Shown: in pieces, positions 1 through 64,000 of the stretch
Position numbering within the stretch: the first letter of the stretch is position 1
How the letters are laid out: each line of letters opens with the position of its first letter
Source: Pseudonocardia endophytica
GTDB taxonomy: Bacteria > Actinomycetota > Actinomycetes > Mycobacteriales > Pseudonocardiaceae
Length of the DNA stretch: 64,000 nt
Direction: 5' to 3'
Assembly: GCF_004339565.1 (NCBI RefSeq)
Contig: NZ_SMFZ01000002.1
Location: 992,001 to 1,056,000, forward strand
The notes under the pieces: generated by a model
What the model was told of the DNA's origin: nothing
Database searches by the model: none
What the model saw: only the letters and a program-made list of their open reading frames with translations
Program-made: the position numbers and the translations under genes

Positions 1-212
1 CCGCGAGCGGAATCGGACGGCTCGGGGCGATCTCCGGTCCGCTGATCGCCGGCTCGCTCGTCGCGGCCGGGATCGCGTACCCGTGGGGCTTCTACGTGTT
101 CGCCGCCGTCGCGCTGGCCGGTGCGGTCGCGATCGTGGCCGTGCGCAGGCGGGACGCGGCGGACGACCGCGAGATCGAGCCGTCCGCCCCGTCCGCTCCG
201 CCGGCGGGCTGA
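1..212 (+). CDS. C-terminal end of an MFS-type transporter (partial)
   Basis: The frame is open from base 3 to a TGA at 210-212. It encodes a hydrophobic stretch (SGPLIAGSLVAAG, then WGFYVFAAVALAGAVAIVAV) followed by a short charged tail. A last transmembrane helix followed by a basic patch (RRRDA) is typical of the end of a major facilitator permease. The start and nearly all of the protein lie outside the window, so neither family nor substrate can be named. It is convergent with glgB, with a gap of only 24 bases between the stop codons. Confidence 0.55.
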   Translation, partial: ASGIGRLGAISGPLIAGSLVAAGIAYPWGFYVFAAVALAGAVAIVAVRRRDAADDREIEPSAPSAPPAG

Positions 213-236
213 GCGACCGGGCTCAGCGTCCGGGAG

Positions 237-3044
237 TCAGTCCGACGACGTCCCGCCGGTGTCCGACGTCCCGGTCCCGGACGTCCCGGTGACGAACGAG
301 CCGGTCCGCACGGCCCGGACACCGGGCGCCCCGGTGGCCGTCGGGGTCACGGTCGGCGACGCCGTCGCGGGGCCCTCGGGAGCCGCGTCGTCGGCGTCGT
401 CGGTCCCGGAGCTCCCGGCCGCGTTGATCTCGACGCCGGACGACTCCGTCGCAGATCCCGACGCTCGTGGTTCGACGGCCGCGGTGTCGCCCACGGCCTC
501 GGTGTCGGCCACGGCTTCGGTGTCGGCCACGGCTTCGGTGTCGGCCACGGCTTCGGTGTCGGCCACGGCTTCGGTGTCGGCCACGGCTTCGGTGTCGGCC
601 ACGGCTTCGGTGTCGGCCACGGCTTCGGTGTCGGCCACGGCGTCGGGAGCCGTGTCGGGCCCGGTGCCGGCTGCCCCGCCGGGCGGGGTCTCGGGCACGG
701 CGTCGTCCGGAGTGGCAGGCGCCGGGACGTCCGTGTCCTCCGGCGTCGGCGGGATCTGACCGGCGGGCACCGACGGCGGCAGCGCGGACGTCGTGGCCGG
801 GGCCTCCTGGGACAGGACGGCGCCGCCGGAGTCGGCCGGGACCAGCCACAACACACCGGACGGCGGCAGGCGCAGCGACGCGGAGGCGGGCTGCCCGTGC
901 CACATCACCGGCTCCGCGACGACCGACCCCAGGTTCCCGACGCCCGACCCGCCGTAGCTCTCGGCGTCGGTGTTCAGCACCTCGGTCCAGCGGCCGGGGA
1001 ACGGCAGCCCGACCCGGTAGTTCTCGTTCGGCGCCCCGGAGAAGTTCGCGACGCAGGCCAGCACGGTCGGGCGACCCTCGTCGTCGGTGCCGTGGCGCAG
1101 GAAGCTGAGCACGTTGCCCGCCGCGTCGTTGGCGTCGATCCACGCGAAGCCGTCCGGAGTGGTGTCCTTGCGCCACAACGCCGAATGGTCGCGGTACATC
1201 CGGTTCAGGTCGCCGACGAGCGTCTTGCACCCGCCGTGCAGCGGGTCGGCCAGCAGGTGCCAGTCCAGCGACCGCTGCTCGGACCACTCCCTCGGCTGCC
1301 CGAACTCAGCCCCCATGAACAGCAGCTGCTTACCGGGGTGGGCCCACATGTAGGCGAGCAGCGCGCGCACACCGGCGGCCTTGTTCCACTCGTCGCCCGG
1401 CATCCGGGTCCACAGCGAACCCTTGCCGTGCACGACCTCGTCGTGGCTGATCGGCAGGACGTAGTTCTCGCTGAACGCGTACATCAGCGAGAACGTCATC
1501 TGGTTGTGGTGGTAGCTGCGATGCACCGGGTCGTGCGCCAGATAGTCCAGCGTGTCGTGCATCCAGCCCATGTTCCACTTGAACCCGAACCCGAGTCCGC
1601 CCATGTAGGTCGGGCGGGTCACGCCGGGCCACGCCGTGGACTCCTCGGCGATCGTCACGACGCCGGGGTGCTCCCGGTAGACGGTCGCGTTCATCTCCTG
1701 CAGGAACGCGACCGCGTCCAGGTTTTCCCGTCCACCGTGGACGTTCGGGAGCCACTGCCCGTCGGCGCGTGAGTAGTCCAGGTAGAGCATCGACGCGACG
1801 GCGTCCACCCGCAGGCCGTCCAGGTGGAACGACTCCAGCCAGTACAGCGCGTTCGCGACCAGGAAGTTCTTCACCTCCGGACGCCCGAAGTCGAACACGA
1901 GCGTGCCCCAGTCCGGCTGCTCACCGCGGCGCGGGTCGGCGTGCTCGTAGCAGGGCGTGCCGTCGAAGCGGGCCAGCGCCCACTCGTCGCGCGGGAAGTG
2001 CGCCGGCACCCAGTCGACGATCACGCCGTAGCCCGCCCGGTGCAGCGTGTCGACGAAGTACCGGAAGTCGTCCGGGGTGCCGAAGCGCGCCGTCGGGGCG
2101 TAGTAGGACGTGACCTGGTAGCCCCAGGATCCGCCGAACGGGTGCTCGGCCACCGGCAGCAGCTCGACGTGCGTGAAGCCGGTCTCGGACAGGTAGGTGA
2201 CCAGGCGGTCGGCGATCTCCCGGTAGTCCAGCCCCGGCACCCAGGAGCCGAGGTGCAGCTCGTAGACGCTCATCGGCTCGGCGTGCGGCGCCCTGGTCGC
2301 GCGGGCGGCCATCCACTCGTCGTCGCCCCACTCGTGGACCGGCGCGGTGACCACGGACGCCTGCCGCGGCGGGATCTCGGTCGCGAACGCCATCGGGTCG
2401 GCCTTGTCCCGCCACACGCCGTCCTCGCCGAGGATCCGGAACTTGTAGCGGGACCCGACACCGACGTCCGGCAGGAAGATCTCCCAGACCCCGGAGCCGC
2501 CGAGCGAGCGCATCGGCAGCGCCCAGCCGGCCCAGCCGTCGAAGTCACCGGTGACGCGCACGCCCTGCGCGCTCGGGGCCCACACCGCGAAGCTCGTGCC
2601 GGTGACCGGGCCGGACGCCGTGTCGTAGCGCTGCAGGTGCGCGCCGAGCACGTCCCAGAGACGTTCGTGGCGGCCCTCGCCGATCAGGTGCAGGTCGACC
2701 TCGCCGAGGGTCGGCAGCCAGCGGTACGGGTCGTCGACGACCATCTCGCCGTCCACGCCGTGGTCGACGAGCAGGCGGTAGTCCCCGCCGGAGCCGGGGA
2801 CGACACCGGAGAACAGGCCCGCGTCGTGCACCTTGACCAGCTCGTGCGCGAGCTCGCGCTCTCCGTTGGGCAGCACGTGCACCGCGTCGGCGTGGGGGCG
2901 CAGGACCCGGACGACCGTGCCGTCGGCGTGCGGGTGGGCGCCGAGCACGGCGTGCGGGTCGTGGTGGGCACCACCCAGGAGCCGGTCGGTCGTCGCCTGG
3001 TCCGGGGGGCAGGGGTCGATCGCGCGCGTCTCCTCTTGCGTCAC
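237..3044 (-). CDS. glgB: 1,4-alpha-glucan branching enzyme with repetitive C-terminal tail
   Basis: GlgB makes the alpha-1,6 branches of glycogen-like glucan in the cytosol. The protein has the N-terminal beta-sandwich, a GH13 barrel and an all-beta C-terminal domain. Visible catalytic segments are GLRVDAV (nucleophile Asp about 414), IAEES (acid Glu about 467) and [12 protein letters not shown]. At 935 residues it is about 200 longer than usual for the family. The normal fold ends near residue 740 ([14 protein letters not shown]). The extra tail is rich in Pro, Thr, Ala, Asp and Glu and contains eight tandem VADT hexapeptides. Maltokinase lies upstream on the same strand, 149 bases away. 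The enzymatic assignment is secure; the role of the tail is unknown. Confidence 0.96.
502..645. repeat. 18-bp tandem repeat inside the glgB tail (8 units)
   Basis: Eight head-to-tail 18-base units (plus strand GTGTCGGCCACGGCTTCG, last unit with one change) lie in the 3' part of glgB. Read on the minus strand they encode the acidic hexapeptide EAVADT. The unit is a multiple of three, so copy-number change keeps the frame. A diverged unit (EAVGDT) flanks the array at about 484-501. Confidence 0.95.
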
Positions 3045-3193
3045 CTGCGGAACCGTACTGCGACCGGGTCATGGTCGCCCGTTGCGGGGGCGGCTGTCGG
3101 CCCACGGGCGGCGCACGCTCCCGCCCGGCCGATGATCAGTTGTCGGGCAGCGCGGGCGGACAGAGTTGTCCGTCCGTACTGCCGAGGAGTCGA

Positions 3194-4528
3194 TCAGCGG
3201 TGGAGGGCGACCAGGCGGCGGATCGAGGCCAGCGGGATCGGGGCCCACGACGGGCGGTTGCGCGTCTCGTAGACCGCCTCGTACACGGCCTTGTCCAGCT
3301 CGAACGCCCTCAGGAGCGCGCCGTCGGTGCGCGGGTCGTGCCCGGCGGCCTGCGCGTAGCCGTCGCTGAACGCCTCGCGGGTGCGTGCCGCCCAGTCCGC
3401 GGCGGCCTCGACGGCGCCCGCACCGGCCGTCGAGGACAGCACCTCGTGGTACGCCGCGTAGTCGAACGAGCGGAGCATCCCGGCCACGTCGCGCAGCGCC
3501 GAGTCCGGACGGGTGCGCTCGGCCAGCGGCGCCGACGGCTCACCCTCGAAGTCGATCACCAGCCAGCGGTCGGCCGTGCGCAGCGTCTGGCCGAGGTGCA
3601 GGTCGCCGTGCACGCGCTGGACCGGCACCGCCGTCGCCCGAGACCCGACGGCGTCGAACACGGCCCGGACGCCGGCCTCCAGCGGTGCCAGCTCCGGCAC
3701 CTGCGACACGGCGGCGGCGAGCCGCTCGCGCCATCCGTCGGCGAGCTCGCGCGGCTCGACGGTCACCGACCCCAGCGCACGCGTCAGTTCCGCGTGGACG
3801 ACGGCGACGGTCTCGCCGAGCCGCCGCGCCTCGGCCGTGAAGTCGGTGTCGCCGCGGCCTGCGACGGCGGCCCGGACGGTGCGCAGCGCACGCGTCCACC
3901 CGTCCTCGGACCCGGCGGCGAAGTCCTGCAGCATGCCGAGCGACGCCGGCTCGCCGTCCACCGTGCCCTCGACGGCTCCCTGCAGCGCGGCGACGCACGT
4001 GCTGCCCTCCGCCCGCAGCGCCCGGTGCAGCTCCAGGTCCGGGTTCAGCCCGGGCAGCACGCGCCGGAACAGCTTGAAGATCGTGTGGTCGCCCCAGACG
4101 ACGGACGTGTTGGACTGCTCGGCGCCGAGCACCCGGCCGGGGACGTCGCGCGGCAGGTCGGCGTGCGGCTCGGGGACGAAGCGCAGGTCGCCGACGGTGC
4201 GCCCGTCCCGCACCGCCTCCAGCAGCCAGGACGTGACGCGGGGATCCCACAGGCCGTCGTAGATCGTCATCTCGGGTCCGCTCTCGATGACCGCCTGCGA
4301 CGGCACGCCCGGCGCCGGGGACGCCGCGACCAGCAGCTGGTAGCGATGCGACGGCCCGTCCTCGAAATGGACGTCGACGAGTGCGTGCTCGAGCGTGGGG
4401 CCGTCGTCGGAGAGCGGGGTCCTGGCGGCCACCTCGACGGAGCGGATCGTCCGGCCCTTCGCGGCGAACCAGCGCTGGGTCGGCAGCCATCCGGGGAGCA
4501 GACCGGCGAGGGGGTCGGTCGGGCTCAC
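3194..4528 (-). CDS. mak: Maltokinase (Mak/Pep2), ATP-dependent
   Basis: Phosphorylates maltose to maltose 1-phosphate, the donor for GlgE. The 444-residue length is normal. The N-terminal cap segment PTQRWFAAKGR is typical of the family. The kinase core shows VQRVHGDLHLGQTL (Brenner-type catalytic loop with HGD) and VIDFEGEPSAPLAERTRPDS (metal-binding DFEGEP). The ATG start is used. It is co-oriented with glgB and divergent from a TreS-like gene, matching the TreS-Mak-GlgE-GlgB route in which trehalose-derived maltose is turned into glucan. In many actinobacteria this kinase is fused to or adjacent to TreS. Confidence 0.93.
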   Translation of the reverse strand: MSPTDPLAGLLPGWLPTQRWFAAKGRTIRSVEVAARTPLSDDGPTLEHALVDVHFEDGPSHRYQLLVAASPAPGVPSQAVIESGPEMTIYDGLWDPRVTSWLLEAVRDGRTVGDLRFVPEPHADLPRDVPGRVLGAEQSNTSVVWGDHTIFKLFRRVLPGLNPDLELHRALRAEGSTCVAALQGAVEGTVDGEPASLGMLQDFAAGSEDGWTRALRTVRAAVAGRGDTDFTAEARRLGETVAVVHAELTRALGSVTVEPRELADGWRERLAAAVSQVPELAPLEAGVRAVFDAVGSRATAVPVQRVHGDLHLGQTLRTADRWLVIDFEGEPSAPLAERTRPDSALRDVAGMLRSFDYAAYHEVLSSTAGAGAVEAAADWAARTREAFSDGYAQAAGHDPRTDGALLRAFELDKAVYEAVYETRNRPSWAPIPLASIRRLVALHR

Positions 4529-4836
4529 GTGCGTCTCCCCGGGTCGTCGTGCGCGTCCGACCGTCGATCAGACCACACGCCCGCCGACGGTGCCGCGGCA
4601 CGCCGCCCGGCCGCCGGGTTCCACGACACCCCGCTGTTACAGTCCGCCGCAGTCGCGACTGCGGTGCGTCATCACGCACGCCGCGGCCGTTCCGCCCCGG
4701 CACGTTCGCGGCCGGGAACCCATACTGAGCCTCGAACGGTGAACACGTGTCCGGACGTCCCGACGCTGTTGCAGCGCATGCCCACGATGGTCACGGAACG
4801 TCCGGCACGCCCGACGACCCGGTTCAGGGGGACGGC
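4529..4836. other. Divergent intergenic region mak / treS-like
   Basis: About 300 bases separate the two divergent starts and should hold promoters for both glucan genes. The only structured feature seen is an 18-bp palindrome at 4647-4664. A GTG at 4747 could extend the plus-strand gene by 30 residues, but it has no good Shine-Dalgarno sequence. Confidence 0.6.
4647..4664. promoter_or_regulatory. Perfect 18-bp palindrome, candidate operator
   Basis: CCGCAGTCGCGACTGCGG equals its own reverse complement and sits about midway between the divergent mak and treS-like starts. A homodimeric regulator of the glucan genes could bind here. No regulator gene lies next to it, so the protein is unknown. 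Confidence 0.4.
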
Positions 4837-7062
4837 ATGGCGGACGAGCCCACGCACGAGCCGTCGGCGAGCGACATCACGTTCGCGGAGTACTACCACC
4901 CGGCGCGACCGCGCAGCCTGCGTCACCGCCCGCGGGTCCGCTCCGCGATCCGGCGGCATTCCGTCTCCCAGGACGGCCCGGCAGACGGGGCGAACCCCGG
5001 TTACGTCTCGTGGCTGGTCAACCAGTCCATGCTCGGCCACGCCGACGAGCTCGCCCGCCAGTTCTCCGGCCAGGGCTCGATGTGGCAGAACTCGTTCGCC
5101 AACCCGAGCCCGCGCCAGGCCGTGGAGACCGCGTCGGTCTGGTTCACCGCCTACCCGATCTCGTTGATCACCGCGCCGGGCACGTCGTTCCTCGGTGCGC
5201 TCGGCGACGAGGGACTGTGGGAGGCGTTCGAGAAGATCGGCATCGAGGCCGTCCACACCGGACCGGTGAAGCGGGCGGGCGGGATCACCGGCTGGCAGCC
5301 GACGCCCAGTGTGGACGGGCACTTCGACCGGATCTCCAACGAGATCGACCCGGCGTTCGGCACCGAGGACGAGTTCCGCCGGATGTGCGCGACGGCCACC
5401 TGGTACGGCGGCACCGTCATCGACGACATCGTGCCCGGCCACACGGGCAAGGGCGCCGACTTCCGGCTCGCCGAGCTCGGCCACTCGCACTACCCGGGCA
5501 TCTATCACATGATCGAGATCGAGGAGCGGGACTGGGCGGACCTGCCGGACGTCCCGCCGGGGCGCGACTCGGTCAACCTGGACGCCGTCACCGAGGAGAT
5601 CCTGGAGAAGCGCGGCTACATCGTCGGGCGGCTCCAGCGGGTGATCTTCTACCGGGAGGGCGTGAAGGAGACGAACTGGTCGGTGACCGGGCCGGTCACC
5701 GGCGTCGACGGCGTCACCCGCCGCTGGGTCTACCTGCACTACTTCAAGGACGGGCAGCCGTCGATCAACTGGCTGGACCCGACGTTCGCCGGCGTGCGGA
5801 TGGTGATCGGCGACGCGCTGCACTCGCTCGCCGACCTCGGCTCCGGTGCGCTCCGCCTGGACGCCAACGGGTTCCTCGGCGTGGAGAAGAGCGCGGAGGG
5901 GGCGCCCGGGTGGTCGGAGGGCCACCCGACGTCGGAGGCGGCCAACCACATCATCGCCAGCATGGTGCGCAAGGTCGGCGGGTTCACGTTCCAGGAGCTG
6001 AACCTGACGATCGACGACATCCGCGTCACCTCAGAGGCCGGCGCGGACCTGTCCTACGACTTCGTGAACCGGCCCGCCTACCACCACGCCCTCGCCACCG
6101 CGGACACCGAGTTCCTGCGACTGACGCTGCGGACGTCCCTCGAGCTGGGCGTCGACCCGGCGTCGCTCGTGCACGCGTTGCAGAACCACGACGAGCTGAC
6201 CTACGAGCTCGTGCACTGGACGGCCGGGCACGCCGACGACCTGTTCTCCTTCCGCGGCGAGGAGATCACCGGCGGGGAGCTGGCCGACACGATCCGCCGC
6301 GACCTGGTCGACCACGTCGCCGACGTCCCGTACAACCTGATCTTCACGACGAACGGGATCGCCTGCACGACGGCCACGGTGATCGCCGCGACGCTGGGCG
6401 TCGCCGACCTGGACTCCCTGTCCGCCGCCGACGTCGACCGGATCCGCCGCGCGCACCTGCTCCTGGTCATGTTCAACGCCTTCCAGCCCGGTGTGTTCGC
6501 GCTGTCCGGCTGGGACCTCTGCGGGATGCTGACGCTGCCGCCGTCCGAGGTCTCGGAGCTGCTCTCGTCCGGGGACACCCGGTGGATCTCCCGTGCGGCT
6601 CACGACCTGATGGGCGCCGACCCGTCGGCGACGCAGTCCTCGTCCGGCATGCCCCGCGGGCGCAGCCTCTACGGCACCCTGCCAGAGCAGCTGGAGGACG
6701 AGACCAGCTTCGTCCGCCAGATGCAGGCGATCCTGGCCGTGCGCAAGCGCTCCGGGGTCGCGACGGCCAGGCAGGTCGACATCCCCGACGGCTCCCACCG
6801 CGGGATGCTCGTGCTGGTCCACGAGGCCGACGCCCGCTACCTCGTGACGGTCCTGAACTTCTCCGACGAGGACGTCGACGGCACCGTCCGTTCCGAGCAC
6901 CTCCCGCCCGGATCGACGGTGACCGACCTGTTCTCCGACGAGACCGTCACGACCGTCGACGAGCTGAACAGCTTCCGCGTGGAACTCTGGCCGTTCCGCG
7001 CCACCGCGTTCGTGGTGCAGCCACCTCCGGTGGAGGAATCGGCGGACTCCACCGACGCATGA
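4837..7062 (+). CDS. Divergent GH13 trehalose synthase-like protein (maltose glucosylmutase type)
   Basis: This GH13-family protein of 741 residues is probably involved in trehalose-maltose interconversion. The start ATG at 4837 is chosen because AGGGGG lies 5 bases upstream; GTG 4747 is the longer alternative. GH13 regions are recognisable: I is [10 protein letters not shown] (D196/H202), II is [10 protein letters not shown] (nucleophile D342), III is FTFQELNL (acid E387) and IV is LQNHDELT (D452). Region I differs from classical TreS, which has an Asn before the His, and the protein is about 150 residues longer than usual TreS. It is divergent from maltokinase, which uses the TreS product, and this is the main reason for the assignment. 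It could be another GH13 transglycosylase. Confidence 0.7.
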
Positions 7063-7124
7063 TCGGCAAGTGTGGAGGACGACGGCCGTGAGTGGCCGAG
7101 GTGCTCCTCAGTGACTGATCATGG

Positions 7125-7676
7125 TCAACGGGATGCAGTGGCCACGACGGTGGTCATGACCATCGACGCCGCCTCAGTCGCACGTTGGCAGAGCTGGTCG
7201 ACGGGGATCGGCGGTGGATTCGTTCGTGTGAGTGCCTGCACCCGGATTGTTTGACCAGGAGCTGCGTCGATTGCTATCTGGCAGATCGGTCCGCCACCCA
7301 TAGTCTCGGCGGGAGCGTTCTGTACCGCGCCGAAACCATCGACCTGGGTGACTTCGGCGCCCGGAAGCTGTGTAGCAGCGGTGGGATCGGCCGGAATTAG
7401 TTGAATGTTGAAATCCACGCCTTTTCGGCTCAGCCAAGTGCACGTCGGAGATGGCAGCCCTTCGACGTTCCGCGTGCTGGGTTTGCCCCCACCAAGTTCG
7501 AGGCGGATCTGTTGTTCTTCACTTAGCATCGAGCACGCTGACGTTCGTTGGACGTCGATCTCGGCGGGCCGAGGTGGAAACAATGCGGTCCTCGGTGTCG
7601 AGTCGCTTGTAGAGCAGCCTACGAGGCCTATGAGCAGAATGGCAGGAACTAGGTGCAGGCCGAGGCGGACGATCAT
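7125..7676 (-). CDS. DUF3558-type lipoprotein
   Basis: A 183-residue precursor with an N-terminal hydrophobic segment ending in a lipobox (LIGLVGC, Cys about 21), so probably a lipid-anchored cell-surface protein. The rest matches the DUF3558 pattern seen in Pseudonocardiales: an early conserved Cys-containing block (SACSMLSEEQ), a central CTW motif, a GFG motif near the middle and a late Cys. The ATG overlaps the stop of the upstream gene by 4 bases (ATGA), so the two are translationally coupled. Function is unknown. Base composition is less GC-rich than the flanking glucan genes. Confidence 0.75.
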   Translation of the reverse strand: MIVRLGLHLVPAILLIGLVGCSTSDSTPRTALFPPRPAEIDVQRTSACSMLSEEQQIRLELGGGKPSTRNVEGLPSPTCTWLSRKGVDFNIQLIPADPTAATQLPGAEVTQVDGFGAVQNAPAETMGGGPICQIAIDAAPGQTIRVQALTRTNPPPIPVDQLCQRATEAASMVMTTVVATASR

Positions 7677-8083
7677 CGAGCAAGGCTAGTTTCGTCTATT
7701 TCCCGCTTGATCTCGTCCTCCGTCCGACCATATGTTCGCGCGGTATCTATCAGGCGAGATGCGACGGCGTCGAGTTCCTCCCAATGTCTCCAGTGTGCCT
7801 CGAACAGACTCTGCGCTTTGCCTGCCAATGATTCAGGTTTGAGTACTTCGCGCGATACCGGGTCGAGACCGCAGAGTCCGATACCGATGTCTCCCCTGGC
7901 CTCTTGGAGGTAGGTGAGCAATTCGTTCGCGTGATCTCGGAACGCCCGGTGGACGGCGAGGACGTTGTCCGTGTTCACCTGCGTCATCAGCTTGTCCATC
8001 GCCTGCTGGAACGCAGGGTCTGCGTCGGGAGCCACATGCGGGAGGGTAGTGCCCGAAGCGTCCTGGGCGGGGCGGTTCCGCAC
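7673..8083 (-). CDS. Small helical protein, possible type VII (ESX) secreted substrate
   Basis: A 136-residue protein with a GTG start at 8083. It is predicted almost wholly alpha-helical, has no signal peptide, and ends in RTYGRTEDEIKREI, which contains a Y-x-x-x-E element like the C-terminal secretion signal of ESX/PE-type substrates. Its stop overlaps the start of the DUF3558 lipoprotein by 4 bases, so the two form a pair. I do not recognise a family by sequence alone, and the type VII link is inference from the motif and the helical build. No EccC/EccD genes are in the window. Confidence 0.6.
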   Translation of the reverse strand: MRNRPAQDASGTTLPHVAPDADPAFQQAMDKLMTQVNTDNVLAVHRAFRDHANELLTYLQEARGDIGIGLCGLDPVSREVLKPESLAGKAQSLFEAHWRHWEELDAVASRLIDTARTYGRTEDEIKREIDETSLAR

Positions 8084-8163
8084 GATCTGTTCACGTCCGA
8101 CTCATGATCGCGGGGAGTGGCATCACCGCGCCACCGGTGGCGCGTCCCGACCACTTCCGCTGA

Positions 8164-9186
8164 TCACCGGACCGGAAGGAGCCGCCCGTCCTGCCATCGG
8201 ACGAGCGTCAGGGTGTGGTCGGTCTGAGCGCCGGTGGTCGGATCGATGCCGAAGGCGCCGTAGAGCGTCGTGGTGCGCAGACCGGTCGCGGCGGACCAGA
8301 GGGCGTCCGGGTCGGTGGTCCCGGCCAGGTCGGTGCAGTGCACGGCGATCGCGGCGGCCGCTGCGGCCTGCACGGCCGGGTAGTCCGGGTCGGATCCGGT
8401 GATGTCCCGGTAGCGCGCCACGAACGCGTCCTCCTCGGGGCCGACGACGACCGGGTCGCCGGCCCCGGCCATCCACTGGGCCACTCCGTACGCGCCCTCC
8501 GGATCGGGCACGGCCTCGGCGAACGCGCGCACACCGGCCGCGACGGCGCCGACGACTGCGGGGTACCGCCGGTGCCCGGGTCCGGCGGAGCACCGGCGTC
8601 CGGCATCCGGGCCGGCGTCGGCGGTGGCACCGGGTGCGGACCGCTGCAGGCCCGCGATCAACCCCGTGTCGTGCTCGAACGTCCCGGCCGTGAACAGGAC
8701 GTCGCCGGTATCGGACAGCGGGACGCCGAGCGACGCTGCGGTGCGGCGCATCCCGTCGATCACCTGCGGACCGAACGTTCCCGGTCCGCCGACCAGACGG
8801 AGTTCGGAACCCGGACGGTGCTCGGCCACGTGTCGCACGAACGCCTCGCCGTACCGCTCCGTCGGCGTGATCACCGGGACGACCCGTCCGGGCACCTGGA
8901 GATCGCCACCCGCGCCGCCGTGGTTCCAGACGAGCCGGTCGTGATCACGCGCCCATCGCGCGGCAGCTCGGGCGGTGGACGTGCCGTACGGGCCGAGCAG
9001 CACGTCGCAGCGTCCGGCGAGCGCATCGAGAGCCGACGTGACCGAGGCGGGCGACGACCCGTCGTCGACGATCTCGATCCCGGCTCCACCGTCCAGGTCG
9101 CGCCAGGCCTGCAGCCCGGCAGCGGCTTGCGTGCCGAACCGCGCGAACCGGCCGGTCAGGGACAGTGCGGCGCCGATCCGGAGCAT
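8164..9186 (-). CDS. Periplasmic-binding-protein-like (Peripla_BP_6) protein lacking a signal peptide
   Basis: A 340-residue protein starting MLRIGAALSLTGRFARFG, which is the first strand and ligand loop of branched-chain amino acid/amide receptors. Later blocks (DVLLGPYGTSTARAAA; AYGVAQWMAGAG) also fit. The family normally has an export signal before this block; here the first Met sits on it, and in-frame upstream sequence is not signal-like. Residues about 192-215 are low-complexity and look poorly conserved. No permease or ATPase gene is adjacent. It may be a cytosolic ligand sensor, an orphan or a decaying gene. A GTG nine bases upstream is an alternative start. Confidence 0.6.
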   Translation of the reverse strand: MLRIGAALSLTGRFARFGTQAAAGLQAWRDLDGGAGIEIVDDGSSPASVTSALDALAGRCDVLLGPYGTSTARAAARWARDHDRLVWNHGGAGGDLQVPGRVVPVITPTERYGEAFVRHVAEHRPGSELRLVGGPGTFGPQVIDGMRRTAASLGVPLSDTGDVLFTAGTFEHDTGLIAGLQRSAPGATADAGPDAGRRCSAGPGHRRYPAVVGAVAAGVRAFAEAVPDPEGAYGVAQWMAGAGDPVVVGPEEDAFVARYRDITGSDPDYPAVQAAAAAAIAVHCTDLAGTTDPDALWSAATGLRTTTLYGAFGIDPTTGAQTDHTLTLVRWQDGRLLPVR

Positions 9187-9254
9187 GCCCGGCACGATAC
9201 GAGCGTGCGAGACGTACGGATCTGCGCGACCGCTCGATCCGTCCATCGCCCGTG

Positions 9255-9493
9255 GCAACCTGGATGCCCTCGTCTCCCGGCCACACGTCCGCTCCCCGGG
9301 CGAGGGCGACGCCTTCTGGAAGTCGTTCCAGGACGTCGTCGCCGACGACACGGTGCGCGGCAACCTCGTGCCGGATGCCCACATCGCCGCACTGATGCGA
9401 GAGCACGGCGTGACGACGATCTGGACGTCCGATCGCGACTTCCGGCGCTTTCCCGGGATCACCTCCCGCGACCCGGAGTCCTGGACGCCGTAG
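9255..9493 (+). pseudogene. VapC-type PIN-domain toxin remnant (C-terminal half)
   Basis: Translation of this stretch gives the C-terminal half of a PIN-domain ribonuclease: NLVPDAHIAALMREHGVTTIW, then TSDRDFRRFPGI, carrying two of the acidic metal-binding positions (D of PDAH and D of DRDF). The N-terminal half, with the first catalytic Asp, and the cognate antitoxin are absent. Upstream sequence in the same frame is unrelated and lies on top of the minus-strand binding-protein gene. It ends 3 bases from the glgE stop. I read it as a leftover of a VapBC module, not a working toxin. Confidence 0.65.
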
Positions 9494-9496
9494 CGC

Positions 9497-11488
9497 CTAA
9501 ACCAGCGGCAGCCGCTTCGGCAGAGCGATCACGTGCGCCACGTTGTCCCACGGCAGGAGCCGGACGAAGTTGCGCTCGCCCCACCGGAACGTCTGGCCGG
9601 TGATCTCGTCGTGCACGTCGACGACGTCGGAGTAGCGCAGCCCGAGCGCCGGCATGTCCAGCGTGATCGTGCCCTGGTTCGCCTCGTGGGCGTTCAGGTT
9701 GACCACGACGAGCACCTGGTCGCCTGTGGACGGGTGCAGCTTCGAGTAGGCGAGCAGCTGGTCGTTGTCCACCTCGTGGATGTGGATCTCCCGCAGCTGT
9801 TGCAGCGCAGGGTGTTCGCGGCGGATCTCGTTGAGCTGCGTGAGGTACGGCTCGAGCGAGCGGCCCTGGTTGACGGCGCTGTGGAAGTCGCGCGGGCGCA
9901 GCTCGTACTTCTCCGAGTCGAGGTACTCCTCGGAGCCCTCCTTCACCGGCACGCCCTCGTAGAGCTCGAATCCGGAGTAGACACCCCAGGTCGGCGACAT
10001 CGTCGCGGCCAGCGTCGCCCGGATCGCGAACATTCCGGGCCCGCCGTGCTGCAGCGACTCGTGGAGGATGTCCGGGGTGTTCGTGAACAGGTTCGGGCGG
10101 CACTCGTCGGCGTGCTCGGCGTGCATGAGCGCGAACTCGGCCAGCTCCTCCTTCTCGGTCCGCCACGTGAAGTACGTGTAGGACTGGGTGAAGCCGAGCC
10201 GAGCCAGGCCGAACAGGCGGGCCGGGCGGGTGAACGCCTCGGCTAGGAACAGCACGTCCGGGTACTGCTTCTTGATCTCCCAGATCAACCAGTGCCAGAA
10301 GTTCGGCGGCTTCGTGTGCGGGTTGTCCACCCGGAAGATCCGGACGCCGTGCTCGACCCACGTCAACGCGACGCGCAGGCACTCGGCGTACAGGCCGGCC
10401 GGGTCGCGGTCGAAGTTCAGCGGGTAGATGTCCTGGTAGCGCTTCGGCGGGTTCTCGGCGTAGGCGATGCTCCCGTCGGGGCGGACGGTGAACCACTCCG
10501 GGTGCTGCGCGACCCACGGGTGGTCCGGCGCGCACTGCAGCGCGAAGTCCAGCGCGACCTCCATACCGAGCTCGTTCGTGCGCGCCACGAACGCGTCGAA
10601 GTCGTCGAAGTCGCCCAGCTCGGGGTCGATCGCGTCGTGCCCGCCCGCCGCGGAGCCGATCGCCCACGGGGAGCCGACGTCGCCCGGCTCGGCGTGCACG
10701 GAGTTGTTGCGGCCCTTGCGGTGCACCGTACCGACCGGGTGGATCGGCGGCAGGTAGACGACGTCGAAGCCCATCTTCGCGATGCGGTCGAGCTCCTTGG
10801 TCGCGGTGACGAACGTGCCGTGCACCGGACGCCCTGTCTCGTCGCGCCCGCCGGTGGAGCGGGGGAAGATCTCGTACCAGGATCCGAACAGCGCGCGCTC
10901 GCGGTCGGCCCACACGTCGCGCTCGGGCCCCTGGGTGATCAGCTCCCGGACCGGCCGCTCGGTCATGATCGCGACGACGGCCGGGAACAGCGCGGGTGCG
11001 ACACGCGCGCGCAGCGGCAGTGCGGTGTCCCGCAACGCGTTCGCGGCGCCCATCAGCAGGTCGCGCCGGTCCTTCTCGGACGGACGGCGACCGACGCGCT
11101 GCAGCAGGCGGGCGCCGGTCTCCAGGTCGTTGGCCAGCTCGTCGGGGGTCTGCCCGGCCTCGATCTTCTTCGTGACGGCGCTGCGCCACGTCGACCACGG
11201 GTCGCTCCAGGCGTCCACCCGGAACCGCCAGCGGCCCGTCGTCGTCGGCACGACCGAGGCGACGAACCGGTCCGTCCCGACGCCCTCGGGCTCCATCCGC
11301 ACGAACTGCGACTCGCCGGGCTCACCGTCGTCGCCGATCGGGGTCCAGACGACGTTGGCCGCGATCGCGTCGTGTCCCTCGCGCCACACCGTGGCGCGGA
11401 TCGGGACGACTTCGCCGACCACGGCCTTGCTCGGATCCCCGGTCTCCACGAACGGGGTCACGTCGTCGATTCCGAGCCGTCCCGTCAT
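9497..11488 (-). CDS. glgE: Alpha-1,4-glucan:maltose-1-phosphate maltosyltransferase
   Basis: GlgE extends alpha-1,4-glucan by two glucoses at a time using maltose 1-phosphate. The 663-residue protein has an N-terminal beta domain ([15 protein letters not shown]), an insertion helix bundle and a GH13 barrel. The nucleophile Asp is about residue 388 ([14 protein letters not shown]) and the acid Glu about 417 (FLAEAFTRP). The ATG at 11488 ([10 protein letters not shown]) fits the family start better than the in-frame ATG 9 bases upstream. It is divergent from glgP, the same arrangement as Rv1327c/Rv1328 in M. tuberculosis. Its substrate is supplied by the mak gene 5 kb away. Confidence 0.96.
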
Positions 11489-11621
11489 CGGCCACACTCC
11501 CGGGGATTTCGCTGCTCAGCCACGTACCCGCCAACCGTACCGACACGCTGCCGGTCCGGCGCCCCGGGCAGGGCACCGCGTGTCGCGACGTCGCAGCTCG
11601 GCAACGATACAGTCCCGGCCC

Positions 11622-14165
11622 GTGAGAGCCCTGCGCCGTTTCACCGTCCGTGCCCAGCTGCCCGGCCCGCTCGCCCCGCTGCAGACGCTGGCCACGAACC
11701 TGCGCTGGACGTGGCACCCGGCGACCCGTGACCTGTTCGCCTCGCTGGACCCGGACGAATGGGCGCGGTGTGGCGAGGACCCGGTCCGGCTGCTCGGGGA
11801 GATCCCGACGAGCCGGCTCGACGAGCTCGCGGCCGACCCGGCGACCGTCGCGACGGTGCAGGAGCTGGCCGCCGACCTCGACGCCTACCTGACCGGCGAG
11901 CGCTGGTACCAGGAGCAGCACGCCGAGGGCCCGGACATGCCGTCCGCCGTCGCGTACTTCTCGATGGAGTTCGGCGTCTCCGAGGTGCTGCCGAACTACT
12001 CGGGCGGCCTGGGCGTACTGGCCGGCGACCACCTCAAGTCGGCGTCCGACCTGGGTGTGCCGCTGATCGCCGTCGGGCTCCTGTACCGGTCCGGGTACTT
12101 CCGCCAGTCGCTGTCGCTGGACGGCTGGCAGCTCGAGCACTACCCGGCGATCGACCCGCAGGGGCTGCCGCTGCAGCTGCTCACCGGCCAGGACGGCGAG
12201 CCCGTCCGGGTCGACGTCGCGATGCCGGACGAGCGCACGCTCACCGCGCGGATCTGGCAGGCGCAGGTCGGTCGGGTGCCGCTGCTGCTGCTCGACACCG
12301 ACATCGAGGAGAACGACGGCGATCTGCGCGGCATCACCGACCGCCTCTACGGCGGCGACCAGGACCACCGGATCTCCCAGGAGATCCTGATCGGGATCGG
12401 CGGGGTGCGTGCGGTCCGGGCGTACTGCGCGGCGACCGGGCACGCGACGCCGGAGGTGTTCCACACCAACGAGGGGCACGCCGGGTTCCTCGGCCTGGAG
12501 CGGATCCGCGAGCTGTGCACCGGCGACGCCGGCCTGGACTTCGACCAGGCGCTCGCCGCGGTCCGTGCCGGCACCGTGTTCACCACGCACACGCCGGTGC
12601 CGGCCGGCATCGACCGGTTCGGTGTCGGGCTCGTCCGGCGCTACCTCACCGACCGCCTGCTGCCCGGCCTGCCCGCGGACCGGCTGCTCGCGCTCGGCTC
12701 CGAGGACGACCCGGAGATGTTCAACATGGCGCACATGGGCCTGCGCCTGGCCCAGCGCGCCAACGGCGTCTCGCGGCTGCACGGCGCCGTGTCCCGCGGG
12801 ATGTTCGGCGGCCTGTGGAGCGGTTTCGACGCCGACGAGGTCCCGATCGGCTCGGTCACCAACGGCGTCCACGGCCACACCTGGGAGGCCCGCGAGATCA
12901 CCGACCTGCTCGGCGACCCGACGCCCGGCGGCGGCCGGCACGAGCTACAGGTCTCGCCGTCCGACGTGGACGACGCGACGCTCTGGGCGCTGCGCAACAC
13001 GCTGCGGTCCCGGCTGGTCGACGAGGTGCGACGGCGGGTGCGCGCGGCATGGCTGGAGCGCGGCGCCTCGACGCCGGAGCTCGGCTGGACCGACCACGTC
13101 TTCGACCGTGACGTGCTCACGGTCGGCTTCGCCCGCCGGGTGCCGACCTACAAGCGCCTGACGCTGATGCTGCGCGACACCGAGCGCCTGCGCGGGCTGC
13201 TGCTCGACCCGAACCGGCCGGTCCAGCTCGTCGTGGCCGGCAAGTCGCACCCCGCCGACGACGGCGGCAAGGCCCTGATCCAGCAGATCGTGCGGTTCGC
13301 CGACGACGCGGGCGTCCGGCACCGGATCGTCTTCCTCCCCGACTACGACATGTCGATGGCCCGCTACCTGTACTGGGGCTGCGACGTCTGGCTGAACAAC
13401 CCGCTCCGCCCGCTCGAGGCGTGCGGCACGTCCGGCATGAAGTCCGCGCTCAACGGCGGGCTCAACCTGTCCATCCGCGACGGCTGGTGGGACGAGCTCT
13501 ACGACGGCGCCAACGGCTGGGCGATTCCCACCGCGGACGGCGTCGAGGACCCGGCCCGGCGTGACGACCTGGAGGCGAACGCGCTCTACGAGCTGATCGC
13601 CACGCAGGTCGCGCCCGCGTTCTACGACCGGTCGGCCGGCGTCCCGACCCGCTGGGTCGAGCTCGTCCGGCACACGCTGTCCACGCTGCGTCCCCAGGTG
13701 CAGGCGAACCGGATGGTGCGCGAGTACGTCGAGGACTGGTACGTGCCGGCCGCGGCCGCCGCGAGCCGGGTGTCCGCCGACGGCTACGCGGCCGCCCGCG
13801 ACATCGCCGAGTACCGTGCCCGGCTCAACTCGGCGTGGACGAAGCTGCAGGTCACGGGCGTCGATGCGTCGGGTCTGCCGGACACCCCGGTGGTCGGCTC
13901 ACCGATGACGGTCCGGGCGACCGTCGACCTCGCCGGGCTGGACCCGTCGGACGTGACGGTCGAGGCCGTCGTCGGGCGGGTGGACGACACCGACGAGCTC
14001 GCCGAGCCGACCACGATGGCGATGAACCACCGCGGGGGAGAGGCGTGGGAGGCCGTCGTGCCGCTGCCGCACGCCGGGCTGACCGGCTACACGGTGCGGG
14101 TGCTCCCGCGGCACGAGCACCTGGCGTCGTCGGCGGAGCTGGGGCGGATCGTCCTGGCCGGGTAG
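11622..14165 (+). CDS. glgP: Alpha-glucan phosphorylase
   Basis: Releases glucose 1-phosphate from the non-reducing ends of glycogen; PLP-dependent. The 847-residue length and the N-terminal DUF3417-like segment (LQTLATNLRWTWHPATRDLF) identify the actinobacterial alpha-glucan family phosphorylase. The PLP lysine is in GTSGMKSALNGG (K607). Other blocks are YFSMEFGVSEVLPNYSGGLG and FARRVPTYKR. Start is GTG 11622. A divergent promoter region of about 130 bases is shared with glgE, so synthesis and breakdown of glucan may be controlled together. Confidence 0.95.
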   Translation: MRALRRFTVRAQLPGPLAPLQTLATNLRWTWHPATRDLFASLDPDEWARCGEDPVRLLGEIPTSRLDELAADPATVATVQELAADLDAYLTGERWYQEQHAEGPDMPSAVAYFSMEFGVSEVLPNYSGGLGVLAGDHLKSASDLGVPLIAVGLLYRSGYFRQSLSLDGWQLEHYPAIDPQGLPLQLLTGQDGEPVRVDVAMPDERTLTARIWQAQVGRVPLLLLDTDIEENDGDLRGITDRLYGGDQDHRISQEILIGIGGVRAVRAYCAATGHATPEVFHTNEGHAGFLGLERIRELCTGDAGLDFDQALAAVRAGTVFTTHTPVPAGIDRFGVGLVRRYLTDRLLPGLPADRLLALGSEDDPEMFNMAHMGLRLAQRANGVSRLHGAVSRGMFGGLWSGFDADEVPIGSVTNGVHGHTWEAREITDLLGDPTPGGGRHELQVSPSDVDDATLWALRNTLRSRLVDEVRRRVRAAWLERGASTPELGWTDHVFDRDVLTVGFARRVPTYKRLTLMLRDTERLRGLLLDPNRPVQLVVAGKSHPADDGGKALIQQIVRFADDAGVRHRIVFLPDYDMSMARYLYWGCDVWLNNPLRPLEACGTSGMKSALNGGLNLSIRDGWWDELYDGANGWAIPTADGVEDPARRDDLEANALYELIATQVAPAFYDRSAGVPTRWVELVRHTLSTLRPQVQANRMVREYVEDWYVPAAAAASRVSADGYAAARDIAEYRARLNSAWTKLQVTGVDASGLPDTPVVGSPMTVRATVDLAGLDPSDVTVEAVVGRVDDTDELAEPTTMAMNHRGGEAWEAVVPLPHAGLTGYTVRVLPRHEHLASSAELGRIVLAG

Positions 14166-14183
14166 ACGGTCGGCGGGGGCGGC

Positions 14184-14435
14184 TCAGCCCCCGCCGCAGC
14201 ACCCTCCGCCGCAGCAGCCGCCGCCACCTCCGGCCGGGGCCATCGCGGGCCGGGGCATCCCGCCGCCACCCGAGCGACCGCCGAGCGACACGGTCGACAG
14301 CAGCTTCACGGTGTCGGCGTGCCCGAGCGGGCAGGCTGCCGGCTCGCTCGAAGCCTGCATCGGGCGGTCGACCTCGAACGTCGCCGGTTCGCCCATCGTG
14401 GCGCAGTCCCGGCAGCGGAACTCGTAGCGCGGCAT
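14184..14435 (-). CDS. FmdB-type zinc ribbon protein with Gly/Cys-rich tail
   Basis: An 83-residue protein starting MPRYEFRCRDCATMG. The CRDC and later CPLGH motif form the small zinc ribbon of the FmdB/CxxC putative regulatory family. After about residue 55 it turns into Gly-rich sequence ending in two CCGGG units (CCGGGCCGGG), an added possible metal-binding tail. The ATG at 14435 is chosen because the homologous region begins there; an upstream in-frame ATG adds 16 unconserved residues. Convergent with glgP. Function unknown. Confidence 0.72.
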   Translation of the reverse strand: MPRYEFRCRDCATMGEPATFEVDRPMQASSEPAACPLGHADTVKLLSTVSLGGRSGGGGMPRPAMAPAGGGGGCCGGGCCGGG

Positions 14436-14588
14436 GGGGGGAGCGTACGCCGACTCCGCGCCCCGCGGACCCGTCGACGTCACCTCCGGGACGACGTCCG
14501 GGTTCTCCTCGATCCGGCGGCACCATGCGCGTTCCTACGGTCGGTCGAGGCCCGCGGGACCGGCGGGCCGCGGCCGGAGGAGGAACTG

Positions 14589-15197
14589 GTGGGGGAAGCG
14601 ATCCTGACGCTCGCGGCGTCGCCGTGGGTGCTGCCGCTGCTGTTCGTGCTGTGCACCGTGGACGGGTTCTTCCCGCCGGTGCCGAGCGAGTCGGTGGTGA
14701 TCGCGTTGGCCGCGACGTCCGTGACCGGGCACGGCCCGCCGCTCGCGGCGGTCGTCGCCGTGGCCGCTCTCGGCGCCCACGTCGGTGACCTGATCGCGTA
14801 CCGGATCGGCACCAGGGTCCCGTTGACCCGGATCCCGTGGCTGCGAGGTGAGCGGGCGGCGCGGGCCACCGAGCGGCTCGCGTCGCTGCTGCGCCGTCGG
14901 GGTGCGGCCCTGATCGTCGGCGCCCGCTACGTGCCGGTCGGGAGGGTCGCGGTGTCGATGACCGCGGGCGCGACCGGCTACCCGTGGCGCCGGTTCGTCG
15001 CCGTGGCCGTCCTGGCCGCCGCGTCCTGGTCCGGCTACTCGGTCCTGATCGGTCTCGCCGCCGGGACCGCACTCGGGTCGAACCCGCTGCTCGCGGCCGG
15101 TGTCGGCGTCGGGGTCGGGCTGTCCCTCGGTGTCGGGGTCGACGCCGTCGTGCGCCGGATCGAGGCCCGGAGGGCCAGGGATCGCGTGCCGGTCTGA
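14589..15197 (+). CDS. DedA/VTT-domain membrane protein
   Basis: A 202-residue integral membrane protein of the DedA (SNARE-associated/VTT) family, which in characterised members flips undecaprenyl phosphate or phospholipid. The family block DGFFPPVPSE is present after the first helix, and the R-x-x-P-x-x-R segment (ARYVPVGRVAVSMTAG) in the second half. Four to five hydrophobic stretches follow. Start GTG 14589 is chosen for the strong GGAGGAGG just upstream. Upstream in-frame extension is hydrophilic and unlikely to be translated. Confidence 0.85.
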   Translation: MGEAILTLAASPWVLPLLFVLCTVDGFFPPVPSESVVIALAATSVTGHGPPLAAVVAVAALGAHVGDLIAYRIGTRVPLTRIPWLRGERAARATERLASLLRRRGAALIVGARYVPVGRVAVSMTAGATGYPWRRFVAVAVLAAASWSGYSVLIGLAAGTALGSNPLLAAGVGVGVGLSLGVGVDAVVRRIEARRARDRVPV

Positions 15198-15204
15198 ACG
15201 GGGG

Positions 15205-15503
15205 TCACGACCGCCTGCGACCGGCCGACGACTCCCGCCGGATCTCGTCGGTCGCCTTCCGGAATGCGGGGGCGGCGCGCGCGAAGAAGTCGAACAGGAC
15301 GGCCTGCTCGGCCGTCGAGAACTCCGCGAACACCGCGCCGACCGACTCGCGTGCCGGGCCGACCAGGTCGTCCACCTCGTCCCGCGCCGCCGGGGACGCC
15401 ACCCGTTCGACGAGCACGCGCCGCCGGTCGGCGGGGTCGGGGACCCGGCGCACCCGCCCCGCCCGCTCCAGCCTGTCGATCATCCGGGTGGCCGCGCCCG
15501 CCT
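15205..15503 (-). pseudogene. MarR-family regulator, N-terminus missing
   Basis: The minus-strand frame from about 15503 to the stop at 15205 encodes the second half of a MarR winged-helix regulator: recognition-helix and wing segment ATRMIDRLERAGRVRRVPDP, DRR, then the C-terminal dimer helices (EFSTAEQAVLFDFFARAAPAF). The N-terminal helices are absent: upstream the frame runs into the antisense of the plus-strand DUF4440/SnoaL gene. The break lies exactly at that gene's ribosome-binding site, as expected for a deletion that fused the two loci. Confidence 0.7.
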
Positions 15504-15517
15504 TACAGGAGGATCCG

Positions 15518-15946
15518 ATGACCGACGAGCAGGACGTCCGGGCCGTGCTGGCCGATCTCGTCGACGCGTGGGGGCGGCACGACGCCGACGCGTACGGCGC
15601 GCTGTTCACCGAGGACGCGACGTACACGACGTTCGTCGGCACGCTGTACCGCGGCCGCGAGGCGATCGCGGAGTGCCACCGCGCGCTGTGGTCGTCGTTC
15701 CTCAAGGGCACGTCGCTGGCCGACGAGCGGATCGAGGTGCGCTTCCTGAGCTCCGACGTCGCCGTCGTCACCTCGCGTGGCGACGTCGTGAAGGGGCGTC
15801 GCCGCAAGCCGCCGGGCAAGGCCCAGACCTACACCGTGGTGCGGACCGACGACGGCTGGCGGGTCGCGGCGTTCCAGAACACGAAGCGCCGCCCGCTGCT
15901 GGAGACGATCTCCGCGCGCCTGCAGCCGGCCACCGCGCCGTCGTAG
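15518..15946 (+). CDS. SgcJ/EcaC-like SnoaL-fold protein (DUF4440 type)
   Basis: A 142-residue NTF2/SnoaL-fold protein. The pattern VLADLVDAWGRHDADAYGALF, then FTEDATYTTFVGT, and a late DGWRVAAFQNT is typical of the SgcJ/EcaC group, named after tailoring-gene neighbours but mostly of unknown function. The ATG at 15518 is preceded by AGGAGG at 15507-15512. It lies head to head with the truncated MarR gene; an intact version may once have controlled it. Convergent with glgX. Confidence 0.8.
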   Translation: MTDEQDVRAVLADLVDAWGRHDADAYGALFTEDATYTTFVGTLYRGREAIAECHRALWSSFLKGTSLADERIEVRFLSSDVAVVTSRGDVVKGRRRKPPGKAQTYTVVRTDDGWRVAAFQNTKRRPLLETISARLQPATAPS

Positions 15947-15947
15947 G

Positions 15948-17966
15948 TCAGGTGCTGCGCAGCAACAGGACCGAGCGCGGCGGGAGGGGCACCGTCGTGC
16001 CGGGTTCGACGGGGGACGGGTCGGCCGGGAGCCCGTCGGACGTCGTCGTATCCAGGACCGGCTCGAAGCCGTGGTCGGTCGGCAGCGCGCAGTCCACCGG
16101 GCCCGGGCCCGCGTGCATCATCAGCAGCCAGTAGTCGGCCAGCAGGACGACGAGCGTGCGCATGCCGCCGTCGTGCCAGTCACCGTCCTGCATCGGGCGC
16201 CCCGACGGGTGCCACCACAGCACCTCGCCCTCGACGTAGAACTGGTCGCGGTGCAGCACCGGTGACTCGCGGCGCAGGGCGGCGACCCGCGCCGTGAACG
16301 CCGTCAGCGCCTCCGATTCCGATGTGGACGCCCAGTCCACCCAGGAAGTCTCGTCGTCACGGCAGTAGGCGTTGTTGTTGCCGCCCTGGGTCCGCCAGCG
16401 CTCGTCGCCGCCGAGCAGCATCGGCGTGCCGATCGACAGCAGCAGCGTGGCCAGCATCGCCCGTGCCGTGCCGAGCCGGTCGGAGAGCACCACCGGGTCG
16501 TCGGTGTCGCCCTCGACGCCGAAGTTCTGCGAGCGGTTGTCGTCGGTGCCGTCGCGGTTGTCCTCGCCGTTGCCCTCGTTGTGCTTGTGCTCGTAGGAGA
16601 CGAGGTCGCGCAGCGTGAACCCGTCGTGCGCGGTGACGAAGTTGACCGAGGCCCACGGACGCCGTCCGGAGTCCCGGTAGAGGTCGGAGCTGCCGGTCAA
16701 CCGTGACGCCAGCTCCGCGACACCGCCCTGACCGCGCCAGAAGTCACGCACGGCGTCCCGGTAGCGGCCGTTCCACTCCGACCACGCCACGGGGAAGCCG
16801 CCGACCCGGTAACCCTCGCCCGTCGCGTCCCACGGCTCGGCGATCAGCTTGCACCTGGACAGCGTCGGGTCCTGCGCGATGGCCGTGAGCAGCGCCGAGT
16901 CCGGCGAGAACGGGCCGGAGCGCGGCCGGCCGAGCACCGAGGCGAGATCGACGCGGAACCCGTCGACGCCGTACGCGAGCACCCAGTGCCGCAGCGCGTC
17001 GCAGACCAGCCGGATCACGGTCGGCGAGCCGGCGTCGAGCGTGTTGCCGGTGCCGGTGATGTCCGCGTCGCGACCGTTGCCGCCGAGCGAGTAGTAGGCG
17101 GGCGCGTCCAGGCCGCGGAAGGAGAGCGTCGTGCCCCCGACGCCACCCTCGCACGTGTGGTTCGGAACGATGTCGAGGATCACCTCGATCCCGGCCGCGT
17201 GCAGCGTGTCCACCATGGACCGGAACTCGGTGCACTCCTGACCGGGCACGCTCGCGTAGCCGGCGTGCGGGGCGAGGAACCCGAGCGTCGAGTAGCCCCA
17301 GTAGTTCACGGCGCCGCGCTCGAGCAGCGGCGGCTCGTCGGCGATCGCGGTCACCGGCAGCAGCTCGACGGCCGTCACGCCGATCCTCGCCAGGTGCTCG
17401 ACGACGGCCGGGTGCGCCAGCCCCCGGTACGTGCCGCGGTCCTGCGGCGGCACCTCGGGGTGGCGCAGCGTGTAGCCGCGCACGTGCAGCTCCTGGATCA
17501 CCGTGTCGGACCACGGGACGTCCGGGCGGGGCGGCAACCCGCCGTCGTCGAACTCCGTGACGACCGAGAGCGGGACGTGTCCGAGCGAGTCGACCGTGCT
17601 GGGCTCGCCGGACATCGGGTCGCCGGACCAGCCGCGCGCCGCGACGAAGTCGGTGACCCGTCCGGTGATCCGCTTCGCGTACGGGTCGACGAGGATCTTG
17701 TGCGGGTTCGCGCGCACGCCCTGCCACGGCCGGTAGGGGCCGTGCACCCGGAAGCCGTACCGCTGACCGGGACGGACGCCGCGCAGGTACCCGTGCCAGA
17801 CGCCGAACGTGTGCTCGCCGAGCTCGACGCGCTTCTCGGTCAGGTCTCCGTCGACCCCGTCGGCTCCGTCGACCAGGCACACCTCGACGATCTCGGCGCT
17901 GGTCGTGGCGACGGCGAAGCGGGTGCCGTGCTCGTCGGGGTGGGCACCGAGCGGGAAGACAGGCAC
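15948..17966 (-). CDS. glgX: Glycogen debranching enzyme (isoamylase type)
   Basis: Hydrolyses alpha-1,6 branches left after phosphorylase trimming. The 672-residue protein has an N-terminal CBM48-like domain and a GH13_11 barrel: NYWGYSTLGFLAPHAGYA, nucleophile D340 in GFRVDLASV, acid E377 in LIAEPWDA, and FVTAHDGFTLRDLVSYEHK. Start GTG 17966 is chosen because the family begins with the PVFPLGAHPDEHGTRFAV block; the longer frame overlaps the divergent ABC gene. It completes a glgB, glgE, glgP, glgX set within 18 kb. Confidence 0.93.
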   Translation of the reverse strand: MPVFPLGAHPDEHGTRFAVATTSAEIVEVCLVDGADGVDGDLTEKRVELGEHTFGVWHGYLRGVRPGQRYGFRVHGPYRPWQGVRANPHKILVDPYAKRITGRVTDFVAARGWSGDPMSGEPSTVDSLGHVPLSVVTEFDDGGLPPRPDVPWSDTVIQELHVRGYTLRHPEVPPQDRGTYRGLAHPAVVEHLARIGVTAVELLPVTAIADEPPLLERGAVNYWGYSTLGFLAPHAGYASVPGQECTEFRSMVDTLHAAGIEVILDIVPNHTCEGGVGGTTLSFRGLDAPAYYSLGGNGRDADITGTGNTLDAGSPTVIRLVCDALRHWVLAYGVDGFRVDLASVLGRPRSGPFSPDSALLTAIAQDPTLSRCKLIAEPWDATGEGYRVGGFPVAWSEWNGRYRDAVRDFWRGQGGVAELASRLTGSSDLYRDSGRRPWASVNFVTAHDGFTLRDLVSYEHKHNEGNGEDNRDGTDDNRSQNFGVEGDTDDPVVLSDRLGTARAMLATLLLSIGTPMLLGGDERWRTQGGNNNAYCRDDETSWVDWASTSESEALTAFTARVAALRRESPVLHRDQFYVEGEVLWWHPSGRPMQDGDWHDGGMRTLVVLLADYWLLMMHAGPGPVDCALPTDHGFEPVLDTTTSDGLPADPSPVEPGTTVPLPPRSVLLLRST

Positions 17967-17986
17967 GATCGGCCAGGATAGGGGTC

Positions 17987-18823
17987 GTGACCACACCCGG
18001 AACCCCTGCCGAGCCCGGCGTCACACCGATCGACTCCGAGGACCTGGTGATCGGCATGGACGGCGCCACCGTCCGTCGCGGCACCACGACCCTGCTCGAC
18101 GCCGTCGACTGGCGCGTCGAGCTCGACGAGCGCTGGGTGGTCCTCGGCCCGAACGGCGCGGGCAAGACGACGCTGCTGCGCCTGGCCGGGGCCGAGCTGC
18201 ACCCGACGTCCGGGGCCGTGCGGATCCTCGGCGAGCGGATGGGCCGGGTGAACGTGTTCGAGCTGCGCCCGCGGATCGGGCTCACCTCGGCCAACCTCGG
18301 GATCCGGATCCCCGGCGACGAGATCGTCTCCGACGTCGTCGTCTCGGCCGGGTACGGCGTGCTCGGCCGGTGGCGCGAGGACTACGAGAACGAGGACACC
18401 GACCGCGCGAAGCAGCTGCTCGACGCGCTCGGCATGGGGCGGCTCGCCGACCGGGCGTACCACACGCTGTCCGAGGGGGAGCGCAAGCGGACGCTGATCG
18501 CCCGCGCCCTGATGACCGATCCCGAGCTGCTGCTGCTCGACGAGCCGGCGGCCGGCCTGGACCTGGGTGGTCGCGAGGATCTGGTGTCCCGGCTGTCGAC
18601 GCTGGCCAACGACCCGGAGGCGCCCGCGTCGGTGCTGGTCACGCACCACGTCGAGGAGATCCCGCCCGGGTACTCGCACGGCATGCTGCTGCGCGGCGGC
18701 ACGGTGGTCGCGGCCGGGCTGCTGGACGACGTGCTCACCGACGAGACGCTGTCCGAGACGTTCGGCCTCCCGCTGACCGTCGGGCGTCGCCGGGGTCGCT
18801 TCGCCGCCTGGCGCAGCGACTGA
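17987..18823 (+). CDS. ABC transporter ATP-binding protein
   Basis: A 278-residue single-domain ATPase with Walker A GPNGAGKTT (54-62), signature LSEGERKR (161-168) and Walker B LLLLDEP (D185, E186), followed by a switch His in THHVEEI. No permease or binding protein is adjacent. THHVEEI and the LSEGE signature resemble the YlmA/ModF-like group of stand-alone or molybdate-type ATPases, but the substrate cannot be read from the sequence. Start GTG 17987 is only 20 bases from the divergent glgX start. Confidence 0.88.
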   Translation: MTTPGTPAEPGVTPIDSEDLVIGMDGATVRRGTTTLLDAVDWRVELDERWVVLGPNGAGKTTLLRLAGAELHPTSGAVRILGERMGRVNVFELRPRIGLTSANLGIRIPGDEIVSDVVVSAGYGVLGRWREDYENEDTDRAKQLLDALGMGRLADRAYHTLSEGERKRTLIARALMTDPELLLLDEPAAGLDLGGREDLVSRLSTLANDPEAPASVLVTHHVEEIPPGYSHGMLLRGGTVVAAGLLDDVLTDETLSETFGLPLTVGRRRGRFAAWRSD

Positions 18824-18824
18824 G

Positions 18825-20357
18825 TCACGCCGGAGTACCGGCGAGCTGCACCGCGACCGGGCGCGACGTCCCGTCGGCGCCGACGACGGTCAGCTCGGCA
18901 CTCGAACCCGGCATCGACGACTGCACGGCCGCCCTCAGGTCGTCCGCCGTCCCGATCACCCGGTTCCCGAAGCGGGTGACCGTGTCGCCCGGCTGCAGGC
19001 CCGCCCCGCCGCCGGTGACCCGGGCGCCGGTGTCGCCGTCGGTGACGGTGATCGGCAGCGTGGCGAGCGTCGCGTGGCCGGTGGCCAGCAGCTCGTCGGC
19101 GATCCGGCGGGCGTGGTCGATCGGGATGGCGAACCCGAGCGACTCGGCCGCGTCCTTCCCGTCGCCGGTCAGGCTGCCGCTGGTGATCCCGACGACCCGT
19201 CCCTGCGGGTCGACCAGCGGCCCTCCCGAGTTGCCGGGGTTGAGCGCGGCGTCGGTCTGGATCATGTCGACGATCTCGTCCTCCCGGCCGGCGGGGACGG
19301 GCCTGCCGAGTGCGCTGACCACGCCGCGGGTGACCGAGCCGGACAGCCCGAGCGGCTCGCCGACCGCGATCACGGACTCGCCGCGGCGCAGCGCGCCGGA
19401 GCTCCCGAGCTGCGCGGGACGCAGGCCCTGCGCGTCGGTGGCGCGCACGACGGCCAGGTCGGTCCGCGGTGCGGTGCCGACGAGCCGGAGCGGGACGACG
19501 GCGCCGTCGGAGACGACGGCCAGCAGCCGGTCCGGTGCCCCCTCGACGACGTGCGCGTTCGTCAGGATCGCGCCGTCCGGGGACAGCACGACGCCGGAAC
19601 CGCTGCTGCCGTCGGCGCCGACGATCTGCACGGTGCTCGGCGTGACGGCGTCGGCCGCCGCGGCGATCGGGTCGGACTGGGCGGCCGCTGGGGTCGGTGC
19701 GCCGGCCGACGCGTGCCCGGCGACCGCTCCGGCCGTGGCCCCGCCGACCAGGCAGGCGAGCGCCAGCACCAGGGCGGGCACCACCCGTCGCGATCCGTGG
19801 AAGGTGGCTGGCGACGGGGGCCGGAACGGCGGGTGGGGCCCGTACGGTCCCGGGTCCGACTCCGACGGTGCCGGGAGTCTCGGAGCCGGGAACGACGGCG
19901 CCGCCCGGCGCGGGTCGGGCTGCCGTACGGGCGCCTGCGGCATCGGCGGGGCGTGCCGCGTCGCGCCGTCCTGGTACGTCGAGTGCTGTGCGGCGGACCG
20001 GTATGCGGCGGACCGCTGCCGGTCGGCGGCCGGGCCGAGAGCGGCAGGCGTCGATGATGTGGTGGCCGGACGCGTCGGCGGTTGCCGGGTAGGCGTGGGC
20101 CCGGTCGGTACGGAGACGGGTCGGCCGGAAGGGGCGGGCCGCTGCGCAGTGGCCCGCGGCGCCGGGGGCGCCGACCCGGATGCCGGGCCCGACCGCGACA
20201 CGGGTCCCGACTCCGCCGGTGCGACCTGCACGGTGGCGTCGGTGTCCGGTGCGACGGTCGCCGCCGGGGCCGATCCGGTCCTCTCCGGTATCGACTCTCC
20301 GGCCGTCCGCGAACCGTCCGCGGGGTCGATGTCGAGTCGCGTACGGGTGTCGCTCAT
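18825..20357 (-). CDS. Membrane-anchored HtrA/DegP-like serine protease with PDZ domain
   Basis: A 510-residue trypsin-like protease. The N-terminal 185 residues are cytosolic, Pro/Ala/Ser-rich and disordered-looking. One transmembrane helix follows (VPALVLALACLVGGATAG). The extracytoplasmic protease has H269 (TNAHVVEG), D300 (RTDLAVVR) and S377 (NPGNSGGPL), and a degenerate PDZ-like domain closes the protein. This is the architecture of mycobacterial PepD/HtrA-type quality-control proteases. The ATG 20357 is preceded by GGAGGGG. It is convergent with the ABC gene, one base between the stops. Confidence 0.9.
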   Translation of the reverse strand: MSDTRTRLDIDPADGSRTAGESIPERTGSAPAATVAPDTDATVQVAPAESGPVSRSGPASGSAPPAPRATAQRPAPSGRPVSVPTGPTPTRQPPTRPATTSSTPAALGPAADRQRSAAYRSAAQHSTYQDGATRHAPPMPQAPVRQPDPRRAAPSFPAPRLPAPSESDPGPYGPHPPFRPPSPATFHGSRRVVPALVLALACLVGGATAGAVAGHASAGAPTPAAAQSDPIAAAADAVTPSTVQIVGADGSSGSGVVLSPDGAILTNAHVVEGAPDRLLAVVSDGAVVPLRLVGTAPRTDLAVVRATDAQGLRPAQLGSSGALRRGESVIAVGEPLGLSGSVTRGVVSALGRPVPAGREDEIVDMIQTDAALNPGNSGGPLVDPQGRVVGITSGSLTGDGKDAAESLGFAIPIDHARRIADELLATGHATLATLPITVTDGDTGARVTGGGAGLQPGDTVTRFGNRVIGTADDLRAAVQSSMPGSSAELTVVGADGTSRPVAVQLAGTPA

Positions 20358-20787
20358 GGAGCCGTCCCCTCCGAGGCCGCTCGGTCGCGGCGATCCCCCG
20401 CGGCCGGTCGTCGAGGAGGCTAGGTAGGTCGGTCGGGGACCCGTCCCGCGTCGACATCGATGCCGGCCCGCCGGCAGCCGGCCGGTCACGGCATGCCCGA
20501 CGCCCATCCCGATCCGGTGATCGGCGGAACGGTCCGGATCGTGGCGACGTCCCATCCCGATCCGGACCCGACCTCCGATCTCCGCCCGCAGGCCGGGGAA
20601 ACGGACCGGTGATCGGCGGGACTGTCCTGATCGAAGCGGGATCCTGCCTCCATCCGGACCGAATCGGTGATCATGGGCGATCGGGCCGGTCGGCGGGTGC
20701 TCCCCGTGTCGGCCGGCGACCCGAACCGGGGGTGTGCCGCGGGCCACGACGTGCGGCTCCGTCGGGGCACCGCGTTAGGGTCCGCTC
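20358..20787. other. 430-bp intergenic region with degenerate direct repeats
   Basis: It lies between two divergent starts. Besides promoters it contains at least two 27-base near-identical copies (20515-20541 and 20607-20633, 24 of 27 matching) beginning CGGTGATCGGCGG, and a weaker one at about 20670. No convincing ORF was seen. Confidence 0.7.
20515..20633. repeat. Pair of 27-bp direct repeats, 92 bp apart
   Basis: Copies at 20515-20541 and 20607-20633 differ at three positions. The core GTGATCGGCGG is also found at the head of the second and third units of the 161-bp tandem repeat near 42.5 kb, so this may be a dispersed intergenic motif of this genome. Confidence 0.65.
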
Positions 20788-21567
20788 GTGACCGAATTCG
20801 TGAGCCTGTCCGTGGACGCCGGTGTCGGGACGATCCGGATCGACCGGCCGCCGATGAACGCCCTGAACCGCCAGATCCAGGGCGAGTTGCTCGCCGTCAG
20901 CGAGGAGGCGGCGAGCAGGGCGGACGTGCGCGCCGTCGTCGTCTACGGCGGGGAGAAGACGTTCGCCGCGGGCGCCGACGTCAAGGAGATGGCCTCGATG
21001 TCCTACGCCGACATGGCCCCGGTCTCCCGGAAGCTGTCCGCGGGGCTCGGCGCGATCTCCACGATCCCGAAGCCGACCGTCGCCGCGGTGACCGGCTACG
21101 CACTGGGCGGAGGGCTCGAGGTCGCGCTCGGCGCGGACCGCCGGATCGCGGGCGACAACGCCAAGATGGGCTTCCCGGAGATCCTGCTCGGGATCTTTCC
21201 GGGCGGTGGCGGGACGCAGCGCGCGGCGCGGCTGATCGGCCCGTCGCGCACGAAGGACCTGCTCTACACCGGCCGGATGGTCACCGCGCAGGAGGCGCTG
21301 GAGATCGGGCTGGTCGACGAGGTCGTCCCGGCCGACGAGGTCCACTCCCGTTCGGTCGAGTACGCGTCGCAGTTCGCGGCCGGCCCCGCGCTCGCGCTCG
21401 CGGCGGCGAAGAAGGCCGTCGACAACGGTCTGGACACCGACCTGCGGACCGGTCTGGACATCGAGTCCGAGCTGTTCGCCGGCGTGTTCGCCAGCGAGGA
21501 CGCGAAGGCGGGCATGGTCTCCTTCGTCGAGAACGGACCCGGCAAGGCGACGTTCACCGGGCGCTGA
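20788..21567 (+). CDS. Enoyl-CoA hydratase/isomerase family protein
   Basis: A 259-residue crotonase-fold protein, probably hydrating 2-enoyl-CoA in fatty acid or branched-chain catabolism. The oxyanion segment AAGADVKEM and both catalytic glutamates are present: E111 in GGGLEVALGAD and E131 in FPEILLG, 20 residues apart as in mammalian crotonase. GTG start. It is monocistronic or followed loosely (about 80 bases) by the flavoprotein gene. The exact acyl substrate cannot be deduced. Confidence 0.9.
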   Translation: MTEFVSLSVDAGVGTIRIDRPPMNALNRQIQGELLAVSEEAASRADVRAVVVYGGEKTFAAGADVKEMASMSYADMAPVSRKLSAGLGAISTIPKPTVAAVTGYALGGGLEVALGADRRIAGDNAKMGFPEILLGIFPGGGGTQRAARLIGPSRTKDLLYTGRMVTAQEALEIGLVDEVVPADEVHSRSVEYASQFAAGPALALAAAKKAVDNGLDTDLRTGLDIESELFAGVFASEDAKAGMVSFVENGPGKATFTGR

Positions 21568-21644
21568 CCGGCCGGCACGGCGTGCTGTGACGCACGGCAC
21601 GCCGCCGGGCGTCACAGCGGCGGCCCGGATCCCGTCTCTCGGAT

Positions 21645-22706
21645 ATGAACACGACAGCGAAGAGCGGGCGGGTGCTGGTCCTCGGTGCGGGCTACGGCGG
21701 GCTGATGGCCGCGCTGCGGGCCGCGGACACGGCGGCGGTGACGCTGGTCGACCCGTCGTCGGACTTCACCGAGCGGGTCCGCGGGCACGAGCTCGCCGCG
21801 GGCGGGACGCGGATCACCCACGAGCTCGCGCCGCTGCTGCGGCGCAAGGGCGTCACGCACGTCGCGGCCCGGGCGACGGGCATCGACCTCGACAGCCGCA
21901 CGGTGCGGACCGACGACGGCGCCGAGCACCCCTACGACCGGCTGGTCTACGCGCTGGGCAGCCGCACCCGTGACCCGGGCGGGCACGACGGGCGGGTCTT
22001 CACCCCGGAGACCGCGACCTACCTGCACAAGCGCCTCGCCGACGGTCCGGGGCGGCTGGTCGTCGTCGGCGGCGGGCTGACCGGCATCGAGACGGCGGCG
22101 GAGCTGGCCGAGCGGAGCGGCTGGCGGGTGGGGCTGACGACCGCGGGTGAGGTCGGGCCGTCGTTGTCAGGGAAGGGGCGCGCGCACGTCCGCGACGTGC
22201 TGGGCCGCTTGGGCGTCGACCTCAGGGAGGGCGCCGAGGTGACGCCCGCCGACGCCGACACCGACGTCGTCGTCTGGACCGCCTCGATGAGCCCGGCCAC
22301 CGAGCTCGCGTCACGTGCCGGGCTCACGCTCGGTGCGGACGGCCGGATCGTCGTCGACGAGTACCTGCGGTCGGTCTCGCACCCGGACGTCTACGCCGCG
22401 GGTGACGCCGCGGCGGCATGGTCGCCGGACGCGGGAGCGCTGCGCATGGCGTGTGCGACGGCGCTCCCGGCCGGTACCCGGGCCGGGCGCAACGCGGCGG
22501 CCGAGCTGTCCGGCGGGCGGGCGCGACCGCTCCGGTACCGCTACCAGCTGCAGTGCCTGAGCCTGGGCCGCCACGACGGGCTCGTCCAGCGGGTCCGCGG
22601 GGACGACTCGCCGACCGATCTCGTCGTCCGGGGACGGCTCGCCGCGACCGTCAAGGAGCAGATCGTGCTCTCGACGGTCCGGGTCCTGCGCATGGCCGCA
22701 CGCTGA
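21645..22706 (+). CDS. NDH-2-like FAD/NAD(P)-dependent oxidoreductase
   Basis: A 353-residue two-dinucleotide-fold flavoprotein: FAD site VLGAGYGGLMAAL near the N-terminus, NAD(P) site VVGGGLTGIETAAEL at about 145, and the second FAD motif VYAAGDAAAAW at about 250. There is no redox CxxC. The pattern fits type II NADH dehydrogenase-like proteins, which pass electrons to quinone, but the family also contains sulfide and other quinone oxidoreductases. It is shorter than true Ndh (about 450) and lacks an obvious C-terminal membrane helix. Confidence 0.8.
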   Translation: MNTTAKSGRVLVLGAGYGGLMAALRAADTAAVTLVDPSSDFTERVRGHELAAGGTRITHELAPLLRRKGVTHVAARATGIDLDSRTVRTDDGAEHPYDRLVYALGSRTRDPGGHDGRVFTPETATYLHKRLADGPGRLVVVGGGLTGIETAAELAERSGWRVGLTTAGEVGPSLSGKGRAHVRDVLGRLGVDLREGAEVTPADADTDVVVWTASMSPATELASRAGLTLGADGRIVVDEYLRSVSHPDVYAAGDAAAAWSPDAGALRMACATALPAGTRAGRNAAAELSGGRARPLRYRYQLQCLSLGRHDGLVQRVRGDDSPTDLVVRGRLAATVKEQIVLSTVRVLRMAAR

Positions 22707-22759
22707 CCTTCCGTAGTTCCCCGGACGGGAGTGTCGGTGCCGACGGTTAACCTGCGCGC

Positions 22760-23719
22760 ATGACCTCCGACCCGGCACCCACCCCGCACGCCAGCGCCGA
22801 CCAGGTCGAGGCGGCATGGAACGACCCGAAGCTCGCCAACGTGCTCTACCACGACTGGGAGGCCGGGACCTACGACGAGAAGTGGTCGATCAGCTACGAC
22901 GAGCGCTGCATCGACTACGCGGCGGGCCGCTTCCGGCGCGCCGCACCGTGGGACGGGCGGCCCTACCTGCGGGCGCTGGAGCTGGGCAGCGGGACCGGGT
23001 TCTTCCTGCTGAACCTCATGCAGGCCGGCGTGGCCGACCGCGGTGCGGTGACCGACCTGTCGCCCGGGATGGTGCAGGCGGCGCTGCGCAACGCGGGGAA
23101 CCTCGGGCTAGACGTCGAGGGCCGGGTGGCCGACGCCGAGCGGATCCCGTTCCCGGACGACAGCTTCGACCTCGTCGTCGGACATGCGGTGCTGCACCAC
23201 ATCCCGGACGTCGAGGCGGCGCTGCGCGAGGTGCTGCGCGTGCTCGAGCCGGGCGGGCGGTTCGTGTTCGCCGGCGAGCCGACCCGGGTCGGGGACGCCT
23301 ACGCCCGCACGCTCGGGCAGTGGACGTGGAAGGCGACCACGACCGTCACGAAGCTGCCGCCGCTGTCCGGGTGGCGGCGCCCGCAGTCCGAGCTCGACGA
23401 GTCGTCGCGGGCGGCGGCGCTGGAGTCCGTGGTCGACCTGCACACGTTCGACCCGGCCGGCCTGGAACGCACCGCCCGCAGCGCGGGCGCCGAGGGCGTG
23501 CGCGTGAGCACCGAGGAGTTCAGCGCCGCGATGCTCGGCTGGCCGGTGCGCACGTTCGAGGCCGCCGTCCCGCCCGGGAAGCTGGGCTGGAACTGGGCGA
23601 TGTTCGCCTATCACGGCTGGCAGGGCCTGTCCTGGGTGGACGATCACGTGCTGACCCACGTGGTGCCGCGGGCCTGGTTCTACAACGCGCTCGTCACCGG
23701 AACGAAGAGTCGATCGTGA
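22760..23719 (+). CDS. Class I SAM-dependent methyltransferase
   Basis: A 319-residue Rossmann-fold methyltransferase. Motif I is LELGSGTGFFLLNL (about 73-86), the post-I acidic site is in VTDLSPGMV, and motif IV region is FDLVVGHAVLHHIPD. The C-terminal 120 residues are extra and contain aromatic-rich sequence (WNWAMFAYHGWQGLSW). The stop overlaps the sensor kinase GTG by 4 bases, so it is part of a methyltransferase-kinase-regulator operon. Substrate unknown. Confidence 0.85.
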   Translation: MTSDPAPTPHASADQVEAAWNDPKLANVLYHDWEAGTYDEKWSISYDERCIDYAAGRFRRAAPWDGRPYLRALELGSGTGFFLLNLMQAGVADRGAVTDLSPGMVQAALRNAGNLGLDVEGRVADAERIPFPDDSFDLVVGHAVLHHIPDVEAALREVLRVLEPGGRFVFAGEPTRVGDAYARTLGQWTWKATTTVTKLPPLSGWRRPQSELDESSRAAALESVVDLHTFDPAGLERTARSAGAEGVRVSTEEFSAAMLGWPVRTFEAAVPPGKLGWNWAMFAYHGWQGLSWVDDHVLTHVVPRAWFYNALVTGTKSRS

Positions 23720-24918
23720 ACGGCTCGCCGGAACGCCCACGGTTGTCGGTCGTGCGCGCCACGCTCGACGACGTGGAGCACCCGCTCGAGCCGTTCTGGC
23801 GCGGAGTGATCGCGTTCCGGCTGCTCACGCTCGTCACCGTGATCGGGGTGACGCTGTGGCACCTCGACGGCTACGCGCGCCCGTACGGCGCGGCCGTGGT
23901 TCTCGTCGTCATGACACTGTGGACGGCCGTCCTGTCCTGGGGATATCTCGGACGGCTGCCCGGCCTGCCGGACCGCCGCGGAGCGCTCGCCGTCGCCGAC
24001 CTGGCCGTGTGCTGCCTGGTCATGGCGGCCACGCCGCTCGTCGTGTTCGAGGCGCAGCTCGACGCCGGCACGCCGGGCATGGGCTCGATCTGGACGTCCG
24101 GGTCCGTGCTGGCCTGCGCCGTCGCGTTCCGGATCCGCGGCGGGCTGATCGCGGCGCTGGTCATCTCCGCCGCGCTGGTGCTGAGCAAGTGGCGGTTCGG
24201 CCTGCTCGAGCTCGGCGACATCGAGCTGCTGGTGCTGGCCGGGCTGACGGTCGGGTTCGCGTCCCGGGTGCTGCAACGGGCGGCGGCACGCCTGCGCCGG
24301 AGCGCGGCGCAGCAGGCGGCGGACGCGGAGCGGGAACGGCTCACCCGCCAGATCCACGACGGCGTGCTCCAGGTGCTCGCGCACGTGCAGCGCCGCGGGA
24401 CGGAGATGGGCGGCGGCGCGGCCGAGCTCGGGACGCTGGCCGGCGAGCAGGAGGTCGCGCTGCGGACACTGCTCACCGCCGGAGCCCCGACCACCGACGC
24501 GACCGGCCACCGCGATCTCGGTGCCGCGCTACGGACGCTCTCGTCGCCGCGGGTCACGGTGTCCGCTCCCGCCGATCCGCTGGAGCTGCCTGCCTCCGTC
24601 ACCGACGAGATCGAGGCCGTCGTCCGTGCCGCGCTGGCCAACGTGGACGCGCACGCGGGCCCGGAGGCGCGGGCCTGGGTGCTGGTCGAGGAGCTGGACC
24701 GGGATCTGGAGATCAGCGTCCGCGACGACGGCCCCGGCATCCCGGACGGCCGTCTCGCCGAGGCCGAGTCGGAGGGCCGCCTCGGCGTGGCCCGCTCGAT
24801 CCGCGGCCGCGTCGAGCAGCTCGGTGGCACGCTGTCCCTCGACACCGGGCCGGGCCGGGGGACCGAGTGGGCCGTACGGGTGCCGCGCCCGGTCCGCACA
24901 CAGGGGGTGGCGTCGTGA
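23716..24918 (+). CDS. MacS-like sensor histidine kinase
   Basis: A 400-residue membrane kinase starting at GTG 23716. About six hydrophobic segments occupy residues 30-195 (DUF5931-like sensor). The phospho-acceptor box is RQIHDGVLQVLAHV (His about 214), typical of the actinobacterial MacS family, and the ATP-binding domain ends with VRDDGPGIPDG and GRGTEW. It overlaps its neighbours by 4 bases on both sides (GTGA), so it is co-translated with the methyltransferase and the LuxR regulator that follows. Confidence 0.85.
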   Translation: MNGSPERPRLSVVRATLDDVEHPLEPFWRGVIAFRLLTLVTVIGVTLWHLDGYARPYGAAVVLVVMTLWTAVLSWGYLGRLPGLPDRRGALAVADLAVCCLVMAATPLVVFEAQLDAGTPGMGSIWTSGSVLACAVAFRIRGGLIAALVISAALVLSKWRFGLLELGDIELLVLAGLTVGFASRVLQRAAARLRRSAAQQAADAERERLTRQIHDGVLQVLAHVQRRGTEMGGGAAELGTLAGEQEVALRTLLTAGAPTTDATGHRDLGAALRTLSSPRVTVSAPADPLELPASVTDEIEAVVRAALANVDAHAGPEARAWVLVEELDRDLEISVRDDGPGIPDGRLAEAESEGRLGVARSIRGRVEQLGGTLSLDTGPGRGTEWAVRVPRPVRTQGVAS

Positions 24919-25583
24919 CCGAGGAGGCCGAGGTGCGGGTGATGGTCGTCGACGACCATCCGATCTGGCGCGAGGGCGTGGCCCGCGACCTGACCGAACG
25001 CGGCTGCGACGTCGTCGCGACGGCTCCGGACGCGCCCGCCGCCGTCCGGATCGCGGCGGCCGTGCGACCGGACGTCGTGCTGATGGACCTCAATCTCGGC
25101 GAGACGTCCGGCGTCGGAGCGATCGCCGAGATCATGGCGGCCCGCCCGGAGACCCGGATCCTCGTGCTGTCCGCCAGCGGCGAGCACGGCGACGTGCTCG
25201 AGGCGGTGAAGGCGGGCGCCACCGGCTACCTGATCAAGTCCGCGGGCGCCGAGGAGCTGCTGGACGCCGTGCGCCGCACCGCTCGCGGTGTCGCCGTGTT
25301 CACGCCGGGCCTGGCCGGGCTCGTGCTCGGCGAGTTCCGCAAGATGGCCGACGCGCCCGCCCGCAAGGACGGCGAGCCGGCCGTCCCGGCGCTGACCGAC
25401 CGGGAGACCGAGGTGCTGCGGCTGGTCGCGAAGGGGCTGACGGCCCGGCAGATCGGCGAGCGCCTCGTCGTCTCGCACCGCACGGTGGAGAGCCACGTCC
25501 AGAACACGCTGCGCAAGCTGCAGCTGCACAACCGCTCCCAGCTCGTCCGGTACGCGATCGAGAGCGGACTCGCAGACGAGTGA
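24915..25583 (+). CDS. NarL/LuxR-family response regulator (partner of the MacS-like kinase)
   Basis: A 222-residue two-domain regulator. The receiver is complete: acidic pair in VVDDHP, phospho-acceptor Asp in VVLMDLNLGE, and the conserved Lys in GYLIKSAG. The LuxR HTH is LTDRETEVLRLVAKGLTARQ followed by RTVESHVQNTLRKL. GTG start overlaps the kinase stop. It probably activates or represses the local operon and the LuxR-like gene that follows. Confidence 0.92.
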   Translation: MTEEAEVRVMVVDDHPIWREGVARDLTERGCDVVATAPDAPAAVRIAAAVRPDVVLMDLNLGETSGVGAIAEIMAARPETRILVLSASGEHGDVLEAVKAGATGYLIKSAGAEELLDAVRRTARGVAVFTPGLAGLVLGEFRKMADAPARKDGEPAVPALTDRETEVLRLVAKGLTARQIGERLVVSHRTVESHVQNTLRKLQLHNRSQLVRYAIESGLADE

Positions 25584-25693
25584 ACGTCGACCCGTTCGTC
25601 CGATAGGCCCGTTCCGGGTGATCGCGAGCCCGTCCGGTGGATGGCATGCTGGTCCGTCCGGAGTCGAGGGGATCGTGAGGTGGAGGTCGACCG

Positions 25694-26296
25694 GTGGAGC
25701 ACGACGAGTCCATCGGTGCCGTGGTCGTGGGCCTGCCGCCGGTCCCCGCCTCCGTGACGGTCCTGGCCACCGTGACGGCAGCCGAGCTTCCCGCGGCCGT
25801 CGCCCGGCTCCGGCCACGGCTCGGCATCGTCGACCTGGACGCCGGCAGGGACGCCGGGATCGTCGCGATCTCCGCACTCGCCGACCAGATCCCGGACGTG
25901 CCCGTCCTCGCCTCGTCCGCCGGGATCGCGCATGCCACGGTGCTCGACGCCGTCCGCGCCGGTGCCGCCGGATATGCCGCGGGGGCCGACCCGCACACGA
26001 TCGCCGAGCTCGTCGACGCCGTGGTGGAGGGCCGTCCCGCGTTCAGCCCGGGGCTGGCCGAGCTGGTGCTGGACGCCGTCGCGGACCCGGCGACGACGGC
26101 GGCGCCGCCGCTGAGCCCGCGCGAGTCCGACGTGCTGCTGCTGGTCGTCGAGGGCCTGACCGCCCGACAGATCGCCGGTCGCCTGGTGCTGTCGCCACGC
26201 ACCGTGGAGAACCACGTGCAGCGACTGCTCCGCAAGTTCGACGTGCCGGGGCGCGGCGCACTCGTCCGGTACGCGATCGAGCACGGCCTGGCCTGA
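25694..26296 (+). CDS. LuxR-family regulator with degenerate receiver domain
   Basis: A 200-residue paralogue of the preceding regulator. The LuxR HTH is intact (LSPRESDVLLLVVEGLTARQ, RTVENHVQRLLRKF). In the receiver the N-terminal Asp pair is replaced by VVVGLPP and the conserved Lys by Ala (GYAAGADP), while the Asp of IVDLDAG is kept. Phosphorylation by a kinase is therefore doubtful. It lies 110 bases after the standard regulator and shares the C-terminal LVRYAIE-x-GL ending, so it arose by duplication. Confidence 0.85.
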   Translation: MEHDESIGAVVVGLPPVPASVTVLATVTAAELPAAVARLRPRLGIVDLDAGRDAGIVAISALADQIPDVPVLASSAGIAHATVLDAVRAGAAGYAAGADPHTIAELVDAVVEGRPAFSPGLAELVLDAVADPATTAAPPLSPRESDVLLLVVEGLTARQIAGRLVLSPRTVENHVQRLLRKFDVPGRGALVRYAIEHGLA

Positions 26297-26305
26297 AACG
26301 GTTTC

Positions 26306-26722
26306 TCAGTCCCCGCAGGAACCGGTTCCGGACGGCAGGATCCGCGGCGAGACCCTCCGGCACAACCGCACGCCGACGACGATTCCCGCGATCGTCGCGA
26401 GAGCGGGCAGATAACCGCTGCCCAGTTGCACCAACGGAATGGCCGGGCATCCTCCGGAGATCGCCCATCCGATACCGAACAACACGGCTCCCGGCACGAC
26501 TCCCGCATGGAGCCGGGGCGGCACCCGTCGCACACCGATGACGGCGAACACCACCACGATGATCGCGACGGCGCCGGCGAACGCGAGCAGCATCCGCGGA
26601 TCGCGGAGCGTGAACATGGTGTGGAGCTGGCCGTAGTCACCGAAGCCGATGTTCGCGACGACGAAACCGAGCGCGAGGCCGGCGACGACGTTGGCGAACA
26701 GGGCCGCACCGCGGGTGCGCAT
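26306..26722 (-). CDS. YeeE/YedE family half-transporter (DUF6691-like, C-terminal half)
   Basis: A 138-residue membrane protein with four hydrophobic segments. It resembles the second half of YeeE/YedE sulfur transporters: GFGDYGQLHTMFTLRD and FGIGWAISGGCPAIPLVQLG, where the conserved Cys is thought to relay thiosulfate-type sulfur. ATG 26722 shares its A with the TGA of the first half gene (TGATG), so the halves are co-translated and presumably form one channel. Sulfur compound transport is family-level knowledge. Confidence 0.82.
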   Translation of the reverse strand: MRTRGAALFANVVAGLALGFVVANIGFGDYGQLHTMFTLRDPRMLLAFAGAVAIIVVVFAVIGVRRVPPRLHAGVVPGAVLFGIGWAISGGCPAIPLVQLGSGYLPALATIAGIVVGVRLCRRVSPRILPSGTGSCGD

Positions 26723-27327
26723 CAGAGCGCCAGCAGGGTCGAGACTCCGACCGCGGTTCCGAAGAACACGGCGGTCGCGAGGATGCTCGTCGGGTAGAGG
26801 CGCCCGCAGCCGGACAGGCCGTGGCCGGAGCTGCACCCGCCGGCGAGCCGGGTCCCGAAGCCCACGAGCACGCCGCCCACGAACAGCACGGCGACCATGC
26901 CCCACGGGTTCCCGGTCACCACCGTGCTGAAGACCTGCCCCATGTCCAGGTGGAGCTGCAGGCGACCGCTGGTGGCGGCCGCGAGCGTCCCGCCCAGCGT
27001 GACGGACACCAGCAACGCGATCTGGGAGGCGAGCGGCATGGGTCGCCGGAGCGCGGGTTCGTCCTCGCTGACCTGCGACGACGGCGTCGGGATCGTCGCG
27101 GCCGTCGGGGCCGGACCCGTTGCTGCCGGACCGGCAGCCAGCGCTTCGACGAGCGCCCGCTGGTCCAGCCCGGCGTCGACCCGCTCGACCGCCCGCTCGC
27201 GACGCCAGTGCACGACGCGGTCCCACGCGTTCGACACCCCGAGCGAGCGGTCGGTGGTCAGCGTGTGGTTGATCGTGACCAGGGCGAGGGCGATCGCGCC
27301 CGCCCACCACGGCCAGTAGCTACTCAT
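26722..27327 (-). CDS. YeeE/YedE family half-transporter (N-terminal half)
   Basis: A 201-residue membrane protein with one N-terminal helix ([17 protein letters not shown]), a polar linker and about four further helices. The diagnostic motif is [18 protein letters not shown], matching the thiosulfate-handling Cys motif of YeeE/TsuA-type permeases. Its start overlaps the end of the upstream Cys-motif gene by 8 bases, and its stop overlaps the second half. The extra N-terminal helix plus about 60-residue linker is not part of the usual core. Confidence 0.82.
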
Positions 27328-27802
27328 AGGGGCCCCTCATCCAGTCCGTGAGGCGCGTCCACCAGCGGCGCGCCGGTCGTCGGGGTTCCCGCACGGGGCG
27401 GGACGTCTCGCTCGGCTGCCGCGGCCGCGGGACGAACGGCGATGCGACGGGCCGCTCGACGACGACGCGCGGCTCGCCGGTCGGGCCCATCGGCTGGAAG
27501 GCGCCCGGGTCGTCCACGGTCTCGGGGAGCACCCGGACGGCCGCCGCACCACCGGCCGCGTCGACGGAGGCCGCGGACACGGCGGGAGCGGCGACCGTGT
27601 CCGCGGCGTACAGCTGGATGTGCTGGGCGTGGCGTCCGTTCGGGAGGAGTCCCAGCGGAACGACCTCCCCCTGCATCGACAGGGCGTACCGCGCGCACTT
27701 CTGCGATCCCTCGGAACTGTCGCAGTAATAGCGACGCCATTCCCTCAGGCTCTCGTTCATCAGAGGGAAGAGTGGACAGCCGGAAGCGTGGGGGCATGCC
27801 AT
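27320..27802 (-). CDS. Small protein with N-terminal four-cysteine motif, first gene of the YeeE operon
   Basis: A 160-residue protein. Cysteines at 3, 9, 27 and 36 (C-x5-C-x17-C-x8-C, within CPHASGC and [12 protein letters not shown]) could hold a metal or Fe-S cluster. The middle is Ala/Val-rich and the C-terminus is strongly basic ([17 protein letters not shown]). It overlaps the half-transporter gene by 8 bases. I do not recognise a named family. Co-translation suggests a redox or sulfur-relay partner of the transporter, which is inference. Confidence 0.7.
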
Positions 27803-28091
27803 GGGAGTTCCGATCGTCGCGCGGAGAGTGCGGAGTATCCGGCGTTCCGGTTGCGGTTCGTCGAATGAAGGACCGTCCGTGTCGGTACGACGAGTTTAAT
27901 TTGCGCGGAGTCGGTGGTTGCGCATCCGGAGTCCGATGGTCGGTTCCCGGCGCCCAGCTGCCGGACGTTCCGACGTGCGCAGCAGCCGTGAACGCCGTTC
28001 GGACGATGCTCGTTGCTGCGGTCGGCCCTATGTGCGCACCGTGTGTGTCCTGTCGGACACGGAGAGCCGTTCGGCTCGTCGGGACGGCCGC

Positions 28092-29036
28092 TCAGCCCGT
28101 CGGAGCTCCCAGGCGGGTGAGCACGGCGTCGAGCAGGGCCGGGACGTCGGCGTCCAGCGCGACGTCGACCGGCGGCGACACCGGCGCACCCGTCCGGCCG
28201 TGGTCCGGGACGGTGGCGCCGCGGGCCGGGCCGAGGTCACAGGCGACCTGCAGCGACAACGACGTCGGCCGCAGCGTGCCGGGGACGATCGCCTCCAGGA
28301 GCGCGACGGCGTCGTGCAGCGGCACCCCGTCCATACCGTGCGTCCGCCGGTACCAGCCGCGGTACGGCTCGATCAGCGCGTCGAGCCGGTGGCAGACGGC
28401 GTCACCCGCGGCGAGGCGGGCCAGTCGTTCCTCGCCGACCGCGCAGCGCAGCGTCAGGTCCAGCGGCACGAGCGTCACCGGCACCTCGGCCTGGGCGAGC
28501 ACCCGGTGCGCGGCCTCCGGGTCGGCGTACACGTTGAACTCGGCGGCGCCGGTGACGTTGCCCGCGCCGATCGCGCCGCCCATCACGACGATCCGGCCGA
28601 TCCGGTCGACGAGCTCGGGATGCGTCGCGAGCAGCAGCGCGGTGTCGGTCAGCGGCCCGATCGACGCGATCGTGACCGGCTCGGTCGCGGCGCGCAGCAC
28701 GTCGGTCATCACGTCGATGCCCGGACGCGGATCCAGCGGCACCCGGTCCGGGAGCGTGTGCGCGAGCCCGCCGAGCCCGTCGTCGCCGTGCACCTCGGCG
28801 GCGCGGACCGGACGGTCGTGCACCACCGGACGGGCGGCGCCCGCCGCGACCGGAACATCCGGGCGCCCGGCGAGCGCGACCAGCCGCCGTGCGTTGTCCA
28901 GCGTCCGGTCGAGCCCGACGTTGCCGAACGCCGCGACGACGGCGCGGACGTCGACCTCCGGGCTGCGCAGCGCCAGTACGAGTGCGACCGCGTCGTCGAC
29001 GCCGGGGTCCGTGTCGATGATCAGCGGGATCGGCAC
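28092..29036 (-). CDS. Inosine-uridine-type nucleoside hydrolase
   Basis: A 314-residue enzyme hydrolysing the N-glycosidic bond of nucleosides for salvage. The N-terminal calcium-binding motif DTDPGVDDA (8-16) is intact, and GNVTGAAEFNVYADPEAAHRVL contains the substrate-binding Asn and the further Asp typical of IU-nucleoside hydrolases. No membrane or signal segment. It appears monocistronic: a MITE-like element lies immediately upstream of its start. The precise base preference cannot be read. Confidence 0.9.
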   Translation of the reverse strand: MPIPLIIDTDPGVDDAVALVLALRSPEVDVRAVVAAFGNVGLDRTLDNARRLVALAGRPDVPVAAGAARPVVHDRPVRAAEVHGDDGLGGLAHTLPDRVPLDPRPGIDVMTDVLRAATEPVTIASIGPLTDTALLLATHPELVDRIGRIVVMGGAIGAGNVTGAAEFNVYADPEAAHRVLAQAEVPVTLVPLDLTLRCAVGEERLARLAAGDAVCHRLDALIEPYRGWYRRTHGMDGVPLHDAVALLEAIVPGTLRPTSLSLQVACDLGPARGATVPDHGRTGAPVSPPVDVALDADVPALLDAVLTRLGAPTG

Positions 29037-29050
29037 GCCGCGACTCTAGC

Positions 29051-29127
29051 TAGTGCCGTGTCGCGTACCGCCGCCTGCGAGCACCAGGGCCCCCGAGTCC
29101 GTGCCGAACGTCTCGCGATGCGGCACT
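29051..29127. mobile_element. 77-bp MITE-like element with inverted ends (copy C)
   Basis: It begins TAGTGCCGTGTCGCG and ends CGCGATGCGGCACT; the arms are inverted with two mismatches. The 3' 60 bases align closely with the right end of the larger element at 46738-47010, so this is an internally deleted relative. CTAG lies at its left edge (29046-29049). No ORF inside. It sits between the nucleoside hydrolase start and a small divergently read gene. Confidence 0.7.
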
Positions 29128-29132
29128 GCCGG

Positions 29133-29351
29133 CTACTCGCTGCGTGTGGGTTCGTCCTCGGTCTCCCGGTCCAGTTCGCGCGCGGCCGCCGCGGTCAGGC
29201 CCGCGTCGCTCTGCGCTCCGCCCTGACGCAGGTTCCCCTCGTGGTCGACGTCCTCGCGGACGGTGCCCGCGTCGGTGCCGGTGACGTCGTCGTCGGACCC
29301 GTCGTCGATGCTCGTGGTCGTCGTGCGGGGTGCGTTGTCCGGCTGGCTCAT
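29133..29351 (-). CDS. Small acidic hydrophilic protein
   Basis: A 72-residue product (MSQPDNAPRTTTTS start) rich in Asp, Glu, Thr and Gly, with no hydrophobic segment and probably disordered. Codon use is compatible with coding and the frame is preceded by GGCGGG. It is divergent from the acyltransferase gene, 56 bases between starts. No family is recognised; it could be spurious. Confidence 0.5.
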   Translation of the reverse strand: MSQPDNAPRTTTTSIDDGSDDDVTGTDAGTVREDVDHEGNLRQGGAQSDAGLTAAAARELDRETEDEPTRSE

Positions 29352-29407
29352 CCGTGCTGGTACCCGCCAGGGGCGCCGCCCACACGGGCCGGATTAGGGT
29401 CGCCGCC

Positions 29408-30121
29408 ATGAGCGCCGGCTCGCGACGCGATCCCGACCAGGCCCGCCTGTTCGGGCTGTCGTCGCTGCGCTGGGTGGTGCGCCACCGCGCATGGACTCCC
29501 TGGTACCTGCTGCGCTACTGGCGGCTGCTGATGTTGCGCGTCCGGTACCCGCACGTCGTCGTGCGCGGGATGGTGTTCCTCGGGCGCGGGGTGCGGATCG
29601 AGGCGCGGCCGGGGTTCGGGCGCCTGGAGATCGGCCGGTGGGTGCACATCGGCGACGGCACCGCGCTGCGCTGCCACGAGGGGTCGATGCGGATCGGCGA
29701 CAAGGTCGTGTTCGGCCGGAACAACACCGTGAACTGCTACCTCGACGTCGAGATCGGCGGCGCCACGCTCGTCGCGGACTGGGTGTACGTCACCGACTTC
29801 GACCACGTCACCTCCGACGTGCACCGCCCGATCAAGGACCAGGGCATCGTCAAGTCGCCGGTGCGGATCGGTCCGGAGTGCTGGCTCGGGGTGAAGACGT
29901 CGGTGCTGCGCGGCACCCGGATCGGGCGCGGAACCGTGCTGGGCGCGCACGCCGTCGCCAGGGGAGACCTTCCGGCGTACGCGATCGCCGTCGGCTCACC
30001 GGCGCGCGTGGTGCGCGACCGCCTGGCCGACTACGAGTCCGCCGCCGCCGAACGCGAGGCCGTGCAGGACATGGCCCGCAAGGCCGATCGCGCCCTCAGG
30101 GCCCGCCTCGACCGGGCCTGA
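29408..30121 (+). CDS. Left-handed beta-helix (hexapeptide) acyltransferase, Rv3034c-like
   Basis: A 237-residue acyltransferase with hexapeptide repeats from about residue 55 (GVRIEARPGFGRLEIG, IGDKVVFGRNNTVN) and the acceptor/CoA region VYVTDFDHVTSDVHRPIKDQ containing a catalytic-type His. The C-terminus is a charged helix. Position and orientation relative to the GT4, GH57 and methyltransferase genes match M. tuberculosis Rv3034c near the methylglucose lipopolysaccharide genes, so it may acylate a polymethylated or glucan saccharide. ATG 29408; convergent with the GT4 gene. Confidence 0.82.
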   Translation: MSAGSRRDPDQARLFGLSSLRWVVRHRAWTPWYLLRYWRLLMLRVRYPHVVVRGMVFLGRGVRIEARPGFGRLEIGRWVHIGDGTALRCHEGSMRIGDKVVFGRNNTVNCYLDVEIGGATLVADWVYVTDFDHVTSDVHRPIKDQGIVKSPVRIGPECWLGVKTSVLRGTRIGRGTVLGAHAVARGDLPAYAIAVGSPARVVRDRLADYESAAAEREAVQDMARKADRALRARLDRA

Positions 30122-30122
30122 C

Positions 30123-31382
30123 CTACGACCGGCCGAGCACGTTCCCCGTCGGGATCTTGGGACGCTCCAGGACGCGCGGCCCGTGCGTCTGCGCCGCGGC
30201 GTAGACGTCCGCGGTGCCGGCGGCGATCCGGGTCCAGTCGAAGTCCTCGCGCAGACGTGCCCGCGCTGCCCGGGAGCGCCGCCGCGCGGCGGCCGGGTCG
30301 GACAGCGCGCGGGACACGGCGTCCGCGATCCCCGGCACGTCGCCCGCGGTGAACGAGATGCCGGTGACGCCGTCCTGCACCACCTCGCCCAGCCCGCCGG
30401 CGTCGGACGCGACGAGCGTGGCCCCGACGGCGGCGGCCTCCAGCGCGACGATCCCGAACGGCTCGTAGCGGCTCGGCAGGACGACGGCGTCCGCGGTCCG
30501 CAGCAGCGCGGCCAGCTGCGCGTCCGGGAGGTGGCCGAGGAAGTCCACGCTGCGCCGCACACGATGCGCGGCGACGCGTTCGGCCAGGAACTCGCGCTGC
30601 GTCCCGCTCCCGGCGAGCAACAACCGGGTCCCCGGGTGCCTGCGACGGATCCGCGGCAGCGCGGCGACCAGGTCCTGCACGCCCTTCTCGAACTCGAGCC
30701 GTCCGAAGTAGACGAGCCGCGGTCCGGGTGCGGCGTTCCGCCGGGTCCGCTCCGCGTCGGCCGCGGCGCGCGGAACCCGCCAGCGCTTCGCGTCGATACC
30801 GTTGTGCACCACGTGGATCCGCTCGGGCGCGAGGTCGAACAGCGTCGCCGCCTCGTGCCGCATCGCGGTCGAGCAGGTGATCACCTCGTCGGCCCGGTTG
30901 GCGAGCCACCACTCGGTGGAGTGCACCTGCCGGTTCATCGGCCCCGGCAGCCAGCCGGAGTGCCTGCCCGCCTCGGTGGCGTGCATCGTCGCGACGAGCG
31001 GCACGTCGAGCGCGTCCGCGATCGCGATCGCCGGGTGCGCGACGAGCCAGTCGTGCGCGTGCACCACGTCCGGCCGCCATCCGGGCAGCAGGTCCACGAA
31101 CGCGTGCCGGACGAGCGCGTGCCCCATGGCCAGCGTCCACGCGACCATGTCGCGCTCGAACTCCAGGTGCGGCGGATCCTCGGCCACCCGCACGACCCGG
31201 ACCCCGGACACGGTGTCGACGACGGTCGCGTGCGTCCCCGCGTCGGTCCCGGTCGGCTGTCGCGAGAGGACGACGACGTCGTGCCCGGCCGCCGCGAGCT
31301 CACGGGACAACGCGTGCACGTGCCGCCCGAGCCCGCCGACGACGACCGGCGGGAACTCCCAGCTGACCATCAGCACCCGCAT
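30123..31382 (-). CDS. GT4 glycosyltransferase, alpha-1,4-glucan chain elongation (Rv3032-like)
   Basis: A 419-residue GT-B enzyme. The N-terminal glycine loop is WEFPPVVVGGLGRHV; the donor-binding C-domain has YFGRLEFEKGVQDLV and the EX7E block YEPFGIVALEAAAVG. In mycobacteria the corresponding enzyme (Rv3032) elongates the alpha-1,4-glucan of 6-O-methylglucosyl lipopolysaccharide and contributes to glycogen. Start ATG 31382 has an AGGA upstream. It lies in the conserved order acyltransferase, GT4, GH57, methyltransferase. Confidence 0.88.
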   Translation of the reverse strand: MRVLMVSWEFPPVVVGGLGRHVHALSRELAAAGHDVVVLSRQPTGTDAGTHATVVDTVSGVRVVRVAEDPPHLEFERDMVAWTLAMGHALVRHAFVDLLPGWRPDVVHAHDWLVAHPAIAIADALDVPLVATMHATEAGRHSGWLPGPMNRQVHSTEWWLANRADEVITCSTAMRHEAATLFDLAPERIHVVHNGIDAKRWRVPRAAADAERTRRNAAPGPRLVYFGRLEFEKGVQDLVAALPRIRRRHPGTRLLLAGSGTQREFLAERVAAHRVRRSVDFLGHLPDAQLAALLRTADAVVLPSRYEPFGIVALEAAAVGATLVASDAGGLGEVVQDGVTGISFTAGDVPGIADAVSRALSDPAAARRRSRAARARLREDFDWTRIAAGTADVYAAAQTHGPRVLERPKIPTGNVLGRS

Positions 31383-31444
31383 CCACAGATCCTGACAAAC
31401 GTTCCCGACGGGGTTACCGCCGGGTAGCCTCGCGGCAGCCCCGG

Positions 31445-31537
31445 CCGCCGTCGCACCCCTCGGCTCCGTGTCGCACCCCGTCCCGGCGTGGCGCACCGGT
31501 TGCAGCGGGTGCGACACGCCGAGAAGGGGTGCGGCGG
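31445..31537. repeat. Nested inverted repeat (long hairpin)
   Basis: Inner arms GTGTCGCACCC (31468-31478) and GGGTGCGACAC (31507-31517) are perfectly complementary. Outer arms (CCGCCG...GCACCCC...TCGG and CCGAGAAGGGGTGCGGCGG) pair imperfectly, so about 90 bases can fold into one long stem. Function unknown. Confidence 0.6.
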
Positions 31538-31607
31538 CTGGCTGCGGGACGACTCCGGCGCCCGCCTCAACGGGTCCGGTCGGTTGTGCAGCGCATCCCG
31601 TCCGGGC

Positions 31608-31662
31608 GAGATCGCACTCATGGCTGCTCGGGGCGGCCCGGAACCGCCACCAGTGCGATCTC
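31608..31662 (-). terminator. Hairpin just after the GH57 stop
   Basis: Arms GAGATCGCACT (31608-31618) and AGTGCGATCTC (31652-31662) are perfect inverted repeats of 11 bases, with an inner GGCGG/CCGCC stem. It begins 7 bases past the GH57 stop codon on the minus strand. No T-run follows, as is common in high-GC actinobacteria. Confidence 0.5.
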
Positions 31663-31668
31663 GGCGGG

Positions 31669-33186
31669 TCAGAGCGTCGGGCGGACCAGGTCCCGGGCGT
31701 CCACGTGGCCGAACAGGGGTTGCCGCGCGTCGGTCCATGCCTCCGTCCGGCGTCGGGCGGCCCGGTCGCGTCCGGAGCGGAGGAGACCGGACAGTTCGTG
31801 CACCCGGTTCGCGTGCAGGGACGCGCGTCCGCGGGCGTAGTCGGCGGCCGAGTCCTTCGTGACCATGAACGCCCAGTCGCTGGACAGGGCGTGCAGGGCC
31901 TGGTCGGCCATGAGGTCGCGCAGCGGATCGCGCACCGGGGTTCCCGACGCATCTCCCACCGGGACCGCGTCCAGCGCGGCGAGCAACGAGCGCTGCACGT
32001 CGGCGTTCGTGGTGACCAGGTCGGAGACCTGCGGACCGGCCCAGACCCGCCAGTCCTTGCCCGAGCCCCACGAGCACTCCGGCAGCGTCACGGGGTCGCC
32101 GACCAGCCCGTCGTCGACGGCGCCCTGCAGTGTCCGCACGGCGACCCCGCGCGTCGGCAGCAGGCGCAGCACGGCCTCCAACCATGCCGGTCCCTCGTGC
32201 CACCAGTGCCCGAACAGCTCCGTGTCGAACGCGGCGACGGTCAGGCCCGGCCGGCCCAGCGACAAGCGGACGGATTCCAGACGCGCGACCACCGTGTCGA
32301 CGAAGTCGAGGGCGTCCCGCCGCACGGCGCCTGCGGCGAGAACGGGGGAGTACGGCCGCTTCCGCTCCGGCGGCACACGCCGGCCCGTCACCCGCGCCGG
32401 CTTGAGGCCGGACGCGTGGTCCCAGGTGTGGAAGTCGCGGTACTCGGCAGAGCCGGGGTAGCCCTTCCGCGGCGACCACACCCGGTACGTGACGTCCAGG
32501 TCGCGGCCCGCGCAGACGACGGACGAGTCCCCGACCGGCCGCATCAGCCCGGTCCGCCCGCCCAGGGCCGGGCCGTCGACGAGGAAGTGGCGTACGCCCG
32601 CGTCGTCGTACTCCCGCTCCATGCCCGGCGCGAAGCCGCACTCCGGCGCCCAGATCCCGGACGGTGCGGAGCCCAGCCGCACGCGATGGTCGGCCAGGCC
32701 GGTGAGCAGCGAGAACCGTCGGACGCGGGGATCGAGCAGCGGCGCGAACGGGTGTGCCGCCGGGCCGCCGAGCAGTTCGACCGCTCCGCAGTCGCGCAAT
32801 CCGCGGAGCACGGGGGACGCGCCGTGGCGCCAGTGCCGCTCGAACTCGTCGGTGGCGGCCGCGGCGGTCCGGTGCTCGTGCGCGGCGAGATCGGGCAGGC
32901 GGGTGGCGGCCGAGTGCGCGCGCAGCGTCCAGCCACCGAGCCAGTCGTGGACGCCGCGCAGGCAGTGCGGGTCGTCGAGCTGGGCGGCGAGCACCGGGGT
33001 GACACCGAGGGTCAGGAGGTCCCGATGGCCGTCGGAGGCCAGCCGCCGCAGCATCGCCGTCAGCGGCAGGTAGGCGTGCGCCCACGACTGGTAGAGCCAC
33101 TCCTCGCCCACCGGCCAGCGCCCGTGGTGCGCCAGCAGCGGCAGGTGCGAGTGCAGGACCAGGCAGAAGGTGCCGACCCTGCTCAC
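31669..33186 (-). CDS. GH57 glucan branching-type enzyme (Rv3031-like)
   Basis: A 505-residue GH57 protein. The N-terminal FCLVLHSHLP contains the family His pair, the nucleophile Glu is in SGIWAPECGFAPG and the acid Asp in AAFDTELFGHWW. A helical C-terminal domain (ALHALSSDWAFMVTKDSAA) is typical of 1,4-alpha-glucan branching enzymes of this family. It is placed in the methylglucose lipopolysaccharide pathway by its neighbours. The GTG 33186 start overlaps the stop of the methyltransferase gene by 4 bases. Confidence 0.88.
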   Translation of the reverse strand: MSRVGTFCLVLHSHLPLLAHHGRWPVGEEWLYQSWAHAYLPLTAMLRRLASDGHRDLLTLGVTPVLAAQLDDPHCLRGVHDWLGGWTLRAHSAATRLPDLAAHEHRTAAAATDEFERHWRHGASPVLRGLRDCGAVELLGGPAAHPFAPLLDPRVRRFSLLTGLADHRVRLGSAPSGIWAPECGFAPGMEREYDDAGVRHFLVDGPALGGRTGLMRPVGDSSVVCAGRDLDVTYRVWSPRKGYPGSAEYRDFHTWDHASGLKPARVTGRRVPPERKRPYSPVLAAGAVRRDALDFVDTVVARLESVRLSLGRPGLTVAAFDTELFGHWWHEGPAWLEAVLRLLPTRGVAVRTLQGAVDDGLVGDPVTLPECSWGSGKDWRVWAGPQVSDLVTTNADVQRSLLAALDAVPVGDASGTPVRDPLRDLMADQALHALSSDWAFMVTKDSAADYARGRASLHANRVHELSGLLRSGRDRAARRRTEAWTDARQPLFGHVDARDLVRPTL

Positions 33187-33932
33187 GGGCGACGGGCCGT
33201 GACGAGCAGGTCGAGGCTCTCGCCCAGGCCGGTGGAGAGCAGCACGAAGTCGCTCGCGCGCACGGCGGCGACGTCGGCGAGCAGCTCCGGCGGCCACTGC
33301 GACCCGGACAGCACGACGGCCGTCTGGGCTTCCACGATCGATCCTCCGTGCGCCGCGTCGAGCTCCCGCAGCCGGGGGCCGTGAAACAGGCCCTGCACCG
33401 TGACGTCGTCGAAGCCTGCGGCCACGACCATCTCGTGCAGCTCGGCCGGGGACAGCTCACGGGTGTGGAACGGGTTCAACGGCGTGTCCCGGCCGGGGGA
33501 GAACGTGAGCCGGTTCGGGGTGGAGACGAGCAGGCGCCCGCCGGGACGCAGCACGCGACGGCACTCGGCCAGGAACCGCTCCTGCTCCCACAGGTGCTCG
33601 ATGACCTGCAGGGACACCAGCGCATCGATCGACCCGTCGGCGACCGGGAGTGCGACCAGGTTCGCCTGCGAGACCGCCACGCGCGGGTAGCGGGAGGCGA
33701 CGTGGGCGACCGTCGGCACGTCGTAGTCCAGGGCGAGCACCCGACGCGCGGTCCCGGCCAGCAGGTCCGCTCCGTAGCCCTCGCCGCACCCCGCCTCCAG
33801 CACGACGCCGCCCGAGCAGTCCGGAGCGATCGCGGCGTAGACGACCTCGTGCCGTCGGAACCAGTAGTTCTCGTGCGCGATCCCGGGCACCGTCCGCTCG
33901 CCGGTCAGCGGCAGCGACTCGGTCAGGTCCAC
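33183..33932 (-). CDS. SAM-dependent methyltransferase (Rv3030-like)
   Basis: A 249-residue class I methyltransferase: motif I VVLEAGCGEGYGADLL, acidic post-I VLALDYDVP, and VSLQVIEHLWEQ. The position of Rv3030 in the M. tuberculosis cluster suggests a sugar O-methyltransferase of methylglucose lipopolysaccharide synthesis, which is inference from synteny. Start GTG 33932 is chosen for the GAGGAGC upstream; the longer frame to 33992 has no such site. First gene of the methyltransferase-GH57 pair. Confidence 0.84.
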   Translation of the reverse strand: MDLTESLPLTGERTVPGIAHENYWFRRHEVVYAAIAPDCSGGVVLEAGCGEGYGADLLAGTARRVLALDYDVPTVAHVASRYPRVAVSQANLVALPVADGSIDALVSLQVIEHLWEQERFLAECRRVLRPGGRLLVSTPNRLTFSPGRDTPLNPFHTRELSPAELHEMVVAAGFDDVTVQGLFHGPRLRELDAAHGGSIVEAQTAVVLSGSQWPPELLADVAAVRASDFVLLSTGLGESLDLLVTARRP

Positions 33933-34095
33933 CGTGCTCCTCGGGTCTCTGGGGACGACGGACGCGAACCCTACCCGCCGGTAGGCACGCACCGACCGGG
34001 CAGACGCTCCCCGCCGACCGCGCCCCCGTCCCGGGGTGACTGCGCAGCTGCCCGTCCCCGTCGGGGCCGCCGAGAGGCTGTCGCGGTGATCACAT

Positions 34096-34114
34096 TTAGG
34101 TAAGGCTAACTTTA
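34096..34114. promoter_or_regulatory. IdeR/DtxR-type iron box
   Basis: TTAGGTAAGGCTAACTTTA matches 16 of 19 positions of the IdeR/DtxR consensus (TTAGGTTAGGCTAACCTAA), and its AT-rich sequence stands out in this GC-rich DNA. It lies 31 bases before the fprA start codon, where a bound repressor would block transcription under iron-replete conditions. It also lies upstream of the divergent methyltransferase gene. Confidence 0.8.
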
Positions 34115-34145
34115 GTTACGCTGGGCGTCCGACCCGAGGAGAACG

Positions 34146-35489
34146 ATGACTGCACTGCGCGTCGCGGTGGTGGGAGCCGGTCCGGCCGGGATCTACGCCG
34201 CCGACACACTCGTCAAGTCCGATGTGGACGTATCTGTCGACCTGATCGAGAAACTGCCCGCCCCGTTCGGGCTGGTGCGCTACGGCGTCGCCCCCGACCA
34301 CCCGCGGATCAAACAGATCGTGCACGCCCTGCACCGGATCCTCGACCACCCGTCCGTGCGGCTGTTCGGCAACGTGCACTACGGCACCGACCTCTCCCTC
34401 GCCGACCTGCGCGAGCACTACGACGCCGTGATCATGGCGACCGGCTGCGAGCGGGACCGTGACCTGGACATCCCGGGGATCGAGCTGCCCGGCAGCCACG
34501 GGGCCGCCGAGTTCGTGCGCTGGTACGACGGGCACCCGGACGTCGACCGCGAGTGGGTGCTCGACGCGACGTCGGTCGCCGTCGTCGGCGCCGGCAACGT
34601 CGCGCTGGACGTGGCCCGCGTCCTGGCGAAGTCCGTGGAGGACATGCGCAGCACGGAGATCCCCGACTCGGTCGACGTCGGGCTGGCCGACAACCCGGTC
34701 ACCGACGTGCACGTGTTCGCCCGCCGGGGTCCGGCGCAGGCCAAGTTCAGTCCGATGGAGCTGCGCGAGCTCGACCACGTGCCGGGGCTCGAGGTCGTCG
34801 TCGCGCCGGAGGACATCGAGTACGACGACGGCTCGATGGACGGGATCCGTTCCAGCAAGCACGTCCAGATGGTGGTGAAGATCCTTCAGGAGTGGGCGCT
34901 GCGGGACCGCCGCCGTGACCCGCGCCGTGTCCACCTGCACTTCTTCGCCCGCCCGGACCGGGTGCTCGGCGCCGACCGTGTCGAGGGGTTGCGGGTGGAG
35001 CGGACGGAGTATGTCGGCGACGGGTCCGTGCGGGGGACCGGTGCCTACAGTGAGTACCCGGTCGGGGCGCTGTACCGCGCCGTCGGCTACACCGGTTCGC
35101 ACCTGGCCGAGCTGCCGTTCGACCACGAGTACGGGGTGATCCCGCACCGCGCCGGCCGGGTGCACGACATCGACGGCCAGGAGCTGCCCGGCCTCTACAC
35201 GGTGGGGTGGATCAAGCGCGGCCCGGTGGGGCTGATCGGCCACACGAAGGGGTGTGCGTCGGAGACCGTCGGCAACCTGCTCGCCGACGTTCCGAGCCTG
35301 CGGCGCGCGCCCCGTCGTGACCCGGACGCCCTGCCCGCGCTGCTCGATCGGCGCGGGACCGAGTTCACGACGTGGGACGGCTGGCTCGCCCTCGACAAGC
35401 ACGAGCGCGGGCTGGGCGAGGCGCGCGGCCGCGAACGGACGAAGGTCATCCCGCGCGACGAGATGGTGCGGGTCAGCCGGGCCGGTTGA
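34146..35489 (+). CDS. fprA: Ferredoxin/adrenodoxin-type NADP reductase
   Basis: A 447-residue FAD enzyme of the adrenodoxin reductase type, moving electrons between NADPH and ferredoxin for P450s and other oxygenases. FAD site: VVGAGPAGIYAAD. NADP site: VAVVGAGNVALDVARVLAKS. The characteristic LVRYGVAPDHPRIK segment and the C-terminal GWIKRGPVGLIGH are present. ATG 34146 follows GAGGA. Start is preceded by an iron box, so expression probably rises in iron limitation. It interrupts the otherwise mycobacteria-like order between the methyltransferase and etfB. Confidence 0.93.
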   Translation: MTALRVAVVGAGPAGIYAADTLVKSDVDVSVDLIEKLPAPFGLVRYGVAPDHPRIKQIVHALHRILDHPSVRLFGNVHYGTDLSLADLREHYDAVIMATGCERDRDLDIPGIELPGSHGAAEFVRWYDGHPDVDREWVLDATSVAVVGAGNVALDVARVLAKSVEDMRSTEIPDSVDVGLADNPVTDVHVFARRGPAQAKFSPMELRELDHVPGLEVVVAPEDIEYDDGSMDGIRSSKHVQMVVKILQEWALRDRRRDPRRVHLHFFARPDRVLGADRVEGLRVERTEYVGDGSVRGTGAYSEYPVGALYRAVGYTGSHLAELPFDHEYGVIPHRAGRVHDIDGQELPGLYTVGWIKRGPVGLIGHTKGCASETVGNLLADVPSLRRAPRRDPDALPALLDRRGTEFTTWDGWLALDKHERGLGEARGRERTKVIPRDEMVRVSRAG

Positions 35490-35508
35490 CCCACCGGTCG
35501 CGGGGAGG

Positions 35509-35799
35509 TCAGGCGGGTCCGCCGGCCACGCTGACCACACCGCCGACGACGTGGGTCAGCCACGCCAGCACCGTCGTGTCGTCGAGTGTCAGCGGTACCT
35601 CGGGGCCCGACCAGGACAGCGGCGTGACCGGCCGGTTCGCCAGCGCGTCCTCGAGCATCAGCGCGAGCCCGTCGGTGGCGCGCACGCTGATCCCGGCGTG
35701 GCTCACGACCCGGCTGCCGGCCACCGCCTCGTCGGCGTGCGTCCCGGTGCTCAGGACGTAGCCAGAACCCAGCCGGTCGTCGAACCCGGTGACCTCCAC
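35509..35799 (-). CDS. Hypothetical protein, 96 residues
   Basis: A small protein with a GTG start preceded by GAGGGGAG. It has no signal peptide or clear motif; sequence such as VVSHAGISVRATDGLALMLED suggests an alpha/beta fold. Convergent with fprA, 19 bases between stops. No family recognised. The ribosome-binding site and the fit to the gap support a real gene, but weakly. Confidence 0.5.
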   Translation of the reverse strand: MEVTGFDDRLGSGYVLSTGTHADEAVAGSRVVSHAGISVRATDGLALMLEDALANRPVTPLSWSGPEVPLTLDDTTVLAWLTHVVGGVVSVAGGPA

Positions 35800-36221
35800 G
35801 CGCGGCGCTCCCCTCGTCGACGTCCGGCATCGCCGAGACCGAACGTTAGCGAAGGCGGCACCCCCGGATCGGGCGGGTGTGACCGACGTGGCTCCGGGCT
35901 CATGACACAGCGGTGATTCGGGTCACGACCTGCGACGTTGCGGGCAAGCTACTCGTCGGTAACAATCGCTCGTACACGGCCCGGCGTCCCGTTCCCGGCC
36001 GTCGACTGGCAGAGTCGTCGCCGGAGATGCGGACGCGCCGCCGCGAACGGACCTGAGTGGCCCGGACGTGGTGGCGAGGACGTCCGGCGCCGACGCGGTC
36101 CTCCGGGCCACTCGGCGCCAACAACCCCGGGAGCAAGCCCGGACGGTGGGTCGGCGCGCCGGCCCGTGAACCAGGCGCCTGCGCCAGCAGGTGCGTCGTG
36201 GCAGGAGGTCGAAGAGGTCCG
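35800..36221. other. 422-bp region upstream of etfB with a long hairpin
   Basis: Divergent promoter region between the 96-residue gene and etfB. It holds a 12-bp perfect inverted repeat (36055-36066 and 36102-36113). An open frame from 36057 runs into etfB but is not conserved-looking and ignores the good site at 36214. Nothing else was seen. Confidence 0.6.
36055..36113 (+). promoter_or_regulatory. Hairpin in the etfBA leader
   Basis: GAGTGGCCCGGA and TCCGGGCCACTC are exact inverted repeats separated by 35 bases, with a smaller GGACG/CGTCC stem inside. It ends about 110 bases before the etfB start and would form a stable RNA stem if the promoter lies upstream. Confidence 0.45.
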
Positions 36222-37013
36222 ATGAAGATCGTCGCTCTGATCAAGCAGGTGCCCGACACCTACTCCGAACGCAAGCTCTCCGACTCGGATCAGACCTTGG
36301 ACCGTGAGGGCACCGAGGCCGTGATCGATGAGATCAACGAGCGTGCGGTGGAGGCTGCGCTGCAGCTGAAGGAAGCAGACGGCGCCGGTGGTTCTGAGGT
36401 GGTGGTCGTCTCGATGGGACCGGACCGGGCCACGGACGCGATCCGCAAGGCGCTGTCGATGGGCGCGGACTCCGCGGTGCATCTGTCCGACGAGGCGTTG
36501 CACGGGTCGTGCGCGGTGCAGACCGCGAAGGCGCTGACGAAGGTGATCGGCACCGTCGACGGGTGGAACCTGGTCGTGGCCGGTGAGCAGGCCTCGGACG
36601 GTCAGATCGGCGCCGTCCCGGCGATGATCGCCGACCTGCTGGGCGTCCCGTCGCTCACCCACGCCGTCGAGCTGTCCGTCGACGGGACGACCGCCACGGT
36701 GAAGCGGGAGACCGACGACGGTGTCACGCACCTGAGCGCCCAGCTTCCGGCGGTGGTGTCGATCGGGGAGAAGGCCAACGAGCCGCGCTACCCCAGCTTC
36801 AAGGGGATCATGGCCGCGAAGAAGAAGCCGGTCGAGACCCTCGACCTGTCCGGCGCGGGGATCGACGCCTCCGAGGTCGGCCTGGCGAACGCGCTCACCA
36901 CGGTGACGTCCGCGGCGCCGAAGCCGCCGAAGCAGGCGGGCGAGAAGGTCACCGACGAGGGCGACGGCGGTTCGAAGATCGCCGAGTACCTGGTCGGCCA
37001 GAAGCTCATCTGA
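36222..37013 (+). CDS. etfB: Electron transfer flavoprotein, beta subunit
   Basis: The 263-residue FixA/EtfB subunit, with AMP-binding family features: N-terminal MKIVALIKQVPDT, VVSMGPDRATDAIRKAL, and the AGEQASDGQIGAVPAMIADL block. Together with EtfA it accepts electrons from acyl-CoA dehydrogenases and passes them to the quinone pool. AGAGGTCC precedes the ATG. Followed by etfA after 36 bases; corresponds to Rv3029c by order. Confidence 0.95.
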   Translation: MKIVALIKQVPDTYSERKLSDSDQTLDREGTEAVIDEINERAVEAALQLKEADGAGGSEVVVVSMGPDRATDAIRKALSMGADSAVHLSDEALHGSCAVQTAKALTKVIGTVDGWNLVVAGEQASDGQIGAVPAMIADLLGVPSLTHAVELSVDGTTATVKRETDDGVTHLSAQLPAVVSIGEKANEPRYPSFKGIMAAKKKPVETLDLSGAGIDASEVGLANALTTVTSAAPKPPKQAGEKVTDEGDGGSKIAEYLVGQKLI

Positions 37014-37049
37014 ACCACCCCCGACACGACCACGAAGGAGACAGAACTC

Positions 37050-37997
37050 ATGGCTGAGGTGCTGGTCCTCGTCGACCACGTCGAGGGCGAGATCAAGAAG
37101 ACCACCTACGAGCTGCTCACCGCCGCCCGGGCGCTGGGTGAGCCGTCCGCGGTCGTCGTCGGTGCCGCCGGCACCGCCGGCAAGCTGGCCGACGGCCTGT
37201 CGGCGCACGGCGCGGAGAAGATCTACGTCGCCGAGCACGACTCCACCGACCACCTCACCCCCGAGGTGACGGTGCTCGAGTCGCTGATCGGGTCCGCGTC
37301 GCCGGCGGCGGTGCTGATCTCGGCGTCCGCGGACGGCAAGGAGGTCGCCGGCCGGCTGGCGGTGCGCACGAACTCCGGGCTGCTCGGCGACGTCGTCGGC
37401 GTCAGCGCCGATGGTGTGTCGCACTCGGTGTTCGGTGGCGCCTACACCGCCGAGGCCAAGAGCAACACCGAGCACCCGGTGATCACCGTGCGCCCGGGCT
37501 CGATCGACATCGAGGAGAACGCCGGCGCCGGGGCGCAGGAGAGCGTCGAGGTCCCGGCCGCGAACTCGCCGCAGGCGACGGTCACCAGCCGGGAGCCGAT
37601 CACCGGTGGCGACCGTCCGGAGCTGACCGAGGCGACCGTCGTCGTCTCCGGTGGGCGTGGTGTCGGCTCCGCCGACGACTTCTCCGTGGTGGAGGGGCTG
37701 GCCGACGCGCTCGGCGCCGCCGTCGGTGCGTCGCGGGCGGCGGTGGACTCCGGCTACTACCCGCCGCAGTTCCAGGTCGGGCAGACCGGCAAGACCGTCT
37801 CCCCGCAGCTCTACATCGCGTTGGGGATCTCCGGTGCGATCCAGCACCGGGCCGGGATGCAGACGTCGAAGACGATCATCGCGGTGAACAAGGACGACGA
37901 GGCCCCGATCTTCGAGATCGCCGACTACGGCATCGTGGGCGACCTGTTCAAGGTCGCGCCGCAGCTGCAGGAGGAAGTGGCCAAGCGCAAGAGCTGA
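37050..37997 (+). CDS. etfA: Electron transfer flavoprotein, alpha subunit
   Basis: The 315-residue FixB/EtfA subunit. The C-terminal FAD domain is clear: VVSGGRGVGSADDF, QTGKTVSPQLYIALGISG, and AVNKDDEAPIFEIADYGIVG. It forms the heterodimer with EtfB encoded just upstream. Strong GAAGGAGA precedes the ATG. A long palindrome 19 bases after the stop probably ends the etf transcript. Confidence 0.96.
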   Translation: MAEVLVLVDHVEGEIKKTTYELLTAARALGEPSAVVVGAAGTAGKLADGLSAHGAEKIYVAEHDSTDHLTPEVTVLESLIGSASPAAVLISASADGKEVAGRLAVRTNSGLLGDVVGVSADGVSHSVFGGAYTAEAKSNTEHPVITVRPGSIDIEENAGAGAQESVEVPAANSPQATVTSREPITGGDRPELTEATVVVSGGRGVGSADDFSVVEGLADALGAAVGASRAAVDSGYYPPQFQVGQTGKTVSPQLYIALGISGAIQHRAGMQTSKTIIAVNKDDEAPIFEIADYGIVGDLFKVAPQLQEEVAKRKS

Positions 37998-38015
37998 CCG
38001 GTCGGCTCGCTTTTC

Positions 38016-38068
38016 CGAACGAACGGCACCTTCGGGCAGTCACAGTGCTCGACGGTGCCGTTCGTTCG
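38016..38068. repeat. Dispersed palindrome (terminator-like), copy 1
   Basis: Arms CGAACGAACGGCACCTTCG and CGACGGTGCCGTTCGTTCG pair at 18 of 19 positions across a 15-base loop (GGCAGTCACAGTGCT). Nearly the same sequence occurs at 56750-56802, and a rearranged copy at 45141-45195. It follows etfA and probably acts as a transcription terminator. Confidence 0.8.
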
Positions 38069-38204
38069 TTTCCGGGGCGGGCGCCACCCTCCGGTCGCGG
38101 CCCGTTCACCTGCGAGGATCATGTTCTGTGCCGTTCACCGGCGCGCCATTCCGATGCGTGACGGATCCGTGTGAGGGTTCACGTCGCCCGGTTCCCATAT
38201 CGGC

Positions 38205-39002
38205 GTGACGCATTACGGTGTTCTCCCCGCCCCGCCGGCTGTCGACCCCCGTGTGCTCGTCCGAACGCCGGAGGCCGCCGCGACGCGGTACTCCCTGCTG
38301 CTCACCACCGACGCCGACGACGTCGCCGCCGCGCAGGCGCTGCGGTACCGCGTGTTCGCCGGCGAGATCGGAGCCCGGCTGGACACCCCGGTCCCGGGAC
38401 TCGACGTGGACCGGTTCGACGCGTTCTGCGACCACCTCGTGGTCCGCGAGGACGCCACCGGCGAGATCGTCGGCACGTACCGGATGCTGCCGCCGCACCG
38501 GGCGCGCGAGGCGGGCGGCCTGTACTCGGAGACCGAGTTCGACCTCGGCCGCCTCGACCCGCTGCGCGACTCGATCGTGGAGGCGGGCCGCTCCTGCGTG
38601 CACCCCGACCACCGCGCCGGGTCGGTCGTCGGCCTGGTGTGGGCCGGGATCGCCCGCTACATGCTGCTCACCGGGAACCGCTGGCTCGCCGGGTGCGCCA
38701 GCGTCCCGCTCGCCGACGGCGGCGCGCAGGCCGCGGGTGTCTGGGACACGGTCGGCGGGAAGCACTACGCCGACGAGCGGTACCGGGTCGTGCCGCGGAA
38801 CCGATGGGACGTCGAGTCCGCGCCGCGACACCGCTCGGTCGGGCTCCCGCCGCTGCTGCGTGGCTACCTGCGGCTCGGCGCCTGGGTGTGCGGGGAGCCG
38901 GCGCACGACCCGGACTTCGGCGTCGCCGACTTCTTCGTGCTGCTCGGACTCGACCACGCCGACGAGCGCTACCTGCGATTCTTCCTCGGCGGCGACGAGT
39001 GA
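38205..39002 (+). CDS. GNAT-family N-acyltransferase, OlsB/hemolysin-like (Rv3027c-like)
   Basis: A 265-residue protein of the acyl-ACP or acyl-CoA N-acyltransferase group: ALRYRVFAGEIGARLD, a typical FDAFCDHLVVRE strand-turn, IVGTYRMLPP and EAGRSCVHPDHR, where the acyl donor binds. GTG start. It overlaps the PlsC gene by 4 bases. OlsB members acylate ornithine to start ornithine lipid, and OlsB-PlsC (OlsA) pairs make that lipid, so these two genes may produce an acyl amino-acid lipid. In mycobacteria the pair has the same order. Confidence 0.82.
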   Translation: MTHYGVLPAPPAVDPRVLVRTPEAAATRYSLLLTTDADDVAAAQALRYRVFAGEIGARLDTPVPGLDVDRFDAFCDHLVVREDATGEIVGTYRMLPPHRAREAGGLYSETEFDLGRLDPLRDSIVEAGRSCVHPDHRAGSVVGLVWAGIARYMLLTGNRWLAGCASVPLADGGAQAAGVWDTVGGKHYADERYRVVPRNRWDVESAPRHRSVGLPPLLRGYLRLGAWVCGEPAHDPDFGVADFFVLLGLDHADERYLRFFLGGDE

Positions 39003-39943
39003 CCGAGATCGTCGAGCGCCCCGCGGCGGCCCCTCGGACGCCTCCGCCGGCGCCGGTCGCGTATCGGGCGTCGGTCGCGCCCCCCGCGCCCACCGCGGCG
39101 GCGCACCCGACCCACCCGGGTGTGCTGCGCGCCGCGGACCGGCCGAAGGGCCCGTTCGCGCCGTGGTCGCCGTGCGACCCGTCCACCTGCCTGCCGAGCG
39201 TGCCGCGCGGCGGGCACCTGCGGATGGCGCGGCGGCTCGTCGCACTGGTCGGAGCAGTGGTGGTCGCGCTGCTGGTGGCGCCCGTGCTGCCGCTGGTCGG
39301 CGCGGCGGGCCGGGAACGTCTCGTGCGCCGGATCTTCGCCACGACACTGCACGCGGCCGGGGTGCGGCTCGAGGTGTCCGGAGCGACCGGACTGCGACCC
39401 GACGACGGGTCCGGCGCACTCGTCGTCGCGAACCATCTGTCGTGGATCGACGTCCTGGCGCTCGGCGCCGTGACGCCGGTGACGATGCTCGCGAAGCGCG
39501 AGGTCGCGGACTGGCCGGTGATCGGGCCGCTGGCCGCGCGCGTCGGCACCGTGTTCCTGGACCGCGAGGGGTTGCGCAGCCTGCCCCGGGTCGTCGACGA
39601 GACGGCGGACGCCCTGCGTGGCGGCGCGCTGATCGGCGTCTTCCCGGAGGCGACGACGTGGTGCGGCGCGGCGTCCGGCGAGTTCCGCAGGGCGCCGTTC
39701 CAGGCCGCGATCGACGCGGGCGTGCCGGTCCGTCCGGTCTCGTTCGCGCTGCGCACACCGGACGGGCGTCCGACGACCGCGGCGTCGTTCGTCGGCGACC
39801 AGACGCTCGGGGACTCGCTGACCCGGGTGCTGCGCATGCCCGGCGTGGTGTGCGCGGTCGTCGTCGGGGACGTGATCGACCCCACCGGTGACCGGCGGGA
39901 TCTCGCCCGACGTGCGTCGACGGCGGTACGCGCCGCTGCGTGA
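38999..39943 (+). CDS. Lysophospholipid acyltransferase, PlsC family (Rv3026c-like)
   Basis: A 314-residue acyltransferase starting at GTG 38999. The first 75 residues are Pro/Ala-rich and unusual; a transmembrane segment follows ([20 protein letters not shown]). Catalytic NHLSWID (H-x4-D) is at about residues 145-151, and FLDREG plus VFPEATTW give motifs II and III. Overlap with the GNAT gene suggests that one product is acylated in two steps (N- then O-acylation). Confidence 0.88.
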
Positions 39944-39993
39944 GCACGCACGCTCGTACGCGGACGCACGACCGGGCGATTACCCTGGAGCCG

Positions 39994-41199
39994 ATGACAT
40001 ATCTCGACCACGCGGCGACGACCCCGATGCTGCCCGCCGCAGCCGCCGCCATGAGCGATGCGCTGCTGCGGACCGGCAACGCGTCCTCGCTGCACTCGGC
40101 GGGTCGCCGGGCGCGCAGGGAGGTCGAGGAGGGCCGCGAGCGGATCGCGGGCGCCGTCGGGGCGCGCCCGTCCGAGGTCGTGTTCACGACCGGCGGCACC
40201 GAGAGCGACAACCTGGCCGTCAAGGGCCTGTTCTGGGCCAGGCGCGCCGCCGACCCGCGACGCACCCGGGTGCTCGTGTCCTCGGTGGAGCATCACGCCG
40301 TGATCGAGGCTGCGGAGTGGCTCGCCGAGCACGAGCGCGCCGACCTGCGCCTGCTCGAGGTCGACTCCGCGGGCCGGGTGCGGCCGGAGACACTGCGCGA
40401 GGCGCTGGCCGAGGCGCCGGAGCAGGTCGCGCTCGTGTCCGTGATGTGGGCGAACAACGAGGTCGGCACCGTCAATCCGGTCCGCGAGCTCGCCGCGATC
40501 TGCCACGAGCACAACATCCCGTTCCACACCGACGCCGTGCAGGCCGTCGGCATCCTGGACGTCGACTTCGGGGCGTCCGGTGTGGACGCGCTGACGCTGA
40601 CCGGGCACAAGCTCGGCGGGCCCTACGGCGCGGGCGCGCTGCTGCTCGGCCGCGACGTCGAGTGCACTCCGCTGCTGCACGGCGGCGGCCAGGAGCGCGA
40701 CGTGCGTTCCGGGACGCTGGACGTCCCGTCGCTGGTCGGGCTCGCCACGGCCGTCGAGCTGTCGGTCTCCGACGCGCCGCGCCGTCGTCCGCAGGTCACC
40801 GGGCTGCGCGACGAGCTGGTCCGCGAGATCACCGCCGTCGTCCCGGACGCGAAGCTCAACGGCGACGCGCTCACGTCCACCGTGGACGGCGGGCCAGGGC
40901 GGCTGCCGGGAAACGCGCACCTCTCGTTCCCCGGCTGCGAGGGCGACAGCCTGCTCATGCTGCTCGACGCGAACGGCATCGACTGCTCCACCGGATCGGC
41001 CTGCACCGCAGGCGTCGCGCAGCCGAGCCACGTGCTGCTGGCGATGGGTGCCGACGAGGCGACCGCGCGGGGGTCGCTGCGGTTCTCGCTCGGGCACACC
41101 AGCTCGCTCTCCGACGTCCGCGTGGTCACCGAGGCGATCGGCTCGGTCGTCGACCGCGCCCGGCGGGCCGGAGGGCGTGCTCCGGCCATGACGTCCTGA
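39994..41199 (+). CDS. Cysteine desulfurase (NifS/IscS type)
   Basis: A 401-residue PLP enzyme releasing sulfur from cysteine as persulfide. N-terminal [15 protein letters not shown]-binding [11 protein letters not shown] with K206, and active-site Cys C337 in STGSACTAG are all present. ATG 39994. Its TGA shares a base with the ATG of mnmA (TGATG), so it is the likely sulfur donor for tRNA 2-thiouridine made by MnmA. Equivalent to Rv3025c by order. Confidence 0.95.
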
Positions 41200-42281
41200 T
41201 GCGTGTCCTCGCCGCGATGAGCGGTGGTGTCGACTCCTCGGTGGCCGCCGCGCGGGCCGTGGCGGCCGGGCACGACGTCGTCGGAGTCCATCTGGCGCTG
41301 GCCCGGACGCGGGACGCGCTGCGGTCCGGCTCGCGCGGCTGCTGCTCCCGTGAGGACGCCGCGGACGCCGCCCGCACCGCCGACGTCCTGGGCATCCCGT
41401 ACTACGTGTGGGACCTGTCCGAGCAGTTCGCCCGCGACGTCGTCGACGACTTCGTGGACGCCTACGCGGGCGGCGAGACGCCGAACCCGTGCCTGCGGTG
41501 CAACGAGAAGATCAAGTTCGAGGCGGTGCTGGAACGGGCGCGTGCTCTCGGGTTCGACGCCGTGTGCACCGGTCACTACGCGCGTCTCGACCCGTCGGTC
41601 CCGGAGCTGCGACGCTCGGCCGATCCGGACAAGGACCAGTCCTACGTGCTGGCCGTGCTGCGCGCCGACCAGCTGCGGAACGCGCTGTTCCCGATCGGGG
41701 ACACGCCGAAGTCGCAGATCCGGGAGGAGGCGTCCGCGCTCGGACTGCGCGTCGCGGGCAAGCCGGACAGCCACGACATCTGCTTCATCCCGACCGGCGA
41801 CACCCGCGGGTTCCTGGCCGACCGTCTCGGCTCCCGGCCCGGCTCGCTGGTGGACCACGAGACCGGTGAGGTCCTCGGGACGCACGCCGGCGTGCACGGG
41901 TTCACCGTCGGGCAGCGCAAGGGGCTGGGCATCGACCGGCCAGCCGCCGACGGCCGGCCCCGGTACGTGCTGGGCATCGAGCCGGTCAGCGGGACCGTGC
42001 GCGTCGGGTCGGAGACGGCGCTCGACGTGTCCACGATCGACGCCCGGAGTCCGGTGTGGACGTCCGGTGCCGCGCCGGACGGGCCGTTCGGGTGTGTGGC
42101 GCAGGTCCGCGCACACGGCGGGACGGCGCCCGCCGAGGTCGTACCGGTCGAGGGTGGCGTGCGGGTGGACCTCGGTTCCGCGTTGCGCGGGGTGGCTCCC
42201 GGGCAGGCGGTCGCGTTCTACCGACCGGACGACGCGGGCGACGTCGTCCTGGGCTCGGCGACGATCACCACCGCGCACTGA
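41199..42281 (+). CDS. mnmA: tRNA-specific 2-thiouridylase
   Basis: A 360-residue enzyme that thiolates U34 of tRNAs for Lys, Glu and Gln. The PP-loop ATP motif SGGVDSS is at residues 8-14, catalytic Cys residues are in [12 protein letters not shown] and SHDICFIP, and DKDQSYVL and [11 protein letters not shown] are family signatures. Start ATG 41199 overlaps the desulfurase stop. Last gene of the conserved sulfur-transfer pair. Confidence 0.96.
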
Positions 42282-42828
42282 GCCCTGCAGCGCCGACCGG
42301 CCGACGGCGTGCGACGTCGAGCGCGCTCGATGTCGGTGAGCCCGTGCGGTGATCGGCCGTCGGGTGAGGATCGGTGCCGCTGGTGGCGCCGATCGGGGCC
42401 GGATCGTCGATCACCGGCCTGGGGGCGGGACTCGGCTGTTCCGTGGAGGTAGGGGCAGGCTGCCGGCGCTGCTCCACAGCATGCCTTCATCCGCCGTCGC
42501 ACCCGTGCGGTGATCGGCGGTCGGGTGTCGATCCGGGCCGCTGGTGGCGCCGATCAGCGCCGGATCGTCGATCACCGGCCTGGGGGCGGGACTCGGCTGT
42601 TCCGCGGAGGTAGGGGCAGGCTGCCGGCGCTGCTCCACAGCATGCCTTCATCCGCCGTCGCACCCGTGCGGTGATCGGCGGTCGGGTGTTGATCGGTGCC
42701 GCTGGTGGCGTCGATCAGGGCCAGAGCGCCGATCACGGCGGGCGGCGCGCTCCGGCCCTGCGGAAGGGGGTGTGTCGCGAACCGGTTGTCGGGCAGGGTG
42801 GATCGGAGATCGACGACAGGGGGTAGAC
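42282..42828. other. 547-bp intergenic region occupied by a 161-bp tandem repeat
   Basis: Between mnmA and the AMP-dependent ligase. It is mostly the tandem array described separately, plus about 80 bases before the ligase start. Short minus-strand frames in each unit (MEQRRQPAPTS) repeat because the DNA repeats; they are not supported as genes. Confidence 0.75.
42344..42745. repeat. 161-bp tandem repeat, about 2.5 units
   Basis: Units start at 42344, 42505 and 42666, each with GTGCGGTGATCGG. The first two are full length and almost identical from the GGATCGTCGATCACCGG core to GCCGTCGCACCC; the third stops after about 80 bases. Each unit contains inverted GATC-centred motifs. The third unit degenerates into the leader of the ligase gene. 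Confidence 0.92.
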
Positions 42829-44478
42829 GTGGTCTCGCCGCACCCGCCGACGCAGTCCGACCCACCACGGACGTTCGGTGAGCTGCTCGTCCGTCTCGTC
42901 GCGGCCGATGCGGAGGCCGTCGCGCTGATCGACCGCGGACCGGACGGTGCGGCACTGCCGGTCACGCGGGCCGAGTTCGCGGCGCGGGTCGCGGCACTGA
43001 CCGGTGAGCTGTCCGCCGTCGCGCCCGGTGACACGGTCGCGGTCTGGCTGCCGAGCTGGTCCGACGCGCTCGTCTGGCAGTGGGCGGTCGCCGCGCGCGG
43101 GGCGAACGTGATCGGCGTGAACACCCGCTACGGCGTGGCGGAGGCGACGCACGTGCTCCAGCGGGCGCGGCCGTCGCTCGTCGTGCTGCCCGCAGCGTTC
43201 CACGATCTCGACCTGCTCGATCGACTCCGTTCCGCCGCGACCTCCGCCGGGCAGACGCCGCCGGTCGCCGTCGTGCCGGGCCCCAGCCGACAGCCGGTCA
43301 CCGATCCGTCGGAGTTCGACGTCGGCGGGGGCGCGTGGTCTCCGTCGGCTCCGTGGTCTCCGTCCGCCCCGTCGGCTCCGTCCGCCCCGTCGGCCCCGTT
43401 CGCTCCCGGGCCCGAGGAGCCCGACGCACTCGTCGTCGCGTTCACGACGTCCGGATCCACCGGCATGCCGAAGCTCGCCGCCCACTCGGCGGGCGCCGTC
43501 GTCGGGCACGCGGTCGCCGACGCCGCGGCGATGGGCCTGCGCCCCGGCGACACCGTGCTCGGTGCCCTGCCGTTGTCCGGCGTGTTCGGGTACAACGCGG
43601 CGATGGCCGGTCTTGCCGCGGGCGCGACCGTGCTGCTCGAGCCCGTCTTCGACGCCGACACCGTCCTCGACGCGATGGCGCACCACGGCGTCACGCACGT
43701 CGGTGCGGGCGACGACATGATGTTGCGGATGAGCCAGGCGGCCTCGCGTGAGCTGCCCGACTGGCGCTGGCTCGGCATCGCCGACTTCCAGGGCCGGTCC
43801 CGCGAGATCGCCGAATGGGCCCGCGACGCGCACGGCGTGCGTACGACCGGCGTGTACGGCAGCTCGGAGGCGTTCGCGCTGCTCTCGATGTGGCCGGACG
43901 ACGATCCGGAGCCGCACCGGTGGACCGGAGGCGGGCGGCTGGTCGGCGCCACGACCGAGGTCCGCGCCGTCGACCAGGACACCCGCGCCGCCCTCGGCCC
44001 CGGAGCCGAGGGCGAGCTCGAGTTCCGCGGACCGACCGTCGTCGACGCGTACCTCGGCGAGCCCGATCGCCCGACCGGGGACGCGGACGGCTGGTTCGCC
44101 AGCGGCGACCTCGGCGTCGTCACCGAGCCTGGCGTGTTCACCTACACCTGCCGGGCCGGGGACGCCCTGCGCCTGCGCGGGTTCCTCGTCGACCCGGCAG
44201 AGATCGAGGTGCGGCTGGCCGCGCATCCGTCGGTGCACACGGCGAAGGTGGTCGGCGTCCCCGGACCGGACGGTGCGACGCGCGCGGTCGCGTTCGTCGT
44301 CGGCGAGCCGGGCACCGCGCCGGACCCGGAGGCGCTACGGGTCTGGTGCCACGAGGCGTTGGCGCACTTCAAGGTCCCACACGCCGTGCGGGTGATCGAG
44401 GAGATGCCGACGACGTCCGGCACGAACGGCACGAAGATCCGCGCGGCGACACTGCGGGAGTGGGCCACCGCGCTCTGA
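42829..44478 (+). CDS. AMP-dependent acyl-CoA synthetase/ligase
   Basis: A 549-residue ANL-superfamily ligase forming an acyl-adenylate, then acyl-CoA. Motifs: P-loop TTSGSTGMPK, VYGSSEAF, GWFASGDLG, LRGFLVDPAEIE and the C-terminal catalytic Lys in TNGTKIRAATL. Start GTG 42829 follows AGGGGG. A low-complexity insertion of Ser-Ala-Pro repeats (about residues 167-190) lies just before the P-loop. No operon partners, so the acid substrate is unknown. Confidence 0.85.
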   Translation: MVSPHPPTQSDPPRTFGELLVRLVAADAEAVALIDRGPDGAALPVTRAEFAARVAALTGELSAVAPGDTVAVWLPSWSDALVWQWAVAARGANVIGVNTRYGVAEATHVLQRARPSLVVLPAAFHDLDLLDRLRSAATSAGQTPPVAVVPGPSRQPVTDPSEFDVGGGAWSPSAPWSPSAPSAPSAPSAPFAPGPEEPDALVVAFTTSGSTGMPKLAAHSAGAVVGHAVADAAAMGLRPGDTVLGALPLSGVFGYNAAMAGLAAGATVLLEPVFDADTVLDAMAHHGVTHVGAGDDMMLRMSQAASRELPDWRWLGIADFQGRSREIAEWARDAHGVRTTGVYGSSEAFALLSMWPDDDPEPHRWTGGGRLVGATTEVRAVDQDTRAALGPGAEGELEFRGPTVVDAYLGEPDRPTGDADGWFASGDLGVVTEPGVFTYTCRAGDALRLRGFLVDPAEIEVRLAAHPSVHTAKVVGVPGPDGATRAVAFVVGEPGTAPDPEALRVWCHEALAHFKVPHAVRVIEEMPTTSGTNGTKIRAATLREWATAL

Positions 44479-44690
44479 GCGACGGCCCCGTTCCCGCGTG
44501 CGAGTTCGGTTCCCGCGTGCGCGGGGATTCACGAGAGACCACGATAGCGCGCGGCAAGCTCCGATGTGATCGGCGCGTGTGGAGCCGAGCGTTCGCCCCG
44601 CGAACGTCCCGCTCCTGGAACGTCGATCACGACGGATGGGCGGTCGACGCGCGTCGCGGCACGAGGACCGTCACCGCTGGGCCGGGACGG

Positions 44691-44846
44691 GTGCCGTCAA
44701 GCCGGGATGGGCGCCGTTGGGTTTGGGCGGGTGCCGTCAAGCCGGGATGGGCGCCGTTGGGTTGGGCGGGTGCCGTCAAGCCGGGGCGGGCGTCGTTGGG
44801 TTGGGCGGACGCCGTTGAGTTGGACGGGCGTCGTTGGGTTCGATGG
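44691..44846. repeat. 39/40-bp tandem repeat, 4 units
   Basis: Units starting at 44691, 44731, 44770 and about 44809. The first three start GTGCCGTCAAGCCGGG and carry GGGCGCCGTTGGGTT or a close variant; the fourth is diverged. The array abuts the end of the response-regulator remnant. Confidence 0.85.
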
Positions 44847-44880
44847 GCGCCGCGGGGGGCCGGAGGGACGCCGCCGGGCG

Positions 44881-45008
44881 ACGGTCGTCGGTTCCGCGGC
44901 CGGAGGCGGGGCGGAGCGGCGCAGGACCGACCGGGCCCTGGCGGCCAGCTCACCCGGCGAGAACGGCTTGACCAGATAGTCCGGACGCGGCAGGAGCATG
45001 ATCGTCGA
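44881..45008 (-). pseudogene. Response-regulator receiver-domain remnant
   Basis: The minus strand here encodes IMLLPRPDYLVKPFSPGELA and then ARARSVLRRS, i.e. the end of an OmpR-type receiver domain (the conserved Lys in DYLVKPF and the last helix). The receiver start, phospho-acceptor Asp and DNA-binding domain are missing, and the part between IML and DYLVKP is shortened. A gene remnant cut by the neighbouring tandem repeat. Confidence 0.65.
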
Positions 45009-45140
45009 CTGAGGAGCGTGAGCGTCAGCTGGCGGCCGCATTCCTCCACGCTCGCTGATCTCTCGCCGAGCCACCGCGGGCGGTGCCCCGCCGCGTGCCC
45101 CGCGCGCCGCTGCTGTGCCGCGCCGGATCCCCGCCCGCCC

Positions 45141-45195
45141 CGAACGAGGGTGCCGTTCGAGCAACGACATTGCCCGAAGGTGCCGTTCGTTCGGG
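45141..45195. repeat. Dispersed palindrome, rearranged copy 2
   Basis: The right half CCCGAAGGTGCCGTTCGTTCG matches copies at 38 and 56.8 kb. In the left half the part GGTGCCGTTCG is in the opposite orientation to that expected, so it no longer makes the long stem. Probably an inactive or recombined copy. Confidence 0.6.
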
Positions 45196-45250
45196 ATGGG
45201 GCACGCCCGGCACGCCCGGCGCCCGGCGTCCGGCGTCCGGCGTCGCCGGT

Positions 45251-45321
45251 GTGGTCGGGGTGGGCCGTGTGGTTGCGGTGGGCCGTGTGGTTGCGGTGGG
45301 CCGTGTGGTTGCGGTGGGGGG
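45251..45321. repeat. 18-bp tandem repeat, about 4 units
   Basis: GTGGTTGCGGTGGGCCGT is repeated, the first unit with two changes and the last one incomplete. It lies 77 bases before the start codon of the MetE-C-like gene, in its leader or promoter. Confidence 0.8.
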
Positions 45322-45397
45322 CGTGGGCGCGGGCGGCGTGATGGGGGAACCGGGGGCCGTGAGTTCCGTTCCGTCGGGCCGGGGGAGACTCGGCACC

Positions 45398-46576
45398 GTG
45401 AGTGTTGACGACGATCCCCTGGCCGCCGCGCTCGCTGCCGCAGGGCTGGGTGACGTCCGGCCCGGTGAGACGCGTCCGCCGGAGCCGACGATCGAGGTCG
45501 TCGACCCGGAGCCCGACGAGCCCGTCGCACCACCGGAGTTGTGGCCCGAGGGCGTCGGAACCGGTGTCGGCTCGATGCCGGGCACCGATCCCACCGAGGC
45601 GTCGGCCGTCGTCACCGGCGAGACGCCGGACCTGCCCGCGCTGCCCGAGCTGCCCGCCCGAGGGGTCGGTGCGGACATGATCGGTCGCACGGCGGGCCTG
45701 CTGGTGGACATCGCGACCGAGGTCGTCCCGACCGGGTGGCGGGTCACGGCGCGGCCGGGCCGGGACAAGCGCAGGGCCGCCGATCTGCTCGCGTTCGACG
45801 TGGACGCGTTCGACGAGGCCTGCGACCGCATCGGCTCGGCGTGGGTGAAGGTGCAGGCCGTGGGCCCGTGGACGCTCGCGGCGTCGATCGAGCTGGCGTC
45901 CGGGCACCGGGTGCTGACCGATCACGGTGCCGTCGCCGAGTTCGCGGCGAGCCTCACCGAGGGGCTGCGCGCGCACGTCGAGGAGATCGCCGCCCGGACC
46001 GGGGCGCGGGTCCTCGTCCAGCTCGACGAGCCGTCGCTGCCCGCCGTGATCGCCGGGATCCTGCCGACCGCGTCCGGGTACGGGACGGTCCGGTCGGTCC
46101 GCGGGCCGGACGCCGCGGACCGCCTGCGCGAGGTGATCGCCGGGCTGGGCGCGCCGGTCGTCGTGCACTGCTGCGCCGACCGCCCGCCGATCCGGCTGCT
46201 CGCCTCCACCGGCGCCGCGGCCGTCGGGATCGACGCGACCCGCCCCGCGTTCTCCGGCGGTACGGCGATCCCGGCCGCGCTGGACGCCATCGGCGAGACC
46301 TGGGACGCGGGCATCCCGATGATGCTGGGAATGCTGCCGTCCACCGCCCCCGCGCCGGAGCCGGAGATCGGCGACCTGGCCCGCACCGGGTTCGAGCTGG
46401 CCGACCGTCTCGGGTTCGGACGCGAGCGACTCGCCCGGCTCGCGCTCCCGGCGCCCGCCTGCGGGCTCGCCGGCGCGACGCCCGAGTGGGCGCGCCGCGC
46501 ACTCGGACTCTCCAGCGAGCTCGGCACGGCGTTCGCCGACCCGGACGAAGTCCCGCCGGAGGCCGGAGACGGCTAG
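45398..46576 (+). CDS. MetE C-terminal-domain-like protein (Rv3015c-like)
   Basis: A 392-residue protein related to the catalytic C-terminal half of cobalamin-independent methionine synthase: GWRVTARPGRDKRRAADLL, VQAVGPWTLAASIELASGH, VQLDEPSLPAV, and the zinc-ligand-like VVVHCCADRPP. It lacks the MetE N-terminal domain, and the first 75 residues are acidic and unconserved. Mycobacterial Rv3015c is similar and its function is unknown, so methyl transfer to homocysteine is not assured. GTG 45398. The stop codon TAG lies within the CTAG end of the adjoining MITE-like element. Confidence 0.78.
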   Translation: MSVDDDPLAAALAAAGLGDVRPGETRPPEPTIEVVDPEPDEPVAPPELWPEGVGTGVGSMPGTDPTEASAVVTGETPDLPALPELPARGVGADMIGRTAGLLVDIATEVVPTGWRVTARPGRDKRRAADLLAFDVDAFDEACDRIGSAWVKVQAVGPWTLAASIELASGHRVLTDHGAVAEFAASLTEGLRAHVEEIAARTGARVLVQLDEPSLPAVIAGILPTASGYGTVRSVRGPDAADRLREVIAGLGAPVVVHCCADRPPIRLLASTGAAAVGIDATRPAFSGGTAIPAALDAIGETWDAGIPMMLGMLPSTAPAPEPEIGDLARTGFELADRLGFGRERLARLALPAPACGLAGATPEWARRALGLSSELGTAFADPDEVPPEAGDG

Positions 46577-46740
46577 TGCCCCGTCAAGGAACGTCGGTGC
46601 CGAAATCGGCGGCTCCAGGCGTTCGCCGGCAAGGCGCCGGCCGGGCCTCGTACCGGGCGTACTCGGCCCGGTCGGCAACGCCGCCGGCGGGCGCCTGGGC
46701 CGCCGAGTTCCGTGCCGAACGTTTCTGGACGGGGCACTAG
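46573..46740. mobile_element. MITE-like element A (168 bp, perfect 13-bp inverted ends)
   Basis: Starts CTAGTGCCCCGTC and ends GACGGGGCACTAG, perfect inverted repeats that continue imperfectly to about 25 bases. It has no transposase. CTAG forms both ends and may be the target duplication. The insertion abuts the MetE-C gene so that the gene's stop codon is part of the element end. Confidence 0.8.
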
Positions 46741-47010
46741 TGCCGTGTCGCGCGACGGTGGCGCCGGACTCGGCGGATATCCAGGCGTTCGCAGGCACGG
46801 CGCCGCCCGTAGCTCATACCGACGGGCCGGCACGCCGACGTCGCCGACCCGGTCGCCGCGCTCGTGCTCGGCGCCCCGCCGCCGCCGGGCGGCGGCCGCC
46901 CCGGCAGGTGGTCAGTGGTGACGGGCCGCGGGCGTCTTCGTACGGGCGGCAACGCCGCCTGCGAGCGCTGGGCCTCCGAGCCCGGTGCCGGACGTTTCGC
47001 GATGCGGCAC
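46738..47010. mobile_element. MITE-like element B (273 bp), adjoining A
   Basis: Starts TAGTGCCGTGTCGCG and ends CGCGATGCGGCAC. Internal parts (TCCAGGCGTTCGC, GGCAACGCCGCC and the right end) match element A, and its right 60 bases match element C at 29 kb, so the three are one family with different inner lengths. Shares TAG with the end of A. No coding capacity was supported. Confidence 0.75.
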
Positions 47011-47078
47011 CGGTGTCGGGCGTCGGGATCGTCACATTTGACGATCTGCTCTAACACGCCGGTGCGCCGTTCGACGTA

Positions 47079-47693
47079 ATGGGCGTGACCACGTCGCAGC
47101 AACCCCGGCCCGGCCGCCACGCGCGGCCCGACGACTCCGACGGCAGCCTGCCCTCGGGGCCGTCGTCGCTGCCGCCGGTGCCGCGACCGCGGACCGTGGG
47201 GGAGTACGTGACGTCGACGCAGGTCGAGCAGACCGGACCGATCGGACCGGGCTTCGGGGAGTGGCCGTTCGGTCCCCGCAGGCAGGCCGACGGAGGCCGT
47301 GAGCCCGTCGGCGACGAGGACGACGAGTTCGCCGGGCAGAACCCGTACCTGCCGTGCGAGGAGGAGGCGGCAGAGGTCCGGCTCGCGCCGGGTGGGCTGC
47401 CCGGGACGCTCGCGCTGGTCGCCGGTGTCGTCGGGATCGGGTTGGCGCTGGTGCCGTTCATCGCGATCGCCGTGTGGCCGGTGACGATCCTCGGGCTGGT
47501 ACTCGGGTTCGTCGGTCTGCGACGGGTGCGTGCCGGCTCGGCCCGCAACTCCGTCGTCGCCGTGGCCGGGATCGTGCTGTCCGCGGTCGGCCTGGCGCTC
47601 TGCGTGACATGGTTGTCGTTGTTCGCCGTGGTCGGGGTCGGATCCGCCCAGGACCTCATCGAGCGGACACCGATCCCCGTGCTCGTCCGATAG
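47079..47693 (+). CDS. DUF4190-like membrane protein
   Basis: A 204-residue protein: an N-terminal Pro/Gly/Glu-rich cytosolic region (about 1-105) followed by two long hydrophobic hairpins (LALVAGVVGIGLALVPFIAI, then a GLVLGFVGLRRVRAG turn and VVAVAGIVLSAVGLALCVTW). The GLVLGFVGLRRVRAG element is the DUF4190 signature. Function unknown. ATG 47079; GTG 47085 is an alternative. It follows element B directly. Confidence 0.75.
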   Translation: MGVTTSQQPRPGRHARPDDSDGSLPSGPSSLPPVPRPRTVGEYVTSTQVEQTGPIGPGFGEWPFGPRRQADGGREPVGDEDDEFAGQNPYLPCEEEAAEVRLAPGGLPGTLALVAGVVGIGLALVPFIAIAVWPVTILGLVLGFVGLRRVRAGSARNSVVAVAGIVLSAVGLALCVTWLSLFAVVGVGSAQDLIERTPIPVLVR

Positions 47694-47710
47694 CGGCTAC
47701 GGTCGGGGTC

Positions 47711-48808
47711 GTGCTCGACGATCGACTCCTGCTCGGCCCCGGGCCCTCGAACCCGTACCCCGAGGCGACCGAGGCGCTCACCCGTCCCGTGCTCGGCCAT
47801 CTCGACCCGGCCTACCTGGCGCTGGTCGGTGAGATCTCCGACCGGCTGCGGGCGGTGTTCCGCACCGCGAACGAGCTGACGCTTCCGGTCTCCGGGACCG
47901 GCTCGTCGGGCATGGAGGCGTGCCTGGCGTCGCTGCTCGAGCCGGGCGACACGATCGTCGTCGGCGTCAACGGCTACTTCGGCGAACGGCTCGTGCAGGT
48001 CGCGATGCGGCTCGGCGCCGAGATCGTGCGCGTCGAGGCGCCCTGGGGCACGCCGCTGGACCCGGGTGACCTGCTCGCCGCCCAGCGTGCGCACCCGCAT
48101 GCGGTGCTGCTCGCCGTCGTCGCGGCGGAGACATCGGTCGGCGTGCGCAACGACGTCGCCGCGCTCGGCACCGAGCTGGCCTCCACCGACACGTTGCTGC
48201 TGGTGGACGCCGTGACCGCGCTCGGCGGCACCCCGCTGGAGGTCGACGCATGGGGTGTCGACGCGTGCTACTCGGCCTCGCAGAAGTGTCTCGGCGCGCC
48301 GCCGGGGCTGGCCCCGGTGACGTTCGGTGAGCGCGCGGTGGCCCGGATGCGGGCACGGAGCACGCCGGTGTCGTCGTTCTACCTGGACATGGGCCTGCTG
48401 CAGCAGTACTACCAGGCCTCGCCGCCGGTGTATCACCACACGGCGTCGTCGGTGCTGGCCGCGTCGCTGCACGCCGGACTCGGGCGGCTGCTCGACGAGG
48501 GACTCGAGGCGACCTGGGTGCGCCACGAGCGCGTCGGGAAGGCGCTGCAGAACGGGCTCACCGATCTCGGCTTCGGGATGGTCGCCGACGAGAAGGCGCG
48601 CCTCCCGCAGCTCACCGCCACCACGCTGCCGTCCGGCAAGGAGGAGGCACCCCTGCGGCGTCGCCTGCTCGACGGGTACGGCATCGAGGTCGGTGGCGGG
48701 CTCGGCGAGTTCGCCGGGAAGGCCTGGCGGATCGGGCTGATGGGGCACAACGCGACCGACCGGTCCGTCGCGACCGTCCTCGGTGCGATCCGCGACGTGC
48801 TGGGCTGA
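47711..48808 (+). CDS. Class V aminotransferase (alanine-glyoxylate / serine-pyruvate type)
   Basis: A 365-residue fold-type I PLP enzyme. N-terminal LLLGPGPSNPYPEA, the GTGSSGMEA phosphate-binding segment, LLVDAVTALGG with the ring-stacking Asp, and the Schiff-base Lys in YSASQKCLGAPPG are the marks of the alanine-glyoxylate/serine-pyruvate aminotransferase group. GTG 47711. It lies 17 bases after the DUF4190 stop. It detoxifies glyoxylate or degrades serine in characterised members. Confidence 0.88.
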   Translation: MLDDRLLLGPGPSNPYPEATEALTRPVLGHLDPAYLALVGEISDRLRAVFRTANELTLPVSGTGSSGMEACLASLLEPGDTIVVGVNGYFGERLVQVAMRLGAEIVRVEAPWGTPLDPGDLLAAQRAHPHAVLLAVVAAETSVGVRNDVAALGTELASTDTLLLVDAVTALGGTPLEVDAWGVDACYSASQKCLGAPPGLAPVTFGERAVARMRARSTPVSSFYLDMGLLQQYYQASPPVYHHTASSVLAASLHAGLGRLLDEGLEATWVRHERVGKALQNGLTDLGFGMVADEKARLPQLTATTLPSGKEEAPLRRRLLDGYGIEVGGGLGEFAGKAWRIGLMGHNATDRSVATVLGAIRDVLG

Positions 48809-48817
48809 GCCGGGCGG

Positions 48818-49492
48818 TCAGCTCGTCGCGGAACGGACACCCTCGAGCGCCTCGAGGATCAGCTGCCGGCCGTGCTCGGCGTGGTCGCGGGCGACGCGCT
48901 CGGCACGGTCGCCGTCGCGGTCGACGATGGCGTCCAGGATCGCGGTGTGGTCCTCCCACACCCAGGCCGGCGCGTCACCGCGGTAGAGGACCTCGCTCAT
49001 CACGCGCTGCACGTTCTGCCAGATCACACCGGAGCTCTCCAGCAGCAGCGGGTTACCGGACTGCTCCATGACGAAACGGTGGAAGTCCACGTCGGCGGTG
49101 ACCATGTGCGCGAACGCGCGGTCCCGCTCGGCCTGCCGTCCGGCCTCGACCAGCGACTCCCCGCGGATGCGCACCTCGGGCGTCAGTCCCTCGAAGGCGG
49201 CCGACCGCGCCGCGTAGCCGTCGAGCACGGCCCGCAGGCCGTAGAGCTGGCGCACGAACTCCGCGTCGACCGGGGCCACCTCGACGCCACGACGGCCGAC
49301 CTCGCGCAGCAACCCCTGGTTGCGCAGCAGCAACAACGCCTGCTGGACGGGTTGGCGCGACACCTCGAACCGGTCGGCCAGCTCCTCCTGGCGCAGCCGT
49401 GTCCCCGGGGCGAGGCGTCCCGTGCAGATGTCGTCGACGATCGCGTCATAGACCTGCTGCACGCGCGACGGTGGCGTCGGAAGCGCGGTCAT
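48818..49492 (-). CDS. GntR-family (FadR subgroup) transcriptional regulator
   Basis: A 224-residue regulator. The N-terminal winged helix shows VYDAIVDDICTGRLAPGTRL, then RQEELADRFEVSRQPVQQAL, and the C-terminal all-helical FCD domain has metal-binding-like D-x3-H positions (VDFHRFVME, EDHTAILDAI). It is divergent from the ThDP lyase operon and a perfect 14-bp palindrome lies between, so it is the probable repressor of that operon, with a pathway metabolite as ligand. Confidence 0.9.
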   Translation of the reverse strand: MTALPTPPSRVQQVYDAIVDDICTGRLAPGTRLRQEELADRFEVSRQPVQQALLLLRNQGLLREVGRRGVEVAPVDAEFVRQLYGLRAVLDGYAARSAAFEGLTPEVRIRGESLVEAGRQAERDRAFAHMVTADVDFHRFVMEQSGNPLLLESSGVIWQNVQRVMSEVLYRGDAPAWVWEDHTAILDAIVDRDGDRAERVARDHAEHGRQLILEALEGVRSATS

Positions 49493-49606
49493 CCGCAGTC
49501 CTCCCCGTACGACACTCGCCCCTCCGACCTCGTTCGTGCACCGGTGTCGGGATCAGGATAGTCGGCCGGGTGGGCCGTCCGGACGGATGTGCCGCTTCGA
49601 TTTGAC

Positions 49607-49620
49607 TACTGAATTCAGTA
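49607..49620. promoter_or_regulatory. 14-bp palindromic operator (GntR site candidate)
   Basis: TACTGAATTCAGTA is a perfect palindrome and AT-rich compared with its surroundings. It lies between the divergent GntR and lyase starts, 104 bases before the lyase ATG at 49724. Its length and symmetry suit a FadR-subgroup dimer. Confidence 0.72.
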
Positions 49621-49723
49621 TGCGGCAGGTTGGTGGTCCACGTCACCCCGGAGCCGGGAGTGCTCCGAGTGTGGACCTGCAACACCGATGTCGCTCAGTG
49701 AGTCGCTCAGTGAGGAGCAGTGC

Positions 49724-51427
49724 ATGACCGGGGATCCGTCCAGAACCGTCGCGGAGCTGATCGCGACGTTCCTGCACGAACGAGGGGTCCGGCGGGTGTT
49801 CGGCCTGCAGGGCGGGCACATCCAGCCGATATGGGACCAGCTCGCCCGCCTCGGTGTGTCCATCGTCGACGTCCGTGACGAGGCGGCCGCCGTGCACCTC
49901 GCGCACGCCCACTCCGAGCTGACCGGCGAGATGGGCGTCGCGCTGGCGACGGCGGGCCCCGGCGTCACGAACACGGTCACCGCCGTCGCGAACGCGTCGG
50001 TCTCCCGGATCCCGCTGATCCTGATCGGCGGCTGCCCACCGCGGCCGCAGTCGAACAAGCACCCGCTGCAGGACATCCCGCACACCGAGATCCTGGCGCC
50101 GGTCACCCGCCAGTCGCGCACGCTGCGCTGGCACGACGAGGTCCTGCGGGAGTTCGACGAGGGGTGGTCCCGCGCGCTGGGCGACGCGGGCGAGCCGGGC
50201 CCGGTCTACCTGGAGATCCCGACCGACGTGCTGCGCGAGACGCCGGCCCCCGCGACCGTGCTGGACGAGCACCTCACGCCCCGCCCGAAGCACCGCTCGC
50301 TGCCGCACCCCGACGACGTCGCGGCGATCGCGTCGCTCGTCGGAAAGTCGTCGAAGGTCGCCGTGATCACCGGCCGCGGCGCCCGACCGGCCCGGGACGC
50401 GCTGATCCGCTTCCTGGACGCGTCCGGCGCCGCCTACCTGGACACCCAGGAGGGCCGCGGGCTCGTCCCGCCCGACCACCCGGCCGTCGTCGGCGCGCTG
50501 CGCTCCCGCGTCATGCGCGACGCCGACCTGGTGATCACCGTCGGGCGCCAGCTCGACTACCAGCTCGGCTTCGGCTCACCGGCTGCGTTCCCGAACGCCA
50601 CGTTCGTACGGATCTCCGACTCGGCCGGCGAGCTCTACGACAACCGCCGCGGCGCCGTCGAGATCCTCGCCGACGTGCCGTCCACGTTGGACGCACTCGC
50701 GGACGCCACGTCCGGCGACCCGGCCTGGCGGGACGAGCTGCGAGCGGCCCACCTGGAGCGCTTCGACGGCTACCGGGACAAGCTCGCGTCGGCTCCGGCG
50801 GGCGAGGACGGGCTGATGCACCCGAACCACATCTTCGCCGCGCTGCAGGACGTCGACCTGAACGGCGCCACGGTCGTCGCGGACGGCGGGGACCTGCTGT
50901 CCTTCGCCCGGCTCGGCATCCCGTCGACGGCCCGGTACCTCGACGCGGGCGCGTTCGGCTGCCTCGGCGTCGGCGTCCCGTTCGCGATCGCGGCGGCGCT
51001 GAACAACCCGGACCGGCCGGCCATCGCGGTCACCGGCGACGGCGCGTTCGGCATCAACGCGATGGAGGTCAACACGGCCGTCCGGCACGGCGCGAAGATC
51101 GTCGTGATCGTCTCGAACAACTCCGCCTGGAACATCGAGCGCTACGACCAGGCCGAGAACTACGGGCTCGTCGTCGGCACCGAGCTGGAGCACAACGACT
51201 ACGCCGCGCTGGCCGAGGCACTCGGCGCGCACGGCGAGCGGGTCACCGAGCCCGGCCAGATGGCAGGAGCCCTGAAGCGGGCGCTGGACAACGCGCCGGC
51301 CGTGATCGACGTCGTGACCAGCCGCGACGCGCCGTCGCCGGATGCGGGCAAGGGGCTCGGCTGGGTCCCGGACTACCAGGCGCTCACACCGTGGAACGAC
51401 GCCGAGGTCGAGCGGAGGAAGGGCTGA
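49724..51427 (+). CDS. Thiamine-diphosphate enzyme, candidate 2-hydroxyacyl-CoA lyase
   Basis: A 567-residue ThDP enzyme of the acetolactate synthase/oxalyl-CoA decarboxylase superfamily. The activating Glu is E53 ([16 protein letters not shown]), and the Mg-ThDP motif is GDGAFG at 438 to N465-N466. An [12 protein letters not shown] segment (E472) follows. The ATG 49724 is preferred to 49688 because GAGGAG lies 7 bases before it. It is first of a five-gene operon with a CoA ligase two bases downstream, which argues for a CoA-ester substrate. I suggest 2-hydroxyisobutyryl-CoA (or similar) to ketone plus formyl-CoA; another carboligase is possible. Confidence 0.8.
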
Positions 51428-51429
51428 TC

Positions 51430-52830
51430 ATGGCAGGCGACGCGATGGAGGAGTGGCACTGGCCTGCGGGCTACGACCAGGAGTACCTCCCTGATCCGGA
51501 CAGCCCGTACTGGTTCCCGAACCGGGAGACCATGGATCCGGAGGAGCGCGACGCGGCGATCCTGGAGCGGCTCCCGCAGGTGATCCAGTACGCCTACGAC
51601 AACTCGCCGTTCTACAAGCGCAAGTACGACGAGGCGGGGCTGGAGCCCAAGGACATCACGACGTGGGAGGCGTTCTCCCAGGTCCCGGTCGTCGTGAAGG
51701 AGGAGCTGCGCCAGGCGCAGATCGACGCGCCGCCGTTCGGTGACTACGGGTGCATCCCGGACAGCGAGGTGCACCACATCCACGGGACCTCGGGCACCAC
51801 CGGGACCCCGACCGGGTTCGCGATCGGCCGCCGCGACTGGGAGGTGATCGCGGACAACCACGCGCGGATCCTCTGGGGCATGGGCGTGCGCCCCGGTGAC
51901 ACCGTGTTCGTGTCCGCCCTGTTCTCGCTCTACCTCGGTTCCTGGGGTGCCATGTCCGGCGCGGAACGCCTGCGCTGCAAGGTGTTCCCGTACGGAGCGG
52001 GCGCCTCCGGCATGACCAGCCGGGCGCTCGGCTGGCTCGCCCGCACGCAGCCGAAGGCGTTCTACGCCACACCGTCCTACGCGCTGCGCCTGGCCGAGGT
52101 CGCCGAGGAGGAGAAGGTCGACCCGCGCGAGTTCGGCATCAAGATCATGTTCTTCTCCGGCGAGCCGGGAGCGTCCGTCCCGGCGGTGCGGAACAAGATC
52201 GAGAAGGCGTTCGACACGCGCGTCGTGGACTGCGGGACGATGGCCGAGATGACGCCGTTCATGTCGGCGTCGGCCACCGACGGCAGCCCGGACGGGATGC
52301 TGCTCTGGCAGGACATCGTCTACCACGAGATCTGCGACCCGGACACCTACAAGGCCGTCCCGTACGGCGACGAGGGCACTCCGGTCTATACGCACCTGGA
52401 GCGCACGTCCCAGCCGATGATCCGGCTGCTCTCCAAGGACCTCAGCCGCTGGGAGATGAAGGAGAACGGCTGCGGGCGCACGTACCCGAGCATGCCCGTC
52501 GGGGTCTACGGCCGGATCGACGACATGATCCACATCCGGGGCGAGAACGTGTACCCGACGGAGATCGACAACGTGCTGCGCGAGATCTCCGGGTACGGCG
52601 GCGAGCACCGGGTGATCGTCACCCGCACCGGCTCGATGGACGAGATCAAGGTCCGGGCCGAGTACGACGGCTCGGACACCTCGGAGTTCGAGAAGGCCGC
52701 GTCGTCGGGCCTGCACCGCGTCGTCGGGCTGCGGGTCGGCGTCGAGGTCGTCGAGAAGGACACGTTCGAGCGCAGCGAGCACAAGGCCAACCGCGTGGTC
52801 GACGAACGCGAGCACACGAAGAAGCAGTAG
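51430..52830 (+). CDS. Phenylacetate-CoA ligase-like acid:CoA ligase
   Basis: A 466-residue PaaK-type AMP-forming ligase. N-terminal YAYDNSPFYKRKYDEAGL, P-loop HGTSGTTGTPTG, and the hinge region VYGRIDDMIHIRGENVYPTE are clear. It starts 2 bases after the lyase stop. PaaK relatives act on aryl-acetates, but also on short hydroxy acids; in this operon it should make the CoA ester used by the lyase. A C-terminal Lys-rich end (ERSEHKANRVVDEREHTKKQ) is present. Confidence 0.88.
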   Translation: MAGDAMEEWHWPAGYDQEYLPDPDSPYWFPNRETMDPEERDAAILERLPQVIQYAYDNSPFYKRKYDEAGLEPKDITTWEAFSQVPVVVKEELRQAQIDAPPFGDYGCIPDSEVHHIHGTSGTTGTPTGFAIGRRDWEVIADNHARILWGMGVRPGDTVFVSALFSLYLGSWGAMSGAERLRCKVFPYGAGASGMTSRALGWLARTQPKAFYATPSYALRLAEVAEEEKVDPREFGIKIMFFSGEPGASVPAVRNKIEKAFDTRVVDCGTMAEMTPFMSASATDGSPDGMLLWQDIVYHEICDPDTYKAVPYGDEGTPVYTHLERTSQPMIRLLSKDLSRWEMKENGCGRTYPSMPVGVYGRIDDMIHIRGENVYPTEIDNVLREISGYGGEHRVIVTRTGSMDEIKVRAEYDGSDTSEFEKAASSGLHRVVGLRVGVEVVEKDTFERSEHKANRVVDEREHTKKQ

Positions 52831-52879
52831 CCGCGCACGCTCTCCCCCACGTTCAGATCCGAGCACGAGGAGAAGGTCA

Positions 52880-54403
52880 ATGACGACCACGGAGCAGAAG
52901 CTCACCGTGGACCAGGACGCCCGCACCGCGGAGCACGCGTCGATGTTCATCGACGGCGCGTTCGTCCCGGCCGGATCGGGCGGCACGTTCGAGACCGTCG
53001 ACCCGAACACCGGGAAGACGATCGCCCAGGTCCCCCGCGCCGACGGAACCGACGTCGACAAGGCGGTCGCCGCCGCCAAGCGGGTCGCCGTCGACTGGCA
53101 GTTCACGGACGCGCTCGGGCGTGCCGCGCTGCTGCGGGCGCTGGCCGAGAAGGTCACCGAGAACGCCGACGAGCTGGCCCGCCTGGAGGCGCTGGACTCC
53201 GGGCACTACCTGGCCAAGGCCCAGGAGCTGGTCGGCGCGATCCCGATCTGGCTGGACTACTGGGCGTCCCTGGCGGACAAGGTCGGCGGCCGCCAGATCG
53301 AGGTCCCGGGAAACAAGCTGTCGTTCACGCTGCTCGAGCCGCTCGGCGTGACGGCGCACATCATCCCGTGGAACTACCCGCTGCTGATCCTCGTCCGCTC
53401 CTGCGCGCCGGCGCTGGCGCTCGGCAACACGTGCGTCGTGAAGCCGGCCGAGGACACGTCGCTGTCCGCGCTCAAGTTCGCCGAGCTCGTCAAGGAGGCG
53501 GGCTTCCCGGACGGCGTGTTCAACGTCGTCACCGGCTACGGCGGCGAGGCGGGCGCGGCGCTCGCGTCGCACCCCGACGTCGCGGGCATCACGTTCACCG
53601 GCTCGACGGCCACCGGCAAGGAGGTCGCCAAGCTCGCCGCCGACCACGTCGCGCAGGTGAACCTGGAGCTCGGCGGCAAGAGCCCGACCGTCGTGTTCCC
53701 GGACGCCGGGCTGGAGGACGCCGTCGAGGCCGCCGTGCAGGGCTTCTGCTCGCACGCCGGTCAGGTCTGCGTGGCCGGGACGCGGCTGTTCGTGCACCAG
53801 GACATCAAGGACGAGTTCCTGACCGCGCTCACCGAGAGGCTGAACCAGGCCACGATCGGCGACGGGTTCGCCGACGGCGTCGAGATGGGCCCGCTGATCT
53901 CGAAGACCCAGTACGACAAGGTCCGCGAGTACATCGAGGTCGGCAAGAGCGAGGGCACGCTCTACTACGGCGGCGGCCGTCCGGAGGGCACCGACGAGGG
54001 CGGGTTCTTCGTCGAGCCCACCGTGTTCACCGACGTCGCGAACTCGGCGCGGATCGCCCAGGAGGAGATCTTCGGGCCGGTCGCCTCGGTGATCACCTGG
54101 TCGTCCGAGGACGAGCTCGTCGAGGCCGTCAACGACAGCCCGTACGGCCTGTTCGCCGTGCTGCTGGGCAGCGACATCAAGCGCCTGCTCTCGACCGCCC
54201 GCCGGCTCCAGGTCGGTGGCGTGATGATCAACGACTGGTTCGGCGAGCTGCCGATGACCCCGCACGGCGGGCACAAGCAGAGCGGTACCGGCCGCGAGGA
54301 GGGCCTGGAGGCCGTCCACGGCTACACGCAGGTCAAGCACGTGTCCATCAACCTCGACGACTCGCTGCGGGCCGGGACCGAGTGGCCCGGTGCCCCGCTG
54401 TAG
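52880..54403 (+). CDS. NAD(P)-dependent aldehyde dehydrogenase
   Basis: A 507-residue ALDH. Catalytic Cys C297 (HAGQVCVAGTRLF), general base E263 (NLELGGKSP), the cofactor segment PWNYPLLI, and KPAEDTSLSALK are present. It follows the ligase by 49 bases. In the operon it probably oxidises an aldehyde such as 2-hydroxyisobutyraldehyde to the acid that the ligase activates; the role resembles that of MpdC in the mycobacterial 2-methyl-1,2-propanediol route. Confidence 0.92.
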   Translation: MTTTEQKLTVDQDARTAEHASMFIDGAFVPAGSGGTFETVDPNTGKTIAQVPRADGTDVDKAVAAAKRVAVDWQFTDALGRAALLRALAEKVTENADELARLEALDSGHYLAKAQELVGAIPIWLDYWASLADKVGGRQIEVPGNKLSFTLLEPLGVTAHIIPWNYPLLILVRSCAPALALGNTCVVKPAEDTSLSALKFAELVKEAGFPDGVFNVVTGYGGEAGAALASHPDVAGITFTGSTATGKEVAKLAADHVAQVNLELGGKSPTVVFPDAGLEDAVEAAVQGFCSHAGQVCVAGTRLFVHQDIKDEFLTALTERLNQATIGDGFADGVEMGPLISKTQYDKVREYIEVGKSEGTLYYGGGRPEGTDEGGFFVEPTVFTDVANSARIAQEEIFGPVASVITWSSEDELVEAVNDSPYGLFAVLLGSDIKRLLSTARRLQVGGVMINDWFGELPMTPHGGHKQSGTGREEGLEAVHGYTQVKHVSINLDDSLRAGTEWPGAPL

Positions 54404-54432
54404 GCCCTTCGACCAGGACAGGAGACACCACC

Positions 54433-55077
54433 ATGAGTGACGCAGCACTGGGGGAGGCGCCCGCACCGTTCGGGGCGCCGGAGGGGACCGCCCTCCCGGG
54501 AGAGGCGGGCGGCTTCTTCGAGGTCGGCCGGCCCCGCATCGGCGGTCTGCTGCACCCGATCTCGTTCAGCGACCTGCAGGCGCAGGTGATCAAGGCCGTC
54601 GCGGACACGATGATCCCGCCGGACCCGAAGTGGCCGACGGCGAGCGAGATCGGCATCGTCGAGTTCGTCGGCCGCTACGTGACGCCGAGCGGGTACCGGA
54701 ACAAGCACTTCCCGTTCGCAGGAGAGGACGAGTTCAAGGCCGGTCTCGACCAGCTCGGGCAGTCCTTCGTGGACGGTGACACGACGTTCCGGACCAACGC
54801 GATCGCCTCGCTGGAGAACGCCGAGGACCCGCTGTTCGAGCAGCTGCGGGCGCTCGTCTACTACGGCTACTACTCGCGCCCGCGGGTCACGCTCGCGATC
54901 AACGACAACCTGCCTGCCGGCCGCGACTACCACGGCCCGCCGCTGCCCTACGGCTACCTGCAGACCACGGAGCCGTGGGACGAGGAACTGCTCGCGCAGG
55001 CCGAGGAGAACGGCTCCTACCTCGAGACCGACGAGGTCGTGCGCGTCGACCTCTCCAAGCTCACCTGGACCAAGTGA
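54433..55077 (+). CDS. Gluconate 2-dehydrogenase subunit 3-like protein
   Basis: A 214-residue helical protein of the Gluconate_2-dh3 type, typically the small partner of GMC-type dehydrogenases. The VIKAVADTMIPPDP segment and the late YYGYYSRPRVTLAIND region fit the family. Family members are often exported by a Tat signal; here none is seen, so it may work in the cytosol. Its stop is 7 bases before the GMC gene ATG, and they probably form a complex. Confidence 0.8.
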   Translation: MSDAALGEAPAPFGAPEGTALPGEAGGFFEVGRPRIGGLLHPISFSDLQAQVIKAVADTMIPPDPKWPTASEIGIVEFVGRYVTPSGYRNKHFPFAGEDEFKAGLDQLGQSFVDGDTTFRTNAIASLENAEDPLFEQLRALVYYGYYSRPRVTLAINDNLPAGRDYHGPPLPYGYLQTTEPWDEELLAQAEENGSYLETDEVVRVDLSKLTWTK

Positions 55078-55084
55078 GGAACGC

Positions 55085-56737
55085 ATGGCCGCATACGAGG
55101 AGACCGACGTCCTGATCATCGGGGCGGGCCCCGGCGGGGCCGGGATCGCGCTCAAGCTGGCCAAGGCCGGCGTGAACGTGGTGTGCCTGGAGCAGGGCCC
55201 CTGGGTCCAGCCGAACGAGCACCCGCACTACCACGACGAGTGGGAGCTGGAGAAGCAGCGCGGGTGGGCCTACGACCCGAACGTGCGCCAGCTGCCGGAG
55301 GACTACCCGGTCACCGGCACCACGACGCCGTACATGATGAACAACGTCGGCGGGTCCACCGTGCACTACGCGGGGCACTGGCCGCGCTACAAGCCGGTCG
55401 ACTTCCGCAAGGGGACCGAGCACGGTCTCGAGGGGACGATCGACTGGCCGATCTCCTACGAGGACCTCGCCCCGTTCTACGACGAGAACGACGAGATCTA
55501 CGGCATCTCCGGCCGGATCGGCGACCCGTCCTACCCGGACCGCAAGCAGGCCGTCCGTGACCCGGAGGTACTGCCCGGCAAGCTCGGCCTGAAGTACGCC
55601 AAGGCGTCGCGCGACCTCGCCTGGCACTGGTGGCCGTCCGACAACGCGATCATCACGGTGGACCGGGAGAACCGGAAGGCCGACCAGGCGACCGGCAACG
55701 AGCTGTCCGGCAGCCCGACCGGGTCGCTGTCCACGCCGGCCAACGCCCACTGGCCGTTCGCCATCCGGCACGGGGCCGACCTGCGGACGTTCGCCCGGGT
55801 CGAGACGATCAACGCCGACGGCGGCAAGGCCACCGGCGCGACCTACATCGACCGCAGGACGGGCGACCGGCACGAGGTCCGGGCCAAGATCGTCGTGCTG
55901 GCGGCCAATGGGATCGGCTCGCCGCGCCTGCTGCTGCAGAGCGCGCAGAAGGGTCACCCGGACGGGCTGGCGAACTCGAACGGCATCGTCGGGAAGTACC
56001 TGATGCACCACGTGTTCGCGTTCTGCGACTCGTGGTTCGACGAGCCGGTGGAGGGCTTCAAGGGCGCGTTCGGAGCACCGCTCTACTCGCACGAGTTCTA
56101 CCACACGGACATGGACCGGGGATTCGTCAACGGTTTCGGCATGCAGGTCGCGCGCAGCTTCGGACCGGCCTACGCCGCGATGGGCACGCACACCGGCTAC
56201 ACCGCTCCGTGGGGCGAGAAGCACCGCGAGTTCTTCGACGGACACTTCGCCAACCACCTGATGGTCTTCATGTTCGGCGAGGACCTCCCGGTGGAGACGA
56301 ACACGGTGACGCTCGACCCGGATGTCAAGGACTCGTCCGGGCTGCCGGCCGCGCACGTCAACTACGAGCTGCACCCGAACGACGTCGCGCTCGCGGAGTA
56401 CGGCATCGAGAAGATCTTCGAGGCCACCCGTGCGGTGGGTGCGGTGGAGACGAACGACACCGGCGTGCTCTACCCGCCGCCGGCCTGGCACCTGATGGGC
56501 ACCTGCCGGATGGGCAACAACCCCGGCGACTCGGTGCTCAACAAGTGGTGCCAGACCTGGGACGTGCCGAACCTGTTCGTCGTGGACGGCAGCACGCTCA
56601 CCACGGGCGGCGCGGTCAACCCGACGAGCACGATCGGTGCCCTGTCCCAGCGGACCGGCGAGTACATCCTGCGCAACTGGGACGCACTCGTCGCACAGAC
56701 GACGACGCCGTCGAACGCGGACGCGCCGGAGATGTGA
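55085..56737 (+). CDS. GMC-family FAD oxidoreductase
   Basis: A 550-residue flavoprotein. FAD site IIGAGPGGAGIALKLAKAG; NNVGGSTVHYAGHWPRY is the GMC-type loop; catalytic-type His in WHLMGTCRMG and NPTSTIGAL (conserved Asn) close the C-terminus. With the preceding small subunit it forms an alcohol dehydrogenase, probably feeding the ALDH. MpdB of the diol pathway is also a GMC enzyme. Followed by a strong palindromic terminator. Confidence 0.9.
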   Translation: MAAYEETDVLIIGAGPGGAGIALKLAKAGVNVVCLEQGPWVQPNEHPHYHDEWELEKQRGWAYDPNVRQLPEDYPVTGTTTPYMMNNVGGSTVHYAGHWPRYKPVDFRKGTEHGLEGTIDWPISYEDLAPFYDENDEIYGISGRIGDPSYPDRKQAVRDPEVLPGKLGLKYAKASRDLAWHWWPSDNAIITVDRENRKADQATGNELSGSPTGSLSTPANAHWPFAIRHGADLRTFARVETINADGGKATGATYIDRRTGDRHEVRAKIVVLAANGIGSPRLLLQSAQKGHPDGLANSNGIVGKYLMHHVFAFCDSWFDEPVEGFKGAFGAPLYSHEFYHTDMDRGFVNGFGMQVARSFGPAYAAMGTHTGYTAPWGEKHREFFDGHFANHLMVFMFGEDLPVETNTVTLDPDVKDSSGLPAAHVNYELHPNDVALAEYGIEKIFEATRAVGAVETNDTGVLYPPPAWHLMGTCRMGNNPGDSVLNKWCQTWDVPNLFVVDGSTLTTGGAVNPTSTIGALSQRTGEYILRNWDALVAQTTTPSNADAPEM

Positions 56738-56749
56738 CCCACCCCTGAC

Positions 56750-56802
56750 CGAACGAACGGCACCTTCGGGCAATCACATTGCTCGAAGGTGCCGTTCGTT
56801 CG
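56750..56802. terminator. Dispersed palindrome, copy 3 (bidirectional terminator)
   Basis: Arms CGAACGAACGGCACCTTCG (56750-56768) and CGAAGGTGCCGTTCGTTCG (56784-56802) pair at all 19 positions over a 15-base loop. It sits between the converging GMC and PEP mutase-like genes, so it can end transcripts from both sides. Confidence 0.85.
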
Positions 56803-56943
56803 CGGAGAGGGGGTGCGGAGGGGGGCGCGGAGGGGAGGGGTGCGGAGAGGAGGGGCGCCGGGGCGCGGTCGGGCGCCGGGCGCGGTTGGGCGCCGGGCGC
56901 GGAGGGGAGTGGAAAGGGGGCGGCGCGAGGCGGGGCGGGCGGC
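56803..56943. other. Purine-rich low-complexity spacer
   Basis: About 140 bases of GGGG, GGAG and GGCGCC(G) sequence with short imperfect repeats (GGGCGCCGGGCGCGG). No gene is visible; the minus-strand frames here are simple read-throughs. Confidence 0.6.
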
Positions 56944-57723
56944 TCAGTTCAGCTTGCGCGTGTCCGCGGGCAGGCCGCCGCCGGCGTAGACGTCCTCGGC
57001 CAGCTTCGCCAGCGCGGTGAGCGCGACGTTCTGGCTCCACGGTCCGTAGGACACCCGGGACACGCCGAGCTCCTGCGCGCGGGTGAGCGGGATCGAGCCA
57101 GGGATGCCGATCAGGTTGACCTTGCGCTCGCCGAGTGCCTCGACCAGGCGTCCGACCTGCGTCTCGTCGAGCTTGCCGGGCACGAAGTAGTTGGACGCGC
57201 CCGCGTCCAGGTAGGCGCGCCCGCGCTCGACGGCGTCGGCCAGCACGTCGTCGGGGTCGCGGTCGCCCGCCTTGAGGAACACGTCGGTGCGCGCGTTCAG
57301 CACGAAGTCGATACCCGACGCCTGCGCAGCCGCCACGGCGGCCTCGACCGCCTTCACGGACTCGTCGAGCGGCCTGGCCTGGTCCTCCAGGTTGCAGCCG
57401 ACGGCACCCACCTCGATCGCCTTCGTGACGGTCCCGCCCGGGTCGCCGTAGCCGGCCTCCAGGTCGGCGGTGACCGGCAGGTCGCCCGCCGTCCGCACGA
57501 TCAGCCCGATCTCGGAGATCATCAGGTCGCGCGGGATGTTCTCGCCGTCGGCGTACCCGCGGGAGGCGGCGATGCCGTGGCTCGGGGTGGCCAGCGCCCG
57601 CGTCCCGGTCGTCTCGGCGACGACCTTCGCGGTGATCGCGTCCCACACGTTGACGACGAGCAGCAGCTCCGGTGCGGCGTGCAGCTCCTGCAGCCGTGTG
57701 GCCTTCTCGGCGGTGGAGGTCAT
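56944..57723 (-). CDS. Isocitrate lyase/PEP mutase family protein
   Basis: A 259-residue barrel protein. VVNVWDAITAKVV (start), the Mg-site region VTADLEAGYGD, the NLEDQ loop and VLNARTDVFL are typical of the ICL/PEP mutase superfamily, in the carboxyphosphonate/oxaloacetate-type branch. The ATG 57723 is used. Convergent with the GMC gene and not part of that operon. Reaction cannot be named; a 2-methylisocitrate-type C-C lyase is possible. Confidence 0.83.
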   Translation of the reverse strand: MTSTAEKATRLQELHAAPELLLVVNVWDAITAKVVAETTGTRALATPSHGIAASRGYADGENIPRDLMISEIGLIVRTAGDLPVTADLEAGYGDPGGTVTKAIEVGAVGCNLEDQARPLDESVKAVEAAVAAAQASGIDFVLNARTDVFLKAGDRDPDDVLADAVERGRAYLDAGASNYFVPGKLDETQVGRLVEALGERKVNLIGIPGSIPLTRAQELGVSRVSYGPWSQNVALTALAKLAEDVYAGGGLPADTRKLN

Positions 57724-57878
57724 GTGGTCACCGTAGGCCGGGGGCCGGGGGACCGCCCGGCCGAGCCGGCCGAGCGCACCGAGGCGGTCCGGGTCGTCGT
57801 TGCCCTGGGGCGGGTCGGCGTCGGCGGGCTCGTCCACATGGGACTCCCGACGCCCTCTCTTCTTCCTGGACGCGTGAG

Positions 57879-58225
57879 TCACTCGTCCACGACGGCGACG
57901 GGCGGGTCCGGCGACGGCCGCCGCTCCCCGTCGTCGCCGGACACCGGCAGTCCTTCCCGGACCCACCACTCGAAGCCGCCGATCATCTCCTTGACCGGCA
58001 CGCCGAGCCGGGCGACCGCGGGTCGCGCCGTTGCAACCGGGTCCCCAGCAGTGGACGACGGCGGTGGCGCCGACCGGCACGACGTCGCGCCCGTGGTCCG
58101 CGACCGCCGCACGCGGGAGGTGCACCGCACCCGGCACGTGCCCGTGGCGAACGCCTCCGCCGAACGCCCTGCCCGGCGAGCAGCGTCCCGGTCGCGCACC
58201 GACCAGGTTCCGGCCACGGTGATGA
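57879..58225 (-). pseudogene. Rhodanese-domain protein with two compensating frameshifts
   Basis: The start (RSAEAFATG) and end (ARLGVPVKEMIGGFEWWVRE) of a rhodanese domain lie in one frame, but the middle HVPGAVHLPRAAV and the active-site loop HCWGPGCNGATR read in another. A one-base loss near 58140 and a two-base loss near 58026 explain both shifts. The Cys loop would thus not be translated in the main frame. It also lacks a normal N-terminus. Either a decaying gene or two sequence errors. Confidence 0.7.
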
Positions 58226-58765
58226 TCAGTCGAACCAGGACCGGCCGTCGCCGTCGTCGCGGCGGTCGCCCCCGGAGGTGAAGCCGCTCTCGGTGAGGTC
58301 GGGGCCTGACGGTCGTTCCTCGTCGGGGCCGTCCGGACCGAGCTCGATCAGCGTGCGCAGGCGGGCGGCGTCGGCGGTCAGGGTGCGCTGCAGGGAGCGC
58401 CGCAGGCCCGGCACGAAACGCAGCAGGCCGGGTGGGCGCACGCGCGTCTCCAGACGGATGCGACACCCGTCGTCGCCGATCGCCGTGACCTCGCGGGAAC
58501 CCTCGGCGTCCACTCCGGACGTCGTGCGCCACGAGAACCGGCGGCCGTCGTCGACGGAGGTGACCTCGCCGTCGTTGCGCATCGTCCGGCCGGCCGCGCG
58601 GAGCCACTCCACGGTCGTCGTGCCGCGCCGGACCGGACCCGACGGCGTCGGCACCATCGACCGGACACCCTTGCGCCACTGGACGTCCCGCGCGTAGTCG
58701 GCGACGACCGCCCACGCCTCGGCAGCCGGCGCGTCCACCTCGACGGCGGCCTCCAGGACGATCAT
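58226..58765 (-). CDS. SRPBCC (START-like) family protein
   Basis: A 179-residue protein with a polyketide-cyclase/START-like fold: VDAPAAEAWAVVADYARDVQWR, RGTTTVEW, and a long C-terminal helix (LRRSLQRTLTADAARLRTLIE), plus a Gly/Asp-rich tail of about 40 residues. ATG 58765 overlaps the SnoaL-like stop by 4 bases. The fold binds small hydrophobic ligands. Ligand unknown. Confidence 0.82.
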   Translation of the reverse strand: MIVLEAAVEVDAPAAEAWAVVADYARDVQWRKGVRSMVPTPSGPVRRGTTTVEWLRAAGRTMRNDGEVTSVDDGRRFSWRTTSGVDAEGSREVTAIGDDGCRIRLETRVRPPGLLRFVPGLRRSLQRTLTADAARLRTLIELGPDGPDEERPSGPDLTESGFTSGGDRRDDGDGRSWFD

Positions 58766-59163
58766 GCCGCACCGGCCCCGGCGGGCAGGACGGCCGACCA
58801 GAACGCGTCGACGTGCGCCTGGTCGCGGTTGTGGAACCAGAACTCGGCGACGCGGCCGTCCTCGATCCGCATCAGGTGCACCGTGAGGTTGTCCAGGCGG
58901 GCGTCGCCCCGGTCGGCGCGCACGCGCACGTAGGCAGCGGCGTGGTGCGAGCCGCCCATCACGTCGAGCACCTCCATGCTCGCGCCGGCCGACGACGAGG
59001 CGCCGAGGAACGCCAGGACCGCGTCGCGGCCGCGGTGGGCGCCGCCGTTCGGGTGCGAGCCCGGGTCGTGCAGCACGACGTCCGGGGCGAGCAGGTCGAG
59101 CAGCGCGGACGGGTCGGAGGCGGCCGCGGCGTAGAGGCGGCGGGCGATGACGTTTGCTTCCAT
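58762..59163 (-). CDS. SnoaL-like (NTF2-fold) protein
   Basis: A 133-residue NTF2-fold protein: LYAAAASDPSALLDLLAPDVVLHDPG, HRGRDAVLAFLG and VAEFWFHNRDQAHVDAFW. The group includes ester-type hydrolases, isomerases and plain binding proteins. ATG 59163 is chosen; in-frame ATGs upstream add 6 and 12 residues with no family match. Divergent from a MarR gene across an AT-rich 60 bases, so its operon with the SRPBCC gene is likely under that regulator. Confidence 0.8.
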   Translation of the reverse strand: MEANVIARRLYAAAASDPSALLDLLAPDVVLHDPGSHPNGGAHRGRDAVLAFLGASSSAGASMEVLDVMGGSHHAAAYVRVRADRGDARLDNLTVHLMRIEDGRVAEFWFHNRDQAHVDAFWSAVLPAGAGAA

Positions 59164-59222
59164 GCATTGAAAATTAGACATCGAAATATATGGCGTCAAG
59201 AGTCGAGCGTTAGGCTGGCCCG
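59164..59222. promoter_or_regulatory. AT-rich divergent promoter/operator
   Basis: The stretch TTGAAAATTAGACATCGAAA and onward to GGCGTCAA is the most AT-rich sequence in the neighbourhood, lying between the divergent SnoaL and MarR starts. TTGA and TCAA flank it symmetrically. A MarR operator and the promoters probably lie here. Confidence 0.5.
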
Positions 59223-59738
59223 GTGAGTGATCAGGATCCGGTGGACCGGCTCGTGGACCAGTGGCGCCGGGAGCGCCCGGATCTCGACGACGAGGGGCTG
59301 GACGCGATGGCGACGATCGGGCGCCTCGGGCGTCTGGCGGCCGTCGCCGGCCCGCTCGTGGACCGGGTGTTCGCCCGTCACGGCCTGCGCACCGGGGAGT
59401 TCGACGTGCTCGCGGCCCTGCGCCGGTCGGGGGAGCCGTTCGTGCTCACGCCGTCGGAGCTGGCGCGCATGATGATGCTGTCCGCGGCGGCGATGACCAA
59501 CCGGCTGGACCGGCTGGAGGCCGCCGGTCACGTGGACCGGCGGCTCGACCCGGACAACCGGCGCAGCATCCTCGTCTCACTGACCGCGTCCGGGCGGGCG
59601 CTCGTCGACGAGGTGGTGACCGAGCACGTCCGGAACGAGCGCGACCTGCTGTCCACGTTGGACCGGGCGGACCGCAGGGCGCTGGACGACCTGCTACGAC
59701 GTCTGCTGGCCGGGCTGGAGAAGCCCCCTGGCACGTGA
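59223..59738 (+). CDS. MarR-family regulator
   Basis: A 171-residue MarR protein. Winged-helix core: LTPSELARMMMLSAAAMTNR, LDRLEAAGHVDRRLDP, DNRRSILVSLT. N- and C-terminal dimer helices are present. GTG start. Divergent from the SnoaL/SRPBCC pair, which it presumably controls. Its 3' end overlaps the converging acyltransferase gene by 45 bases. Confidence 0.9.
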   Translation: MSDQDPVDRLVDQWRRERPDLDDEGLDAMATIGRLGRLAAVAGPLVDRVFARHGLRTGEFDVLAALRRSGEPFVLTPSELARMMMLSAAAMTNRLDRLEAAGHVDRRLDPDNRRSILVSLTASGRALVDEVVTEHVRNERDLLSTLDRADRRALDDLLRRLLAGLEKPPGT

Positions 59739-60926
59739 CCGGACCGCCCACGCCGGGACGGCCAGGTGCGCGTCCACCCACCGCCGCAGCCGGTCGGTGT
59801 GGAACTCGGTGAGGCTCGCGAACCCGTGGCCGACGACGAGCATCGCGACCGAGATGCCGGCGAACGCGGCGATCGACCACGCCGACGGCGCCCACCGGGT
59901 GTCGGCGGTGCGGAACAGCGTCGCCGAGAACAGCACGAGCAGCGGCAGGTGCACGAGATAGAGCGAGTACGACGCGTTCGCGTACGCGCCGACCGATCGG
60001 GTGACCCGTCCGACCGCACCGTCGCCGACCGTGACCGTGCGCAGGCCGAGCAGGAGTACGCCGGTCGCGAGGCCGAGCGCGAGGTCAGCCGCCACTCCAC
60101 CGCGGGGCAGCGTGACCTGCACGGCGAGGAATGCCGCCGTCGCGAGCGGTCCGGCTGCGCGCAGCGCCACCGTCCGGCCACGGCGCCCGGCGAACGGGGC
60201 GAGCAGCCGAGGTTCCTGCCAGGCGATCGCCGCGCCGAGCAGCCACGCCGGGAACAGCGCCAGCACCGGAAGGCCGACACCGACGGCGATCGCGGCGGCG
60301 AGCACCGCGCAGACGACCCGGACGGCCGGGCGCCGACCGGCGACCACGGCGCAGAGCGCGAGCGGCAGCAGGAGGTAGTAGGCGAACTCGTAGGTCAGCG
60401 ACCACAGCGGGATGTCCCCGCCGAACTCCGGCACGACGATGCCCTGCAGGAAGAACACGTTCCCCAGGCCCGTGCCGGGTCCGATGTGGTCGGCCATGCC
60501 GGGGACGGTCACGCCGTCGTAGGCAGGGGTGCCGAGGTAGACCTCGGTGGTGCCGAACCGGGCGAGACCGAGCGTCGCGGCACCCCAGGCCAGCACGAGT
60601 GCGGGCACGAGCACGATCCACAGCCGGGTCAGGCGCCGCAGCAGGTAGCTGCGCCACCGGAACCGTCCGTCGCCGATCTGGCGGACGACCGTGCCGCCGA
60701 CCCAGTAGCCGGACAGCACGAAGAACACGATCACCGCGGCGTGCCCGAGGTGGGTCAGGGCGTAGAAGCCGGCGTTCGCCATGCCGTGCGTCACGTCGTC
60801 CCAGTCGCGGAAGAACAGCGCCCGCACGTGGGACACGACGACCAGCACCGCGGCGAGCGTGCGGAGCACGTCGAGCGGAACGTCGACCGTCCGCTCCGCG
60901 GCCTTCGCGGGGTCTGCGGGGCGCAC
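59694..60926 (-). CDS. Acyltransferase-3 family membrane protein
   Basis: A 410-residue integral membrane O-acyltransferase of the OafA/NodX type: N-terminal VPLDVLRTLAAVLVVVSHV with the conserved His, the VFFVLSGYWVG block, a PLWSLTYEFAYYLLLPLAL block, and about ten transmembrane segments. It transfers acyl groups to surface glycans or lipids in characterised relatives. Start GTG 60926. No glycan genes adjoin it. Confidence 0.87.
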   Translation of the reverse strand: MRPADPAKAAERTVDVPLDVLRTLAAVLVVVSHVRALFFRDWDDVTHGMANAGFYALTHLGHAAVIVFFVLSGYWVGGTVVRQIGDGRFRWRSYLLRRLTRLWIVLVPALVLAWGAATLGLARFGTTEVYLGTPAYDGVTVPGMADHIGPGTGLGNVFFLQGIVVPEFGGDIPLWSLTYEFAYYLLLPLALCAVVAGRRPAVRVVCAVLAAAIAVGVGLPVLALFPAWLLGAAIAWQEPRLLAPFAGRRGRTVALRAAGPLATAAFLAVQVTLPRGGVAADLALGLATGVLLLGLRTVTVGDGAVGRVTRSVGAYANASYSLYLVHLPLLVLFSATLFRTADTRWAPSAWSIAAFAGISVAMLVVGHGFASLTEFHTDRLRRWVDAHLAVPAWAVRSRARGLLQPGQQTS

Positions 60927-60987
60927 CCCGAGGACCTCGTCGTCCCGTGATACCCCGTTACATTACCGCGAACGGAGTATCGCTAGA

Positions 60988-62583
60988 TCACCCGGTCGAC
61001 GTACCCGCCGGCATCGCGTCGAGTCGCAGGTCCGGGTACTTCCGCATGACGATGTCCATCCGCCACTTGTTGCTGAACAGCGCCAGGTACGCGCCGTCGG
61101 TGTCCCGGCGCAGCACCTCGGTCTCGGACTGCGCGGACAGCACCTGGAACGCCTCGGCGTCGGTGAGCCGGGCCTCCTTGTACGGGAGCCGGTCCATCGT
61201 CACCGGGGCGCCGAACTCGGTCTCCAGACGGGCCGACACGACGTCGAACTGCAGCGGTCCGACGGCGGCGAGAACCGGCGCCTGGTCTCCGCGCAGGTCC
61301 GAGCGCAGCACCTGGATCACGGCCTCGGTGCCGAGCTGCTCGATCCCCTTGCGGAACTGCTTCGTCTTGCCCGCGTCCTTGCACCGGACGACGGCGAAGT
61401 GCTCCGGGGCGAACGCCGGGATCGTCGGGAACTCGACCGGGCCGGACGCGTAGAGCGTGTCGCCCGGCTTCAGCGCGGTCGCGTTCACCAGGCCGACGAT
61501 GTCGCCGGGGAACGCCTCCTCGACGGTCGTGCGCTCGTTGCCGAACACCGACTGCGCGTACTTCGTGGCGAACGGCTTCCCGGTGGCCGCGTGGGTGAGG
61601 ATCATGCCGCGCTCGAATCGTCCGGAGCACAGGCGCAGGAACGCCATCCGGTCCCGGTGCGCCTTGTCCATGCCGGCCTGGACCTTGAACACCATGCCCG
61701 ACGTCGGGGCGTCCAGCGGGCGGTCGTGTCCCTCGACGTCGGCGCGCGCGGCGGGCGCGGGCGCGAGGTCGACGAGCGTGTCGAGCAGCCGGGCGACGCC
61801 GATGTTGGACAGCGCGGAGCCGAACAGGACGGGCGTCGCGATCCCGGACAGGAAGTCCTTCTCGTCCCAGGTCTGGCCGATCTCGTCGAGCAGCCCGAGC
61901 TCGTCCTGCGCCGTCCGCCAGAACTCGGGCTCCTGCGCGGCGATCGTGGTCGCGTCGACGGCCGTGGCGGTCGCCTTCGTGGCGCCGCCCGCGGCACGGG
62001 TGAACGCCGTGTACGCGCCGGTCTCGCGCTCGACCAGACCCCTGAACTGCCCCGCGATCCCGACCGGCCAGGTCAGCGGCATCGGGCGCAGGCCGATCGT
62101 CTGCTCCACCTCGTCCAGCAGCTCGAGCGCCTCGCGGCCGGGCCGGTCCCACTTGTTCACGAACGTGATCACCGGGACGCCACGGGACCGGCAGACGTCG
62201 AACAGCTTCAACGTCTGCGGCTCGAGACCCTTCGCGGCGTCCAGCAGCATCACGGCGGCGTCGACGGCCGTGAGCACGCGGTAGGTGTCCTCGGAGAAGT
62301 CGCCGTGACCGGGCGTGTCCAGGAGGTTGATCACCTGGTCCCGGTAGGCGAACTGCAGCACGGCGGAGCTGACCGAGATGCCGCGCGAGCGCTCCATCTC
62401 CATCCAGTCACTGGTGACGCCCTTGCGGCCGGACTTGCCGTGCACCGCGCCAGCCGAGTCGATCACCTCGGCGTGCAGCGCGAGGGCCTCGGTCAGCGTC
62501 GACTTGCCGGCGTCGGGGTGCGAGATGACGGCGAACGTGCGCCGGCGGGCGGACTCGGCCAGTACCTGTTGCGCATCACTCAC
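60988..62583 (-). CDS. prfC: Peptide chain release factor 3
   Basis: A 531-residue GTPase that removes RF1/RF2 from the ribosome after peptide release. G1 SHPDAGKST, G3 DTPGHGDFS, G4 NKWD (FVNKWDRPGR) and the switch segment WMEMERSRGISVSSAVLQF are typical of RF3 and not EF-G. C-terminal GPLQFDVVSARLETEFGAPV is also specific. GTG start. Divergent from a MarR gene. Confidence 0.96.
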   Translation of the reverse strand: MSDAQQVLAESARRRTFAVISHPDAGKSTLTEALALHAEVIDSAGAVHGKSGRKGVTSDWMEMERSRGISVSSAVLQFAYRDQVINLLDTPGHGDFSEDTYRVLTAVDAAVMLLDAAKGLEPQTLKLFDVCRSRGVPVITFVNKWDRPGREALELLDEVEQTIGLRPMPLTWPVGIAGQFRGLVERETGAYTAFTRAAGGATKATATAVDATTIAAQEPEFWRTAQDELGLLDEIGQTWDEKDFLSGIATPVLFGSALSNIGVARLLDTLVDLAPAPAARADVEGHDRPLDAPTSGMVFKVQAGMDKAHRDRMAFLRLCSGRFERGMILTHAATGKPFATKYAQSVFGNERTTVEEAFPGDIVGLVNATALKPGDTLYASGPVEFPTIPAFAPEHFAVVRCKDAGKTKQFRKGIEQLGTEAVIQVLRSDLRGDQAPVLAAVGPLQFDVVSARLETEFGAPVTMDRLPYKEARLTDAEAFQVLSAQSETEVLRRDTDGAYLALFSNKWRMDIVMRKYPDLRLDAMPAGTSTG

Positions 62584-62633
62584 CGCTCCAGTCTAGGTGC
62601 GGTCGCCGGAGCCCGATGTACAGGCGGAACTGA

Positions 62634-62647
62634 ACAGTCTAGACTGT
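62634..62647. promoter_or_regulatory. 14-bp palindrome, MarR operator candidate
   Basis: ACAGTCTAGACTGT is a perfect palindrome 6 bases before the MarR GTG, within the short gap to divergent prfC. A half-like AGTCTAG also lies at 62590-62596. Autorepression by the MarR product is likely. Confidence 0.7.
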
Positions 62648-62653
62648 CTATTC

Positions 62654-63088
62654 GTGGACACCTCCCCGTCGGCCGTGCAAGCCGCGCACGACCTGCGGGT
62701 CGGCGTCGGCCGGCTGCGCCGTCGGTTCCGTGAGGTGACCGACCGGCGGGAGCTGACGCCGTCGCAGGTCTCCGTGCTGTCCCGGCTGGGCAAGGACGGC
62801 CCGTCGTCGGCGAGCGCGATCGCGGCCGCCGAGCGGGTCCGTCCGCAGTCCGCGGCGTCGTGGCTGGGCGCGCTGGAGGAGCGGGGTCTCGTCGAGCGCC
62901 ACCAGGACCCGACGGACGGGCGCAGGCAGGTCGTCTCGCTGTCCGACGGCGGGCGGGAGTTCCTGGAGGACACCCGCCGCAGCGGTGAACAGTGGCTGGC
63001 CCGCGCACTGCAGGAACGATTCACCGAGGAGGAGCGACGCACCGTCATCGAAGCGATGTCCCTGCTGGAACGTCTGATCGAGGTGTGA
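62654..63088 (+). CDS. MarR-family regulator of an MFS pump
   Basis: A 144-residue MarR protein. HTH: SASAIAAAERVRPQSAAS, LGALEERGLVERHQDP, DGRRQVVSLSDGG. GTG 62654 is chosen since the palindromic operator lies immediately upstream; the longer frame to 62597 would read through the operator. Its stop overlaps the MFS start by 4 bases, a classic repressor-efflux pump pair. Confidence 0.88.
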   Translation: MDTSPSAVQAAHDLRVGVGRLRRRFREVTDRRELTPSQVSVLSRLGKDGPSSASAIAAAERVRPQSAASWLGALEERGLVERHQDPTDGRRQVVSLSDGGREFLEDTRRSGEQWLARALQERFTEEERRTVIEAMSLLERLIEV

Positions 63089-64000
63089 CCCGGACGGGGT
63101 TCGACCGCGGGCTGATCCCGCCGCTGATCCTGGGATCGCTGCTCAACCCGGTGAACTCGTCGATGCTGGCGGTGGCGCTGGTCCCGATCGGGATCGCGTT
63201 CGGCGCGCCGCCCGCCGAGACCGCGTACCTGGTGTCCGCGCTCTACCTGGCGACGGCGATCGCGCAGCCCGTCCTGGGGCGTCTGGTCGACCTCTACGGC
63301 GCCCGGCGGCTCTATCTGGCCGGGACCGCGCTGGTCGGGGTCGCCGGGGTGCTGGCCGCGTTCGCGCCGTCGCTGGGCTGGCTGGTCGTGTCCCGGGTGC
63401 TGCTCGGGATCGGTACGTGCGCGGCCTACCCGTCGGCGATGCACCTGATCCGCCGCGAGGCCGACCGCAGCGGGCTCACCACGCCGGCCGGCGTGCTGAC
63501 CATGCTGTCCGTCGCGACCCAGACGGTCGTCGTGATCGGTCCGACGCTGGGCGGCGTGCTGGTCGGCGTCGGCGGGTGGCGGGCGATCTTCACCGTGAAC
63601 GTGCCGCTGGCGATCGCGTGCCTGGTCCTCGGCTGGATGCGGCTGCCGCGGGAGCGGACCGTCCCCACGGGTCCCGGCCGGACGGACCCGCCCGGGATGG
63701 TGCTCTTCGCGGCCACGCTGCTCGGCCTGATGCTGTTCCTGATGCGCCCGCAGCCCGCGCACTGGTACCTGGTGGCGCTGGCCGTCCTCGCCGCCGTCGG
63801 GCTGGTCGTGCGGGAGCGGCGGGCCGCCGAGCCGTTCGTCGACCTGCGGGTGCTGGCCGGCAACCGACCGCTGCTGGCCACCTACTCCCGACAGGTCCTG
63901 TCCTACGTCGTCTCCTACGCCCTGCTCTACGGCTACACGTTGTGGCTCCAGCAGACCCGCGGGCTGTCCCCGACGGTCGCCGGGCTGATGCTGCTGCCGA
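63085..64000 (+). CDS. MFS efflux transporter (DHA2-like), cut by window end
   Basis: The reading frame runs from GTG 63085 to the window end, 305 residues without a stop. About ten transmembrane segments are seen. LVSALYLATAIAQPVLGRLVDLYGARRLYLAG contains motif A (GRLVDLYGARR), and ATQTVVVIGPTLGGVLVG resembles the drug-proton antiporter motif C. The co-translated MarR regulator supports export of a toxic or phenolic compound. C-terminus missing. Confidence 0.88.
   Translation, partial: MTRTGFDRGLIPPLILGSLLNPVNSSMLAVALVPIGIAFGAPPAETAYLVSALYLATAIAQPVLGRLVDLYGARRLYLAGTALVGVAGVLAAFAPSLGWLVVSRVLLGIGTCAAYPSAMHLIRREADRSGLTTPAGVLTMLSVATQTVVVIGPTLGGVLVGVGGWRAIFTVNVPLAIACLVLGWMRLPRERTVPTGPGRTDPPGMVLFAATLLGLMLFLMRPQPAHWYLVALAVLAAVGLVVRERRAAEPFVDLRVLAGNRPLLATYSRQVLSYVVSYALLYGYTLWLQQTRGLSPTVAGLMLLP

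Follow-up and report, generated by a model that had tools for sequence, protein, structure and literature searches.

The closest described system is the lyase–HCL gene cluster of Actinomycetospora chiangmaiensis, which has been published together with its small subunit and reported in Pseudonocardia as well (PMC7176365). According to that account, the diol is broken down via 2-HIBA, acetone and formate, and in A. chiangmaiensis DSM 45062 the five operon proteins are 23- to 39-fold up on 2-hydroxyisobutyrate relative to acetone. Use of the diol and the acid, induction, the lyase reaction and the lyase structure were all described by others in A. chiangmaiensis (PMC7176365, PMC8760513), and PMC7176365 already covers the entire pathway. 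The pathway being known, the locus analyzed here is mainly one more Pseudonocardia copy. What it adds to the published cluster accounts, as far as the portions used here extend, is a conserved palindrome and the loss of the 3Fe-4S cysteines in the GMC diol dehydrogenase.

Gene content and predicted pathway

The window is a 64,000-nucleotide stretch of Pseudonocardia endophytica contig NZ_SMFZ01000002.1, and all positions below refer to it. Translation confirmed a GntR gene and, divergent from it, five close-packed genes (Table 1) separated by 2–49 bases. This layout, including the 2-base and 7-base gaps, had been described in an initial annotation made from the sequence, and it is borne out by Pfam, in which every gene's family scores above its cut-off. 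For the lyase, the in-frame ATG at 49724 is a likelier start than the opening of the reading frame because of a GAGGAG ribosome-binding site at 49712–49717. Position 56737 is the most likely end of the operon, since the next recognized gene downstream, a member of the PEP-mutase family (56944–58137), lies on the opposite strand.

Table 1 Features of the locus, in window coordinates.
Feature	Position	Strand	Details
GntR/FCD-family regulator	48818..49492	-	Pfam GntR 60.9 bits, FCD 83.1 bits
-35-like TTGACT (putative)	49602..49607	+	weak -10-like CAGGTT 49626-49631, spacer 18
Perfect palindrome TACTGAATTCAGTA, probable GntR operator	49607..49620	.	conserved core CTGAATTCAG; in promoter spacer before lyase
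ThDP-dependent 2-hydroxyacyl-CoA (2-hydroxyisobutyryl-CoA) lyase	49724..51427	+	ORF opens 49688; NF058623, 7pt1
2-hydroxyisobutyrate-CoA ligase (HCL)	51430..52830	+	gap to lyase 2 bases
Aldehyde dehydrogenase MpdC (2-hydroxyisobutyraldehyde dehydrogenase)	52880..54403	+	Pfam Aldedh 541.7 bits; gap 49
MPD dehydrogenase small subunit, gluconate-2-dehydrogenase-subunit-3 family	54433..55077	+	PF13618; gap 29
GMC flavoprotein MpdB (2-methylpropane-1,2-diol dehydrogenase large subunit)	55085..56737	+	gap 7

The initial annotation had proposed comparing operons in related genomes. Among the loci compared (the best 80 of 143 relatives), the A. chiangmaiensis locus (L020) matches all six genes in identical order at 67–86% identity. 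Because other genomes keep the same order, a chance arrangement of the genes is excluded. We put the probability at roughly 0.92 that the locus is the Pseudonocardia version of the actinobacterial lyase–HCL cluster, predicted from its sequence to convert the diol to acetone and formyl-CoA and to be repressed by GntR via the palindrome. The substrates of this copy are presumably those of the A. chiangmaiensis cluster.

In the proposed pathway, MpdB and its small subunit would convert 2-methylpropane-1,2-diol to 2-hydroxyisobutyraldehyde, MpdC would convert the aldehyde to 2-hydroxyisobutyrate, and HCL would activate the acid to 2-hydroxyisobutyryl-CoA, which the ThDP lyase would split into acetone and formyl-CoA. 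A MimABCD-type monooxygenase with genes at another site in the genome may hydroxylate the acetone, and formyl-CoA may pass via formate to CO2. Gene identities, key residues and gene order support this putative sequence of diol, aldehyde, acid, CoA ester, and ketone plus C1 unit, which the initial annotation had put forward. Elsewhere, the genome carries two MimABCD-type acetone-monooxygenase clusters (MimA 93% and 92% identical to that of A. chiangmaiensis) and a formate dehydrogenase alpha subunit (914.6 bits, cut-off 666.25).

The same enzymes might serve mainly a C5 route, in which 2-methylbutane-1,2-diol or isoprene-derived diols would give 2-hydroxy-2-methylbutyryl-CoA or its 3-enoyl form, and then butanone or methyl vinyl ketone plus formyl-CoA. 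Because the A. chiangmaiensis lyase is reported to cleave one C5 substrate almost as fast, the true substrate could be 2-hydroxy-2-methylbutyrate or acids derived from isoprene, and the 14 matches to the diiron-oxygenase family PF02332 in the genome leave room for several alkene- or alkane-oxidizing systems. However, MpdB and MpdC are 86% and 83% identical to their counterparts in A. chiangmaiensis, a strain that grows on the C4 diol, and both Mim clusters are of the acetone type. We therefore consider a main C5 route unlikely and favor the C4 diol pathway.

Lyase and CoA ligase

The ThDP enzyme scores 979.5 bits against NCBIfam NF058623, the equivalog for the actinobacterial HACL type (cut-off 600), and 843 bits against PDB 7pt1. 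Alignment with the Actinomycetospora lyase, a check suggested at the outset, gives 393 identical residues among 570 aligned, and the AcHACL positions taken from PMC8760513 are unchanged in 22 of 22 cases. For AcHACL itself a rate of 1.3 per second has been reported (PMC8760513). The residues present include Q41, G43, H44, E65, T88, L127, Q128, Q255, R273, S274, R362, R417, I492, E493, D561 and K564, together with the six that occupy the ADP site and a C-terminal lid like that of AcHACL; the roles given in PMC8760513 cover the catalytic E493, Q128, the size-limiting L127 and I492, and the lid. A usable lyase for this residue check was obtained from 74 of the 80 loci. The initial annotation had named a missing CoA pocket, or grouping with acetolactate synthase or benzoylformate decarboxylase, as evidence that would count against a lyase. 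The CoA-contact residues are present, acetolactate synthase models reach at most 335.6 bits (cut-off 587), and the 25 families listed for the protein out of 53 include no model for benzoylformate decarboxylase.

The ligase gene is present with its 2-base gap, but the initial label of a PaaK-like enzyme does not hold. Its match to the 2-hydroxyisobutyryl-CoA synthetase 6hdw reaches 649 bits over residues 5–461 of 466, compared with 219 bits for the phenylacetate-CoA ligase PaaK, and the PaaK model TIGR02155 gives 251.9 bits, under its cut-off of 646.3. We take PDB 6HDW to be the HCL of Aquincola tertiaricarbonis. With 73% identity to A. chiangmaiensis HCL as well, the ligase is by sequence HCL-like, not PaaK-like, and a preference for aryl acids alone, which had been raised as a possible objection, is not indicated by these matches.

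A ThDP enzyme of the acetolactate synthase or another 2-keto-acid type, paired with an aryl-CoA (PaaK) ligase in an operon for aromatic catabolism, is very improbable: lyase and ligase share superfamilies with such enzymes distantly, but we rejected these assignments because the sequence contradicts them, both in the sub-threshold scores above and in E493, a residue described as absent from acetolactate synthase (PMC8760513). Nor do we give appreciable weight to a synthetic direction, from formyl-CoA and ketones to 2-hydroxyacyl-CoA; the lyase reaction is reversible (PMC8760513), but a ligase that spends ATP, next to diol and aldehyde dehydrogenase genes read in the same direction, suits breakdown, and in A. 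chiangmaiensis growth on 2-HIBA strongly induces the cluster, which is nearly absent on acetone (PMC7176365).

GntR and the palindrome

GntR orthologues with 64–76% identity sit next to the lyase gene in 15 loci of the set of 80 (again the best 80 of 143 relatives) and in all five Pseudonocardia stretches, two of which are repeats of L014 and L025 (L152 and L151 were taken as the same records as these, respectively, leaving L148–L150 as the only added Pseudonocardia copies). Every one of the 16 actinobacterial loci that carry GntR has the palindrome core CTGAATTCAG, and TTGAC directly adjoins the palindrome in all 16 aligned actinobacterial sites; at the lyase site of Pseudonocardia genome G462, TTGAC is lacking. 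The sequence TWCTGAATTCAGWA is found once in this genome and likewise once in 13 of 15 other genomes, and the two that lack it are the two without GntR at the lyase locus. The exact core also lies near a related GntR in 16 of 25 non-actinobacterial, mostly proteobacterial, lyase loci (9 are without it), and it appears in 3 of 40 loci that have no clustered GntR.

This distribution points to the palindrome as the probable GntR operator and to GntR as the probable repressor of the operon. In the presumed mode of action, GntR bound to the palindrome within the promoter spacer would repress transcription of the operon, and a pathway metabolite would release it. A sigma-70 promoter scan of the region gave nothing above threshold, and a narrow search of the open literature returned no report of the operator core together with GntR. 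A second operator-like site (G000:C2:975450), weak and with three mismatches, was taken as chance. The conserved palindrome offers a direct, cheap handle on how the pathway is switched.

The diol dehydrogenase and its small subunit

The small subunit scores 33.4 bits against PF13618 (cut-off 23.4), is the sole match to this family in the genome, and is 67% identical to its A. chiangmaiensis counterpart. It contains no cysteine and no RR within its first 35 residues. In a comparison aimed at the gamma-subunit fold of FAD-glucose dehydrogenase, its structure model (pLDDT 66.6) has no Foldseek match at E ≤ 0.001 and no VIA match among 70 chains, and a profile search of the PDB found no match for the family. 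The initial annotation regarded this protein as an addition to the known scheme; however, WP_018331916.1 already appears in Table 1 of PMC7176365 as 'small subunit of MPD dehydrogenase', 23-fold induced.

MpdB has D200, E206 and S210 at the positions where FAD-glucose dehydrogenase has three 3Fe-4S-binding cysteines. The A. chiangmaiensis MpdB is itself 76% identical to MpdB of Mycolicibacterium austroafricanum (PMC7176365). In the MpdB tree, from which L011 was left out (it stops within mpdC) and which L125–L141 entered as the best tblastn piece only, the cysteines are kept in all 21 rows outside the MpdB clade, and one change suffices (100/100). L014 (Pseudonocardia sp. 73-21) has a homologue that bears the cysteines. 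L128, L139 and L141 carry one in-frame TGA each; in a SelB search for a selenocysteine route the best candidate, at 239.5 bits, fell short of the 242.25-bit cut-off, and an ARAGORN scan of four loci yielded no tRNA.

One interpretation, to which we give even odds, is that the MPD dehydrogenase of Pseudonocardiaceae lost its 3Fe-4S relay once and kept both its small-subunit partner and its position in the operon, with FAD handing electrons straight to a different acceptor (oxygen, a quinone or some soluble carrier). By this single loss, an electron-transfer dehydrogenase would have become a direct FAD-to-acceptor enzyme, and its published description as one that 'reduces NAD(P)+' would be incorrect. 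A narrow search of the open literature found no joint mention of 'gluconate 2-dehydrogenase subunit 3', GMC and iron-sulfur. The ligand loss also puts the choice of electron acceptor in focus for a diol dehydrogenase that is relevant to the breakdown of fuel ethers and isobutene.

Comparison with known systems

In Burkholderia cepacia, the three-subunit FAD glucose dehydrogenase (PDB 6A2U), as described in PMC6719666, likewise combines a GMC catalytic subunit with a small partner, here PF13618 beside GMC, and its FAD-contacting His105 aligns with MpdB H94. Unlike that enzyme, MpdB is without the 3Fe-4S cysteines, the Pseudonocardia operon has no cytochrome c gene, and the small subunit has no N-terminal RR. 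The Aquincola HCL differs in being partnered with a B12 mutase rather than a lyase (PMC7176365). In the ibc clusters of Mycolicibacterium sp. ELW1, isobutylene is similarly converted through the diol to 2-HIBA, and the gene set includes a ThDP lyase and a GntR regulator, but the authors place the main route after 2-HIBA on a B12 mutase, with the lyase as a possible minor route (PMC13188929).

Differences from A. chiangmaiensis include position 488 of the lyase, which is R in AcHACL (PDB 7PT1–7PT4, PMC8760513) and S in Pseudonocardia, and the two Mim-like clusters in Pseudonocardia compared with two PF02332 matches (one cluster) there. In both organisms a divergent GntR gene is followed by lyase, HCL, MpdC, small subunit and MpdB, MpdB is without the Fe-S cysteines, and the palindrome core is identical.

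Gene layout and identity of the lyase and ligase

Translation and family searches bore out the gene list and gaps of the initial annotation, a divergent GntR gene and five tightly spaced genes, and the next recognised gene downstream of the GMC oxidoreductase is carried on the opposite strand. Within the window, the operon is flanked upstream by a class-V aminotransferase gene and downstream by genes for a PEP-mutase-family and a polyketide-cyclase-like protein; no pathway link was seen for these neighbours.

Features of the operon region and its flanks (window positions)
Feature	Position	Strand	Remark
Class-V aminotransferase	47354-48808	plus	
GntR regulator	48818-49492	minus	faces lyase; translation and family searches
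Lyase	49688 or 49724 (start favoured by ribosome-binding site) to 51427	plus	translation and family searches
Ligase	51430-52830	plus	translation and family searches
Aldehyde dehydrogenase	52880-54403	plus	translation and family searches
Small subunit	54433-55077	plus	translation and family searches
GMC oxidoreductase	55085-56737	plus	translation and family searches
PEP-mutase-family protein	56944-58137	minus	
Polyketide-cyclase-like protein	58226-59167	minus	

The window lyase scores 979.5 bits against the NCBIfam model of actinobacterial 2-hydroxyacyl-CoA lyase (HACL; cut-off 600), and among the matches listed (25 of 53 families) no second family reached its cut-off. Structures and catalytic residues have been described for the HACL of Actinomycetospora chiangmaiensis (PMC8760513), and at all 22 positions taken from that description the window lyase has the same residue; at position 488, which we added, it has Ser where A. 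chiangmaiensis has Arg. The ligase, initially described as PaaK-like, is HCL-like as judged by sequence, with 649 bits to HCL, the CoA ligase for 2-hydroxyisobutyrate (2-HIBA), versus 219 bits to PaaK. Because of the HACL model score, the 22 shared residues and the HCL-like ligase, the two alternatives named beforehand, a ThDP protein resembling acetolactate synthase or benzoylformate decarboxylase and a ligase limited to aryl acids, are not what the sequences indicate.

Spread of the cluster and the rest of the pathway

Among the lyase relatives kept (best 80 of 143), an HCL orthologue above 400 bits occurs in 18 loci, 16 of them actinobacterial and 2 from Hyphomicrobiales. An initial sample of 41 relatives had the lyase in the window's own genome only; it is present at E <= 1e-100 in 6 of 62 Pseudonocardia genomes, the window's own counted, and all five others have the six-gene set. 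The aldehyde dehydrogenase gene mpdC is absent between hcl and the small-subunit gene in 7 of 13 Actinomycetospora loci (L009, L010, L012, L016, L019, L021 and L022); of the six remaining loci, one (L011) breaks off within this gene. In Rubrobacter marinus (L023) the lyase (9001-10707) has no HCL or GntR match nearby, and GMC, small-subunit and aldehyde dehydrogenase matches are located on the opposite strand at a distance of about 6 kb (16458-19680). A plasmid of Methylibium petroleiphilum PM1, named as a fuel-ether degrader in PMC7176365, encodes a ThDP protein that shares 49.6% identity with the lyase of the window (NC_008826.1, 493484-495190).

An AMP-binding ligase of non-HCL type is found in 55 of the best 80 loci, all among L026-L088 and mostly proteobacterial; in 48 of these 55 no more than 250 bases separate it from the lyase, on one side or the other. 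It is FadD-like, and the one member tested contains PF00501 and PF13193 without the PaaK-type C-terminal domain; some of these loci also encode a DctP-type (TRAP) binding protein, an SDR or an acyl-CoA dehydrogenase. From L026 onwards 57 lyases were usable, and the active-site positions are retained in 55-57 of them, except for S274, which is Ala in 46, Gly in 9 and Ser in 2. These loci probably represent other 2-hydroxy acid routes, which have the lyase and often the regulator in common, but not the ligase.

For the acetone monooxygenase of the MimABCD type, the query comprised the ORFs around the two PF02332 hits in the A. chiangmaiensis genome, taken as the published Mim cluster because their sizes (550, 395, 561, 342 and 349 aa) agree with those in PMC7176365, Table 1. 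Two Mim-like clusters stand out among the eight stretches of the window's genome compared: G000:C1:3002500-3019000 (MimA 93%, MimC 85%, chaperone 86% identity) and G000:C2:1368500-1386000 (92%, 83% and 86%), the latter with an additional alcohol dehydrogenase (89%) and amidohydrolase-like protein (73%). PF02332, a diiron-oxygenase family, has 14 matches in the window's genome, apparently forming seven two-subunit systems, versus 2 in that of A. chiangmaiensis. The window's genome also encodes a formate dehydrogenase alpha chain (914.6 bits, cut-off 666.25), with no stop codon interrupting the frame.

A putative GntR operator

In front of the window lyase, abutting TTGAC, lies the palindrome TACTGAATTCAGTA. 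Its core, CTGAATTCAG, occurs beside GntR in all 16 actinobacterial GntR-bearing loci, the window counted, and in 16 of 25 others (32/41 overall); of the 40 loci that lack a clustered GntR, 3 contain it. The nine remaining GntR loci have 2 to 9 mismatches at best to the 16-base form. The next-best of the 1024 palindromic 10-mers, found in 14 of 41 GntR loci, is taken as putative conserved GntR coding sequence. The longer form TWCTGAATTCAGWA is present in 15 of 16 actinobacterial GntR loci (exception L011). Genome-wide, it has a single occurrence in the window's genome and likewise in 13 of the 15 others that were searched; it was not found in the other two (those of L023 and L024), whose lyase loci show no GntR match. 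A promoter scan of the operator region gave nothing above threshold.

TTGAC adjoins the palindrome in 16/16 aligned sites, and TTGAC and the core also precede the lyase in two further Pseudonocardia copies (L148, L150). In a third (L149, genome G462) the core ahead of the lyase is preceded by TTGCG, not TTGAC, and this genome has a second perfect copy with TTGAC (L149 10197-10215) before an MFS gene (L153 1294-2604). The MFS protein (MFS_1, 147.9 bits) is nearest to the NCBIfam models of D-galactonate and 4-hydroxyphenylacetate transporters, both under cut-off, and is a candidate uptake system of the pathway. These data fit a repressor whose inducer would be a hydroxy acid taken up by the cell, or the CoA ester of such an acid.

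The GMC dehydrogenase and comparison with the published pathway

At the positions of the three cysteines that bind the 3Fe-4S cluster in the FAD glucose dehydrogenase (FAD-GDH) of Burkholderia cepacia, the window GMC enzyme, MpdB, has D200, E206 and S210. In a midpoint-rooted tree of 35 GMC proteins, 21 have the C-x5-C-x3-C pattern, and the 14 without the full set are separated from these by a branch supported at 100/100, so that a single change suffices; given the midpoint root and the FAD-GDH motif, we read it as a loss. The first-branching member of this group (L018) retains one cysteine, and the set is also absent in the Pseudonocardia copies L148-L150. Pseudonocardia sp. 73-21 has the same operon, but with a cysteine-bearing GMC protein (64% identical). 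The small subunit of the window lacks cysteine altogether, and RR is absent from its first 35 residues, which makes a cytoplasmic pair with MpdB likely from sequence features; its fold comparison with the FAD-GDH gamma subunit gave no link. On an Antarctobacter plasmid (NZ_CP022541.1, L142 5249-7560), with transposase genes nearby, a subunit-3 protein is paired with a cysteine-bearing GMC protein 60% identical to MpdB.

For Mycolicibacterium ELW1, a 2026 paper (PMC13188929) assigns 2-HIBA mainly to a B12 mutase and mentions a ThDP lyase that may provide a minor route. For A. chiangmaiensis, PMC7176365 describes breakdown of 2-methylpropane-1,2-diol and 2-HIBA via acetone and formate, and a lyase-HCL cluster of GntR, lyase (WP_018331913, active when expressed in E. 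coli), HCL, MpdC, a "small subunit of MPD dehydrogenase" and MpdB, the last labelled as reducing NAD(P)+; five cluster proteins were 23- to 39-fold more abundant on 2-HIBA than on acetone, and a conserved cluster is reported for Pseudonocardia. The same strain, our locus L020, has a gene order identical to that of the window, with identities of 67% for the lyase (tblastn), 73% for HCL, 83% for MpdC, 67% for the small subunit, 86% for MpdB and 67% for GntR. The pathway is thus already published; our analysis confirms the observation made on the window and supports its interpretation, and what remains of interest is the putative operator and which electron acceptor serves a GMC enzyme that lacks the Fe-S ligands of its relatives.
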